Below, piece after piece: positions 1-64,000 of a DNA stretch of 64,000 nt (position 1 is the stretch's first letter; each line of letters opens with the position of its first letter). Under the pieces are notes generated by a model. The model saw nothing but the letters and a program-made list of their open reading frames with translations. It was not told the DNA's origin and made no database searches. Location: assembly GCA_032158295.1 (NCBI GenBank), contig CM063243.1, positions 5,030,948 through 5,094,947 on the forward strand, written 5' to 3'. A program made the position numbers and the translations under genes. The stretch comes from Pycnopodia helianthoides (taxonomy: Eukaryota; Echinodermata; Asteroidea; Forcipulatida; Asteriidae).

Positions 1-3000
1 GATGGCTCTGGATCACATCAACGAAGACGCAAACATACTGACAGATTATGAGCTCAAAATGGTCTGGAGTGACACGCGGGTAAGTTTAGAAAAGATATGA
101 AGATTACAGCACTTTAAACCCTCTTGCTGTCTGACCATTCAATACCATTCACTGTGGTTTTGAATGATAAATAAACTATGCCAGCCTGCAATATGATACC
201 GTGAGGGAATGCATGTACACAGTACACAGTTAGTTCTGTGCACAGTTGTGCCACCGTACACAACCTTGGCAGTCGAATGGTTTCAAATGGTTGGTCAACT
301 CACTGGAAAATGTTGCCAAGAGTCACTGAAGAAATATCTGCATAAAGCTTTCCTAGCGACAACTACTTCATTAGGTGAAAATAAGAAAACAACTTCAACA
401 ATGGTTTATACACCGTCCAGCACAGTCTAAAACAAAGGATGGTGGTGAGTCAGTAGTGTTGTTTGACAAAAATACCACGATCTCGATTCAATCCATTACC
501 AACTAATTAATTCTTAACTAATTTGTCCATTTTATTGTTAGTGGTGGTCGGAGTGTGGTTCTTATCATTTTATGTTTTATTTAAACGTTTATGCCCCTTC
601 AAATAATCCATTTCCCTTTTACACTACAGGGAGGTGTTGTTTAGTTAATGTGGTTCTGTTTTTGTTTTATAGGCGTGGGTGATATCTTCTTTTCTTATAT
701 CATTTATTTTTGATATTTAGGTGTTCTTTTAAACATAATTTATGTATTTTCTATTTTTAACTATTGTAATGACTCTGCAATTTGACCTTCGGGTCACGAT
801 GAATGTCATTTTTTTAAATAAAATTCAAATTCAACTACAGTTATGAATGGTTTTAAGTCAACAGCCGATTGTCAGCCGCGTCTCCTTTATTACTCTCCTT
901 ACTCAAACAAAACGAGTGGGGCTGCCGATATCAAACATTTACTTGTTTATACGTCGATATCTTCCAAAATTGTGGACAGGGCGGCAGCCGTTTTCAAAAT
1001 GGTTCATGTGGTCCTATACCTGTGGCTTACCCGTGGTACTCGCGCGGCTATCTGTATATTTGTTTGAATTCTGTGTTCAGTGACAAAAGGGGGCTCGTAT
1101 AATTATGAAGCATTCCACGGAATGCCACATATAAAACCATACAAATCGCAGTAATATTGAGGAGCTTGGAGCAGACTTAGACCCACTATGTTTGAGAGAT
1201 TGTGGAATAATTAAAGAGAAAAATTGGTTTGAATAAAGTAGTGCCATTACCGGAAATGTGGATCTGAGAACAAAAGAGGTCCACACAGTGTAGGGACTTG
1301 AAACACTATGTGGATTTACAAACATCCTCCCAGGTATTTTGTATTTTGTTTACAGTTTGTAGAATATGTTATTTCGTATGTGCACAAAACAAAGTGTTAA
1401 TATTCGCTACCTTGTGGAGACCGAGAACAAAACTAAAAAGGCAACAGAAAAGATATCCATATAGGGGAGTTCTAAAGACTTAAAGGAACATTACAGAATT
1501 GGTTTTTGCTAACAAAACAGTTGCTGGCAGTGTAAGCACTTTATGTAATCCACCATACACATAAACTGACAAACCTGTAGAAGTTTGAGATCGATCGGCC
1601 ACCTGGGTCACGAGAAAATAGTGCAAAAACCGATTACAAATCTGCATGTGTTATACAATGCATGAATAAAACGCTCATGAGCGATAAACTCCAATTGGAA
1701 ATTAGTTTGATTTATTTCTCATCAAATATGGCATTTCAAACAGAACTACTTCTAGCGATGTTTTCTACTATCATCATCATTAGACCATTTAAGTTTTATG
1801 TAAATCTGGGATCTTAAAGAAAATTTTACTTACCACTTCTGTAACGTTCCTTTAAGTGCTCCACAAGAAATTTAATGTAAAAAGTCTATGGGAGGTAGTA
1901 AAGTAAAGGGACAAAGGAAAGAACAAAAGATGTCTCCACATAGATGTTAAAAATATTGTATGCAACACAGAGTTGTATGTGGTGTGAGTTTGTAGTGACA
2001 ATCAAACCGAGGACTTAAGACAAAAGGGGCCACTAGGTCCACGTTTGCTGTCACAAGGGAAAAGAATGGGGTCCACTTTTGTCAGGACAAAGAGTTGAAC
2101 AATGGAGGGTCAACGATTAGAGGTCATTGCAAACGTGTATGTGTGGGTGTATGGGTGTGTGTGTGTGTGGGGGGGGGGGGGCGGTAAGGACAATAGACAG
2201 CACGCACTTGCAAAAGTAGTAGGGAACAGAACACTCCCGGGTCAGAATTGATCCGGATTCCGGGTCAAAGACAGAAAGCATGACCCGTTTTGGGTCAGGC
2301 TGACCCAAAACTGGTTAAAAACTTGATTTTAACTTGGGTTTTTTCCCCCCCCCGTTAGTTTGACCATTTCTACGTCATTTTTGACACATATTCAAGGTCA
2401 TACTGATCCAGAAATGGATAAATCCCCTCGGGACCCAGAATTTGGGTTAATTTTGATCGTTTTTTTAAGGGTGTTATGTACCATAAACACTCCAGTGAGG
2501 GACCTGTTTGGTCACAACGCACTCGTTGTACGTGTTCAGCACCTGCTTCCAAGCTTTCTCCAACAGTAAAGTTTTGCATTTGTCAATGATTTGTTTTCTA
2601 AGTTTTGTTTTTTACATGTCCAGGTATTGCCTTGGTTAGTTTGAGCTTATTTTTTCTTATTTATGTAGGTTTGTTTATTTGTTTTATACGGTGGCCCACA
2701 ACTGTCACGGCAAAACCAAAAGCGCGACGGCAAAACCAAAAGCGCCACGGCAAAACCAAAAGTGCCACGGCAAAACCAAAAGCGCCACGGCAAAACCAAA
2801 AGCGCCACGGCAAAACCAAAATCGCCACGGCAAAATCAAAAGCGCCACGGCAAAACCAAAAGCGCCAAGGCAAAACCAAAATCGCCACGCAAAATCAAAA
2901 GCGCCACGGCAAAACCAAAAGCGCCAAGGCAAAACCAAAAGCGCCAAGGCAAAACCAAAATCGCCACGGCAAAACTAAAAGCATGTATGTATAGGGAAGA

Positions 3001-6000
3001 TTGAAACCATACATGTGGCCGTGTGCAGGCAAATCATGAGATGAGACCAAACACAAAAAAAACCAAAACTTTTTGACAGTATCAGATATTTGCATCAGTT
3101 AAGATACCGATTTTAAACACAGAGGAATGCTAGAAGAATTTTGTCCCGTCCCCTCCTTACCAAATCACTGACCCTTGTTGATTGACACCCCCTCGAGGGC
3201 GTGTGGCATAACTACAATGTCAGCACCAACCTCGTCCCCAGGGTGTGTCGAGCAGTGTGAGGTTGACCGCTCGCTCACCCTGGTATTGGATCATTTGCAT
3301 AACCAAAATTTTTGAATACGTATGCAAATTAGATTAGTCTGGCTGCTTTTCGAAATTCACATCTTCGTCATGGTCTCGTGTCCGGTACCAGATTTACTAG
3401 CCTGTTTGAACATTGTTGCCGGCCGGCTGTTTTGACAAAGGTTAACATTTGGTTTTGTCCAATTACGGTCCGAGTTTCCCTCCCAGGGTTTACTATTGTA
3501 AACATGGTTGGAATTAAAGTAAACCATGGGGACGAGGTTGTGTCAGCACGTGATAACAGCGGCCCTCACGGCAGGTTTGTGATGAAACAGACGAAGATAC
3601 CAGCTACTCAGGAAAGTGTTGAACTACGGTATACCGGTAGTCGTAGAGAGGTACCACCAGGCAATTATGTACATTCATTTATTTCCGTAATAACAAGTCG
3701 AGGTCTTCGTCCCCCCAGTGGACGAACCCATTTCAACAATACACCATTAGAAATTAATAATGTATGACTGTTTCGTAATGTCGGATATTACTATAATCTG
3801 ACCTCTGAAAAATCAAATGCAGGTCGGTCGTGAAATTATGCTGGTGATGCTTCATTTTATAGGTGTTATATTACGCATTACGCCTTTACAAGGCAAGGTT
3901 GATCGTGAAAGCCAAGTAAATTGTTGTCTCGCTTCAAATAAATCATCGACATGACTGGCCCATTCGACTCTGGTCCCCTCGGGGCCAATATCAAACAATA
4001 ATTATCTTCCCCCATACCACATTATGAATGCATAACCAATCAATATAAATTGATGGTGAGTGCACACGATCACAATGAATTCTGCATTGTTGTGTCACTC
4101 AAACTGCGAGCAATTTAGCCGTTTGCTTTTACGGTATAAGTACAAACAAGGAGGTAGGAAATTGTTTTCAAACCCCATGGTAGAAATGATCAAAAAGGGA
4201 GTTTTTGCTGAGGGTTCAATCTGCAATGGCCCTATAGCCAATTATCCTTCTCATGACACACTCTGACCGCGTGCCAGAATTCCATGCTTGAGTTCATGAA
4301 CAAAATGTCCAATGTCTGATATGACCAGTGTTGTATCTTGCCTGCCAGAAAGGTCATGGATTGTACAAGGTCACTCATTTTGAAATCAAGGGTTACAAGA
4401 TTTACAGTCTTCCGATTTCCAAGTCTATCCCGCGGCAGGAGATAAATGGCAGGAAAAGTTCTTGCAAGAACAAATCTACCCAGCAAATGGATAGGTTTAT
4501 CATCACAGTACAAGGTGCATATACTTTAAGAAATTATGTGGTTTTCCTTTTACTTCGTGAACTAACACGGTCCTTTTAGGCAATGGACATTATTGGTAAT
4601 TACTCAAAATAATTGTTAGCAGTAAAAACTTACTTGGTAACGAGCAATGGAGAGCTGTTGATAGTATAAAACACTGTGAGAAACGGCTCCCTTTGAAGTA
4701 ACGTAGTTTGTGAGAAAGAAGTAATTTCTCAGTAAAATATTTGAATTGATTTTGAGAGCTCACGCGTTAGGTCTCGAAATCAAGCATCTGAAAGCACACA
4801 ACTTCGTGTGACAAGGGTGTTTTTTCTTCCATTATTATCTCGCCAATTCGACGACCAATTGAGTTCAAATTTTCACAGGTTTTTTATTTTGTGCATATGT
4901 TGAGATACACCAAGTGAGAAGACTGGCCTTTGACAGTTACCAAAGGTGTCCAGTGTCTTTAAGCCCAAAAATGTTGTTGTTTAAAAAAGGCGGACCGTGT
5001 TAGTTCACGAAGTAAAACGACAACCATTATTCGAGGGATATTTGTGTGGCTCATTATTTTATACTTTATTCATTTCATAACAAACGCTTTTGATAGACTA
5101 AAGTGCCCAACCTAAGGCAACGTGTCCTTTTAATCTGCTTTTACTGATTATCCGTTAGCTCCATGCTCCCTTCTCACCCTGTATAATCCCTGCTCTATAA
5201 GGAGTTGTTCATGCACTAAAACACGTACACCGTGTTGAAATTAATGAGCAGTGATTAAAACAGCATCAATTTGCTTCTGGAAATACCAGCGGAACGTACG
5301 GTCCGCCCTTTTGTGGAGTCAGCAGTTTGGTTTGACAAAATAACAGACCGTATTCTATCAAGAAATTACACACACACAAAAAAAACCTCCACACATTCGC
5401 AAGGATATTTATGTGAATCATTATGCTCTTCTTTTAGAATATCTTTCCAACAATATTAATTCATTGTAAATGCTTTTTTTCTAGCACAAAGCGCCTAATC
5501 CGAAGACAACGTGCCCCCTACAGACAGTAGTTATACGGTTGGTTTCATCTATTTGAACGAGACCGCAAAATGTTGCTTCAATTTTAAGACTCACTGATCA
5601 TAAAATTCATCAAGTACACCCATCCCCCTTAGGAAAATACCGTCTGAGTCAAGTAAATGGTATTCGACGACCCTTGAAATCACATTTTGCTATCTCAGTT
5701 GTACCATCCGATTTACGCAATCGAAGCATGCCCAAATAATCTGACAAAACATAAATCGTTATCGTTGTTTCCACTTGTACGCGACCGCCGAATATACGAT
5801 CAAAGTCATCGCAGTTAAGTTAGTAGCACAGAGTGTTTATTGACAACCAGAGGGTGTGATTGAATCATTTTATACAAATAAAATGTGCCATCTCTCCATT
5901 CAAATGAGAACCGGCCAGAGAAAAATTGTTGTCATTCTGATGCACATCATAAGTATCGTGTCCAGTAAAGGTATACAAGACTAATAAATGAGATCGTTTA

Positions 6001-9000
6001 GTTTTTTAAAATCTAAATTATGTGCACTTCGTCCTTCGTGTGATGATTCGAGGGCTACTAAAGAGCTTTTGTAATGACCTACTCTGTAATTATACCACCA
6101 TCGTTAAAAGTGCTTTCAACTTAATGAAACATATAGGCAATCTGGTTGTTATTATCTTTGGCTTTTGGAATTCTCTCCATTAAAACAACAAGGTTTGCTG
6201 CACGATTGTTCCACGGTGTGAACATCCATTCTGTTATAAAGCATGTTTATTTTCGTAATTTTGTTTTAGCCGTGAAGGGAGTGGCAATGCTGGCTTTATA
6301 CCGACAAAGGATTTTAGTATTCATTGCTTTTGTTTCTGTTTTACCGTTACATTTTCAAAAATGTATGTAAACTCTGTACTTTGTTGTATTTTAATGTTCA
6401 TGCACGAGCACTGTGCAATGCAGCTTTTGGGGCTGCAAGGAGTGTTTTGAATAGATACAAAAAAGAGAGAAAAATATAATAATAACAACAATAATGTCAA
6501 CAATAACTTAATAGAGAGACCTAAATCTACTGCTTTGCCCACTTTTCTCTGGCGCCACGCCTTAGCACAGCTTAGTCATAACAACAACTATCGAAACGAA
6601 CCCTGTGACTTAACAACACAAATTGAGTTACTGATAAAAACGTTTTTTATTTTACAAATGAAGCGAGGATTTCAGATTACTTTGCACAATTTACGACGGT
6701 GGATCGGACAAAAACCATTCGTTTAATTGCACTCACTGCACACTTTTAACACGGAATAAGTTCCACCGTGGCGTCATTGTTTCTCTGTCTCAATTCATGC
6801 GAGCAGTAAATTATGCATGGCTAGCGAAATAGTTTGATGGATACGGTCGTTTACAGACAAAAGGTGGGACGTGTCCTTAAAATGTCGTCGCCAGCCGATG
6901 AACAATGTTCTTCTATTAATAATAAATGTTATGTAGTACATACGAAGACTAAGTTACATGGCACCACTCGGTGACCAATTTCATAGAGCTGTTTAAGAGC
7001 ACAAAAAGCAGGACACCAGCCACATATTGTACATATGAGACGGTACTTTGGTTGGTAACCTTATTCTGGTAAGCACAAATTTTGTTGTGCTTAGCTACTT
7101 TTTGTGCTTAAGCAGCTGTATGAAATTGGGCCCTGGATGAAGTTATAGTAGAAGTTTGTTTTAATCGCTAACTAAGAACTATGCGTGGGCTTTCCCATGC
7201 GATTATTTTCAACTTGAATGATTCTTGACCACAGTCACATTAAACAAATGTATTTATATATTAAAGACACTGGACACCTTTGGTAATTGTCAAACACCAG
7301 TCTTCTCACTTGGTGTATCTCAACATATGCACGAAATAACAAACCTGTGAAAATTTGAACGCAATTGGTCGTCGAAGTTGCGAGATAATGGAAGAAAAAA
7401 CACCCTTGTCACACGAAGTTGTGTGCTTTCAGATGCTTGATTTCGAGACCTCAATATTTCACTGAGAAATTACTTCTTTCTCAAAAACTATACGTTACTT
7501 CAGAGGGAGCCGTTTCTCACAATGTTTTAGACTATCAACAGCTCTCCATTGCTCGTTACCAAGTAAGTTTTTATGCTAACAATTATTTTGAGTAACTACC
7601 AATAGTGTCCAGTGCCTTTAAACAAATGTATTTATATATTAAAGGTATTATACCGAAGTAGCATCAATGTTGAATTTTAATGTGAAAGCTTACTTATTAT
7701 GAAGTTCATACTAGAACCATTCTTTTTTTTCCCCCGGTGGAAATATATGGCTCCCTCTGAAAAGAAGTCATTAGTGAGAATACTTTTACTGTAAACCTAA
7801 CAAACACACAGCAGCTGGTTTCGGTTGTTACAACCCAAATTAAGGACAATGTTGAACATTTTCATGTGGTTCTTCACAATTCTTACCCTGACTTACGCAG
7901 TAGGACTGCGCCTAAATTATTCCAGGTTTGTTATTTCATGTATACGGTCGATCACACAGAAAAACATGAACACTGTCTGCCACTATTTTTGTGTCAGTTC
8001 TACCCATCCTGTATATTACATTTAATAACTTATATATTTCAGTATTCCTTTATGTTGTTGACATTTTAAATGCTCGTTTCTTTAAAGTATTTTATTTGCC
8101 TTTTACTTCGTGTTGTGTCATGAATTGTATTATACCTTGAACTACCGTGAACTTTTCGGGAGCTGATGCCTGAAAGCAACAGTGACTATGTTCACTTTTT
8201 AAAGTTCCTGTCATAAGTTAGTGTCTCTTGTATTGTTTTTTTTTTCATGTGTACGATGACAATATAAATAACAATAATAACGATGAAAAATAAATAATAC
8301 TATACAAAAATAATTATTTACATTTTTACTCTAACAATGCACTGTTTTAAAAACATTACAAGTGCAAAACGCACTCAAAAAACCCATAAGACATGGAGGT
8401 TTGTTACTTGTAATTATTTAGACTCAGTACATGGAAGCAACAGTGAGATTGCTTGATACTTTGCCATACAGTGGTTTTCGGTATTCCATTAGAACACTAG
8501 AAATGGGGGACACTGTAAGCGGGGAACGACCAGTACTGTGAAAAAAAAACCCCAAACAACAACCGACAACAACAGACAGGAAAAAAAGTAACTTGTGATT
8601 AACTTACTTAGAGGCACTGGACACTATTGGTAGTTACTCAAAATAGTTGTTAGCATAAAAAATTACTTGGTAACGAGCAATGGAGTGCTGTTGATAGTAT
8701 AAAACATTGTGAGAAACGGCTCCCTCTGAAGTAACGTAGTTTTTGAGAAAGAAGTAATTTCTCAGTAAAATATTTGAATTGATTTTGAGACCTCACGCGT
8801 GAGGTCTCGAAATCAAGCATCTGAAAGCACACAACTTCGTGTAAGAAGGGTGTTTTTTCTTCCATTATTATCTCGCAACTTCGACGACCAATTGAGTTCA
8901 AATTTTCACAGGTTTGTTTTTTTGTGCACCAAGTGAGAAGACTGGTCTTTGACAATTACCAAAGGTGTCCAGTGTCTTTAAATCAATTCCAATGACAGTC

Positions 9001-12000
9001 CATCTATGAAGCCTCGTTGTATGATACTTTTCACCAGAGATGTGTATTGAGACAGTTGCGACAACTTGCAATTAGAAGCAATTTTCGGTAACCCCCCCCC
9101 CCCAAAAAAAATACACATGTGCACAAAGAGGGTGCCAGACTATAGACTGCACATTGGGTTGTGCTACATTTGGTATACGGTCCACATTGGCATTACTCCG
9201 TAGGCAGGGTACTACGTTTTTATACTTTGTCTCTTTTTTTCTCTCAATACAAATGATAATCTAATTGCGTGTATAACATTGGGTTATGGCATGCCATCGG
9301 ACAGTAATTAAATCGTTGATCAAATTGAATCATAATATTAATTACATTGTGGGTAAATTTGTTATTGTCCAAGAGCACTCTTCAGGATATTTCCAAGGAT
9401 TTCACCAACAAAATAATCATGGTCAACCATGACATTGAAACGAGTTTTCAGTTAAGAGACTAATTACTGTTGATAGCTGCTGAGCAGGCTGTGCCATGCA
9501 TTGCCATGGTGAATCTCTCCCAAGGGAATGCGCTGTTAAAGACAAATCCCTTCTTCTGCATGTAATCTACTTCAACCTTGCGTCGCAACTTTATTATAAC
9601 GTTGAACATTAGGGATTATTTCCATTTTCTATATTCTACAAGCACGTTAAACTGTATATAGAGTTGACTGTGTAAGATGGCAAAAATTGATGTCTATAGA
9701 AATTATGGACCCCAAAAAATAAATGCAGTTACCCTTATGATATAGAAGTGGCTTCTTATAAACTGCTCAAATCCACCACTCAATGAGGTATGTTTCATTG
9801 AAGGTTATGGATATTTCCATTTGTTATACTCTACATACATATTAAACTGTATAGTGTTGACTGTTTACGATTGCAGAAATATATGTCTTTAGAAATTATG
9901 GACAAAACAAAAATGAAGTGACCTTTATAATAATATAGTTGTGGCTTCTTATAAACTGCTCAAATCCACCACTCAATGAGGTATGTTTCATATAAAGTTA
10001 GGGATATTTATTGATACGCAATAAAAAAAATATAATTATAACAAAAGTGTATTATGTTGACTGTCCGTAGAACTCTGTTATATCATAACCGCGACTTGCT
10101 TGCACAACATAACTGAAACTAAAGTTGAATCAAACGCTGCCAATGAAACCCAAATGTTATTTCTGTCTTACCGGTTACCGATTACGTTTTGTAGCTTTAA
10201 CATTTATGTGACGCTTTCTAGCTTAGCGGGCTGATATAAGAAGTATTTAAGGGAATTGTCCATTTGATGGTACAAGCATGGAGGTAGAAAACCTATGCCC
10301 TACCTCCATGGTACAAGCAAGGAGTTTGAAATATATTCAGAGTATGTCATGAGAAATATATTTGGCTGTTTGTACTATTGCAGATTTGAATTTAGCGAAA
10401 AAAAGGTAGGTAGAAGCAATTTTCTAAATTGTCAAATGGTTCATCTTTATTTGTGCGAAGGACAATTCTGAGATGGTCCTATTGTCACAACCTTAGTACA
10501 AGTTTGTTTCTGTATTAGATAGCACGGCAACGCACCCTAAAACCATCCTTGTTTATTAAATGGAATTTAGCGACACCTGTAAGCCAATAGCATGATCCGA
10601 AAACCTCACATTGATGCGTTTAAAGCCAATAGAAGCTAGGGCGGGGGGGGCGTACCCTCTGCCCCCATATCGGGCATGGTAGGGCCTGTAACTTTACTGT
10701 GATATATGAATGGTGCCCGCCTTAACGTTAATCATTTGTGTTTTGTAAAGTGTGATGCGGGACTGGGTACCAGACACTTCTTTGAGCAGATACAAGAGCC
10801 TCCCCAGAAGTTGATGCTGATTGGTCCAGCGTGTTCTCCCGCTGCGCAGGCCGTGGCTCAAACATCATTCTACTGGAATCTCATCACGGTAAACTGTGTT
10901 CATTTTTAAGAGTGGGTGTTCGGTACTACTGTGCGGGTGGCGGTTTTCTTTCTGCAGCATGCTTCGTCAATACAGTCAACAGTTAAGAAAAAGGCTGTTC
11001 TTCCCTATCCCTTAACTGTTTACTCCATAGCCGGCATGTGCTGCAGAACAAAAATTTGCGTGCGGGTGCACTCTAAAAACTCCCAGGTACGAATTTACCC
11101 GGATTCCGGATCCCTTTGGGCCCGACCCATTTCTGGGTCAACATGACCCGGAATTTGTATCAAAATGACTCAGAAATAGCTCAAACTGACGCAGAATCCA
11201 ATTCAAAAACGTACTTTTTGACCAGTTTCCGGTTCAGCCTGACGCGGAAGCTAATCAGGCCCCTGAGACATAGGCCCTTTTCGAATTCACGGCTTCGGCT
11301 CCTAAATCGGCTCAGGCTAAAATAGGCTCCCTCAATTATTTTAACTTACGCATGCTTTGCGGCCAGGGCTTCAGACAAGAAAACTGGGCCTGAAGCCCAA
11401 TCCGGAGCCGAAGCCGTGGATTCAAAAAGGGCCCAAGAATTCGGGTCAATTCTTACCCGGGAGTTTTTAGAGAGTGCGTGGGGGTGTTTTACTTCAACCT
11501 GAGTCTTTACCGTGTGATGATTCGGGAGCATATCGAAATAGAAAGTTGACATTCGCTGTTACAAAGCCATGCGAATATCCAATCTCCAATAACGAAATAA
11601 CAAATTAGACATTCGCTTTACAAGCCTATGTGAATAAACAATGTCCAATAGCGAAATTACAGAGAAGACATTCACTGTACAAACCTATATATGAATATCC
11701 AATCTCCAATAACGAAATAACAAAGCAGACATTCGCTGTACAAACCTACATGAACATCTAATCTCTAATAACGAAATAACAAAGCAGACATTCGCTGTAC
11801 AAACCTATATGAATATCCAATCTCTAATAACGAAATAACAAAGCAGACATTCGCTGTACAAACCTATATGAATATCGAATTTCTAATAACGAAATAACAA
11901 AGCAGACATTCTCTGTACAAACCTCGGTGAAAATCCAACGTCCAATACCGAACTAGTAATTCGCTTTTGTTGCTATTGCAGATGTCTTACTCGGCAGCCT

Positions 12001-15000
12001 CCTCGGCTCTGTCCAACCGTGTGGTGTTTCCGTACTTCTACCGCACCTACGTGCCGGATACTATGCTGAACAGAGCTCGGATGCGCATCATTCGAAATTT
12101 CGGCTGGAAGCGAGTTGCAACGATTAATGAGAACCATGATCTTTTTTCACTGGTTAGTACATTTTTTTTGTGTAGAGCGCATATAAAGAGCTTAAAAAAA
12201 AACCTGTTTTCTTAATACTAATATTGTATAAAATATTTAATGGCCTGCCTAAGGTGCATTATTTCTGAAATTATACGTCAATTTTTTTTCGTCTTTAGGC
12301 AATCAATGATATGATCAACCTCTTGAAGGCTGATAACATCACCGTCATATCTTCAGAGTCATTTGATGAAGATCCATCCAATCAAATTGCAAATCTCAAG
12401 GTACGGTATAAATTTATGGCCGTCTCATGGCCGAGCGATTAAGAAAACCGGACTCAAGCTCTGGTGTTTCTGATCAGCAGAGTGTGGGTTCGAGTCCCGG
12501 TCGTGACACTTGTGTCCTTGAGCAAGATAATTTACCACAAATGCCTTGTCATTCGGGACATTAAGTTGTAGGTCCCGTGCACTACGATTGGCAGTGCACG
12601 TAAAAGAACCTAGAACGCTTATCGTGGAAGAAAAGGGGTTAACCCAGATGTTTCTAGTTCACATAGCAAGCACCCTCGTTTACTGTTCACAGGTATCCTC
12701 AGGCTTGCGAGCTACAGTGATTTAAGTTCACTTATGAGGTATCCTTTGTTTCATTACCAGAAATATATCATAATACAAATAGTTATAATCATTAATTGGT
12801 ACACAATTTGATGATTAGTACTCTACCTGATTAAAATAAAACAATCGTTTTTAATTACTAATCCCAAGGTCATCGCCAAAAGACACATTTTCTCATTTCC
12901 ATGCATGATTTCACCTTCCAATGACAACCTATGAGTGGCAGAAAACCGGTCGAACTTTCAAGCTCAGTTTTCTTGAAACACAATTTCCACACATCAAGTG
13001 GTTACGCCCCTAATCTCGGTAACTTGTTTTTGTTACGTCCACCTATCGGGCACACGACGTAGTTTCAAACGTAATAATCATTCCAGATTTGCAAGGCATG
13101 TTTCCTCTGTTGTACAAAATGGCTTTGTGAGCGGTCGAAGGAATTGATTGACTTTGAAGATCGTCCCTTCTTGTTTTTTATTTTTTCGTTCACATGCCTT
13201 TGACTATGTATAGGGCAAAAATAATAATTACTTTTCCTGATAGAAAAAAAGTTCATGCCACAAACCTAATTTGAAACTGGACTTCCCATCAGAGACCGGT
13301 TCAAAAGAGCGTCAATAAGTTAGGAAAAACCGAACTCCAGCGTCACGCGTCCTTGGTCGGCTGATTTCAGTTGATTAAGGAAGCAATCCCTCGGCCTTTT
13401 TTCAAGCCCAATTTGTCGAGCCTGTCTTTCGTTAATGAATTGCTCGTACCGATTAGAGTTACCAGCCGCTTACCGAATAAAATGAAAAATGTTTCGTATT
13501 GATGATTGTATGACCCGTAGGCCCCTGTTAGGAATTGCGAGCAGTGCGTCACTGCCTTTTTGTTGTCATATGACGGTAAAGTAAATGTTATAAGTCAATT
13601 CCGAAAATCTACTCCGCGGTAGTAAAATGAATAGTAAGACAAGTTCTCTAAAGAACAAAATCTACACAGCAAAGTAGATATTTGTACACATGGTGTTACC
13701 GCAAACCGAATATATATCAATTCGACATGTTCAAATTTTGTATTAAGCATCGGTATGAAGTAGCAAGGGTTTTTGAATAAACCAAACATCTTGATTCAAT
13801 TGTGAGTTTTGTAATAATTCACCTCAAAAAAACATGACTATTCCTACGTTATTTTTCAGGCGTTAGCTTCACCTTGGCAAACGTCTTGACTGTTCCATTT
13901 ATTCATGGGTTCACACTTGAAATGGAACAGTCCAAATGCTAAGACCCCCCCCCCTCAATACACTACAAGGCCCTCCCCCATGTTTTGGCGTCCATCGCTG
14001 CAAAAACTGGGGTGTTAAAATTGACACCATGGGTGTTGTCACATATTATCGATACCCAAGAAAGAATCAACATTAACATCTAAGGGTGTAAAAATAACAC
14101 TCATGTAGCTGTATTGGCAGAAATTAGTGTTATTTTAACACCACAATGAGGTAAGATGTGATTCCTTTTTAGGTATCTACAACACCCACGGGGTCAATTT
14201 TACCACCCCAGTGTTAGTAGTGACCTCACATTATATTCATAATACTATATAACTAGTTAAAATCATTTCTGCATCTGACCTTCACAATCTAATACTTTCT
14301 CTTGTGTGTTTATTTCACAGCTTTTGGATGCACACGTAATCATAAGCAACACCTACGAGAGCAAAGCAAGACGCATTTTCTGTGAGGTAAGCTTTGTACA
14401 CGTATCTTATTCTTATTCTTATTCTTTATTTGGCCATTAAATACACACAAACAGTCAGTAAGTAACAAAATGAATAAATAAGTCCGTATTTAAGTAAACA
14501 CAAGCAATAAGTAATGATCGCAAAACAACAAAATTAAAAGCACATGAAGTCTACAAAACAACCTTAATGTGATGGCCAGGATCAACAAAAGTATACTTAA
14601 ACACTGTAGCTCGAAAGCCTGTTGACCCAGTCACATAAGGAGACAATACACTAATAAAAATATCTATATATGAAGAGATAATTTAAATAATTATAGAATA
14701 TGTAAATACACAAAACACAATGTGATAAACTAAATAAATTGACTTTGAATAAAAGTAAGAAAATTTGAAAAGAGACAAACATTATTAAATTATTTAAAAC
14801 AAATACAATAAAAATAAAGATAAATAAACAAATAGAAACGATAAAAATATTGTACATAATAAAAAAAACAAATCATTTTAACAAGCTAAGGGGTAAAGAA
14901 AAACATGTATATAAATAAATAAGAGAAACTAAATATAAATATGAATAGTAAACTTGCGGGTACAACCATGAGTAAAATGTCTCTTTTGAAGGAGTGGTGG

Positions 15001-18000
15001 CTCTGAAAAGAGACGGTTTGGTATTTATATTTATATAAATAAATAGATGAATAAATAGCTGAAGAAATCCAGACAACAATAAAACAAATAAAATGAATCA
15101 ATCAGTCGAAAATAAATGAACAAAAGGATTAGCAACAACAAAAACAACAACAACAATGGATAAATGAGTTGAATGAATGTAATGAAAGGAAATGGGAACT
15201 CATGGTGTTTATCAAAACAAATGGATGGTTGCAGAATACTGTAGGAGATGAACAAGTCTTTAAAAAAAATCTAATTAGCATCTAGATTGTAATAGTAAGC
15301 AGATAGTTTCTTACAAAAAACATTCAAAGTGTCCAGAATAAGAGAGTCTTTTATGTGTGAAGGCAAGTTGCTCCATAACCGAGGAAATGAATGAATTGGT
15401 GTGTACTTGAGAGCTTGAGTTCTGGCATAGTGATGGTGAAATGTAGTCAAGTCTAAATGGCGGGTGTTGATGTTTGTGTTACACTTGATGGCATCGCAGT
15501 CAATAAGTCCAAACAAAGATTTGATGGTGAAAATGATGATGTGCTGTTGTCTCCTGTTAGCAAGGCTCATCCAGTTGAGTGTTCTTAAACGTTCCTTATA
15601 AGGCATTTCTCTTCGCTGTTGCTTCAAGCACATTCTGCTTGCCCTGCGTTGCACACCTTCCAACTTTGCTGATAATGTGGCAGTGTATGGGTACCAGGCA
15701 GGTAACCCATACTGCAAGACAGGCAGAACTAAGGCAGTATAAAGGCACCTGAGGGCATGTGAGGATGACCCCCCAGCAATCTGCCATATGAAACCAAGAG
15801 TTTTGTTTGCTTTGGACACAACCAAATTTACATGATCATTCCAATTTAGCTTGTTATTAACAGTTATCCCAAGGTACTTATACGAAGAAACAACACCAAG
15901 GGCATTACCTTGCAGTGTGTAATGTGGAAGATGCTCGTCCGTGGGTGTTTTGCAGCGAGACAAATGCATCACTTTGGATTTTTGTTTGTTGATCTTCATA
16001 CCATTAGCTATGCTCCATTGACTGAGCGTTGTAAGGTCAGACTGTAGAGCATGTTCGTCAGCGGGAGATTTGATTGGCTTGTAAATGAGGGTGTCGTCAG
16101 CAAAAAGTAGAGAAGTTGCAGATATATTTTTTGAAATATCACTTATAAAGAGGTTGAAGAGAAGCGGACCAAGGACACTTCCCTGGGGAACTCCAGATGT
16201 GACTGGTGCCCAAGAAGAGACGCTTCCACGGTATGTAACTCGCTGCTGTCTATCAGTGAGAAATGATTTCAGCCAGATCCATGTGGGGCCACGAATGTTA
16301 AAGTTATGAGCCAATTTATTGAGAAGAATGTGGTGAGGCATGAGGTCAAAAGCCTTGCTGAAGTCAAGGAAGATGATGTCAAGTCGAGGTGGGTGTGGCT
16401 TATCGAGAATAGTTGCCCAGTCATGGGTTGCATTGATGAGTTGGGTAACACATGATTTCTTAGCTGTGAAACCATGTTGTTTATCATTACCCAAACATAA
16501 TGAGTTTACATGCTTATTAATGTTCTCGGCTATAGCTCTTTCTAACACCTTGCCAACTACTGATGTTAAAGCAACAGGTCGATAGTTAGTAATGCAGTTG
16601 CGACTGCCGGCTTTGAACACAGGGGTGATTTGAGAGAGTTTCCAATTCTTAGGAACAGATCCTTTACCAAGTGATGAATTCATCAGTCGCAGTAGCGGTG
16701 GAGCAAGTGGAGTTTTTGCAGCTTGAAGAATTGATGTTGAGATTGAGTCTGGACCAGGTGCCTTGTGAGATGACAACGAGGATAAAGCCTTTGTCAACCA
16801 TTCCAAGGTAACTTTAAATTCAGGCATCTCAGGTATTGGTAGGGAACATGACGGAGCAGTCTCTGGGCACATTGCAGCTGGAGAATGGACAGAGGTGAAA
16901 AAGTCATTGAAGGCTTGGGCGATCTCACCTGGCTTATGGATGAGACTACCAGCAGACTGGAAAGCAGCAGGGCATTTGGACTTTCTTTGATCACGAACAA
17001 AGCGCCAAAAGCTTCGCTTGTTGTCAGATGCAGCAAATAAATGATTGACATATTTCCAATATGACGATTTTGTCAAGTTCTTCACTTTGTTCCTTATTTG
17101 TTTGTAATGCAGCCAGGTAGATGGAGAGTTTACTCTTTTTGCTTTGGTAAACAGAGTGTGTTTTAGTGAGATGAGTTTTTTAAGTTCTGCATTTATCCAA
17201 GGGGATGATTTGCGATGACAATTCGACCGTGGGATGCTATCTCGAACAGCTGCATCAAGGATGTCATTAAATCCTTCCCAAGAGGCATTAGGATCCTCAT
17301 CATCCAAGAATGCAGACCACGGTGCAAGATGTAACAGTTGCTGTAGATGATCAAAGTCAGCTTTCTTGTACTGAAGAAAAGAACGAACAACATTTGGTTG
17401 TGGTGAAGCTCGAGCTGCACAAAAAGTGAAGTATACTGCGTGGTGATCGCTACTAACTGGGTTAGCAAAAGACGTAACGTTAGTGAATTTCTCTTGTCGA
17501 TTAGTAAAGATAAGGTCGATTGTGGTTCCATCCAGGGAGGAGTTGTTTGAAGGGCGAGTTACATCCTGAACTAACTGTTCAAGACTCATGGAGTCAGTTA
17601 TTTCTTGAAGACTTACTAAGGAAGTAGACTCCGTTTGCCAGTTTATATTAAAATCTCCCGTCAGAATACAGCCTTCAAAATTATGAAGTTCCGGTTGAAT
17701 AGCATCACATGTGTCTTGTAATTTGTTGAAGAAAGTTATGTCAGAGTTTGGAGGCCTGTAGATGATTCCAACTAGCCATTTGGAGCTTTTGATGGTCATA
17801 GATAGCCATATCATTTCAATGTCTACAGGGTCAAAGATCTTCAGATGAATTGGGAGTAGAGTATCATTGACGATGGCCATAATACCACCACCATGACTGT
17901 CACGATCACGCCGAAAAGAAGAATATCCAGACAAACAAGGAGATATTAAGTCAGTGTCATTAGCTGACATCCATGTCTCAGTGACACAAACAATATCAAT

Positions 18001-21000
18001 GGGATGGAGTTCAAGGAATGCTAGTAGATTGTGCTGTTTGTTACGGATGCTTCTGGCATTCAAGAGGAGCCCAGATAAAGAGTTCTGTGGTAAGTTACCA
18101 GAGTTCAAAATCCGGTCTTTGGGCAAATCAAATGATGAAGGAATTTGAGGTGATGAGTCAACAAAAATATCCCGGAATGAAGTGTCACTACATGATGAGA
18201 ATGCCAAAGATGCAAGGGAAGTGCAGACAGGACAAAACCAGTCAGTTGTACTAGATATCAACAACGTGTACTGAGCAATTGACATCTCTGGTATGCATTT
18301 TTGATGCCAAAACACATTGCAGTCCTCACAGAGTATTGATCTTTGGTTACATTTCACTGGTCTTCTACACTTGCCACACGGATCCTTAATGGGTCCTGGG
18401 TTGAGCTCTACATCTCCAGAAACAGCCAGTGGAAGGTTGAATGTAGCTGTAGAGTTGGCATAGTAAGTTACAGGAGCTCTGCCAAACTTACTGTGCTTTT
18501 GGAGTCTGAGTCTGGTATTGATGTTAGTAGTCCATGTTGGATTTATTAGAGACAGGTTGTTGTACAGTGTTGCTAGGTGATAACAAAGGCTGGCAGGCTC
18601 ATGACAATGAGGTCGATCAGGCATGCTCTGAATGTAGCATCTAGCTTGTGAATTAGGCTGAAGATGGAGAGAGTTTGCAGAGTAAAATCCACTCCAAATG
18701 GAATTTATCTGAGCAGCAAATCTCTGATTTGAGTGACCAGATAGATCAGCAAGTAATCCTCTATCATGTAATGTAATCTGGAGACTTCTGTGGGGCCTGT
18801 AGACAGGAACATTTGTAACAAGGATCAGAGCACAAAACAGAGCTTGCAGACTGAACGCCATCGTTGCTATCGTTTTTTATCGTATCAAGCACTTTACTTC
18901 ACTTAAATCATCCTAATTGTATAAAGAATACACAAAGCCCATGTTGGTCTCTTCCAAATTTCATGCTTGTACAAAATGTCATGCTTATTTTCTTATTTTT
19001 GTCTGCCTCCATTACGAAATCACTGAAACCATATTAAATTTATCATTTTTTAAATATTTATTTTGAATTACCGAAAAAAAGAGGTAATTTGTTACTGTTT
19101 GTGTATTTGGGCAAAAAATAGTTAATGGCCTGACGTTTCGAATCTAACAGACTCTTTCCCGAAGGCTAAACGACAACAGAACACGCACAAACAAGTGAAA
19201 TGAAAATACAGGCAGAAAAATACATAAGTAGACTTTTATAGGAGCAGTCAAACGGAACGAAATGAAAAGAGAGAGGCAGAAAGCACACAGAAAAAAAAGT
19301 TTTTTTTCTGGGTGTGTTCTTTTTTCTTAGGGTCGAAACAAAACGTAACAATTTGTTTGCATTTAAGCCATAGGTCATATTAGTTGGTAGGCAAATTGCA
19401 ACGGCTAATTCTATTGTCCCTTTTGATATTTTCGTCATTCCATTTTTCCTCTTAAAAAACAAACAAACAAAAAACAACCATAAATTTACCGTCATCCCCC
19501 GTTTACTAGGCCTGGAAGCAGGGGTTGACCGGCCCCGGTTACGTGTGGTTCGTAGTCGGCTGGTGGAGTTATCGTTGGTGGACATTCGATGACGATTGGG
19601 CTGGGAAGTGCACCCACGAGGAGATCGTCCGCGCCGTGGAGAGCTCCTTCTACATAGCTACTGAAAGCGTCGTCTTTGGGAAAGACACCGTCAAAACAGT
19701 TGCTGGAATTGTACGTCAATGTTTTGGATTCCCCCCCTCAAATTATTGGTTTGAAAAATATTTTTTCAATGAAAATCTTTCTCTTTTAATTTACAGATTC
19801 GTTTTAGTATGCTAGACTTATCTTAGTATTGTACATTCCTGTAATAGCACACTTTTACCATCACCTTGTTTTATATTGTATAATTTTTTTTAGTAAAGAC
19901 AAAAGAATCCGGTTTCAAAAGGGAAAAAATTAATTGCGCTTTAGTTTGTTTTTGCTGTCATTAAAAGGTTACACGACTCGGTTTGTCGCTAATGCTGCCC
20001 ACTCAAGATAATTTTTATTAAAATATTATTATTATGTATTTCTGATAATGAAACCAAGGATGCCTCGTAAGTGAGCTTAATCACTGTAGCTCGCAAGCCC
20101 GAGGAAACCTGTAAACAAGGGTGGCTGCTATGTGAGCCAGAAACACCGGGGTTAGCACCTATACTCCTCCACGACAAGCGTTCGGGATTCTTTTGCGTGC
20201 ACTACCAATCTTAGTACACGGGACCTACGGCTTAATGTCCTATCTAAAGGAAAAAGCAGTTATGGTAGAGTAGTTTTGCTCTAGGTCACAAGTACCACGG
20301 CCCTCTGCTGATCAGAAACACTGGAACTTGACTCCGGTGCTCTTAACCACTTGGCCACGACACGCCACAAATCCGTTTACTTATTTTGTGTTTTCTTGCT
20401 TTCTTTTTAGAGATAATATAAAACATTACGTGCTTCATATATGCTATGTCTAGTGAGCCCCTCTTCTTAGTAAAAAACCTAATATATTTCTGTGAAAATG
20501 TCCCTCAGACTCCGTCGGAATTCGACCATGAGCTTCGGCATAGACTGTCCCTCCCGCGGTATGAGAACTACACCTACAATGGAATAGCGACGTACGGCTA
20601 CGACGCAGCGTGGGCCATCGCACTCGCTCTCAACCGGTCTGCTGAGGTGAGTTTTTGTTCTTCCCGAGTGCCGAATGTATAACAAGGAGACTCAAAGATC
20701 ACCAGTTGTGTGCTTTCAGCGATTTCTAAAGTCCGCGCAGGTCACAATGACTCTCCCGGATGGTTCATTGTGGGGGGAAATGGAAGAGCACTTAAATTTA
20801 GCGTTTGTGGTTGCTATGAGACGAGTTAGATTTGTCATATTCAAACTCAACCACCCATTACGCTTCAGATAATAATTGTACAAAAAACGAACAAATAAGG
20901 CAAAATAGGCCCAAATGGAAATTTCTCGTTTTAGCATAGCCACTCATTGCATAGTACAAACAGAGTGAATGTGCTGATTGTGTTGAAAGTTCAACCTTCT

Positions 21001-22667
21001 GAATAGGTGCATGCTTTGGGTTTACATTTGGTACAGCGATGAGGCTACATTTATTACAGTGTTTTGGCTGCAGGTTTGGGTTAAGAGTTGGGACCACACT
21101 AGTGTAACATGGTGGGGTTATAACTAGTACAATTCAGGGACTACATTGGGCACGATGTTGTGGTTCCTTTTTAGGTATAAAGGTAATATGTTTGGGCTAC
21201 AATTAGGCGCATGCATGGTTTGGGTTTACATTTAGTACAACGACGAGGCTACAATTAGTGTAATAATTAGAATTGTAGGTTTGGGTCCACATTTAGGTAA
21301 AATGATGGCAGTTTATTTTTGGGCTGGGCTACATGAAGGTTCAAGATGGCGGTTCGATTTTGCTTGGGCTACATTAAGGTACAATGATGGCGGTTTGTTT
21401 TTTGGCTGCTGGGCTGCATTGAGGTACCTTGATGGTAGTTCATTTTGGGCCGGGCTACAGTTAGGTCCCGGATAAAGGCCCCCCATAATCGTGTATAAGT
21501 TCTCAACTTGAACTCTCTTCTCCTCCTCCAGATTCTTAGGACCAAACGGTTTCAAGATGGAAGTATCCGCAGATTAGAAGATTTCACCTACGACGACAAG
21601 GAAATGAGTCAACTGTTTTTTGATGCTGTTGACAAAACCAATTTCTACGGTGCATCGGTAGGACCAAATAGAGTTTTGGAATTTGATTTAGAATTGAATC
21701 GGCAGTCTGTTATTGAATAGTTGTTATCAACTCCCATAACTATGGGTGGAAGACTCAATTTAGCTTTGGACTTGCCATACCACTAGTATTAAAATGACGG
21801 GAATCTTTTGTGGGCGGGCAACGGGGGTAGGGTTCCAGGGATGGTCTTGACAGTTTGGGTATATTATATTCTTTATTTTTGCCGCAGTCATTGCTTGCAA
21901 CCCCCCTTGAGCCTGCAGTATCTCGGTCGCCTATTGGTAAAATATCTGCTTTAGAATGTATCGTTGGTTGGAATCCCTAGTATTTTGTTCTTGCGGGTCT
22001 CAGAAAAACATGAGTTCATTGTATATCATCCATGTATAGGGTAAAACCAAATCGTGTGTTATAATAAGTTATAAGGAAATCAGCAATTTGTTAAGACTTC
22101 ACAGCTCCGATTTTCCCAAAACTGTTGAAACATTTTGAAGCAGTGTATAGGCCTATCCGACGTAATCTAGAAGAGTTAAACTTTGGTAGCCCTGAAAAGA
22201 GAGTTGTTGTTTGCACTCAACGTTTCGACTAGTGTGCTTCAGTTGTCTTCATAGACTTTCAGAATCACTACCTCTTACATTATTTGTGATATTGTAACCT
22301 TGAGCTTTCAAAAAGTATTTCTCCAGCATAAAAAGCCTCAAATTCTACACGTGTCATTTGGGTATACAAAGTATTTGTTTTTATTTCTTGTTCTTGACTC
22401 TTGGAAACCGTTTAAAAAACATATATCTCTTGTTTGTCTGTCTGCTTGATTGATTTATTTATTGAAAATGATCTATCTCAATTGATTTTTCGAAAGGGAA
22501 ATATAACATTTCCCCTTTTCAGGAATGAAAAATTTGACTCGAGTACTCTTGTTTAAAAAAAGTGAATAATCATTATACCTTCATAAACATGTACATTTTT
22601 TTTTAGGGTCCAGTGAGCTTTCTTGGAGCTGACCGTATTTCTGTTACGCAGATTGAGCAACTAAAAG
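1..22667 (+). CDS. Gene 1 exons 1-9: Venus-flytrap ligand-binding domain
   Basis: Nine exons encode most of the extracellular bilobed domain. Recognisable family blocks: ALDHINED and YELKMVWSDT (exon 1), GPACSPAAQAVAQ and FYWNLIT (exon 2), SYSAASSALSN and GWKRVATI (exon 3), SSESFDEDP (exon 4), YESKARRIFCE (exon 5), GYVWFVVGWW (exon 6), YGYDAAWAIALALN (exon 7), RRLEDFTYDD (exon 8), and SFLGADRISVTQIEQLK (exon 9), which matches the strand of mammalian GABA-B subunits ending IEQLQ or KFTQFQ. The introns between exons 1 and 9 are all phase 0; the one after exon 9 is phase 1. By eye, some GABA-contact positions of GABBR1 are kept (the Tyr of TYES) and others are not (His after FFRT is Tyr; the Glu before the YDxxW block is Ala). 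A 4.5 kb LINE sits in the exon 5-6 intron. Confidence 0.88.
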
Positions 22668-25600
22668 GTCAATACAAAATACTTTCATCTATTACAACAA
22701 ATCCGGTATAGCATGGCTTACACAAGACAAACAGAAAACCTAAGAACTTCCAGGTCAGGATCGACCCGGTTCCGGGTCTCCAGGTCTGACCCATTTATGA
22801 GTCAGTGTGACCTGGAATTTGTGTCAAAATGACCGAAAAACGGGTCAGATTGACGCAGAAACTGAGCTGAGCTGTTCAAGCAATGAGGCGCTCTTGTTTG
22901 TTTAGCTGTCATTTTGGTTTGGCCTAGTCGTTGTGTACACATTTCTGGCTGTCATGCTACGCTGCAAAGCAAACACGCTTTGCTTTAAAATTGTCTCCAT
23001 CCAGCCCCGCCCTCCACGGCAGCATTTTACCGTCTCAGCCCCCACAGGGTGCCATGCAGACACCTGGGTTAAGAGAAGCTACTTATGGTTAAACGCCTTG
23101 AGGACACAGGTGTCGTAAGCAGGATAAGTAAACGTACTCTCAGACAAGCACTAGTTATAATAGCTAGAGATAAATACATGCATTATCAATTTTTTTATAT
23201 AAAATAAATTAAAAGACGAAGAACAATCAGAAACGATATCAGGAGACTTTAACGGACAAACTGTTAGTTTATACAAAATATTGAACTAAATTCACCTATA
23301 TTTTAATTGTCTGGGGTCCACGGCGCACGGTAGTTTAATAGAAGGGAGGAAAAGTAATTGGTGTTTCCACGGAGCAGGTGGAAATGAAGGATTCCCGACG
23401 GGATTTTAGCCGGATATACGTGTCCTTTTTCCAATTTCCTATAATGTGTACTTAGGAAATGTTCACCGAATATGCCCGCTGTAATCTTCACGTATTATTT
23501 TATGCAAAGATGTTTTCCCTATGGAGTACCTACGATATGATCAAACTTCCCTTTACAAAGCCCCACCTCAAAGATAATCCGCTGTGATAGTGAGTTCATA
23601 CTTATGCATTTTATATTCATAAACATTCTAACTCGAAGTGATCGGACTTGGCGACGCACTTGAGCCGACGTCAGGTTTATTTTCGTTGTTGATACTTCTG
23701 GATTAGTGAGATTTGGTTGTTAGTATGAAGTGATCTTTCTTAGCAAGTAAAGTGGGAGTTTATGGTTAAATTTTGATTTGAATACTGCAAAGGTATATTG
23801 TACTTTTAGTGTGTTGACCGTGCGAATCTCTTAATGCAGCGGAAGACCTTTAGTGTAAACCAATAAATAAGTAAAACGTTAGCCACAGGCCTCTAAAATA
23901 GCCCAGCCCTAAATGTAGCCAGAGATCCAACTATGGCCAAACTCTGTGCCTAAATGTAACCGTGCTACAGCGTTAGGGTTACATTTAGGGACCCATTCAG
24001 GTGCATGGTGCAGGCTACATTTGATGCCGCACCGTTGACGCACCTGAGCTTAGAAATAAAGATAGTTAAGACTATCACAAACAATTCTTAGAAGGGAACG
24101 CACACAGCAAAACCAATATTAGTAAAACAAAAAACACTCACAATTGTCAAATTGAACGTGATTTGTTTTTTTGCAAACCTGAGTTTGTTTTGTACGAAAG
24201 TGTTTGAATTGTAAGACTAACGTATATATTTTTTTCTCTGTTTTGTCAAACGTAAGTTGGTTGTTGGCCACACTGGGTGCAATACAACGATGCGTGTTAT
24301 CTGTTCGTTGACCTCCCAAACACCGGCGACAAAGCGGCAAAGTACTGCAGTGAAAATGACGCGAGCGAGCTGGCGGCAGTCAGCAGTCCCGCCCATCTTG
24401 ATTTCCTCACTCAAACCTTGAGGGAATCCAAGTTTAATGACACGAAGTGGTAAGGGAGCTCTTTACGCAATGATTTATTTGTAACAGTTCCGCATTATTT
24501 GATAGTACAAAATGAAAAATACAAAATAATGTTAAATATCTGTTGAGTGACAAGATATTGAGTTTTTACGCTGGAGTAAACATACAAATATAAATATTTA
24601 TAACCACATGGAAATTTACCTTACGCATATGACGTCATTTGAGTAGGGCGCTCTCGCCTAGAGCTCGACAAATGTGAGATGTTCATTGGCCAATCCTGTG
24701 CGACGCGCGTAAAAAATTGTGCGTTTCCATTGTTCAACGTCGGTTTACCTCTAAAATTGTGGCTTGATGACGTCAATGCATAAGGTCTATGCATCCTCGT
24801 ATCAAGAGCAGAGCTTGGAAGCACTCAAAGAACGTGAGTCCATGACCCCCATGCACTGGCCGCCATCGCCGAGGGCAAACAATGGAAACGCGCAAGCGTG
24901 TACTCGCGGCACACTACTGTCAGCCAATGATATGTCTTCACTGACCTCAGTGAGGGCACTGTTTGGGCCAATGACGTCATATACATTGGGGGGGGGTCTA
25001 TACGCAATGGTTTTCATGTTAGGAATATCAGTGAATCAAACTGTTATCCAATTTGGTTGTTTACGAGTTATTATTCTATGGATTTATAAGAAGTACTTCT
25101 TTTACACACACGAGTCGAAATTACAGGAGTTTTCAAAGTTTGAAATCAGACCTCGTGAATAAAAAAACTAATTTCCCCCTACTTCACTAGGCTTGTCCAA
25201 ATGACGGGAAGTAACTTGAGTGACTTATGTGCTGCATTGGGATCGGTCGATGGCCACTGGGACCTCGTGGCGACTAACTGCAGTACCCCGCTTCCATTCA
25301 TTTGCCAGGATGCAGCAGGTTAGATTTTCTATAAAGCAAGAATGAAATCCCAAAGTTGTTTTCACAAGATATCGCGTTACAAAGTAAAAGGAAGAAGTAA
25401 TCACTCTGTGTTGGGGAGTTCCCTTTTTATGCCCCCTATTTGATGAACACAAAAAAAAACCTCCCAAATCCGGGGACCCAGACCCGTTTTTGGGTCAGCC
25501 TGACCCGGAAACTGGTTAAAACATGGAATTCAGTCTCAGAATGTGGGTCAATTTGACCCATTTTTGGGTCAGGCCCAATGGGATCCGGAATCCAGGTCAA

Positions 25601-28600
25601 TTTCCTGTGTTATTCCTCGTTTTTTGGTAAAGTTCCGGTTTCATATAATCTTTACTTTAGAGTTTCTATAACCTTGCCAAGTTACAGTTTGACTTTTAAA
25701 AACCCTTACTTAGTGTGTTAAAATGTAACCATTAACACATATTGAGGAAATCCATAAAGAAACAGCTTATAGCAGTTCATTAAGACACTGTACACAAATC
25801 TCACCTTTGAAACATGTTTAGAATTAAACATTTCTGATAGTCTATTTCTTAAAATCAACATTTTAATCAGTTATTTAGCTGGCTTGCTTTGATCTTTTAT
25901 TCTCTCAAACCCGAATATTATAAATGAGGATTATTTCGTTTTTTTCTTTTCTCAAGAACATTTAGAGGTTACTGTTGGTAGCTATGACACGGCTAATGAC
26001 ATACTAGTAATGGACTCTGACCTTTTCTGGCCAGGTAAGCAGGATTGACTTCCTTGTTAATATCTACTATTTTAAAATCAAGTAACGACAACATAGTGTT
26101 TTTTTCTTATTTCCAAAATTATTAGGCCAAACAATTTTTCCCAGACGCAAAATTGGTCTTTCCAAAATAACTAGACCAATTATTGGCCCAATTTTGTATC
26201 CCAGACGCAAAATTGGGGTTTCGAGGGATAAGATCAGCTCATGGTCAATTTGTTTACAACGATGGGTTTGAAAAATAAGTGTTGCAGTTGAGCATCTCAA
26301 CATCATCACTCATTGCACAACAGTCTGTAATTAAAATGCCCAATTAAATCACTCTTCCTTCAAAAGGAACAAACTGCTAACTACTCGGTCCTTCTCAGTG
26401 TTTTTCACGCCTAGTAAGCATTTACAAGCAATGTTTTTGCCTGTTGACCTTTTCGTAGGTGGCGTGGTGCCGTCGGACAAAACACCTGTTATTGTGAAAA
26501 ACAGAGTGGAGGTGTACGTCGGAATCAACTTAGAAACGTTCATCTGCTTCTTTGCACTGGCAGGGATAGGAATTTTGCTGTCGGTTGCCTTTTTAGTCTT
26601 TAATTTCAAATATCGTTCCCTGAGGTAAGTTTCTTTAGGAAGATCATCATACTAATGTCAAGCCTGTGAACACTTCATCAAATAGCCCTTATGCATGTCC
26701 CAATGCGCATGATCGGCGCGCAAAGATGTCTGGGGGACATCCGACAACACCGGCAGCCATCATGGCGCGCTAAATTTGAGGCAATGCGGTACACACTTGT
26801 AAAACCTGACTTTGTTACATGTTAACCCTAACATATTGGCACATTGGTGGGGTGCCTGAACCATTGCTGGGTCAGGGTGACCCGGAAAGTGGTTCAAAAA
26901 TAGGATTTAAACTAGGATTCTGCATAAGTTTGACCCATTTCTGGGTTATTTTCTACATCAATTCAGGGTCACACTAACCCAGAAATGGGTCACGCACCAC
27001 TGGACCCAGAATCTGGACCCTAGGGTTTTTAGAGTGAGAAAACATTGTTTATCTTTGCAACCCACACAGTTGTTTATAACAGAATTGTAAATTGAATCGA
27101 GTTTAAACTGCCTTGATGGAGTTGATGTAATTTTTTTTCCAGGATTGTACGGATGTCGAGTCCTAACCTGAATAACATCATCCTGATCGGAGCCTCCCTG
27201 GTCTACGCTTCAGTTATTATCTACGGCATCGACAGGAATCTTGTCGATGCTAAATATTTACTCTTTTGTTGTCATGTAAGTAAGATGCATTCCTTTTTGT
27301 TTCAAAAACAAAACTGTAATAATACTAGAGGTCCAACCGGGTATCGAGGTCTTAAGTTTGTCTATGTCATACAAGCTTTAAAAAGTTACATGCCTCCAAC
27401 GCTTACAAAACCCTACTGCTGAGTCATGGCACATGTTCATATTATTTTATTTCATTGTTTCTCCAAAGTGCATTGCCCTAGGGGAGTCGAAGTCCTTGGT
27501 ATGTCAGACTGGACCATTCCACAAATCTAAGAGAGGGATCGGGTCCTAGAGTTGAGTTTTTTGTTGGTGTTGGATGGACTGACAAATATTTTCACTCATA
27601 TTCTTTTTGCATACAATTGTACCTAGACAAACAGACCTACTCAGATCTAATCCTTGATAAAGTGGAGTCATCTGTTCTAGGTAGGTTTTACAGTCAAGTG
27701 ATGTTATCACGTGACTGTGTGTTTTAGACGCCATATTGCCGGTCAATGGCCAGCGGCAAGATCACAGTTCATGAACGTAACCATGACCGGCAAGATGGCT
27801 GCCGTTGCGGTAGGGGGGCCAGCGACGTCAGCTGAAAAACCTCTATAATATTAGCAGGCGTCCAGATTTTTTTCTGTGCTAGCTAGGTTCTGAGATTTCC
27901 ATCATCTCTTCCCCTGCCGATCACACTTTTGGGCTCTCTGGGGCGCCAGTTTAATTCTTGTGGAACATTCACCCTCAATAATTCATTTGGTACACCGTTA
28001 CTTGAAAGGTTCTAAGAAACATTCCAACATTAAGACCTGTCCTATTAGGTCAGCATGGTCTTCTGACTTCTAAACTCATGCAGAATCATTTCTAAGGTTA
28101 TGATGATGGTTTGTAAAGATCGAAATGGAAAAACCCCTACTTCGTTCGACATGCTCAACAACTATAAACCATCCAGTACTATTTGATCTGGCAGTTAACA
28201 TCTTCTTCAAGAAAGAAAATGGGGGTACAGTTCATTCATGTGTTTTGCACCACGTCTATGGAACCAGACCTCACAACCTTACGAACCATTCAAACTTTCA
28301 CAAAACTCTCTCAAACACACATCATGTCAAAAAAAAAAAACTATTGTTTGTTTTCTTTCTTTTGTTTACTATTTTAGAGCGCTGAGCATTATCTCTAAAC
28401 ATATCAACTTATAGTCGATATTTGGCACAAGACCTTATCATTCCAAAAACTGAATAGGTACTTGAATCTTACTATTTTGCACACACAATTTGACAATTAA
28501 GTATTAAGAGACTGACTTTTTGACCTTTTGCACCTTTTACTCAACAGTTGAGAGTGTGTTTGCTTTCCATCGGCTTCGTCTTAGCGTTTGGAGCAATGTT

Positions 28601-31600
28601 CAGTAAGACGTGGCGAGTGCATAAGGTTGTGGCCTTTAAGACCCCTAAACGAATAGTGAGTATAACTGGGTATTGACCCCTTGCACTGACGTCACACGCC
28701 GCCACTGTCTGCCCGTAGTCTGCCAATATGGGAGTCAAAATGCATGTAAGGATAGGCTGTACGCAAATTTATTTTCTGCAGCACACGTCGGCTATGGATT
28801 CAAAAGTTAAGGGATAGTGAAGAAAAGCCTATCTCTTAACTGTTGACTGTATTGACGAAGTATGCTGCAGAAAAAAAATCGCAGGCTGTGCATGTCTAAC
28901 CGAGAGTGCGTTGCCTAACATGTGCACTGCACACCGTCGACCCACCGCGAACCTGACTCCCAAAATAGCGTTACCAAGAATTATTCTCGGTGATGACGTC
29001 ATGTGATTTCGGTTATACCAAATATAAATGCCGCAATCCTATGTGGCAGGAGATTTTGTACCCCCCCCCCCCGGAGATAAGGACTGGGGACCAGTCTAAC
29101 CGGCAACAGGTATACCATGCCCGATATGGGGCAGAGGGTCCCCCACAATGTTCCCATACACTATTCTCCTCTTGTATAGAACCCCCCCCCCAAAAAAAAG
29201 AAAAATCCTCAAAAGAATTCCTGAGATTCCAAGCAGACAATGAAGACACAGTAAGGGGGGGGGTACCCTCTGCCCCATATCGAGCACCAATTGTAACTTT
29301 GGAACGATAGGCGGCAGCAGACATTTCAGGTGAACATCCCTTTTTTACAAGCGCACATTCCGAGCACCTTTTAAGTCTGCTATCGCTTGCATCCCCCATA
29401 GTCACCCATTACAGCATCAGATATCGAGTAAAGACCTTGCCCCCTTTTGTATAACTCCTGGAAGCCCCTTTTTGCAGACTACGAAACTTGACACAAAACA
29501 TGGAGTTGCAAAGTTACTGTTAGAAAGTCCAATCTCCGTGTAAAGGACCTGCTTCAGAGCAAAATAACGTATACTAAAAATAACCATTAAAATTGACTGC
29601 ATTTTTATGTTTGCCTTTCATACAATCAATTGTCCAGGTGGTGCAGGACCGACAGCTCCTGGCTATAGTGGCCGTTTTGTTTTTCATTGATGTCGCCATT
29701 TTGTTGCCATGGCAGCTCATCTTCTCTTGGCGAACAGAAATATTATTTCTTCCAGAGAAGGTACACGGAGAATCTAATCAACTCTTAATATTATGAAGTG
29801 CAACACATTTACATAAACCAATAGGCATATGAATTTTACCTAATTTGGAAGGTTCCGATAAAAATACGTGGTATGAATAAAATTTGATAGTGAGCACATT
29901 CGCTGTTATCACGGCTTAACAAAAATAAGAAACAGAACTTCAATTTAGATTACGTACTTTTTCAACTACAGGAACAAGAAACCGAGATATTGGCTCCGTT
30001 TGTAGAGTTCTGCACAGGTGATCACTTTTTGTACTGGAGCATCGCTCTCTTCTCGTTCAAGGGACTTTTGCTGATATTTGGCGCCTTCTTAGCTTGGGAA
30101 ACTCGTCAGGTTTGGTTCTTCCTCTCCCACCCCCCACCCCCTCTCTCTCGATATTTCACTCACTTTCCTATTTGTACAGTTGCAGACGTTTCAGCATTAA
30201 ATTGAATCTTACGAAAGGGTTTGAGCACTCATTTACAAACATTTAACTTTGCAAGGGTTTGTCAAAAAAAAATTAATGGTCGCATAGAATCCCCCAACTG
30301 TAATTTAGGGTAATATTTGAGAAGTAGTGCTATACAACTACACAAATAAACATAATTGTCTTTTTGAGCTTAAACTGATATAGTTTTAATTTTTTTTAAA
30401 CCCGGGCAGCGAGACCTCCCTGCAGGAGTTTCTGAGGCGTAGCATAGGTTTCGAAAATGATTTGTGGTTCTTGGAATCATTCAATTCTTATTATGTGCGT
30501 TTCATGTAGCCCAAGACCTAAATTATAGCCCCCAACCCAATTGTATCTTAAGCCCGAATCTAGGTTTAGAAAGTGGATTGCAATAAGACTGCATTTGGGC
30601 ATGCGGTTTGGGGTACATTAAAATCCGGGCTACATTTAGGTGAACGGCCCGGGCTACAGGGTCGGGCTACATTTATGTCCGGACTACCTTTACATACAAA
30701 GCTGGGGCTATATTTAGGTATGAGGTTTAGGCTACATTTAAGTCTGGGTTGCATTTGGGACGATACTTGGCCACTTGTAGGTAGACGGCTTGGGCTACAA
30801 TAAGGTGCATGGTAGGGACTACAGTACAGTCCGGGCCATATTGAAAAAGGCTGGGGCTATATTTAGGTATAAGGTTTGGGCTACAATTAGGTATAATGTT
30901 GGGGCTATAAGTCTGGGCTACATAGGAACAATGCTGGGGTCACATAAAGGTATAAGGTTTGGGCTACAATTAGGTACAAGGTCGGGGCTACATTAAAGTA
31001 CACGGCATGGCTACAAATACAATTACGTATAAGGTTGGGTCTGCATTTAAACACGGGCTACAATTAGGGGTTTCGCAGCGTCCGTTGATAACATGTGTTT
31101 TTATTTGACAATTCGAACGAATCTTCGTTATTAACTCAGGTGACGATACCCGCTTTGAATGACAGCAAGCTGATCGGCATGAGCGTCTACAACGTGTTCA
31201 TATTATGCATCGTGGGTCTTGCTATCAACCTAGTCTTGGGTCAAGACCCAGCGACACTCTTCATATTCAACTCCGCTATCTCCATATTCTGTACTACACT
31301 CACAATCCTAATCGTCTTCTTACCAAAGGTAAACTGCAATATATAATAAATATAACATGGTTTGAGGCTGGGCAATAACTATCCATGTAAGTCCTGGGGT
31401 GTCTTGGCCGAGCGGATAAGAGCACCGAAATCAAGCTCTGGTGTTTCTGTTCAGCAGAGTGTAGGTTCGAATCCCGGTTGTGAAACCTGTGTCCCTGAGC
31501 AAGACACTTTACTATAATTGCTTCTCTCCACCCAGGGGTAAATGGGTACCTGTGAGGGCAGAGATGGTTCTTGTGATTGATTTAGCTTAGTGCGCTACAT

Positions 31601-32746
31601 ATTTGGCAGCACAGGCTGTATACTCCCCAGGGAGCTGAGATGGTTTAAGGAATGAAATGGCCCAGTGATCAGGGTAATAATGTTGGAAGCACTTTGAGAC
31701 ATGGTGTATAAAGCGCTATAAAAAAACCCGAATATTATTATTATTATTAAGTCCGATTGGCTCGATCACAGCTACAGCTAATGGTCCGCGGTCTTCTGTG
31801 TTTGAATTTTTTTTTATACCAACGCAGGTCTTTGCTGTTTGCAAGAAGTCAGATGAAGATCCGATGCAGGAGTCCAAGCTAGCAGTCTCTCAAATATCAA
31901 CAGAGACTAACATCGAGAAGGTCAAAGAATATCGTCGAATGAAACAAACCATTGTCGAGGTGAGGAGGACTAACTTTAGTTAACCCTTTCTATAAGTTCC
32001 TACTCAATGGGACGACTAAGTGATCAAGGTAAGGTGCTGCAATTTCGGGAAGATTGGGAAAGTTCATAAGAAACAACTGATTGGCAGAATCGTTGGTCCA
32101 ATCAGAAATCATCCCAAATCCATTGAGTGCTTTTCGTTCCTCAATGCCAGGATTTGCCGTGTGGGTGTACAGGAGATTGTTTCGGACCTGACCTTAAAAA
32201 AATTCTTTCCGGCTTTGGTGCCATAGTTGTAGTGGTATAGTGCGAAAGGGCACCTCAGCCGACGCCATCTTGGGAGCCTCTGATGGTCGCTTTCTACACA
32301 TCACAGTCCAGCATGGAATGTCCTCAACTCAGCGGTTTCTTGTTGCGCTGAATCCTTCTTCAGCAGGTCGACATAAGTGAGTCTCTTCCTGCCCCTGCTC
32401 CTTACTCCATAATGGAAGGTTCCCGTTCTCAGACCAAGTGAGCGGAGTATTTTGGGGCATAAAACTATAATGTTCAGTCATTGATAAGCATTTTCTCCTT
32501 GACCCATAGCTTCAGAGACAGCTGAAGGAGTCAGGCAGCGTCAACTCAACCAGGTTAGCCACACCCAGCAGGGACGGCCGACTGAAGCTCAACGGCTATA
32601 ACTGCGGTGTGTGGTGTTGTGGAATTATGTGTGGGTGCTCCCCAAACGATGCCATATCTCCAAACTCCATCGACGAGAATGACATTGACAACTACGTCCA
32701 CACCAACGATGTCGACTTGTCTTTGGAAGTTACAATCAACCCATAG
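1..32746 (+). CDS. Gene 1: GABA-B receptor 2-like class C GPCR with nested C-type lectin domain (5' partial)
   Basis: Predicted plasma-membrane metabotropic receptor of the GABA-B family, expected to act through Gi/o proteins as a dimer. The window begins inside the first coding exon. Coding segments: 2-79, 10751-10888, 11982-12152, 12299-12400, 14321-14386, 19510-19710, 20509-20646, 21532-21657, 22607-22667, 24257-24449, 25191-25318, 25957-26034, 26459-26624, 27143-27275, 28548-28655, 29638-29760, 29972-30109, 31140-31328, 31828-31959, 32510-32746. All borders are GT-AG, and the segments sum to 2706 nt, an open frame of 901 codons plus TAG. Order: Venus-flytrap domain (exons 1-9 and 12), C-type lectin-like domain (exons 10-11), seven transmembrane helices (13-18), cytoplasmic tail (19-20). 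The 7TM motifs match GABBR2 better than GABBR1 (SPNLNNIILIG, FGAMFSKTWRVH, ALNDSKLIGMSVYNV). Gene 2 downstream is a paralogue with the same intron map. The signal peptide and promoter lie outside the window. Confidence 0.9.
560..840 (+). mobile_element. Probable 3' end of a non-LTR retrotransposon
   Basis: T-rich 3'UTR-like sequence contains the hairpin-like TTTGACCTTCGGGTCA and ends in AAATAAAATTCAAATTCAAC, a short-repeat tail of the kind left by CR1- or jockey-group elements. No ORF is attached, so it is a 5'-truncated copy at best. The family is not identified. Confidence 0.4.
1481..1855 (+). mobile_element. MITE family B, copy 1
   Basis: About 375 bp with terminal inverted repeats beginning TAAAGGAACATTACAGAATT and ending with its near complement (ACTTCTGTAACGTTCCTTTA). 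Two more copies lie at 33071-33460 and 50545-50934. They share internal landmarks such as the TCTACTATCATCATCATTAG block. There is no coding capacity. I named the family for this window only. Confidence 0.75.
2150..2182 (+). repeat. GT microsatellite with G tract
   Basis: Alternating GT with interspersed TGTGGG passes into a run of about twelve G. This is simple sequence inside intron 1. Confidence 0.7.
2233..2460 (+). mobile_element. GGGTCA-rich dispersed repeat (family D), copy 1
   Basis: Starts with the CTCCCGGGTCAGAATTGA type of terminus and contains many GGGTCA and TGACCC words in both orientations. The block GGGTCAGGCTGACCC at 2292-2306 is a perfect palindrome around three bases. About ten copies or fragments occur in this window, some interrupted by other elements. 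It is probably a non-autonomous DNA element. Confidence 0.65.
2702..2985 (+). repeat. 20-bp minisatellite, about 14 units
   Basis: The unit GCCACGGCAAAACCAAAAGC repeats in tandem, with single-base variants and one 1-bp deletion near 2890. The unit contains no stop in any frame on either strand, so the array creates several overlapping lysine/arginine-rich or tryptophan/phenylalanine-rich open frames that are not genes. Confidence 0.95.
3210..3552 (+). mobile_element. Inverted-repeat element with CAACCTCGTCCCC ends
   Basis: The arm GCACCAACCTCGTCCCCAGG (from 3223) is mirrored by CATGGGGACGAGGTTGTGTC (from 3526). The interior is unique. A 129-codon open frame overlaps the right arm (3378-3767) but has no family resemblance. 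A related single arm is seen near 62800. Confidence 0.5.
4548..5017 (+). mobile_element. Perfect 26-bp inverted repeat enclosing a family A MITE
   Basis: Positions 4548-4573 and 4992-5017 are exact reverse complements; each arm contains CTTCGTGAACTAACACGG or its complement. Between them lies family A copy 1. This suggests a family A element that landed inside another palindromic element. Confidence 0.75.
4575..4962 (-). mobile_element. MITE family A, copy 1
   Basis: About 388 bp. The ends read inward as GGCAATGGACATTATTGGTA and GACACTGGACACCTTTGGTA, which are imperfect terminal inverted repeats. The element has a degenerate central palindrome (GAGAGCTCACGCGTTAGG). Other copies are at 7263-7622, 8610-8982, 36537-36913 and 47601-47988. 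Confidence 0.8.
6972..7136 (+). mobile_element. MITE family E, copy 1
   Basis: Short element with inverted ends (CCAATTTCATAGAGCTG at the left, CAGCTGTATGAAATTGGGCC at the right) and the internal block GGTAACCTTATTCTGGTAAG. A second copy lies at 58434-58626. Confidence 0.75.
7241..7644 (+). mobile_element. MITE family A, copy 2, with 26-bp flanking direct repeats
   Basis: The element (7263-7622) lacks the central palindrome found in its relatives; the sequence jumps from GAGACCTCA to ATATTTCACTGAG. Positions 7241-7266 and 7619-7644 are an identical 26-bp direct repeat (TAAACAAATGTATTTATATA followed by TTAAAG) that overlaps both termini. Confidence 0.8.
8610..8982 (-). mobile_element. MITE family A, copy 3
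   Basis: Full-length copy. It carries the perfect 22-bp central palindrome at 8787-8808 around the core CCTCACGCGTGAGG. An open frame over 8650-8955 is a by-product of the repeat and recurs in the other copies. Confidence 0.8.
9608..9998 (+). repeat. Tandem duplication, about 194-bp unit, two copies
   Basis: The block TATAAACTGCTCAAATCCAC appears at about 9757 and again about 194 bp later. Flanking words (AAACTGTATA, GTTGACTGT, AATTATGGAC) are repeated in the same order, with scattered substitutions. Confidence 0.75.
10948..11050 (+). mobile_element. MITE family F, copy 1 (palindromic, about 100 bp)
   Basis: The left arm TTCTGCAGCATGCTTCGTCA and AGTCAACAGTTAAG are mirrored at the right by CTTAACTG and CATGTGCTGCAGAA. 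A reverse-oriented copy lies at 28773-28873. It starts 60 bp after gene 1 exon 2. Confidence 0.65.
11070..11475 (+). mobile_element. Family D repeat, copy 2, interrupted by a MITE
   Basis: The left end (CTCTAAAAACTCCCAGGTAC) and the right end (TACCCGGGAGTTTTTAGAGA) are inverted copies, so this copy shows that family D has terminal inverted repeats. The middle is split by the element at 11273-11433. Confidence 0.7.
11273..11433 (+). mobile_element. Nested MITE with 30-bp inverted ends
   Basis: The left arm GGCCCTTTTCGAATTCACGG is followed by CTTCGGCTCC. The right arm is the near-perfect complement, ending CGTGGATTCAAAAAGGGCC. There are only two or three mismatches over 30 bp, which suggests a fairly recent insertion into the family D element. 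Confidence 0.8.
11549..11960 (+). repeat. 59-bp tandem repeat, about seven units
   Basis: Units begin ACATTCGCTGTACAAACC and end CGAAATAACAAAGCAG. The middle units are nearly identical and the outer ones diverged. The array stops about 20 bp before the exon 3 acceptor, so it forms most of the 3' end of that intron. Confidence 0.93.
12420..12775 (+). mobile_element. tRNA-derived SINE, subfamily 2
   Basis: Pol III box A (TGGCCGAGCGA, 12428-12438) and box B (GGTTCGAGTCC, 12487-12497) at tRNA-like spacing are followed by a non-tRNA body. The 3' part contains CAGGCTTGCGAGCTACAGTG (12700-12719), a segment also found in the 3'UTR of the LINE in the next intron. The element starts about 20 bp after exon 4. 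Confidence 0.8.
14006..14213 (+). mobile_element. Short inverted-repeat MITE
   Basis: The left end ACTGGGGTGTTAAAATTGAC continues with ACCATGGGTGTTGT. The right end is its complement with three or four changes, ending ACCACCCCAGT. It lies about 110 bp before exon 5. Confidence 0.75.
14575..14640 (-). repeat. Segment of LINE 3'UTR shared with a SINE
   Basis: On the minus strand, CAGGCTTTCGAGCTACAGTG (14602-14621) matches 19 of 20 bases of the SINE segment at 12700-12719. The same block is in the reverse SINE at 20082-20099. Weaker similarity continues for about 20 bp. Confidence 0.55.
15271..18861 (-). CDS. LINE polyprotein: 2A peptide, PHD finger, APE endonuclease, reverse transcriptase
   Basis: The 1196-residue ORF has no internal stop. 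Residues 1-20 are hydrophobic and resemble a signal sequence. Residues 150-157 read DVELNPGP, a 2A ribosome-skipping motif. Residues 162-213 are a PHD-type zinc finger (CGKC, CEDC, WHQKC, WFCPVC). Residues 263-480 form an APE-like endonuclease with LNARS, TETW (Glu295), YRPP, TGDFN (Asp403, Asn405) and SDHH (Asp472, His473). Residues about 735-1000 are the reverse transcriptase with FLDFSKAFD (Asp833), SGVPQGSVLGP and FADDT (Asp922, Asp923). The C-terminal part holds RLWSNLP, common in CR1/L2-group proteins. All catalytic residues are present, so the copy may be young. The Met start is the first in frame and puts the hydrophobic stretch at the N terminus. The clade is inferred from domain content and tail type. 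Confidence 0.9.
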   Translation of the reverse strand: MAFSLQALFCALILVTNVPVYRPHRSLQITLHDRGLLADLSGHSNQRFAAQINSIWSGFYSANSLHLQPNSQARCYIQSMPDRPHCHEPASLCYHLATLYNNLSLINPTWTTNINTRLRLQKHSKFGRAPVTYYANSTATFNLPLAVSGDVELNPGPIKDPCGKCRRPVKCNQRSILCEDCNVFWHQKCIPEMSIAQYTLLISSTTDWFCPVCTSLASLAFSSCSDTSFRDIFVDSSPQIPSSFDLPKDRILNSGNLPQNSLSGLLLNARSIRNKQHNLLAFLELHPIDIVCVTETWMSANDTDLISPCLSGYSSFRRDRDSHGGGIMAIVNDTLLPIHLKIFDPVDIEMIWLSMTIKSSKWLVGIIYRPPNSDITFFNKLQDTCDAIQPELHNFEGCILTGDFNINWQTESTSLVSLQEITDSMSLEQLVQDVTRPSNNSSLDGTTIDLIFTNRQEKFTNVTSFANPVSSDHHAVYFTFCAARASPQPNVVRSFLQYKKADFDHLQQLLHLAPWSAFLDDEDPNASWEGFNDILDAAVRDSIPRSNCHRKSSPWINAELKKLISLKHTLFTKAKRVNSPSTWLHYKQIRNKVKNLTKSSYWKYVNHLFAASDNKRSFWRFVRDQRKSKCPAAFQSAGSLIHKPGEIAQAFNDFFTSVHSPAAMCPETAPSCSLPIPEMPEFKVTLEWLTKALSSLSSHKAPGPDSISTSILQAAKTPLAPPLLRLMNSSLGKGSVPKNWKLSQITPVFKAGSRNCITNYRPVALTSVVGKVLERAIAENINKHVNSLCLGNDKQHGFTAKKSCVTQLINATHDWATILDKPHPPRLDIIFLDFSKAFDLMPHHILLNKLAHNFNIRGPTWIWLKSFLTDRQQRVTYRGSVSSWAPVTSGVPQGSVLGPLLFNLFISDISKNISATSLLFADDTLIYKPIKSPADEHALQSDLTTLSQWSIANGMKINKQKSKVMHLSRCKTPTDEHLPHYTLQGNALGVVSSYKYLGITVNNKLNWNDHVNLVVSKANKTLGFIWQIAGGSSSHALRCLYTALVLPVLQYGLPAWYPYTATLSAKLEGVQRRASRMCLKQQRREMPYKERLRTLNWMSLANRRQQHIIIFTIKSLFGLIDCDAIKCNTNINTRHLDLTTFHHHYARTQALKYTPIHSFPRLWSNLPSHIKDSLILDTLNVFCKKLSAYYYNLDAN
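18391..18414 (-). other. 2A ribosome-skipping motif within the LINE ORF
   Basis: The codons for DVELNPGP match the 2A consensus D-V/I-E-x-N-P-G-P exactly. In this family the ribosome fails to join the last Gly and Pro, so translation would give an N-terminal 156-residue product and a separate PHD-EN-RT protein. 2A sequences at this place are known from sea urchin and other invertebrate non-LTR elements. Confidence 0.88.
19040..19200 (+). repeat. One arm of an inverted-repeat element (GTTAATGGCCTGACG type)
   Basis: ATAGTTAATGGCCTGACGTT followed by CCCGAAGGCTAAACGAC resembles both arms of the palindromic element at 56314-56475. Only one arm is evident here. Confidence 0.4.
20015..20366 (-). 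mobile_element. tRNA-derived SINE, subfamily 2
   Basis: Reverse copy of the element type at 12420. The box A complement CCACTTGGCCA is at 20347-20357 and box B is degenerate. The 3' end contains the block shared with the LINE 3'UTR, followed by the TTTCATTATCAGAAATA type of end and an (ATT)n tail at 20022-20034. Confidence 0.75.
20960..21475 (+). repeat. Degenerate GGGCTACATTTAGGT tandem repeat
   Basis: Roughly 30-40 bp units, each with GGGCTACA and TTTAGGTA-like words separated by variable GATGGCGGT or GGTTTGGG. The same motif forms arrays or fragments at 23880-24040, 30490-31075, 33500-33545 and 57190-57340. Confidence 0.75.
22668..24256 (+). other. Gene 1 intron 9: contents
   Basis: This is the phase-1 intron at the VFT-to-CTLD border. 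It holds a family D fragment (22745-22880) and a GGGTTACATTTAGG fragment (23880-24040). The rest is AT-rich and shows no gene or recognisable element. Confidence 0.55.
22745..22880 (+). mobile_element. Family D repeat, copy 3 (fragment)
   Basis: CCAGGTCAGGATCGACCCGG, then CTGACCCATTTATGAGTCAG and repeated TGACC words. Only one half of the element is evident. Confidence 0.6.
24257..24449 (+). CDS. Gene 1 exon 10: N-terminal half of the C-type lectin-like domain
   Basis: Phase-1 acceptor and phase-2 donor. Reads GCWPHWVQYNDACYLF, then KAAKYCSE and SELAAVSSPAHLDFL, ending in the split Trp codon that stands for the W of the CTLD WIGL motif. The extra N-terminal Cys pair marks a long-form CTLD; the A..YC and LA.VSS..E..FL pattern is the family's helix 1 - helix 2 signature. 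The acceptor (CGTAAG at 24251-24256) is chosen because it gives the same 193-nt exon as gene 2 and keeps the frame. Confidence 0.9.
24600..25020 (+). repeat. CRE-bearing inverted repeat (family G-like)
   Basis: CATATGACGTCATTTG near 24630 and CAATGACGTCATATAC near 24970 stand in inverted orientation at the two ends, each with a full TGACGTCA octamer, and TGACGTCAATG also occurs at 24769. The interior has paired words (CATTGGCCAAT and GGGCCAATGAC). It sits in the intron between the two CTLD exons. Confidence 0.5.
25191..25318 (+). CDS. Gene 1 exon 11: C-terminal half of the C-type lectin-like domain
   Basis: Phase-2 acceptor and phase-1 donor. Reads LVQMTGSN, LSDLCAALGSVDGHWDLV and CSTPLPFIC, the typical CTLD ending with its last two Cys. 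The segment between the WIGL-like Trp and the third Cys is much shorter than in Ca2+-dependent lectins, and no EPN, QPD or WND motif is present. It is probably a compact CTLD that does not bind sugar in the classical way. Confidence 0.9.
25465..25612 (+). mobile_element. Family D repeat, copy 4
   Basis: Contains GGGTCAGCCTGACCC (25492-25506), a perfect inverted GGTCA pair with a 3-bp gap, followed by GGAAACTGG and GGGTCAATTTGACCC. Confidence 0.65.
25957..26034 (+). CDS. Gene 1 exon 12: return strand of the Venus-flytrap domain after the CTLD
   Basis: Phase 1 at both ends. Encodes HLEVTVGSYDTANDILVM, which aligns with the mammalian REVKVGEYNAVADTLEI or YKKIGYYDSTKDDL strand that normally follows the IEQLQ or FTQFQ strand directly. 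This fixes the lectin insertion to the hairpin turn of the flytrap, not to the linker before TM1. Confidence 0.88.
26110..26225 (+). repeat. Short local repeat with CCCAGACGCAAAATTGG
   Basis: CCCAGACGCAAAATTGG occurs twice about 60 bp apart, with related TTAGGCCAA and TTGGCCCAA words between. Origin unknown. Confidence 0.5.
26459..31328 (+). CDS. Gene 1 exons 13-18: seven-transmembrane domain
   Basis: Exon 13 (26459-26624) gives the linker GGVVPSDKTPVIV and TM1. Exon 14 (27143-27275) gives MSSPNLNNIILIG and TM2. Exon 15 (28548-28655) gives TM3 with FGAMFSKTWRVH. Exon 16 (29638-29760) gives TM4 (DVAILLPWQLIFSW). Exon 17 (29972-30109) gives TM5 (KGLLLIFGAFLAWETRQ). Exon 18 (31140-31328) gives the third intracellular loop ALNDSKLIGMSVYNV and TM6-TM7. 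These blocks correspond one for one to mammalian GABBR2. No frame lesion was found, and introns from exon 14 on are phase 0. Confidence 0.9.
26850..27038 (+). mobile_element. Family D repeat, copy 5
   Basis: CTGGGTCAGGGTGACCCGG at 26868-26886 is a perfect GGTCAnnnTGACC palindrome. The right end AGGGTTTTTAGAGTG matches the terminus of the other copies. Confidence 0.65.
28673..29005 (+). repeat. Family G repeat with CRE ends, copy 1, containing a family F element
   Basis: TTGACCCCTTGCACTGACGT at the left and GGTGATGACGTCATGTGA at the right. Family F copy 2 (28773-28873) lies inside. The element starts 17 bp after the exon 15 donor. A related copy is at 50073-50460. Confidence 0.6.
28773..28873 (-). 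mobile_element. MITE family F, copy 2
   Basis: Reverse copy of 10948-11050, sharing TTAACTGTTGACTGTATTGA and ACGAAGTATGCTGCAGAA. Confidence 0.65.
30490..31075 (+). repeat. Degenerate GGGCTACATTTAGGT array
   Basis: About 15 diverged units of GGGCTACAATTAGGTAT or GGGCTACATTTAGG with GGTTTGGG-like spacers. It ends about 65 bp before exon 18. Confidence 0.85.
31396..31749 (+). mobile_element. tRNA-derived SINE, subfamily 1
   Basis: Box A TGGCCGAGCGG (31405-31415) and box B GGTTCGAATCC (31464-31474) are both consensus. The body has ACCCAGGGGTAAATGGGTAC, CTCCCCAGGGAGCTGAG and an AAGCGCTATAAA end with an (ATT)n tail. A reverse copy lies at 42849-43203. Confidence 0.9.
31828..32746 (+). CDS. Gene 1 exons 19-20: cytoplasmic tail
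   Basis: Exon 19 (31828-31959) begins VFAVCKKSDEDPM and ends in IEKVKEYRRMKQTIVE. This continues in exon 20 (32510-32746) as LQRQLKES, a short amphipathic stretch that could form part of a coiled coil, like the dimerising helix of GABA-B subunits. Exon 20 then has NCGVWCCGIMCGCSP and, near the end, YVHTNDVDLSLE, both matched in gene 2. TAG at 32744-32746. The tail is far shorter than in mammalian GABBR2. Confidence 0.88.
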
Positions 32747-33070
32747 ATACTTCACCCATTGTCTCGGTAAAAAAAAAACCCAAAACATGGACTCCGTGCA
32801 TTAGGTCACAAAAATGGCAAATTGTTGTAACCGCCATCCAGGCTGGAAAGGTCTTACTCACATAGTTCAAGGGAAACTAATACAAACAATTATTCCAATG
32901 TAAGACACACGATTTGATGTAACAAAGCCTACACATTTTGCTTCATAGGTCTTCTACGTCTGCGGGAAATAAGTATCCTTGATTGGTCACCGTGTAACAG
33001 TAAATTGCCATACAAGAAGTGTCTTGCTTATTGGTCACAACTCAATAAGGTAGCCTCCAACCTTGTACTT

Positions 33071-33460
33071 GAAGGAACATTACAGAATTGGTTTTTGCTA
33101 ACAAAACAGTTTCTGGCAGTGTAAGCACTTTATGTAGTCCACCATAAACACAAACTGACAAACCTGTAGAAGTTTTAAATTGATCGGCCATCTGGGTCAC
33201 GAGAAAATAGTGAAAACCGATTACACATTTGCATGAAATCATATAGAGTAAAAAAATGAATAAAACGCTCACTGAGCGATAAACTCCAATCGGAAAATTA
33301 TTTTATTCATTTCTCATCAAATATGCATTTCAGACAGAAAGATTTCAAGGGATGTTTTCTACTATCATCATCATTAGACCGTGTAAGTTTTATGTAAATC
33401 TGTGAACAAAAGGTATATTTTACAAATTGTTTTCCTACCAACTCTGTAATGTTCCTTTAG
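33071..33460 (+). mobile_element. MITE family B, copy 2
   Basis: Begins GAAGGAACATTACAGAATTG and ends with the complement ACTCTGTAATGTTCCTTTAG. The interior matches copies 1 and 3. Confidence 0.78.
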
Positions 33461-35106
33461 TAGCCGAAATTGTATAGTAATAATTGGTCAACGTTTTGGT
33501 CCAGGCAACATTAAGGTACAAGGTTGGGGTTACATTTAGGTCTGTGGGAGCTTACACTGTGAAGGCTTGCCGTATGTGGATTCCATATAATTTATTTGTT
33601 TTACGTCTTTTGCTTAAGTGTTACAGTTAACAAGGTTCAGACAGTATGTCTCCCCCCCTCGCAAAAATTATCATTAATTTCTGGTTTAGTTGTCTACGGT
33701 GGAGATAAAACTCACAATCTCAACTCTTGCTAGTTTTTATAATCTTGTTTACATAGCTTTTGTGGCAGTCTAAAATCAGAAGTAACATATGTAGGTATGT
33801 GTTGTCTCTAACAGATTTGTCAGCAGTTATTTTTTAATTTTTTTTTTATTTTCAATGATATTTTTGATTTATTTAATTTCAATGATATTTTTGTATTTAT
33901 TTATTTTCAATGATATTGATTGTCTTTTTAATTTTATTTGCAATGATTTTTATTTTTAAGAAATTTGTGGTAGCCTGCACGTATGAACGATAATTAAAAT
34001 GAATAAATAATAATAATTGTGCACCATTGCAAATAGTGTCAGAATCAAAGCGCACAGCCTCTTTTGAGACCTGAAATAACTTCTGTAACTGGCTTTTTAA
34101 GGGCCATTATAAAAGTTCACCTTCTACTAACAAACATAGAGACCCCTTTCGAAGGTGATCGGTTTGAAAGTTATCACTAGTGCTTAGGGGTGTTTTTTTT
34201 TTTTTGGGGGGGGAGCCGGGGTGTTATAATTCAAGTGGCTTACGGAAAACCTCAATGACTTTTAGGAGTAAGAAAAGCACGTGAAGCTGCCACTGTTTAT
34301 TATTTTGTGCGTGATTACAAAAAGGTTGTGAGTCTCCTAAATATTTAAAAAGTACTGAACACTTAACTGCGAACTATTACTCTCGCTTTATTGGTTTAGA
34401 ATTGTCTTGTGAGCGATTGAGAATTGTCTTGCGAATAATTTGTACTGTCAGATGCAGTTCACAGTCGACCTATCCAGAACACAACAAGCAGAGACAAGTA
34501 TTTTAGGTGCCCCTGTGCACAAACGATAATGTGAAGACGGCTATGGCTTAGGCTGGATCGCCGCGTCTTCATGCGTTGAAGTATAAAATGACATCATAAG
34601 CAGCATCCTTATGGCGACTAGGTGCACAGTTAAACGCGCATCAAAACTCAGCTTGCTATATGCTGACTCATCAAAATGGCCGACCATGGGCAGCAGTCAG
34701 TTGCAAAGTGTGACGTCAGTGCAAGGGGTCCATAGAACCTACTTTTGTGACGGCAATTTCCTATTTTCACATATACCGCAGTGCATCTTGGGAAACCGAA
34801 AACAGCAAAAAAAACCTGCCAAGATGAACGCCATTCTGTAGTTTGCATATACCAGGTTTTTATAGATGTGTACCATGTTGGTTGCTGACAAGATCAAATT
34901 ACATTGACTTTACCTATCTTAAAATACAGATTAGTGCAGTAATAAATCATAATTTTGCATACCAGCTATCAACCGAAAACAGTGACACCGGAACTGCTGT
35001 TAAGATATTCCTTTCACAACTACTAAAATACTAAATTCATCAACGACTATTTACTTAATTTCCACTGAGCTTGCTACACTATAGTCTTTAACTTTTATTG
35101 TTTGAA

Positions 35107-35152
35107 ATAGCGCCACCGTACGTTCTGTATACTGAACGTATGGTGGCGCTAT
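35107..35152 (+). other. Hairpin with 19-bp stem
   Basis: ATAGCGCCACCGTACGTTC, an 8-nt loop, then GAACGTATGGTGGCGCTAT. Only one position departs from Watson-Crick pairing. It may be a tiny palindromic element or a structured RNA; nothing in the sequence decides. Confidence 0.7.
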
Positions 35153-36048
35153 GTCAAGTTCGAACGAGTTGGTGAAAACAAATTGATACGGTTTTCCCCT
35201 ATTTTCCTCGCGTCTTTGGTAAATGGTTGAGCCCCAGCTTTTAAAGATTTGTTCTGCCTTATGTAATGTGACAACAAGTAAAATCAGCACCAGTGGTCTC
35301 TAAAAGCCATGGTCCAATAATAACTGGATTGATGTGGCTCCAAATTAACAAAGAATAGACGGTTGTTTATGGAAAAATCAATAAACAAAACAAAATATAA
35401 GTTTGGAGAACATTTGAGCCTTGAGGACAGGACAGTCTCTGAACTTTATAATGGGACAGGTATGTCAATCAATAAGCTGGAAGAAGCAACTGTAAAATGA
35501 TGCGAGCGCGCAGCCCACTATAATTTTGAGTAATTCAGTCTAAAAATAGCACAGTGGTGCGCGCTAATTATAGACTCTCCAAGTCTCGCGCATCTCGCGA
35601 GAGAATAACTCAAATATGTTACAATTCTATGTATACCGTGACAAAATAGATACCAGTATCAATTAGTTACAATTGAGATTGTTAAACATTGCAAATAATT
35701 TTAAACTAGGGACAAGGATGCTTAATTTTTTTTTGAACCCCATTTGAAAATCTCGCCCGAATTGGAGCGAACATTGAATGCAAGTTTAATAACGATAACA
35801 TGAACGTCAGTTGGGCAATTATTCCTAATTGTATGCAAGTGACCGGAAACGGAGGTCAAGTTTTACTCTCTGGTTTTAATTGCTGATTTGTTAAATGTAT
35901 TTAAAACATACAGACAAGCAAACAAACAAGCACACACCTCCACAAGGTTTTCACATCCTTTAAAAAAAAACATGCCAGAAAAGAAATTTCGTAGCCCTTT
36001 TGAAACAGCCGAACAGCTGAAAAAAATCAAAAGTACATTCGACCTTCC

Positions 36049-36233
36049 AAAAGCCCGGATCATACTTCCTGCGTATGCGAACGCGAAGCGAATATTGACG
36101 TCACAATTCGCAACGAATAATTGCAGCGGGTTGAGCTGTGCTCAACTCTTGCGAATTATTCGCAGCGAAAACAGAATCGTGACGTCAATATTCGCTTCTA
36201 ATTTGCATTTGCAGGAAGCATGAACCGGGCTTA
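36049..36233 (+). mobile_element. MITE with long inverted ends carrying CRE octamers, upstream of gene 2
   Basis: The outer arms (AGCCCGGATCATACTTCCTG; CAGGAAGCATGAACCGGGCT) and the inner arms (GAAGCGAATATTGACGTCAC and its near complement) make terminal inverted repeats of about 55 bp with short gaps. The element lies about 0.95 kb before the gene 2 ATG. Confidence 0.78.
36096..36187 (+). promoter_or_regulatory. Two full CRE octamers (TGACGTCA) upstream of gene 2
   Basis: TGACGTCA occurs at 36096-36103 and 36180-36187, one in each arm of the MITE. The octamer is the consensus CREB/ATF site. Whether it acts on gene 2 is unknown. Confidence 0.4.
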
Positions 36234-36536
36234 ACCCCAAAAGTCCATAGTTTGCTCTGATATTGAAAAAACAACAAGAACGTATGCAGAAATAACATCG
36301 TACAAATTTTATTTTGCGACCGTTTTAATTGCTTTAAAGGTGTTCCCATTCACCCATGTACTGCGAATTGACTTGTAGAATTTTGAATCCATTAATTAGC
36401 GTGTAGGTGAGACACCTTTAAAGTTCACTACCAGAATTGGGAAGTATTCGAACATTTTGGCGATGACATGACATTTTAAATTTTGCACCAAATGCTGACT
36501 TTCTGTTTTCCTAGGTTGGAGGAGACTTTAAACTGG

Positions 36537-36913
36537 ACACTTTTGGTAATTTTCAAAGACCAGTCTTCTCACTTGGTGTATCTCAACATATGCACAAAAT
36601 AACAAACCTGTGAAAATTTAAACTCAATTGGTCGTCGAAGTAGTAAGATAATAAAGGAAGAAAAAACACCCTTGTCACACGAAGCTGTGTACTTTCAGAT
36701 GCTTGATTTCAAGACCTCACGCGTGAGGTCTCAAAATCAATTCAAATATTTTACTGAGAAATTACTTCTTTCTCAAAAACTACGTTACTTCAGAGGGAGC
36801 CGTTTCTCACAATGTTTTATTCTATCAACAGCTCTTTCCATTGCTCGTTACCAAGTAAGTTTTTAGGCTAACAATTATTTTGAGTAATTACCAATAGTGT
36901 CCAGTGCCTTTAA
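36537..36913 (+). mobile_element. MITE family A, copy 4
   Basis: Nearly full-length, with the perfect central palindrome around CCTCACGCGTGAGG near 36720. It ends about 270 bp before the gene 2 start codon and so may lie within the promoter or 5'UTR. Confidence 0.8.
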
Positions 36914-37182
36914 GCCATGTATCTTTAATTGTTCGTCTATTGCGTAGCCTTCACGCACCAATTGAAAGAGTATAGCCTCGACCAGCAACAAAGCTGGTAT
37001 ACCAGTAGAATCATCATAACAATTCCTCATCTGACTGACGAGCTTTGGAGAGTTACGGGCTGATGCTGTCCAGAAGACATTGATACAACCATTGTCGTAA
37101 GAGAGCAAGTGAAACACAATGATAAGTCACCAGGCCCATTTGTGACAACAGCTCAAACACGTCAAATATCTCGATCAAGAAG

Positions 37183-37509
37183 ATGGCTTTTTGTTACGGT
37201 ATTTACTTGAGTGCCATCATCGCATACTTCATAATATTATGTTGCTCCGTGATGCCAGTCTTTTCTCAGACAATTCAGACGACATCCTCACCACAACAGA
37301 CAGGCGGAGGTGGTGATGACACCCAGCCAGAAGGAAATGAGACCGCTGGAAAGATTCCATTGTATCTTGGTGGATTTTTCTCGTTAGCGGGCAGTGCATG
37401 GGATGGAAGTGGCAACCTCGTGAGCGTCAGATTGGCGCTCGAGGACGTCAACGCGCGTCCGGATGTACTTTCAGACTACGAGCTTCGTATGGTTTGGGAC
37501 GATACTGAG
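37183..37509 (+). CDS. Gene 2 exon 1: signal peptide and start of Venus-flytrap domain
   Basis: The ATG at 37183 follows AAGAAG. It opens a hydrophobic signal sequence (AIIAYFIILCCSVMPVFS), then a Thr/Gly/Asp-rich spacer, then IPLYLGGFFSLAG, the first strand of the flytrap, and LALEDVN and YELRMVWDDTE, which match the 26 codons left of gene 1 exon 1. Phase 0 donor. This shows what gene 1 lacks at the window edge. Confidence 0.88.
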
Positions 37510-40500
37510 GTAAATTAATTACTATCTTAAAAGCACATTTTAATTAAAGCAAAATTGTGTTACATATAGTTGGCGGGCTACGTTCAGGTACAGGCTCAGA
37601 TAATACATGAACGTTGAGACAACGTGTATTATTAACGTTTGCCATTAACGTTACTTTAACGTTACATATAAAACTTTGATTCGATGTAAGTTTGCTCATT
37701 GATAGAGTGTCGGAGTCAACGTTAGCAAGTGAACGTTGAAACAGCGTTACATTAACATTTAACCTGTTACTTTAGCTTCATATGTAAACGTTGATTCAAC
37801 GTTACTTTGCTCATTGATAACATGTTTAATCAACGTTAACAAGTGAACGTTGAAACATTTTTACAACTATAGTTACTTTCACGTTACATGTAACCGATGA
37901 TCCAAAAATGGCATACTACGTTCAACTCTAAGCTTTATAACGTGCAACCAACCAAAAAAACGCAAGTCCAAAATTGATATCAACAATAAACAGTCCTTAT
38001 GAAAACCTAGAACAAACTTTACTATGCAAATAGACGAACCAAGAGAACCTAGAACAAAGGTTAATTTAATGTTGTTACAGCAGCCAAAAATTTACCAACA
38101 ATAAAAACCTAAATCAACGTCGATTTAAACATTGTTTCATCAACCAAAAATGGAACAACCATAAAGACCTAAAACAATCGTTGATTAAAGGTTATAAATT
38201 GTATCAACTAGAAAACGTGACCACTGAGCTTTATTTGACAATCTCACGGATTGAATGTTTACTGTGTTTATTGAAAATTAGCTGAAGAGAAGAAATTATT
38301 TTATAAAAGGAAAAAAGAAAAGAAAAAATAATTACGTCCTTTCTCTTAACCACAGCGTTAACCTCGCTCCATGAATCACCTAGCACGATATCAGTCACAT
38401 CAACAATTAAGATACCTGCATTTTTTATTTCAAAATATTATCACCTATTTGCATACACTGTCCAGGATTGTTTAAGGACCTGAGTTGAATGGCGTACAAA
38501 GCGCAGCAGCAGAATCAATTGTGTGTTTTTATCTATCTACATTTATACATATTGGCTTCAGAAACTGTATAATATTTTCCCCAAAGGTATTATTGAAAAT
38601 AATTGAATGAGGTTTTAGTTGGATGTTGTACTTTTTATGTATAACTTAAATATGAAATCATGACAACAATACGTAAACATGACAACCGACGACTTGAAGT
38701 ATAAACCGGATGAAGATCCCAGTAGGACTATGTCTCCTAATAAAAAGCATCGTCGGCTTCGACCAACATGCAAATCATGAAATGCCAAGACAGTCTGAAG
38801 TCACCTTGAAAGCTACACAAGCAAGGACAACATCAACAAGATCACCGAACATCGTTGTGAGGGGGGTGTGGTTAAAAGAGGGGGGAGGGACTCTGCAAGG
38901 GAACGAGTAAATTCTTCTCTTACCGTTTGCAGTCTTCACACTCTTGCTTTTATCTATAAGTCCAACTTGCGTTCCGACCTCCACTATTGCGCTCCATCAA
39001 TAATCTAACATTTTCCACCATTTTGTTTTTATTTAGTCTATTTATTGTTGTTAGTTTTTTTTTCAGATATGTCAAATTGCAATGCATTTAATCGCCGGTT
39101 CTTTTTTAAGAAAAATTCATAAGAGAGAGTTGTATGCACTTTCAATTCAATTTATGTATTTATCATTTGAAAACACATGAAATTTGTTTTCCCTCGCAGC
39201 AAAAATGTCACAAACAAACCCCAAAACATGGTGTTTTTCGCAGATTTTACTAGATTGTATTTACTGCCAGTTGTTCGAGAGATTAAAAAATAAAATAAAA
39301 TATATAAAAATAATAAACAAATAGAAAAAATAAAGTCAAACTTTATTATCGGAGAGGTGAATCGCAAAAGCGAATTTAAAAAAGTGGAGGTCGGATACGG
39401 CAAAGTTACCCTTACCTTGGTCCTTTGGCGACCTCTAATGTATGCGAGAGCAGACAAAACACATTACACATACCACATATCCATAGATCTTCATCTCTCA
39501 TCTGGTCACAGTCTCTTGAAAGTCCTCAGCACAGAGATTTTCCTTCTACCTGCGTCTCACGAAACAGTCCTATCAATGTCTCTTGAAGCTTGGCTGGACC
39601 CGGGAGCTCGCTACCACTACCAGCTGCTGGGTCTGCCTCAGGTCGTTCCCCGTCCTGGTCTAAAACAGCTTACAGCTACCTCAGTCGTTCCCCGTCTCTG
39701 ACTTTAGAAAACAACCCAAAATACAATGCTACAGTCTAAGTACGAGGGGAAGTGTATCATTGTGGTTAATTAGGTCTAGGTATTGTTCAAAGCCTTACCC
39801 TAACAAGATGTCACTTGAAGTATGTTTTGAGGTCATGAAGTTTTACACTGATGTCTCTGATGATCCCAGCCACTTGCTTTTAGAATCCTCAGTCAGAAGT
39901 AGAGAGGATCTAGGAATTCGCGATATTAAAAGGGTTCAACGGTGAATTTTGTTTTGATTACACTGCAGTTTCCAATAACAACTGCTTGGCCACTGACAAC
40001 AAAGCACATGGTTTAAGCTTTCTTCATATCTTGGTCAAGCCGTTAGATAAAGAATATCACACAGTTGGTCCTGATAGTGCACCAGTTATTGTTGACATAT
40101 ATTTCTGAATGCACATGATTGTCCAGTGTTGATTAGTTTACAAAGTTCATCAGAAAACGCGACGTCCATCTCAATGGCCCACGTTAGAGCCGTCCATTGC
40201 ATGCTCTCTAGTCTACAACAGCCCAATCTGAACGCACGTATTCGCCGCAATGAGTGCTTCGAAAACAGTACAAAACTCTTTATTTGCATAACAATAAAGA
40301 TCTTATATAAGGTGACATTCCACAGTAATCACCGATCCAAGGATTAAACTTGTCGAGTAAAAAAGTCTCAATCCAGGATGGTTTGATTTGTTTATTCCAG
40401 GGCAAGAACAAAATGGCGAGAAGTAGAATGAAAAAAAGGTCTCCTAAGGGAGCAAAGTACTCTCCGGACATGATTTTTGTCACCCCCTGTTTTATATTCG

Positions 40501-43500
40501 TTGAAATAAATAAATGAATAAAATAAACAAATAAATCCTCAAGAGTTTGAGTCCCAATCCGCTGTATATTAAAGACTCTATCTGCTAGGATCGAAACGTG
40601 AGGTATTTCGTCCAACACAGGTCATTTTGGTTGGGAAGCAGTTTGCAACAGATATTGTTTTTTTTCTCTTTTCATATAACTGATTAAAGACAATATATTT
40701 ACCTAACAAACAATTAAAAGGAGGAAGCTTGAGAGACAACCAACTTAAAGGGCAACTGTCAGGTTCATGGTGATGAATTTACCTGATCAAAATTTGTGTT
40801 AAGAAACCTTTGATGTTCTAGATTGTAACATGTTAAAAAAGTAAAAAACAAATTTGGACTAAAGATGGACTGTCGTCATTGCTGTACATAGAATTATTCA
40901 GAGGCGAACGGGTGGGGGGGATTTCTCCGCTACCCCCCCAAAAAACCCAACCAAAAAAAAAACAACAACAAAAAAACTAACAAAAAACAATGTCTTATTG
41001 CGTCTCACTGAAGTTACGAACTCTAACCCAGTTACTGCAAGCGTTGACCGTCACATGACAAGTATTGACCCCCTGCAGACGCGTGACGCACCCCTTGCAA
41101 AATGCGCGTCTTCAGTTCTCATCATTTCGAGAGTCAATTCATTTGTGTACCAACCTCGTTCGATCTTGCCGAACCCATTTTTTTTTTCACCAGCACGCTC
41201 ATAACATCCGTGACGAGAGGTATCGATACGGCTCGCTGTCCAGGGGTGCGTAAATTGCCCAGTGATTAACCAATGGCCAATTCAACTGAAACGGTTATTG
41301 GTTACGACCGCGAAAACGCACCCCATGGTAGCGAGGCTGTTTGGGTACATTATTATTCCCAAAATGGCGGACAGGGTAGGCGCGTGTAAGTGCGCTGGGC
41401 GTCATGCAAGGGGGTCAATAATGATAATGGCGCCCTTTATGATGTGAGGGCACTTAATGACGTTTCACAGGTTAGCAGGGAATTTTTGCTTGTGCACGTC
41501 CGTACTCATAGTTACTAGGCATTCCCCGCCTACACAGCTAGCACAGAATATCTGCACTTCCTGTTTCTTTAGCGTAGAATGATGATCGCAAGCGAAGAGT
41601 TCGGCGGTAAGCAGAGCCATGAAATTGTGCCCCGATCATCAAGACAGTCCCCCTTTAAAGGTGTTATACAGGATTGGTAGAGCTGACAAAACAGTCGCAA
41701 AAAAGTTCATGTTTTGTGTGATTAACCATATACATGAAATATCAAACCTGTGAAAATTTGAGCTCAATTGGTCATCGAGGTCACAAGAAAAAAGTGAAAA
41801 GAGACCTTATGTGTTTTCTGTTTCTCAGAAACGATAGCATTTTAGGCAGAAATATTTTAAGGAACCCTTTCTATCATTACTTACTTTACATCATGTAAGT
41901 TACGTGTGAATCTGTGAACATTTTTGTTTTTCGATCTTACCAATAGTGTACAGGGCCTTTAAGTATTTTTCTTTCGTGTCGCTGGTCTGTGATGGTATTC
42001 TTGCACGTGCATTAATCATCGTTTAAACTCTAAATGAAGAAAAAAACATCCTTGATGTTTGTTATAGTGCAATGCGGGACTGGGTACCAGACACCTCTTC
42101 GAGCAGATACACAAGCCTCCTCAGAAGTTGATGCTGATTGGTCCAGCTTGTTCCACCGCTACACAGGCCGTGGCCCAAACGTCATTCTATTGGAATCTCA
42201 TCACGGTAAGTCTCCCTTTAAGAAAATGTTTCAAACGAAACAAAGCAAACAAATAAACAAACAAACAAATAAATATCTCAACAAACAAACAAACAAACAA
42301 ACAAACAAACAAACAAACAAACAAACAAACAAACAAACAAACAAACAAACAAACAAACAAACAAACAAACAAACACCCCAACACCCCCAAAACAATCAAA
42401 CAAACAAACAAACAACTAACAGATAGACATTAAGATTCACTTTTTTTACCCAGAGTAATCCCAAAAACTGATTTCCATTTGGGCCGTGTATATCATTAGT
42501 AAATACCAATGTAACATTTACATGCTACTTACCTCCCCTAGTAAATGCGCCCCGAAACGGTGCAATTGGGGCAAACCTTTCATTGCACTCAGAGTCCCTT
42601 TCTTCGAATTCAATAAAACAAATTGAATTTGTCATCCCTCTTCAATGTACATGCTTTCCGTTCATCTTTGAAGGGCTTGATTTTCTCATTAAATAATCTC
42701 CAATGAGCAAATTGGTCTGACTTTCTTAACAAAAAGGACTAGAAGTAGGTCCACATTAGAAAGATGTTGAAATGATGACATTTCCACCATTTGGTAAACC
42801 CCATGAGTTATAAATTTCATCGAGTTTTGAGTATGTACAAATACAGCGCTAGTAATAATAATAATAACTAGTTCTTATATAGCACATTTCACAATAACGT
42901 ATCAATGCGCTTTACATTAGTGCCCTGGTCATTTGGCCAATAGCATTCATGTAATCTTTCTCAGCTCCCTGGGGAGTATACAGCCCGGGCTGCGTGGCGC
43001 TCTGAAGGCTTTTCCATACACAATATCAACCTCTACCCTCGCAGGTACCCATTTATACCCCTGGGTGAAGAGAAGCAACTGTAGTAAAACATATTGTTCG
43101 AGGACACAAGGTGTCACGACCGGGATTCGAACCCACACCCCGAAGACTCGACCACCAGAACTTGAATCCAATGCTCTGAACCGCTCGGCCATGACACCCT
43201 GCAAACCAATGTAGCAACCATGTAGCGACCAAAAGCTTTTGTTTAACCACTTTGACAAATATTAAAGACAGTCTGAATTGAGAGAGTGGTATTGAATTTC
43301 TCATCCCTTTTCAAAATACATGCTTTCCTATGATCTTTGAAGGGCTTGATTTTCTTATTAAAAAGTCCGTTTTCATAGCATTTTTAATGTATAAGCTCCA
43401 ATGAGCAAATTGTTCTGACTCCTTTGTTCATGACTGAGCAGTGCTCAATATTTTATCAAGACTAAAAGCTCGTTGCATGCATTAATGTGTTCGTAATGGC

Positions 43501-46500
43501 TGATAAACCAAACCATGCATATTGGCAAGCGTTTGATGAGCATTATACCCTGACTCATATACCTATTTCATTAACTGTACAAGACCAGACTTTTAGTTCT
43601 TGTAGGCGTTATTTACTAGGCATGAGGACAGACAATTTGAATTCTACTATTTGGAGTTAGAGATTTCAGGGAGAATCTGGGATTAGTATCAACAGCTTTT
43701 GAAAAGGACACAGAAGAAGCTTCCAGAAATAACACCTCTGGGTTTTTCTTACACCAGGATAAAGCCAAAACAATACCCCCAAACCCAAATAAGAGATTAA
43801 AAGGTGGATACAAATTTTTTGAAGATGTTTAAAATGATAACATTTCCACCATTTGATAACCCAATGAGTTATGAATTTCATGGAGTTTTGAGTAACTACA
43901 GGTACATCGCTCGTAATGTACCGAGCAAAAGCCTTTTTTCCACCACTTTGAAAAAAAAACCCAGAGTTCAGAGAATAATTTTGAATTTCTCACCGATATT
44001 TCTCACCTCTTCAATATACATGCTTTCCTACTATCTTTGAAGGGCTTAATTTACTTACTTAAAGAATCCCTTTCCATAGTGTCTAAGGCTCAAGTTGTTC
44101 TGACTTTCTTTTTCTTGACTGAGAAGTGCTCAATGTTATATCAAGGCGAAGAGCTGCATTGTGTCCATAATGGCTGATAATCAAACCATGCATTATTTGG
44201 CAAGCTTTTGATGAGTACTATACCACGTATACATTAAACTATTTATACACATTTTATTATATTGCACAAGGACAGACTTGTATATGGTTCTTGGAGGGAT
44301 TAGTTACTCGGCATGAGGACTAAATATTTGAAGAAAACACTAAAAAACAACTTGATCTGCTAAGCTTGTAATGGGTTGGATAGAAATGTTGTAAAAACCT
44401 ACAAGCTCCTGCCTCAGTGATAACCAAGCCGTGCATATTATTGGCAAGCGTTCCGTGAGTACTATGTGACTATTTATACCCGTTTCATTACATTGTACAA
44501 GGCCAGACTTGTATGGTTCGTATAGGCATAGGAATTAGTAATTATTTGACGAAAACACTAACGATCAATTTGACCTGCTAAGCTTGTAATGGGTTGGATA
44601 GAAATGTTGTAAAAACCTACAAGCTCCTGCCTCAGTGATAACCAAGCCGTGCATATTATTGGCAAGCGTTCCATGCGTACTATGTGACTATTTATACCCA
44701 TTTCATTACACTGTACAAGGCCAGACTTGTATGGTTCGTATAGGCATAGGAATTAGTAATTATTTGACGAAAACACTAAAGATCAGTTTGACCTGCTAAG
44801 CTTGTAATGGGTTGGATAGACATGTTGTATAAATCTTCAAGCTCTTGCCTCAGTGCTACGTAACACTTTTCATACCTACAGTTTAAGTCTCAGTCAGACA
44901 GTTTTAATGTTGTTTAATGATTTGGCTTTTGTCTTTCTCAACAAACTTTTCACTTGTTCTTTTTCCCCCCATTTAAATGGCAGTGATGTGTGACTTATAG
45001 GATTAGATGCATTGTGGGAACTCAAAATGGCCGCCATATCCGGTGGCAATTTTGGATTTTGTGTTTTCGGCCCGTATTTAGGGGTTCAAGCTTCCAACTT
45101 TTCATGCCAAGAGTCGTCAACTAAGCCTCATCCTTGTAACTTTGTGAACAAATATAAATAGATTTCCCATCAAAATGGGATAAACCAACGATTATAGCGT
45201 CTCCAACCCAAGTACTTAAAATAAAATGTCATGTTATTGATTATGTCAAACAAACAATTTTGCAAAGTGTTATAGGATTAACTGGAAAGCCAAAACATAA
45301 ATTACGGGGAAAAAAAAAAGATTTTTAACCTAAAATGTATTTGCAGATTGTGAATCCGTTTTTACAGATTCCCCAAAAGTGCCTTAATTTGCAGAATCTG
45401 TAATAGAGAAATGTAAGTCCTAACAACTGATTCGAATTGTTTGTTGTTGACGAAAATACACCCTAAATATATAAACAATTAGACCTAAGCAATATTTTGT
45501 TTCTTCGCAGCTTTATGCCTTAAGCTCTTTTCACACTCTACTGTGGAATAACGGTCGGCCTTTTCACACTAAGATCGCTTTACCCCCTGTCTGCCCCCTG
45601 TGTGCACGGGCAAGTGGGCTTACCCCGGGGAATAGCCACCCCTGCTCCGGAGTAGGGGTAAGCAGTAAAACCCAGGGGTATTCTTGAAACATGCAACAGG
45701 AACACTGTGGAATAGGGACCTAGGCGGGGATAGTGTGAAAGTGCGCCGGGGGTAACGGTAGGGTAAACAAAACAAAAACCCCGGGGCCTCCCCGGGCTGT
45801 ATTCCACGGGGATAAGAGATGCAGTGTGAAAAGGGCTTTTGATTCCAAACTGTAATGTCTGTACGAAACGTGTTTCCATTCATTTTGTTACCAAGCTCTC
45901 GTATTCGGCTGGATCCCCGGCTTTGTCAAACCGTATGGTTTTCCCGAAGTTCTACCGCACCTACATGCCGGATACCTTACTGAACAGAGCCCGGATGCAT
46001 ATTATCCGAGATTACGGCTGGAAAAGAGTGGCTACAATTCATGAAAATGAGGCTCTCTTCTCACTGGTAGGTAAAATAATTAAAAGCCCACAAACTGCTT
46101 TGAAAATGGAGGGGGGGGGGGGGTGGGGAAGGGTGGTTGATGATATTATATTCATTTTTTATTCCAGTTACAAAATCAGTATCTTTAGATGCATGACTGT
46201 GCTGTTAACAATTTAAAGGGAAGTTATACCTTGCAAAAGACTAATGACGGACATAATCGCTCAAGATTTTCGGCGATATCTCAAAAACGCTAACACCTTT
46301 TGAAATGAAAATGTTCACAGGTAAATCTATTGTAAAAATATACATTTATATAAGATTAAAAACGATCGAACGAATCCAAAACCCAAACGTACACTTTGCC
46401 TTTATATCTCTATGCACCACAACAAACCCGATCTGGTACGACCTCATCCCGTTTTTGTAAAAATGCTGTTTTATACCTTTTAAGCGTTATAAGTCATAAG

Positions 46501-49500
46501 CAGAACCAACAAAGAGGTGCTGGTATTCGCTCGAACCCTCCCCTACAGGTCAAGCCCCCACTCCATCTACACCCAGCCCACGGGGACGTTTATTTATACA
46601 ATAACAAATACGTACTCTTTTACTGCGATAGCATCAAAATAACCAATTAAACGGTGGTTCTAATTAATCTCATTATTTTACTGCCTTTCCTTTCATTTCA
46701 TTGATTAATTTCCCCCAGGGTAAGGGTACAAATGTACGATGTTAATAACAGACAGGAAGACACAGACTGAAAAACAGTAAAACAAAAAAGGTAGCACCCT
46801 GAAGGAGTTCAAGAAAAGTAAAATTGATTACTATCAGGTTGATCTTCTGATGCTACAGTTTAAGAAACAGCCAATCGTTAAGGGCCATTAGTTATATAGA
46901 ACATGGCTTTTAGTGAAAATGCATGAGATTGTACATTATAAAATGCCGGATTTAGGTCGAAACGTATTTATCTAACTGCAGACCATCGATGACATGGTCA
47001 ACCTCTTGAAGACGGAAAACATCACTTTGATCTCATCAGAGTCATTTGATGAGGACCCGACAAACCAAGTTGCCAACCTCAAGGTAAGAGAGCATAATTT
47101 ATGATAAACTTCTTTTTTGTTTCTCTCTCCCGCACTCCCGACCATCTGAAATTAGATTAGCAAACAGAGACTCATTGTGAATGGAAGAATGGATGTCTTT
47201 TTTCCGCATGCACATCAATATACCTCACTCACTCAAACTTAAAAAAAAAATTACGGCTGCCGTTAATCACTGCTTTGCATTCATGGGAATTCAACCAATT
47301 CTAAGGGCCGAGGTCAGACGATCTTATAAGTCTGTATTTGTTAGTGATTACACAATTAAAAGGCAAACTAAAAGTGAATACAGATTTTGCAGGCTTATTG
47401 TGGAGCATAATTTGTAATAGAATAGGGGGGGGGGGGGCTATGACATGCTGTTCATATACCTATTACGAATTAAGCGCCACAATATAAGCTTGCAAAATCT
47501 GTATTCACTATTAACGTTTGCCAGACTTAATATTTATAGCCTTAGATATTTGTCTGATATTGAAACCAAGGGATCCTTGAAAGCAACTGAAGATACCCGT
47601 TAAAGGCACTGGACACTATTGGTAATTACTCAAAATAATTGTTAGCATCAAAACTTACTTGGTAACGAGCAATGGAGAGCTGTTGCTAGTATAAAACATT
47701 GTGAGAAACGGCTCCCTCTGAAGTAACGTAGTTTTTGAGAAAGAAGTAATTTCTCAGTAAAATATTTGAATTGATTTTGATACCTCACGCGTGAGGTCTC
47801 GAAATCAAGCATCTGAAAGCACACAACTTCGTGTGACAAGGGTGTTTTTTCTTTCATTATTAACTCGCAACTTCGACGACCAATTGAGCTCAAATTTTCA
47901 CAGGATTGTTATTTTGTGCATATGTTGAGACACACCAAGTGAGAAGACTGGTCTTTGACAATTACCAAAGGTGTCCAGTGTCTTTAAAAGATCACTCTAA
48001 AAACTCCGGGGTCAGATTTGACCCGGATTCCAGGTCACAGGGGGGCTTGACCCATTTCCGGGTCAGACTAAATGGGATTTCAACTCGAACTCTTTGACAC
48101 TCTGACCCATTTCTGGGTCGTTTTGACACAGCTTCCGGGTCAAACTGACCCAGAAATGGGTCAGCCCACCGGACTCGGATCCGGAGTCCGGAAGTTTGAG
48201 GATAGGCATATTAAGGCACAGTTTTAGATGTTGGAGGAGCCCACCAAACGGGGGAAACTCTGATAGTCATGTACCAGTCCTAAGCAGGATTTGAACCGGT
48301 CCCACAAACCTGTGACAGATAATGAAAAAACCCACAGCCTACAAAATATATGAACCATATTGTAGGTTCTTGAAATCTATACCGAGGTTTTTTCACCCCA
48401 ATTTCTTTGGATGAAATGTTTGTTTTTGTTGAAAAATTTTTCCTTTGACGTTAAGGACTTGGCGTTTTGATATCTCCAAGGTTCGAAAAAAGAGTAACTC
48501 ACAATTACATCGAACCTGTTTTTGTTTAATTACATTATTTGTGTTTTGTGTTCAAGCATTTGGATGCACGCATCATTTTGGTCAACATGTACGAGAACAA
48601 GGCAAGAAGGGTCTTTTGCGAGGTATGTGAATTTGTTCGAGCAATATATTTTCTTAACCACATCGCACACACTGGTCAGCTCATATGCCATATTTTTTAA
48701 AGATAATTGCAGTTAATTTTAGAATGAATTTTTATATCCTGAAAATAACTGGTAGTTTTTTAACGCAATCTCCTTTCTTTTTGATCTGCTTTTTTCTTAT
48801 GTTTTAGCTTGGGATCATTGTTCGTGGTATTATGCATCTGTTAATCTCTTTTATGTGTATTTTATGCTGTTATAAATTTATGTAAAATTTGTGTATTATG
48901 TAATCCAGCCTAACGGTTGCCAATAAATATATTATCCTATCCTATCCATGACATCCTAATTTGTTTCGATTTGTTTCGGAGCGATCAATATTAAAAACTC
49001 ACAAGGAATACAATTTTTTGTAATAAAATACAATGTATCAAGAGAAACTGATTGGGAAAAAAATTTGAATAATTTGGTGTTGAACAAAGAAAAAATAACT
49101 GGAGCAGGATTTGAACCAACGACCTCCAGATTAATGTGCCTGTGCTCTATCGACTCTATTTTAGACCTGGCGGTCTCCATTTGTCAATATTTTTCTTCGG
49201 GGGGGGGGGTGCGCCAGTCAGAAGCCATACAACCGTTAACTGCCGTTTAGCCAGGGATCACACCCAAGTTTACTATACAACCTGGGGATCACCTTGTGGG
49301 GATGCGACTTTTCCATTTCAAGTATCAAGTATAAACCACAACAAGGAAAAATGACTAAATTTTGGTAAATTTTGAAAATTGTTGGGTTGAACAAAGAAAA
49401 CTTCAACCCCAAAATACAATGCACTCACAGATTCACTTAGTAAAAACATTACATCTAGTTCCAAATTCACCGTGTTAAGAAAAACATAACAGTAGTCTAC

Positions 49501-52500
49501 GAAATAATATCGGTTTACGGTGCGTATTCAACATGTGATCAAACACTGTGACATTTCCCTGAAAGATCTCTTTATGTAATATAGGCTTGGCTGCAGAATA
49601 TGACAGGGCAGGGCTACGTATGGCTCATCCCTGGATGGTATTCCAGTCACTGGTGGACCATCAAAGACGACAGCATCACAAGGTGTACGACTGAGGAGAT
49701 CAAGAGGGCAGTTGAAGACACGCTGTACATCGGCACAGAATGTGCTGTATTTGGCCGACAAGATGCTGACACCGTGTCAGGAATTGTAAGTTAATAACGT
49801 TACAGCAGGATGCGAGATTTGAATACTGCCGGCATATGCTTGCGTGGAGTTTATCTTAAAATCCTTAGTTTCAGCGTTCAAAAGCTACGATTTATATTGC
49901 AAAAGCTGACAGATTATTTTTTTTTTTTCGAAAAACAAGTTCAGAACTAAACATTTTTTGAATAAGTCCGAAAAGAAAAGCTTTGCTCCCATTGGGCCGC
50001 TGATAATCGTAAGTGCCGTTACATTACAAATACATACATAATAAGTCCCATGTGGTATCTGAATTATTCATAAAGACCCCTTGCACTGACGTCACAAGCG
50101 ACTACAGTCTGCCCATCGTCTCCCATTTTGGGAGTCGAAAAGACCTCATGCCCATGGACTTCATTCGAGTCGGGTGCCCTCGGCTAGAGGTCACAAAAAG
50201 GTTGCTCAATGGCCCAACCTGTGCACCATCCATACAATGTGCGTTATCTATTGTCTCGTCATTATTTTTCCTCTAAGATGGCGGCTTGATGACGTCAATG
50301 TATACGGTCCAGCGATTGCCATGGTCTGATGCACATTTCAAAACGCGCGCTAGTGCCTAAAACGCACGCTGCACGATAAATAAACGGAGATTCGGACTCC
50401 CCAAAACGACGATACCAAGATTTACCGTGAGTGATGACGTCAGTTGAACCGAGTCAAGACACAATTGGTAACACTGTGCGCGCCGTGTAGCCCCGTCGTC
50501 GCGACTATTGCAGTCGGAAAGTATGACCAGCATTTACTATACAGTTAAAGGAACATTACATAATTTTTCTAACAAAACAGTTGCTGGCAGTGTAAGCACT
50601 TTATGTAATCCACCATATACATAAACTGACAAACCTGTAGAAGTTTGAGATCGATCGGCCCTCTGGGTCACGCGAAAATAGTGAAAAACCGATTACACAT
50701 TTGCATGAAATCATATAGGATCAACAAATGAATAAAACGCCCACTGAGCGATAAACTCCAATCAGAAAGTTAGTTTATTCATTTCTCATCAAATATGGCA
50801 TTTCAGACAGAAATATTTCAAGGGATGTTTTCTACTATCATCATCATTAGACCGTGTAAGTTTTATGTAAATCTGTGATCAAAAAGTATATTTGACAAGT
50901 TTGTTTCTTACCAATTCTGTAATGTTCCTTTAAATCGTTTCATCTGTAGAGTATTGACGATTTCTTTTATTATAAATGTAGACACCCCGTGACTTCGATG
51001 TCGAGATACAGAGACGATTACTTCTTCCAGGGAATGCAAACCACACGTACACCGGACAGGAATCGTTTGGGTACGATGCAGTGTGGGCCATCGGGCTTGC
51101 ATTAAACAAGTCTGCAGAGGTAAGCCCATTGCAAAGGGGGAACCAATTCAATGTCTATGCTAACTTGCTGTAATAACTGAAGTGTTATAATGTGCACAAT
51201 ATTGTAACGCGCCAATGATGTGGGCGTGGTGCGGCAGAGCCCGGATGGGCAAAGCCCAACAAGTAGGAAATAGTTATCGATACAAAAAGGGGGTGGGGTG
51301 GGGGTTTGATGAAATGAAACCAACGTTAACACACACACACACACAAGTGTGGCACAACAGACAAAGCTTCAGGTGTGCGCCTCCCGTGATAAGTTTAAAT
51401 CGTAAACATCAATAGTATGGCAATAGTTTATACAATAAACAAATAAGAGCAGAGGGGCTAATAGAAATCGCACTTACATGATAATTGAGAGCGGTGCAGT
51501 GAGCTCGGGCTGGAGTGTCAAACCAAAAGTGAACTAATAATACGGAAAGAAAGAGGGCTTCACCCCGGAATGAAATTGTTACCAACGCCCAACTCTATGC
51601 ACCGATGTTTTATACCACTTGACACATTCCCAAAATGGGCACAGTGGGTAACAATACAAAGCAATCAACAAAAGAACCACCCATAGGGGAAAGTATGTCA
51701 GATGCGTACGGTGTATATGCAAATTAACCGTGGCTGTGTAAATTTATACAAGTCGGTGCACGTTACTCAGTGCTTTCAGAGTCCTTCAAAAAAACACAAG
51801 ATATAATCGCTAACCGTTGTCGGTACTACCTGCTTATTTCAAGATTCGAACCGGCGTTTCAAGGATTGTCTAATGCCCTCATCTTTGCGGGGCTTTGTTG
51901 CGGCTGACGTTCAGAATTAAGTTAACAGAGTATCCAAAATATGTTCATAGGTACTCCCTCTTTTGACGTGTAGTTGAAAAAAAATAAAAATAAAACACAA
52001 TAAAAAGACAACAAAAGTATTAGGCCTAAGACTATCAAAAACGATAAGAGCTTAATATTCAAAATTAAGGTAACAATTCAATCGATACAAGTGAAGGTCC
52101 AACTTCACAGTTGTACTCTACTAGATCAGGCTTTAAACATACTAAAAATGTCCGACTCAAACTTTACTTCAAGCCTTGATAAAGAAAATCAATTTAGTGT
52201 GCACGATCAAAAATGCTTCAAAAGCATACTACAAACACAGCTAAAGAAAAAGACAGCTACAGTACAAAGAGCAAAACAAGATTATTATTGGAAACATTTG
52301 CAAAAATTTGCCCACTATAGTTAAGGTTTATGAGCATTTTGGTTTGCTCTTATTAATAGGCTAAAAAACAATTTTGCATGTTTACTCTCAAAATTATATT
52401 TGTTAATTGTGAATCAATAGTATTTTAAGTGATCTTAGCATTGGTCAAATCACACTTGATCTTAAGACATAAATACTACTTTTTGCTTCCGTTTAAATCT

Positions 52501-52734
52501 ACAATTGTCTAGGTACTGAAGACTAAGCGTTTTCGAGACGGGAGCATCCGCAGACTGGAGGACTTCACATACGACGACGATGAGATGAGCCAACTCCTTT
52601 TCGAGAAAATCGCCGAGACGGATTTTTACGGGACCTCGGTGAGATTAATTTACAAAGAATGTTTGACGTGGAACAAAATCATCCAAAATACTCCTACCCT
52701 GTGGGGGGGGGGGTAAAAAAACAACCAGCCAACC

Positions 52735-52769
<35 letters not shown>

Positions 52770-52813
52770 CAACAACATAACAACAACATAACAACAACAA
52801 CAAAAACAACAAC

Positions 52814-52882
<69 letters not shown>

Positions 52883-55800
52883 AACAAAAGGTTGCATCCA
52901 CGTCCAAACAAGATGGAATGTATGCAAAGAAAAAGGGGCCTGCTTATAGACGATGTGACCTGTGACATCACATGTTTACAAAAGAGCCACAGAGCCTGGA
53001 CTTCCGGCCGGCGGGCACAATTGTACACAGCGCAATGGAAGAATACAACAAATCTTAAATGTTTTATGGAGATCGCACTGTCTGATTTTCCTCAACTTTT
53101 GATATGAAGAAAAGGGGGACATCTCAAAAGCTGTTGCTTTTGTAAATTTTGAATTAATGTGAAAATTATGACACAAAATTAAAAAATTTCCCATTGAGCC
53201 TGTGTAGCATCTTGCCCGTCAGGAATAGCATTATAATGTCCGAGGTCACCACTCTGTTAACAAAATGTCACAAGGTCTATACTTAAAAATAAACGAACAA
53301 GGAGAAAAGGGGTGGGGGAAGCAGTGTTGCAGCTTAGAACCATTGGACCCACCCCGGGATCGATCCGTGCCTGAGTAATTTAATATACAGCAACGCAGTA
53401 TGAAGTATAGTTTGTCTTGTCCACAATAAGTGTTTCCCTTTTCGCTCTTGGCTCTTCCAGCCTCGCTTTGGACACATTATGGGATGTATGCTCTAAATGG
53501 CCAAATCATACCAGAGACTTGTTAATCTCAAAATCGACCACCAAATCATTCAGCAGGCGCAACTGGAAGAGTGCATATACTTGTAACACCTTTTTTTTAT
53601 GAAACCGAAAGTTTCTGATTTCAAAAATGCCCAACTTTATCTTTCCCAGGGCCCTGTAAGTTTCTTTGGTGCTGATCGCATTGCAGTCACTAAGATCGAA
53701 CAACTCAGAGGTAAGAAAATGAAAAACTGTTTGCCGTGTCAGGCTGACCCGGAAACTGTTTAAAAAAAAGTGATTTCAACTCAACGGATTCTGCGTCAGT
53801 CTGACCCACTCCTGGGTCATTTTTGACACAGATTCCAGGTCATACTGACCTAGAAATGGGTCATTCCCACATGACCTTGAATTCGGGGTAAATTCTGACC
53901 CTGGCGTTTTTAAAGTGAGGGAATAATTAACCCAAATAATTTTCCTAAATGTTACCTGGCCCTTATCATAGCCCTAACACTGTACGAAGACAAATTTAAC
54001 CGTACAGATTCCCTAAGAAAAAACATTGCCAAGTGAAATTTTTCTATCAGTGAAACATTTAATACAGTAAGCGTAAACTCCACAGCTTCTAACACAGAAA
54101 TTACCAGGAGGTAGCATATTATTTTATGACAGTATCAATAAGGAGTATTACTCTGTCTTGGAAAATTGGGGGATATAATTTAACAAATTTTAATATGCGA
54201 CTTTGAAAGGGTTTCCAGATTCAAAGTCCCGTCCGGTGTCATAGGGAAATCTGTCCCCTGGAGATTCTGTGGGAAATTAACACGGACTGGAGGAGTATGA
54301 TTCAAAAGATGGCGCTATACTATCAGAATACAGAATAAGTTTTGCACAGTTCGCCGTATGGGGGGGGGGGACGACACCAGAATCTCCGGGGGACAGAATC
54401 TCCTGCCACACCGGCACGTTCACAAATACTGTTTAATTGCAGGCACAGTTTATTGAGTCCAATGGATGTAAACGAAGTGTGTTAAGTTTGTTTATTGTAC
54501 TGTACAATTTTTGATTTTTTTAAGTATTAAGACAAGAATACCAGTTGCAAAATACCATAAAACCTGAAGGACATTGCTAGGAACGTTTATTATAAAATGT
54601 ATAGCCCGCAAAAATTTGACCAAACTGAAAGTAATTGTCACCAATGGGATTAAGATAATGCTATCGTCTCTTCTCCCCAATGCAAGCGGCTTGTCCGTTA
54701 AAGTGGGTGCAGAACAACGGTTCGTGCTATCTGCTCGTGGAACTCCCACGGACCGGTGAGGAAGCGGCCACATACTGCAGCAATGATCAGATGAGTCAGT
54801 TGGCGGTGGTCAGCACTCCATCACAAGAAGAGTTTCTCGTGGCCAAATTGAGAGACTTCGCATATAATACAACTGAATGGTAGGTTTATAAAAGCACACA
54901 AAAACCCCACAATCTTATGACATCCTCAGGTTTTTAAAAGAGCCAGAGAATGGTATGCTGACTTGCAGGCAGAGGTTGAACAGCTCAGTTAAAAGCAACT
55001 AACTTATGCTCTTAAGCATGGAGGTGTTTCTGCTTGTCTCGCCCGTATAAAATTCATGATATTTGTGTTTAGACAAAAAATTACCCGATACACGTATACA
55101 AAAAACCTTGAAAAGAAATTTTGACATGCGGTAAAGCAAGAAAGGGGCGCACATCTAATTATTAGTTCGGCTATTGTCTTAAGACTACAATGCAGAATGT
55201 GAATGCACAGGATAAATCTTTCTGTAAACAACTGGAATTGTCTATGTCCCCCAGTGTTCGCTGTAAACGGAAAAGTAGTTTTGAAAACACTAAAATTATC
55301 AAATTACAGTATTTTTTCTTTTCCGGGGGGCAGTGCCCCATCGTGCCCCCTTAGTTACACCGCTCGTTAAATGAACGATCAATACCACAGAGCACCCGAT
55401 TTCTTAACAGATTGTACTTTAATTTCAGGCTAATTGGTAGAGAGGCAAACGCAGTCTCAAAGGGCGTTGAGTGTTCCGTGTTGAATTTGAATGAGAATGG
55501 CTGGGTGATCAACCCTGTTAATTGCAGTATCCCTCTGCCGTTTGTGTGCGAGGTTGACACTCGTAAGTAGAAATTTGATCCGATCTGAGCATTTGACCGT
55601 AAAAACCTTGAAGAAGAAAAGCACTCATTTTTTGAGTTCAGCGAAACAGACAATCACTGAGTCTTCGAGTTCTGCGTAAAAAAACACTGATTTTTTTTTT
55701 AGATATGCGTGAAAATCACTGAGTTTTCGAGTTCGGCGAGAATCACTGAGTTTTCGAGCTTTGCAAGAAACTCGCTGGGTTTTCGAATTGCGAGAAAATT

Positions 55801-58800
55801 GCTGAGCTGTTGAGCTCTGCAAAAAAATACCAGAGTTTCGATCTCCACGAGAAAGTCACAGAGTTTTCGAGTTCTGCAAGAGACAAATCCACAGGCTACT
55901 GTGGAGAGGGAATCAAACTAGCATCCACGAGCCGATGACGCTACTGTTAAGGTTTGGAACTGAAGACATGGTTTTAAATGTTGTATAGTTCTTTAAACTT
56001 GTGAAACGCCTGAAGGTGGAGTCAGTGTGAGGCGCTCAATTAACCTATTACATGGTCAAAAATGCAAATCTTCTGTGATTTTTGTTTGGTGTATTTTTGT
56101 TTTTTAAAGTGTTATTTTTTTGGGTTACTTCAACCAGAGTATAGAGAAGTTCAAGTTGGTCTTTTTGACACGGCAAGCGATGTATTGACTATGGATAAGG
56201 ATTTCATTTGGCATGGTAAGTCACTCAATATCAACATATATATAAACGAGAAAATAGAAATAGCCGTTGCAAACTGTTACCAACCAAAAGGACCTATGGT
56301 ATAAATGAAAAATAAAATAGTCAATGGACTGACGTTGCGACCCTAGCAGAGTTGTTCTCGAAGGCTAAATGACACGACAACACACTTGTATACCTGTTTA
56401 TGTGTGTTTCCACGTCATTTAGCCGTCTAGAAAGACTCTGGTAGGGTCGGAACGTCAGGCCATTAACTATTTTTTGCATTATGTATAAACGATCAATATT
56501 GGCTTCTTCGGGAAGAGAGAACTAAATTCCATAAAGTTTTAAAAATGCATTTACCAAAAAACATCTCTGGAATCTCTGCATTAAATTGATATTACGCTAA
56601 AATCTAACCCGCAAAACACCCCCATCAACTTTCGGGTCAGGACTGAACCATTCCTGGGGTCAGTATGACCCAGATTCCGTGTCTAAATGACCCTTAATGA
56701 GTCAAACTGACGCAGACTCCGGGTTAAAATCTCATGTCTGAACCACTTTCAGGTCAGCCTGACACAGAAATAGGTCAGGCCCCCCATGGCCCCGTAATCC
56801 GGGTCAATATTCTGACCAAGGAGTTCTTAGAGCGAAGTCCAACATTATTACGTGTCAGATGATAACATATAGGAATGAAATGTCCAATAATCTTCACGCA
56901 ACTATTTTGCAGACGGCAAAGTACCTTTGGACAGGACACTTGTCGTCATCCAGACCAGAATCGAGGTGTACAGGGGCATCGGCCGGATTGTCTTCGTTGC
57001 TTTTAGCTCAGCGGCCGGGGTTGGAATTTTGCTGTCACTTTTCTTTCTCGCCTTCAACGTGCGATATCGCAAGCTCAGGTATGGAAACTAGTGCCAATAT
57101 GGCAATGGCAGCATGCGAGAACATGCGTATAGCCCAGACATGTAACACTGACCTTTCACTATAAGTATCATAGAGCCCTTATTGTAGTCCGATTTAGGTA
57201 TGGTTTCATTCTAATTGTAGCCCTAATGTGCATGTAAATAATTTAGATATAAATTGAGGCTACATCTAGGTCTGGGCTACGTTTAAGTACAAAGTCTGGA
57301 CTACAATTAGCTCAAGGCTAATAGGTCTCGAGTTTCATAATAGGGGCTGCATCTACGACTCTATCGCAGAGTCCAAGTTGGATCCCCTTGTCAAGATTAA
57401 AAGACTGTTTATTGTTTTGCTCCTGCATGACTCTTCAGATTGTCATAAGTGTTACTATTTTTCAGGATTGTACGGATGTCGAGTCCTAACCTGAATAACA
57501 TCATCCTGATCGGAACTCCCTGGTCTACGCTTCTGTTGTTATCTACGGCATCGACAGGAACCTTGTGAATGCTGAATACTTCATTTTATCTTGCAATGTA
57601 GGTGTTTAATTTCAAGAGTGTATACACAAACAGTTTATTCAACTCTCATAAAAAATTCCGAGGTCAGAATTGACCCGAGAAGGGTCCCAGGGCACCACCC
57701 ATGGGTGAAGATGGACCGATTGCCCGTTCAACATGACCTGGGGGTCGATTTCACAAAACTCTTCCTAACTTAGGACTAGTCCTAGGCAATGCTAAAAGAT
57801 AGGACTAGTCTTAAGTTAAGACCAGTTACTGGTCCTAACTGCAGATAAGACTAGTCTTATCTCTTTGTGAAATCGGCCCCTGGAATTATTTAGTTCAAAC
57901 CACAATGCTGTCTCTGCTCCTTGTTTTAGTACGACCCGGAGAACGGGTCGTGCTGATCCAGAAAATGGAACTGGCCTCAATTTGACACCACACTGAAAAT
58001 CTATTTCACATTTTGCCTTTGCGATTAAGATTGAGTCATTGGCTATAAACTTTATCTTCATATTATGAATCTTAGTACTAATTATTATGATGTGATATAT
58101 TATTATAATACATTTCTGGTAATGAAACCAAGGATGATTCAAAAGTGAAATTAAACAAATTTACAAATCAGTCTTTTTTTTCTTTTACAATCCAACAGTT
58201 GAGAGTGTGGTTGCTTTCCGTCGGCTTCGTCTTAGCGTTTGGAGGAATGTTCAGTAAGACGTGGCGAGTGCATAAAGTTGTGGCTTTGAAAAAACCCAAA
58301 AGAATAGTAAGTTACCATGTTCAGAGTAATAGATTCACAGCGTCACTATCTCATTACATGAAAATGTAAAAAAACATAAAAGGTAAGTTTACGTTCGTCT
58401 ATCGGTCAGGATTCTGAGACAGTTTCCCAACTTGGCCCAATTTCATAGAGCTGCTTAAGCTGAAAATACTGCTTAACATTTTTCTGCTCAGCAGATTCAG
58501 CAGGATACCAGTCACAAATTGTACATGTGACATGGTAGTTTGGCTGGTAACCTTATTCTGGTAAGCATAATTTTGTTTTGCTTAGCTACTTTTTGTGGTT
58601 AAGCAGCTATATGAAATTAGGCCCTGGTCCATTAACCACGTGGGGATAAGAAATTTGTTAAGACCCTCGTCACAGTAACATTTCTCGACAGGGTGACGGG
58701 CTGCATTATGCGTTCCGTAGAGTACCAGTGTTCCGTAAAACTTATGCACATGTTCCGTACGTTCCAGCCTCTATAGGGCCTATTCCTAGTCTGATGCTTT

Positions 58801-61800
58801 TCATTGGTCCAAGAGCCATTACAAGTTTGTGGCCCCTTCGTCGTACAGGTCGTCACAACACAACAACACATCTTGACAGAACAGATGGTCACGACAGTCA
58901 AGGGCTTCAATGTAGTAATACCAATGACGATACTAAACTGGCGTGAGTGGTTCCGTGAGCGTTTTTCCAAATTACAGAGGAACTAAACAACAGATCCTGA
59001 GTTTGACAACCGATGCCGTTCCACGGCTCATTTTGTGTACAACCAACGCAGACGGCGCATAAACATTGGAAAACAACAGAAAAGCAGAATGCGGGTCGAC
59101 ATACTGGGTGCAAGATGCCGTGTACTTCCTATTTTCAGAAATTAAGTTTGTAATTCGCGTGAGTGGGTTCCTGGAGCATTTCTTCCAAATAAAACAGAGG
59201 AACTAAACAACAGGGATCCCGAGTTTGACAAACCGAGCCCGTTCCGGCTCGATTTTGTGTACAAAACCAACGCAGACGGCGCTATTATAACATTGGGAGA
59301 ACAACAAGAAAAGTCCACGATTGAGCGGGTCGACATACTGCAAGTGCCCGTGTACTTCCTCTATTTTCAGAAATTAAGTTTGTAATTCGCTAGACAAGAC
59401 TACCGATCATCACTGTTTTGATAACCATTTACTATTTGTTTTACAACTTTCATTAGGTGGTACAGGATCGACAACTCTATGCCATTGTAGCATTTCTCTT
59501 GTTGGTCGATGTGGCCATTTTGGTACCGTGGCAAGTCGTCTTTCCCTGGCGAGAGGAACGGAAATTTCTCCCAGAAATGGTAATGACAAGAAATCATGTG
59601 CCAATCTTTACTTGACCTACGAATCTACATGACACATTTCTGCGCAATTTATACAACATCAGCTGCTTACCGGAGACTTAAATCAGTATTTCTATAATAT
59701 CTTGACCACATTGTTTTTCTTTTCCTTACAGACAAACCCCAAGAACAGCAGTGAGATACTTCAACCGTATATTGACTTTTGCACCTGCGATTACTACTTC
59801 CACTGGACTGCTGCCCTCACCTCGGTGAAGGGACTCTTACTGGTATTCGGCGCCTTCTTAGCCTGGGAAACACGGCAGGTTGGTTCAGAAGTATTCGCTA
59901 TATTATTTTACAGGGGTTAAATGCTTATATTGTATTGTGTTTACGGTGGCCGAGTTGGTCAATTTCTACCCTTGGAGTAACACACCGAGTACCACATAAG
60001 CTTAATGGATCTGTCAACCCCCCCCCTAAAAAAACCTAAAACAAACTTACACCAAAGGTGGATTAAGATCCAGCATTTTAATCACGACCACAGATCAAGA
60101 TCTGGTGTCGCGTTTACACCAGTGCCTGATCCAGCTCTGATCCCACTTTTGGTCATAGCTGTCACAAAAAAACCACAAGGAAAAAGCCCGCCACTCCTAG
60201 CAAAACCGGAAATGACCACATTGGTATTGCGGAGTCCGATCCACTTCTGCATTTACACTCGTTTCTGGAATCCACTTTGCCGGATCTGATCCACCAATTG
60301 CAGGGTTCAACCCTCCTCAAAAGGTGGATTAAAATTGCAGGATCTTGAACCCGGTCTGATCCTGCTTTTTTTTGGCGTTTACACTAGTTGTTAATCCATA
60401 TTTCTGGATCAGATCAGGGTCTGATCCTCCTTTCTGGATCTAGTGTAAACGAGGTCCATCATTACTGTTTGCACTTGGACTTCAGTAATACAATAATATT
60501 TGTTAACAATCTGACGCGCCAAGTAGATAACATTTTGTTGTTGTCTTCATTTGTGTCTTATCTCAGGTGACGATCCCACTATTGAATGACAGCAAGCTGA
60601 TTGGCATGAGCGTCTACAACGTGGTCATACTATGCATCGTGGGTCTTGCTATCAACCTAGTCTTGGGTCAAGACCCAGCGACACTCTTCATATTCAACTC
60701 CGCTATCTCCATTTTCTGTACTACACTCACAATCCTAATCGTCTTCTCACCTAAGGTAGCCATTTTGTGTATGTCGGCTGATTACACTTGACTTTGTGCT
60801 GGATGGATATGCAGACTCGATCCTCATGCCTCGCCATTACAGTTATGATATTTACATAAACAGAGAACCAGTCTATACTTGCAACATTGCGCAACAGGCG
60901 TAATGTGACAAGTGCAACGTTGGTAAAGACTACCGGTACAGCGTATACGCCGACCTCTGACCCCCTTTGTTTTTATCCATTATTTCTCGTTAATTATTGG
61001 ACATTTTGATGATTTTGTTTTTACAGCAACCTCCCCCCCAAAAATATTTTCTGATTCTTCATCACTAAATATTATTAACGGTAAACCGGTATCCTCCTTT
61101 CAGGTATCCTCACTCTATAAGTTGACTGTATGCAACAGGTTACCCAAATAGCAACTCGGTACCCAAATAGCAACACGGTACCAAAAAAGCAACACAGTAC
61201 CCAAATGGCAACACGGTACCCAAATGGCCACACGGTACCCAAACGGCAACACGGTACCCAAATGGCAACACGGTACCCAAATATCAACACGATACCCCAA
61301 AGCATCAAGGTACCCAAATAGCAACAAGGTACATGTTGTACCAAGTAGCAACACGGTACCCAAATGGCAATGTTAGTCTTATTTCCGGACACAATTTGGA
61401 CAGTCTTTGTTTTATTGACAGGTTTTGGCTGTGTTCAGAAATTCCCAGGATGATCCCACAATGCAAGACTTAGGCAGAGTTACGACGATTGTAACTACTA
61501 GTACTACGCCAGACGCTAATCGAACAATGGTTCAGGAAAACTTAAAACTGAAAGCGAAAATCGAATTGGTAAGTTGTTACCTGACTATTGTTACTATTAG
61601 TAGTATTTTTTAAAGTTATCTGCCTGTCCATGACCAAGTTGCCCTGCACTTCTAACTCGTAGGCAGGACGGTACCTTTGAAGAATAAGATGTTCAAGAAA
61701 TCTCAGATTTTAGATGTGAGAGGAAAACCTCGACTGGTTAGAGGGAAAACCCACACAATCGGTGTAGGGACTCGACACCCACTCGCCACCATGCAATGCT

Positions 61801-62342
61801 CTGATGGTGCGAACAAGATTCGAACCTGGGTCCACGTGAAAGGCTGGGACAAAACCTCATCATGCAAGCCAATCTGATTTCATAGTCTGGGAATATGTTG
61901 TACAATGGAAATGTTTGTATAACATTTCATTTATTAATTCTGGTTGTGAAGCCAAGGACTCTCAGAAAGCGAACTTAATCACTATACTAGCCAAGAACCC
62001 CATAAGGAGAAGACAAACAATTTAACACTTGATTATTCATTGTTTTTTAACTACACAATATTGTTGTTTTTTTGGTCAATACAGCTCAAAGAGCAGTTGA
62101 AACAGCTCAAGGGTTCCACGGTCACCGACGCGAGTCCGAACGGACGCGCCGCCGTGGCGAATAGGGACCCCCACGGCAAGGTGAGGGTGCGCGCGTGCAA
62201 CTGCGGACTGTGGTGCTTCGGTCTCATCTGTGGGTACTCACCGGCGGAGATCGTGCCTCCTGGTGTGGAGCGACAGGTAGCTGACCGGTACATCCACGCC
62301 AACGATGTGGACCTGTCCCTGGAGACGACTGCAACTGTGTAG
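37183..62342 (+). CDS. Gene 2: GABA-B receptor 2-like class C GPCR with nested C-type lectin domain (frameshift in exon 14)
   Basis: Tandem paralogue of gene 1. Coding segments: 37183-37509, 42068-42205, 45896-46066, 46982-47083, 48557-48622, 49585-49785, 50982-51119, 52513-52638, 53650-53710, 54687-54879, 55429-55562, 56138-56215, 56913-57078, 57466-57597, 58199-58306, 59457-59579, 59732-59878, 60567-60755, 61422-61568, 62085-62342. They sum to 3005 nt; one added base in exon 14 would give 1001 codons plus TAG. Domains in that full frame: signal peptide 1 to about 29, flytrap about 58-443 and 553-580, CTLD about 445-552, 7TM about 595-867, tail to 1001. As written, the frame shifts after codon 650 and stops at 57566-57568. 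All other exons are intact and splice sites are GT-AG, so this is a recent lesion, an allele or an assembly error. Confidence 0.87.
37605..37890 (+). repeat. AACGTT-rich tandem repeat, about 120-bp unit
   Basis: Units begin TGAACGTTGA (about 37609, 37731, 37846) and contain AACGTTACTTTGCTCATTGA or close variants. There are about 2.4 copies, diverged. Confidence 0.75.
41060..41430 (+). mobile_element. Inverted-repeat element with TATTGACCCCC ends
   Basis: GTATTGACCCCCTGCAGACG at the left and GTCATGCAAGGGGGTCAATA at the right. It resembles the left end of family G (GACCCCTTGCACTGACGTCA). The interior is unique and GC-richer than its surroundings. Confidence 0.5.
41654..41962 (+). mobile_element. 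MITE family C (related to A)
   Basis: Ends TTTAAAGGTGTTATACAGGA and CAATAGTGTACAGGGCCTTT. Internal words (AAACCTGTGAAAATTTGAGC, TCAATTGGTCATCGAGGTCA) are shared with family A. It ends 105 bp before exon 2. Confidence 0.7.
42068..53710 (+). CDS. Gene 2 exons 2-9: Venus-flytrap ligand-binding domain
   Basis: Exons 42068-42205, 45896-46066, 46982-47083, 48557-48622, 49585-49785, 50982-51119, 52513-52638 and 53650-53710 have exactly the lengths of gene 1 exons 2-9. Blocks: GPACSTATQAVAQ, SYSAGSPALSN, GWKRVATI, SSESFDEDP, YENKARRVFCE, GYVWLIPGWY, GQESFGYDAVWAIGLALN, RRLEDFTYDD, and SFFGADRIAVTKIEQLR. Unlike gene 1, the stretch before the YDAVW block keeps a Gln-Glu pair resembling the QEAP of GABBR1, whose Glu contacts the amino end of GABA. 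The one-residue difference in spacing makes that match tentative. Confidence 0.88.
42237..42420 (+). repeat. (CAAA)n microsatellite
   Basis: A long CAAA array with a short interruption near 42375. It starts about 30 bp after exon 2. Open frames across it on both strands are artefacts. Confidence 0.95.
42600..44055 (+). repeat. Diverged repeated blocks (TACATGCTTTCC type)
   Basis: The block TACATGCTTTCC followed by ATCTTTGAAGGGCTTGATTT occurs near 42648, 43317 and 44019. AACATTTCCACCATTTGATAACC and GAGTTATGAATTTCAT blocks occur near 42776 and 43838. These look like old segmental duplications within the intron, with a SINE inserted between two of them. Confidence 0.65.
42849..43203 (-). mobile_element. 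tRNA-derived SINE, subfamily 1
   Basis: The box A complement CCGCTCGGCCA is at 43181-43191 and the box B complement GGATTCGAACC at 43123-43133. The body is as at 31396 (CTCCCTGGGGAGTATACAGC; TACCCATTTATACCCCTGGG). (AAT)n tail at 42853-42868. Confidence 0.9.
44333..44870 (+). repeat. 218-bp tandem repeat, about 2.4 copies
   Basis: TAAGCTTGTAATGGGTTGGA occurs at 44361, 44579 and 44797, exactly 218 bp apart. The repeats differ by only a few bases, so the duplication is recent. Confidence 0.93.
45524..45836 (+). mobile_element. GC-rich inverted-repeat MITE
   Basis: GCTCTTTTCACACT at the left end and AGTGTGAAAAGGGC at the right. Interior palindromic words (TACCCCGGGGAATAGCC, ACTGTGGAATAGGG) recur. 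The element ends 59 bp before exon 3. GC content is higher than in the flanks. Confidence 0.75.
47601..47988 (-). mobile_element. MITE family A, copy 5
   Basis: Full-length; begins TAAAGGCACTGGACACTATT and ends GTGTCCAGTGTCTTTAAA. Central palindrome around CCTCACGCGTGAGG at about 47785. A family D copy follows directly. Confidence 0.82.
47992..48205 (+). mobile_element. Family D repeat, copy 6
   Basis: Begins CTCTAAAAACTCCGGGGTCA. Carries GGGTCAAACTGACCC (48137-48151), again a perfect GGTCAnnnTGACC palindrome, and CTGACCCATTTCTGGGTC. Confidence 0.68.
48760..48952 (+). mobile_element. Probable 3' end of a non-LTR retrotransposon
   Basis: 3'UTR-like T-rich sequence ends in CCAATAAATATATTATCC and a (CCTAT)n tail at 48932-48948. 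No coding part is present. Confidence 0.5.
49000..49190 (-). mobile_element. Probable tRNA-derived SINE, third type
   Basis: The minus strand reads GATAGAGCACAGGC, then GGAGGTCGTTGGTTCAAATC; the latter contains a consensus box B. The rest of the element is AT-rich and its ends are unclear. Confidence 0.5.
50073..50460 (+). repeat. Family G repeat with CRE octamers, copy 2
   Basis: AGACCCCTTGCACTGACGTC at the left; GAGTGATGACGTCAGTTGA at the right. TGACGTCA also occurs inside (near 50292). Matches 28673-29005 in layout. Confidence 0.6.
50545..50934 (+). mobile_element. MITE family B, copy 3
   Basis: Begins TTAAAGGAACATTACATAAT and ends CCAATTCTGTAATGTTCCTT. It lies 47 bp before exon 7. Confidence 0.78.
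52735..52882 (+). repeat. (CAA)n microsatellite
   Basis: Long CAA array with CATAACAACA interruptions, about 100 bp after exon 8. Homopolymer-like open frames in all three frames (Asn, Gln or Thr runs) are artefacts. Confidence 0.95.
53735..53925 (+). mobile_element. Family D repeat, copy 7
   Basis: TGTCAGGCTGACCCGGAAAC at the left, GCGTCAGTCTGACCCACTCC inside, and a right end TGACCCTGGCGTTTTTAAAG. It starts about 25 bp after exon 9. Confidence 0.62.
54687..54879 (+). CDS. Gene 2 exon 10: N-terminal half of the C-type lectin-like domain
   Basis: Phase-1 acceptor, phase-2 donor, 193 nt as in gene 1. Reads ACPLKWVQNNGSCYLL, EEAATYCS and SQLAVVSTPSQEEFLVAKL, and ends in the split Trp. The two N-terminal Cys, the helix patterns and the intron inside the WIGL-like Trp are all kept, while many surface residues differ from gene 1. 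Confidence 0.9.
55429..55562 (+). CDS. Gene 2 exon 11: C-terminal half of the C-type lectin-like domain
   Basis: Phase-2 acceptor, phase-1 donor. Reads LIGREANAVSKGVECSVLN, NGWVINPVNCSIPLPFVCE. The LIG after Trp is close to the CTLD WIGL motif. Two codons longer than gene 1. No EPN, QPD or WND calcium or sugar motif. Confidence 0.9.
55610..55880 (+). repeat. Degenerate CACTGAGTTTTCGAGTTCTG tandem repeat
   Basis: About eight diverged units of roughly 28-40 bp containing GAGTTTTCGAGTT or close variants. It starts about 50 bp after exon 11. Confidence 0.8.
56138..56215 (+). CDS. Gene 2 exon 12: return strand of the Venus-flytrap domain
   Basis: 78 nt, phase 1 at both ends as in gene 1. Encodes YREVQVGLFDTASDVLTM, equivalent to the mammalian REVKVGEYNAVADTLEI strand. 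The acceptor CAACCAG is chosen to keep the phase and the aligned length. Confidence 0.87.
56314..56475 (+). mobile_element. Palindromic element (GTCAATGGACTGACG type)
   Basis: AATAGTCAATGGACTGACGT and GCGACCCTAGCAGAG at the left are mirrored by CTCTGGTAGGGTCGGAACGT and CAGGCCATTAACTATT at the right; CTAAATGACACG pairs with CGTCATTTAG inside. About 160 bp. One arm recurs near 19110. Confidence 0.75.
56615..56845 (+). mobile_element. Family D repeat, copy 8
   Basis: GGGTCAGTATGACCC (56657-56671) is a perfect inverted GGTCA pair; further GGTCAGCCTGACACAG and TTCTGACCAAGGAGTTCTTA follow at the right end. Confidence 0.65.
56913..60755 (+). CDS. Gene 2 exons 13-18: seven-transmembrane domain
   Basis: Exon 13 (56913-57078) TM1; 14 (57466-57597) TM2, frameshifted; 15 (58199-58306) TM3 with FGGMFSKTWRVH; 16 (59457-59579) TM4 with DVAILVPWQVVFPW; 17 (59732-59878) TM5 with KGLLLVFGAFLAWETRQ, three codons longer than in gene 1 at its start; 18 (60567-60755) third intracellular loop LLNDSKLIGMSVYNV and TM6-TM7. 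Downstream exons show no decay, which argues that the exon 14 lesion is recent or not real. Confidence 0.87.
57466..57597 (+). pseudogene. Gene 2 exon 14 with a 1-bp deletion (frameshift in TM2)
   Basis: 132 nt where the entry phase (2) and exit phase (0) need 133, as in gene 1. The first 49 bases equal gene 1 exactly. Then gene 1 has GGAGCCTCCCTGG and gene 2 has GGAACTCCCTGG (57512-57523). The shifted frame reaches TGA at 57566-57568, so the product would end inside TM2 at about 667 residues. Confidence 0.85.
57650..57990 (+). mobile_element. Family D repeat, copy 9, interrupted by a MITE
   Basis: The left part ATTCCGAGGTCAGAATTGAC is separated from the right part GACCCGGAGAACGGGTCGTG by the element at 57740-57880. 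Confidence 0.55.
57740..57880 (+). mobile_element. Nested palindromic MITE (GATTTCACAAA type)
   Basis: GGGGGTCGATTTCACAAA at the left and TTTGTGAAATCGGCCCC at the right. Internal palindromic TAGGACTAGTCCTA, AGGACTAGTCTT and GACTAGTCTTATC words. About 140 bp. Confidence 0.82.
58434..58626 (+). mobile_element. MITE family E, copy 2
   Basis: GGCCCAATTTCATAGAGCTG at the left and CAGCTATATGAAATTAGGCC at the right. Slightly longer than copy 1 and more complete at its left end. Confidence 0.78.
58942..59391 (+). repeat. Tandem duplication of a coding-like segment
   Basis: Two copies (58942-59158 and 59159-59391) share GAGGAACTAAACAACAG, CAACGCAGACGGCGC and TTTTCAGAAATTAAGTTTGT in order. In the second copy one frame is open for about 65 codons (from GAGGAACTAAAC, reading EELNNRDPEFDKPS, to LSL and TAA). 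The first copy differs mainly by dropped bases in homopolymers and short repeats, which break that frame. No protein family recognised. It lies between exons 15 and 16. Confidence 0.6.
60050..60455 (+). repeat. GGATCAGATC-rich dispersed repeat
   Basis: Repeated words in both orientations: AAGGTGGATTAA (60054, 60322), GATCTGATCC, TGATCCTGCT, and GTTTACACTAG / CTAGTGTAAACGAGG near the right end. Probably a composite of inverted-repeat elements. Confidence 0.55.
61130..61375 (+). repeat. 19-bp minisatellite
   Basis: Unit CGGTACCCAAATGGCAACA, about 12 copies with A/G and spacing variants. It ends about 45 bp before exon 19. Open frames over it on both strands are repeat artefacts. Confidence 0.93.
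61422..62342 (+). CDS. Gene 2 exons 19-20: cytoplasmic tail with coiled coil
   Basis: Exon 19 (61422-61568) begins VLAVFRNSQDDP and ends ENLKLKAKIEL. Exon 20 (62085-62342) continues LKEQLKQLKG, so the joined stretch has Leu or Ile at heptad spacing for about three turns, a likely coiled coil. Then NCGLWCFGLICGYSP and YIHANDVDLSLE parallel gene 1. TAG at 62340-62342. Frame here is the original one, as needed downstream of the exon 14 lesion. Confidence 0.86.
61940..62015 (-). mobile_element. SINE subfamily 2, 3' fragment
   Basis: GAAGCCAAGGACTCTCAGAAAG and ACTTAATCACTATACTAGCC resemble the 3' end of the SINE at 20015. A smaller piece is seen near 58110-58150. Confidence 0.5.
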
Positions 62343-63924
62343 AGATCTGCAAACGCTGTCATAAACCGATCATTTTAGCTCTCACAATGTTCCATTAATA
62401 CTAACACCCACGGCGTGTGGTTTCAGGCTACATAATTTACTTGAAAAAACCCGTGCGCTTTCGGCACAAGGCTTCGAGCATGCAGACGTTACAGGGGCCG
62501 GTATCGAAAAGCTGGTACTCTGTACGGGTTGTATTTTACGGGGGATCAAGAGATCCATTAAACTTGTACAGATATTAACGAGATACTTTATATTTCGCCA
62601 ATTCGAGACTTACTGAAGCTAAGACGTCGGACTAAGCGTGCGATCATTTTCGACTTTCTCAACCATGGTCGACTCAGCCTCGCTATGGGCAGCGCGCCGT
62701 ATCTATATCTCTCGTCACTAACCTCTCGTTATGATTGATGAGCAGGGCATTCTGGAGGGGGGGGGGTGGCACGGCGAGATCGGACACCACTGGGAACGAG
62801 GTTGAAGTCGACTCCCTTACTTGAGTTATCTCACCGCGATGACTTAATACCGAAAGCTGTGATGATATGTGGACTTCTTAAAAAAAAATAGTTTCAGTAA
62901 AGTCAAATTGGCGAGATGATTATTGTTATCTCATTGTATGAATAGGCAAGACGGTATCGCTCCCCTGGACACACGTGTTCAGTTGCGTTTCACAGAAGAT
63001 TTATCTATAGCAGTCGTCAAAAAATAGCCTTAAAAAGGTAAACATAAATGAAGAGAAGGTTGGTTTTGTTTGAAGTGTATATACTGAAGTACGATTATTT
63101 ATTTCCGTTGTTTAACTGGGGTGAGCCAAATCAGTATATGACCTGGTTTCGATTTTGGGCCCTGCATCATAAACATTAAAAACATTGTACATATAAAAAC
63201 TTATTTATATTATTATATTAAGACAGTTAATATAAACATTATTAACTAGGATAATACTTTATATTAGCTCTATGAAAAAAGCTAGGCAATTTCGCATAAC
63301 GAAAAACATTTCACCGAGTATACCAAAACTATGATTATTTAATAAACAAATTGTATGAAAACTTTCGATTCTGTAACGGCATGGCGGCACCCTAAAATTT
63401 ATGTTTAAAAGACGGCTGTGTATATTTTTTAATAAAATTAACTTTAAGTTTGTATTCAGATGTTAAAAACGTATGTGTTATTTATGTAAACGTAGTATAT
63501 GAAGGTTGTAAAAACAAAACACGTCAATTGTGGCTTTGATAATGATTTTCATTTTCCCATTATTTTAATACGACTGTTACATTTGATACATTTATGGAGT
63601 GAATGTGTGTATACACTTGCCAGGCTTTGAAAGAGGGGGGCGGAGTCTGATGACATGCTTGGAGAGGGGCGGGGTCGAAGGCTGTCAAATTGAATGGATG
63701 TCTGTGTGTGGCATGCACCAGGCGCATTATCGATGGCAGTATATCAGCGGTGAGTGGATCTCCCCTGCACATACTCTCTCTTGCTAAAAAAGAAGAAGGA
63801 AAACCCAATTTTATTGGTAACACTTTTAAGAAACACAGACCATGTGCCTTTTGATTGGCGAAACACACATATCACAGAAGCTATTGACTATTACTACAAG
63901 TTATCAAACACGTATTCCGTGTAC
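62343..63924 (+). other. Gene 2 3'UTR and downstream flank
   Basis: No further coding exon is seen. There is a G tract near 62757 and an arm of the CAACCTCGTTCC-type repeat near 62800. The stretch 63100-63560 is AT-rich. The open frame at 63560-63868 on the minus strand has no recognisable family. Confidence 0.55.
63341..63436 (+). terminator. Candidate poly(A) signals of gene 2
   Basis: AATAAA at 63341-63346 and 63431-63436, about 1.0-1.1 kb after the stop, are the first canonical hexamers on the plus strand that I noticed downstream of gene 2. Confidence 0.35.
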
Positions 63925-64000
63925 ACTCTAAAACTCCCGGGTCAGAAATGACTATCTTCCGGGTCCCATGGGACCTGACCCATTTCTGAGTCAGTACGAC
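63925..64000 (+). mobile_element. Family D repeat, copy 10 (runs off the window)
   Basis: CACTCTAAAACTCCCGGGTC begins the element; CTGACCCATTTCTGAGTCAG follows. Its right end is beyond the window. Confidence 0.65.

Follow-up and report, generated by a model that had tools for sequence, protein, structure and literature searches.

Does the receptor gene in this stretch of Pycnopodia helianthoides DNA carry a C-type-lectin-like domain (CTLD) inside its Venus flytrap and, if so, what might such a receptor do? The window, i.e. the whole stretch of 64,000 nucleotides that was analyzed, contains two tandem genes, the first with the following relevant features:

2..32746, + strand: gene 1, GABA-B-like class C receptor; 20 exons within the window, a splice-consistent chain with one open frame to the stop
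22607..22667, + strand: gene 1 exon 9, final flytrap strand ahead of the insert, GPVSFLGADRISVTQIEQLK; donor phase 1
24257..24449, + strand: gene 1 exon 10, CTLD part one with three Cys; phase 1 in, 2 out
25191..25318, + strand: gene 1 exon 11, CTLD part two with three Cys and CSTPLPFIC; phase 2 in, 1 out
25957..26034, + strand: gene 1 exon 12, flytrap strand past the insert, EHLEVTVGSYDTANDI
26459..31328, + strand: gene 1 exons 13-18, linker and seven-transmembrane domain; 7tm_3 matched in the relative P0002

Exon 1 starts upstream of the window, and the Met and N-terminus lie in the upstream piece L016. From exon 9 to exon 12 (22607-26034), AG/GT borders are found throughout. Exons 10 and 11 (193 + 128 = 321 nt) form a cassette of 107 residues with phase 1 at both outer borders and an internal phase 2 border at a Trp codon, which bears out the earlier note's figure of about 107 residues between consecutive strands. 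With the cassette included, the protein reads ...IEQLK-VGCWPHW...PFICQDAAE-HLEVTVG; with the cassette left out, it reads IEQLK-E-HLEVTVG and the frame is still open. The second gene repeats this layout:

37183..62339, + strand: gene 2, tandem paralogue with the layout of gene 1; 3' end approximate
53650..53710, + strand: gene 2 exon 9, GPVSFFGADRIAVTKIEQLR
54687..54879, + strand: gene 2 exon 10, CTLD part one; phases 1 and 2
55429..55562, + strand: gene 2 exon 11, CTLD part two; phases 2 and 1
56138..56215, + strand: gene 2 exon 12, flytrap strand past the insert, QYREVQVGLFDTASDV
57466..57597, + strand: gene 2 exon 14 (TM2), lacking 1 base relative to gene 1

The missing base in exon 14 breaks the frame of gene 2, pointing to a pseudogene, an allele or an assembly error. 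The CTLD cassette and its 1-2-1 intron phases are common to four genes of this genome (genes 0, 1, 2 and 3).

A profile search had been named beforehand as the arbiter of whether the insert is a CTLD, and it returned a match: the gene 1 insert hits Pfam Lectin_C (PF00059) in two stretches, with 31.5 bits versus a cut-off of 22.6 (E 3.3e-7). Taken alone, this insert finds solved CTLDs through its N-terminal portion (residues 1-68 in the best match), namely agglucetin at 3e-9 and also DEC-205 and LOX-1, and a profile made from 10 inserts of the family spans whole solved CTLDs, for example CD23/FcepsilonRII at 4e-22. The six cysteines of long-form CTLDs are, by position, Cys in 32, 31, 31, 31, 32, and 32 of the 32 inserts. 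The hallmarks listed in the earlier note hold in part, as the CSTPLPFIC ending is present in exon 11 but the WIGL motif takes the form WLVQ in gene 1, WLIG in gene 2 and WFIGL in several relatives. The inserts share with long-form CTLDs (snaclecs, DEC-205, LOX-1, CD23) the six-Cys pattern, the conserved Trp positions and a full-length profile match, but differ from them in lacking a complete sugar/Ca2+ motif, in being hosted by a GPCR flytrap and, for genes 1 and 2, in a shortened loop. These two genes and their nearest asteroid relatives have short inserts without much of the loop region of longer members, and a longer loop region is found in many hemichordate, brittle-star and sea-cucumber inserts. 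PF00059 is already flagged in 20 of the 30 insert-bearing homologues (NCBI proteins); it is unflagged in the other 10, and P0002, the relative used for modeling, gave no PF00059 match at E 0.01, these CTLD copies being diverged. Within the A1 set (37 of the 55 homologues), 24/37 match PF00059 at E 0.01, and the insert is present by alignment in 29/37.

The host of the insert had been assigned to the GABA-B type, and this assignment stands: ANF_receptor is found in 37/37 and 7tm_3 in 36/37 A1 members, and the best solved relatives of P0002, a Patiria protein, are GABA-B receptors. The matches of P0002 to solved GABA-B receptors flank the insert (55-441 and 561-924), and on chain 9jr0_A their inner ends fall on residues 394 and 398. 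The flytrap of the P0002 model superposes on the human GBR1 flytrap 4mr7_A over 405/407 residues at 1.9 A. Block pLDDT in the model is 84-92 over 441-500 and 541-560; the CTLD is weaker over 501-540 (66-75, with values <50 at 502-504), and pTM is 0.60. The 50 structural matches listed for this model are flytrap-type chains; that they include no CTLD chain is not evidence against the CTLD. The best explanation, as judged from the model of this relative, is that the flytrap still folds in a GABA-B-like manner and carries the CTLD as an extra domain. Splice logic, the Pfam match and the same junction in relatives together uphold the claim that the CTLD is nested between two successive flytrap strands.

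In LIVBP and mGluR1, the strands after the third crossover belong to the membrane-proximal lobe 2. The strand pair that brackets the insert comes after this crossover, arguing for lobe 2 rather than for lobe 1, where the earlier note had placed it. The accessible part of PMC7411975, which mentions the C-terminus of LB2, points the same way. On the grounds of topology and literature rather than coordinates, we have set lobe 1 aside, and the insert probably lies in the membrane-proximal lobe 2.

The layout is no lone oddity, since relatives are already deposited at NCBI. Among 57 rows (the 55 homologues plus genes 1 and 2), 32 have 89-152 inserted residues at the same junction, i.e. both genes and 30 homologues, the insert-bearing proteins coming from 12 named species of sea stars, brittle star, urchins, sea cucumbers and acorn worms; in the crinoid row P0052, the insert is lacking. 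A tree was calculated without the CTLD columns, leaving out P0048 (too short) and P0053-P0055 and adding human GBR1 and GBR2. Here, 31 CTLD rows and 8 CTLD-less Amphiura rows formed one group (100/100), the 16 outgroup rows having 0-2 residues at the insert site. Gene 2 grouped with Asterias rubens P0003, its exon 14 having been taken as it stands, so that some TM2 residues in this row are wrong; the long branches P0052 and hGBR2 meet in the tree. An AU test rejected the 31 CTLD rows alone as a clade (p 0.021), which favors nested loss, and one gain followed by two brittle-star losses of the cassette would be the simplest reading. Searches with a hemichordate region (5 hits) and with the 37-row profile (41 hits at 1e-200) both found PF00059 in Ambulacraria only, among the limited candidates scored. 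Under the best explanation, the CTLD receptors form an ambulacrarian branch of their own among GABA-B-like class C GPCRs. Exon phases, the identical junction and the tree are in line with an origin by exon shuffling, which would have put the two-exon phase 1-1 cassette into the turn between consecutive flytrap strands, near the flytrap C-terminus, before the echinoderm/hemichordate split. Retention in both echinoderms and hemichordates implies that the nested layout has survived for hundreds of millions of years. For scale, the echinoderm ancestor is dated to 589.7 Mya in the accessible text of PMC7351957.

What such a flytrap might bind can be approached through the GABA pocket. With GBR1 (GABBR1), the CTLD receptors have in common the flytrap fold as well as some pocket residues, namely the equivalents of W65 (22/25 aligned), S130 (26/27 aligned), Y250 (30/32) and W278 (31/32), and the P0002 flytrap scores 261 bits to human GBR1 versus 193 to human GBR2. 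In contrast to GBR1, all seven of whose rows keep all seven pocket residues, CTLD rows lack H170 (0/30 aligned) and mostly E349 (2/32) and S153 (9/30 aligned); they further differ in the inserted CTLD, a GBR2-like transmembrane part and a separate tree branch. Of the pocket residues, the six GBR2 rows no longer have H170, E349 or Y250 and for the most part not W278 either, but S130 is present in 5/6. According to the accessible portion of PMC7997371, H170 and E349 contact GABA. With the one lost and the other mostly lost, GABA is unlikely to be the ligand of the CTLD receptors, and we gave it up as the lead candidate. The transmembrane part of P0002 scores 266 bits to human GBR2 (GABBR2) and 197 to human GBR1. 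Among GBR2 residues with roles given in the available text of PMC8222003, the equivalents of S515 (30/32), R577 (29/29 aligned) and L686 (30/30 aligned) are common to the CTLD receptors, whereas GBR1 rows have R577 in 3/7 and L686 in 1/7. ICL2 differs from GBR2: M587 is found in 0/32 CTLD rows (Pro in 26/32) and K590 in 2/32, the GBR2 rows having Met at 587 in 1/6 and K590 in 6/6. Since these two ICL2 residues are not kept, Gi coupling of the CTLD receptors may differ from that of GBR2.

We consider it likely that the family represents orphan two-module class C GPCRs bearing an ambulacrarian CTLD cassette, with a flytrap ligand other than GABA and a CTLD that binds a macromolecule. The flytrap would bind an amino-acid-like small ligand and drive the GBR2-type transmembrane domain, and the CTLD, on the probable membrane-proximal lobe, would bind a protein or other macromolecule of a neighboring cell, a microbe, the matrix or a partner subunit, thereby placing or gating the receptor. 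A more daring version, which we entertain tentatively, is a two-sensor receptor in which the flytrap serves a small, amino-acid-like non-GABA ligand, the fast-evolving CTLD in the moving lobe reads a protein or microbe and gates the shared transmembrane domain, and sea stars have tandemly expanded a chemosensory or immune set.

Alternatively, the CTLD might be a structural piece on the partner subunit or linker that determines dimer choice or holds the resting state and does not bind a ligand itself. During GABA-B activation, the LB2 lobes come together (accessible parts of PMC7411975 and PMC4977154), so that a domain close to the C-terminal end of the flytrap is well positioned to block or brace this contact, and the largely missing loop region of the short asteroid inserts would fit as well. 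However, conservation is mostly limited to fold-type residues and other positions change rapidly, a pattern that a fixed internal contact would be less likely to show, and we regard this alternative as rather unlikely. Between genes 1 and 2, dN/dS is 0.40 for the CTLD versus 0.10 for the flytrap ahead of the insert, both values resting on a saturated dS, which is infinite for the flytrap part past the insert. CTLD identity was below that of the flytrap part in 15/15 pairs compared, the pairs not being independent. The C-terminal tail (39% identity between gene 1 and P0002, versus 45% for the CTLD) and the TM1 segment (dN/dS 0.32, 33 codons) are also fast, so the speed of the CTLD does not prove that it serves recognition.

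EPN/QPD and WND motifs are the marks of Ca2+-dependent sugar-binding C-type lectins. That the CTLD is a true lectin of this kind, tying the receptor to glycans, would agree with its fold and with the longer loop of many hemichordate, brittle-star and sea-cucumber members, but QPD occurs in 0/32 inserts, EPN in 1/32 (P0051) and WND in 1/32 (P0032, by eye in the first helix segment). As both motif halves were found together in 0/32 inserts, we abandoned this as the lead reading and deem it improbable. No more credit is due to the notion that the cassette is optional, exons 10-11 being mostly skipped and the working receptor being a plain GABA-B-like protein: skipping would be silent to the frame, given the phase 1-1 borders and 321 nt, and CTLD-less brittle-star relatives exist, yet the insert is present in each of the 7 asteroid proteins of the 55-homologue set, with no CTLD-less near-twin listed, the domain is kept with nearly all cysteines in 32 rows, and dN/dS is <1. 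An artefact, in which a CTLD gene or exon pair was wrongly joined to the receptor gene, might draw on the abundance of CTLD exons in this genome (at least 150 scored PF00059 matches) but was dismissed as barely conceivable in view of splice logic read from raw DNA and of the junction, which is identical in four genes of this genome and recurs in proteins from 12 named species.

Our literature search, which covered a minority of subscription papers, turned up no account of a GABA-B-like receptor bearing a CTLD, in line with the earlier note, which knew of no described receptor with this layout. GBR1a is another GABA-B subunit to which an ectodomain module has been added (sushi, PF00084, in P0041), but its sushi domains, used in localization, precede the flytrap, whereas the CTLD is nested inside it. 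The Cys-rich domain of mGluR/CaSR, the Cache-EGF of GPR158 and the Lectin_C of a class B group are further examples of GPCRs with added ectodomain modules. As far as their accessible texts go, PMC12716839 gives ANF alone for GABA-B, PMC8687355 gives Sushi and ANF for GABA_B and Lectin_C solely for a class B group, and a nested module is absent from both descriptions. The class C add-ons that we found named either precede or follow the flytrap, in contrast to the nested one described here. The layout offers a natural experiment on the load that a flytrap can bear and on whether a GPCR can be controlled through a second input close to its transmembrane domain, with the brittle-star copies without the cassette as ready-made controls. 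A receptor built in this way may be able to respond to two kinds of signal. Relatives bear the NCBI names 'GABA-B receptor subunit 1/2-like' or 'uncharacterized', and many ambulacrarian genes with the former name are probably not GABA receptors.

Within the Pycnopodia genome, a GBR2-like gene on C15 (L050) and a GABA-B-like gene on C13 (L051) have a plain turn at the junction and no CTLD match there; the insert is likewise absent from the human GBR2 chain. The comparison of plain turns did not include L052 (C20), which is too fragmentary for reading the junction. A search of the genome with a CTLD query gave 5 matches, of which genes 1 and 2 account for three and gene 3 for another, an incomplete list since the query missed gene 0. 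The fifth is a weak match on C16 (31%, E 1e-3).

Gene 1, a GABA-B-like class C receptor gene, carries a C-type lectin-like domain (CTLD) within its flytrap domain. The window belongs to contig C1 of a 479-Mb genome whose closest protein relatives point to a sea star. The gene could be read as a 20-exon chain with AG/GT borders and a single reading frame, open between base 2 of the window and the stop at 32746; exon 1 begins in the piece just upstream, and the N-terminus KIPLYLGGFFALPGGGWDGSG comes from there, together with a Met and a hydrophobic leader. Exons 10 and 11 (321 nt, 107 residues) form a cassette with phase 1 introns on both sides and an internal phase 2 intron that splits a Trp codon; its omission gives the in-frame junction IEQLK-E-HLEVTVG. 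The positions assigned to exons 9-12 in an earlier note, made from the sequence alone, proved exact in this splice-consistent chain. The features read in the window are:

2..32746, +: gene 1
about 2693-2990: minisatellite in gene 1 intron 1, 20-base unit agcgccacggcaaaaccaaa (by eye)
15274-18876, -: LINE-type element in gene 1 intron 5; its 1201-codon open frame matches endonuclease and reverse transcriptase profiles, and a PHD-finger hit stays under the cut-off
32510-32746, +: gene 1 cytoplasmic tail with the cysteine-rich, possibly lipidated motif CGVWCCGIMCGC (majority consensus GCGxWCxGxxCGC in an alignment of 37 of 55 homologues)
37183 to about 62339, +: gene 2, tandem copy with the layout of gene 1
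57466-57597, +: gene 2 exon 14, lacking one base relative to the corresponding exon of gene 1, which breaks the frame in TM2; its first 49 bases match those of gene 1 exactly, as if by gene conversion

The insert of gene 1 is a CTLD, as the earlier note had proposed along with the profile check performed here: Pfam Lectin_C (PF00059) matched with E 3.3e-7 and 31.5 bits (cut-off 22.6). Among PDB sequences, agglucetin was the best match (3e-9, residues 1-68), followed by DEC-205, the phospholipase A2 receptor and LOX-1, all covering the N-terminal part; a profile from ten family inserts matched solved CTLDs over their full length (aggrecan, 7e-22, and CD23, 4e-22, among others). The inserts resemble long-form CTLDs (agglucetin, DEC-205, LOX-1, CD23); genes 1 and 2 differ from these by a shortened loop region. 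Cys occupies the six cysteine positions in 32, 31, 31, 31, 32 and 32 of 32 inserts, respectively. Pfam flags a CTLD in only 20 of 30 insert-bearing homologues; unflagged inserts, including that of the Patiria relative P0002 (no match at E 0.01), were assigned by alignment and cysteines.

P0002, 64% identical to gene 1, aligned with solved GABA-B receptors in two blocks (55-441 and 561-924) that skip the insert and whose inner ends correspond, in chain 9jr0_A, to residues 394 and 398. In its AlphaFold2 model, based on 37 sequences, pLDDT was mostly >90 in the flytrap and, by blocks of the CTLD, 84-92 over 441-500 and 541-560 and 66-75 over 501-540; the pTM of 0.60 makes the relative domain placing uncertain. 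The model superposed on the human GBR1 flytrap 4mr7_A over 405/407 residues (1.9 Å, 37% identity) and, in the overlay on GBR2 suggested by the earlier note but run with this relative, on 4f12_A over 406/410 residues (2.0 Å). Overlays and split alignment together indicate that the insert links strand 432-441 to strand 556-566 (P0002 numbering). The earlier note had placed it in lobe 1. In LIVBP and mGluR1, the part after the third crossover belongs to lobe 2. The strands flanking the insert come after this crossover and the available part of PMC7411975 speaks of the C-terminus of lobe 2 (LB2), so that the insert probably sits in lobe 2 and 'lobe 1' was probably wrong.

Pocket and transmembrane residues were compared across CTLD rows, seven GBR1 rows and six GBR2 rows, the roles of GABA-contact residues being taken from the accessible part of PMC7997371. 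CTLD rows share with GBR1 the flytrap fold and the equivalents of S130 (26/27 aligned), Y250 (30/32), W278 (31/32) and W65 (22/25 aligned; that of gene 1 lies upstream of the window), but differ in that S153 (kept in 9/30 aligned), H170 (0/30 aligned) and E349 (2/32) are mostly lost. All seven pocket residues are kept in 7/7 GBR1 rows; among the six GBR2 rows, H170, Y250 and E349 occur in none, W278 in one and S130 in five. There thus seems to be a pocket, putatively tuned to a ligand other than GABA. The transmembrane part of P0002 scored 266 bits against human GBR2 and 197 against human GBR1, and CTLD rows keep GBR2 S515, R577 and L686, the Met/Lys of ICL2 not being retained. Judged by these residues and scores, one chain combines a flytrap resembling that of GBR1 with a core resembling that of GBR2.

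The CTLD was less conserved than the preceding flytrap part in 15/15 pairs, which were chosen by us and are not independent. Between gene 1 and Patiria, identity was 45% versus 75%, the C-terminal tail being as loose (39%); between genes 1 and 2, dN/dS was 0.40 for the CTLD, 0.10 for the flytrap before the insert and 0.32 for a 33-codon TM1 piece (dS saturated). From sequence comparison, the CTLD appears constrained as a fold and freer elsewhere. Its rate fits a recognition module tracking changing partners; weak constraint fits too, and a purely structural role is the main rival. The usual two-part motif for Ca2+ and sugar is complete in 0/32 inserts. We infer recognition as the role, with a protein partner more likely than a sugar. 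The CTLD would hang close to the flytrap C-terminus; LB2 lobes come together upon GABA-B activation (PMC7411975, PMC4977154, each in the part available), and a partner bound there could favor or block their approach.

The insert occurs at the same junction in 30/55 homologues (32/57 rows with genes 1 and 2), from Asterias rubens, Asterias amurensis, Patiria, Acanthaster, Amphiura, Lytechinus, Diadema, Holothuria, Apostichopus, Ptychodera, Glandiceps and Saccoglossus; in the remaining 25, the turn is plain or the region is absent, or the sequence is only distantly related. In a tree of 55 rows with CTLD columns left out, 31 CTLD rows and eight CTLD-less Amphiura rows formed one group (support 100/100), the 16 outgroup rows having 0-2 residues at the insert site. 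Monophyly of the 31 CTLD rows alone was rejected (p-AU 0.021), and CTLD presence needs three label changes, two of them forced by starred branches. With gain and loss told apart by parsimony and outgroups on a tree whose root was not inferred, the simplest reading would be a single gain before the Ambulacraria radiation and two brittle-star losses. The eight Amphiura filiformis copies (P0023, P0024, P0025, P0026, P0027, P0029, P0030, P0035), in two groups nested in the CTLD clade, would then be natural deletions of the cassette. Searches with a hemichordate region and a family profile, over limited candidate sets, listed PF00059 in Ambulacraria alone.

The layout was new to the earlier note, and no description of a CTLD nested in a GABA-B-like flytrap was found in the literature searched. 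In the parts available, PMC12716839 (2025) lists ANF alone for GABA-B receptors, and Table 1 of PMC8687355 gives GABA_B with Sushi and ANF, and Lectin_C only in a class B group. Since the proteins are public and 20/30 already bear the Pfam label, the family was unnoticed rather than unseen.

CTLD content was read at six loci of this genome. Gene 0 (L049, C1:5005000-5014999), directly upstream of gene 1, is a third tandem member with the same cassette; of six queries, Asterias amurensis P0004 came closest to it. Gene 3 is on the same contig at a distance of about 11.5 Mb, and intron phases 1-2-1 are common to genes 0, 1, 2 and 3. No CTLD match was obtained for a GBR2-like gene on contig C15 (L050; junction HKQLQ-GD-VEMKVAEYYAV within one exon) or for L051, a GABA-B-like gene on C13. 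A transmembrane query, for which 150 of 183 candidates were scored, gave at least 98 matches to exons (E 0.001), many on C13, C20, C9, C15 and C19; GABA-B-like genes are thus greatly expanded in this genome. A further locus (L013, C16:16075556-16075777) showed a weak CTLD match to the window insert (31%, E 1e-3).
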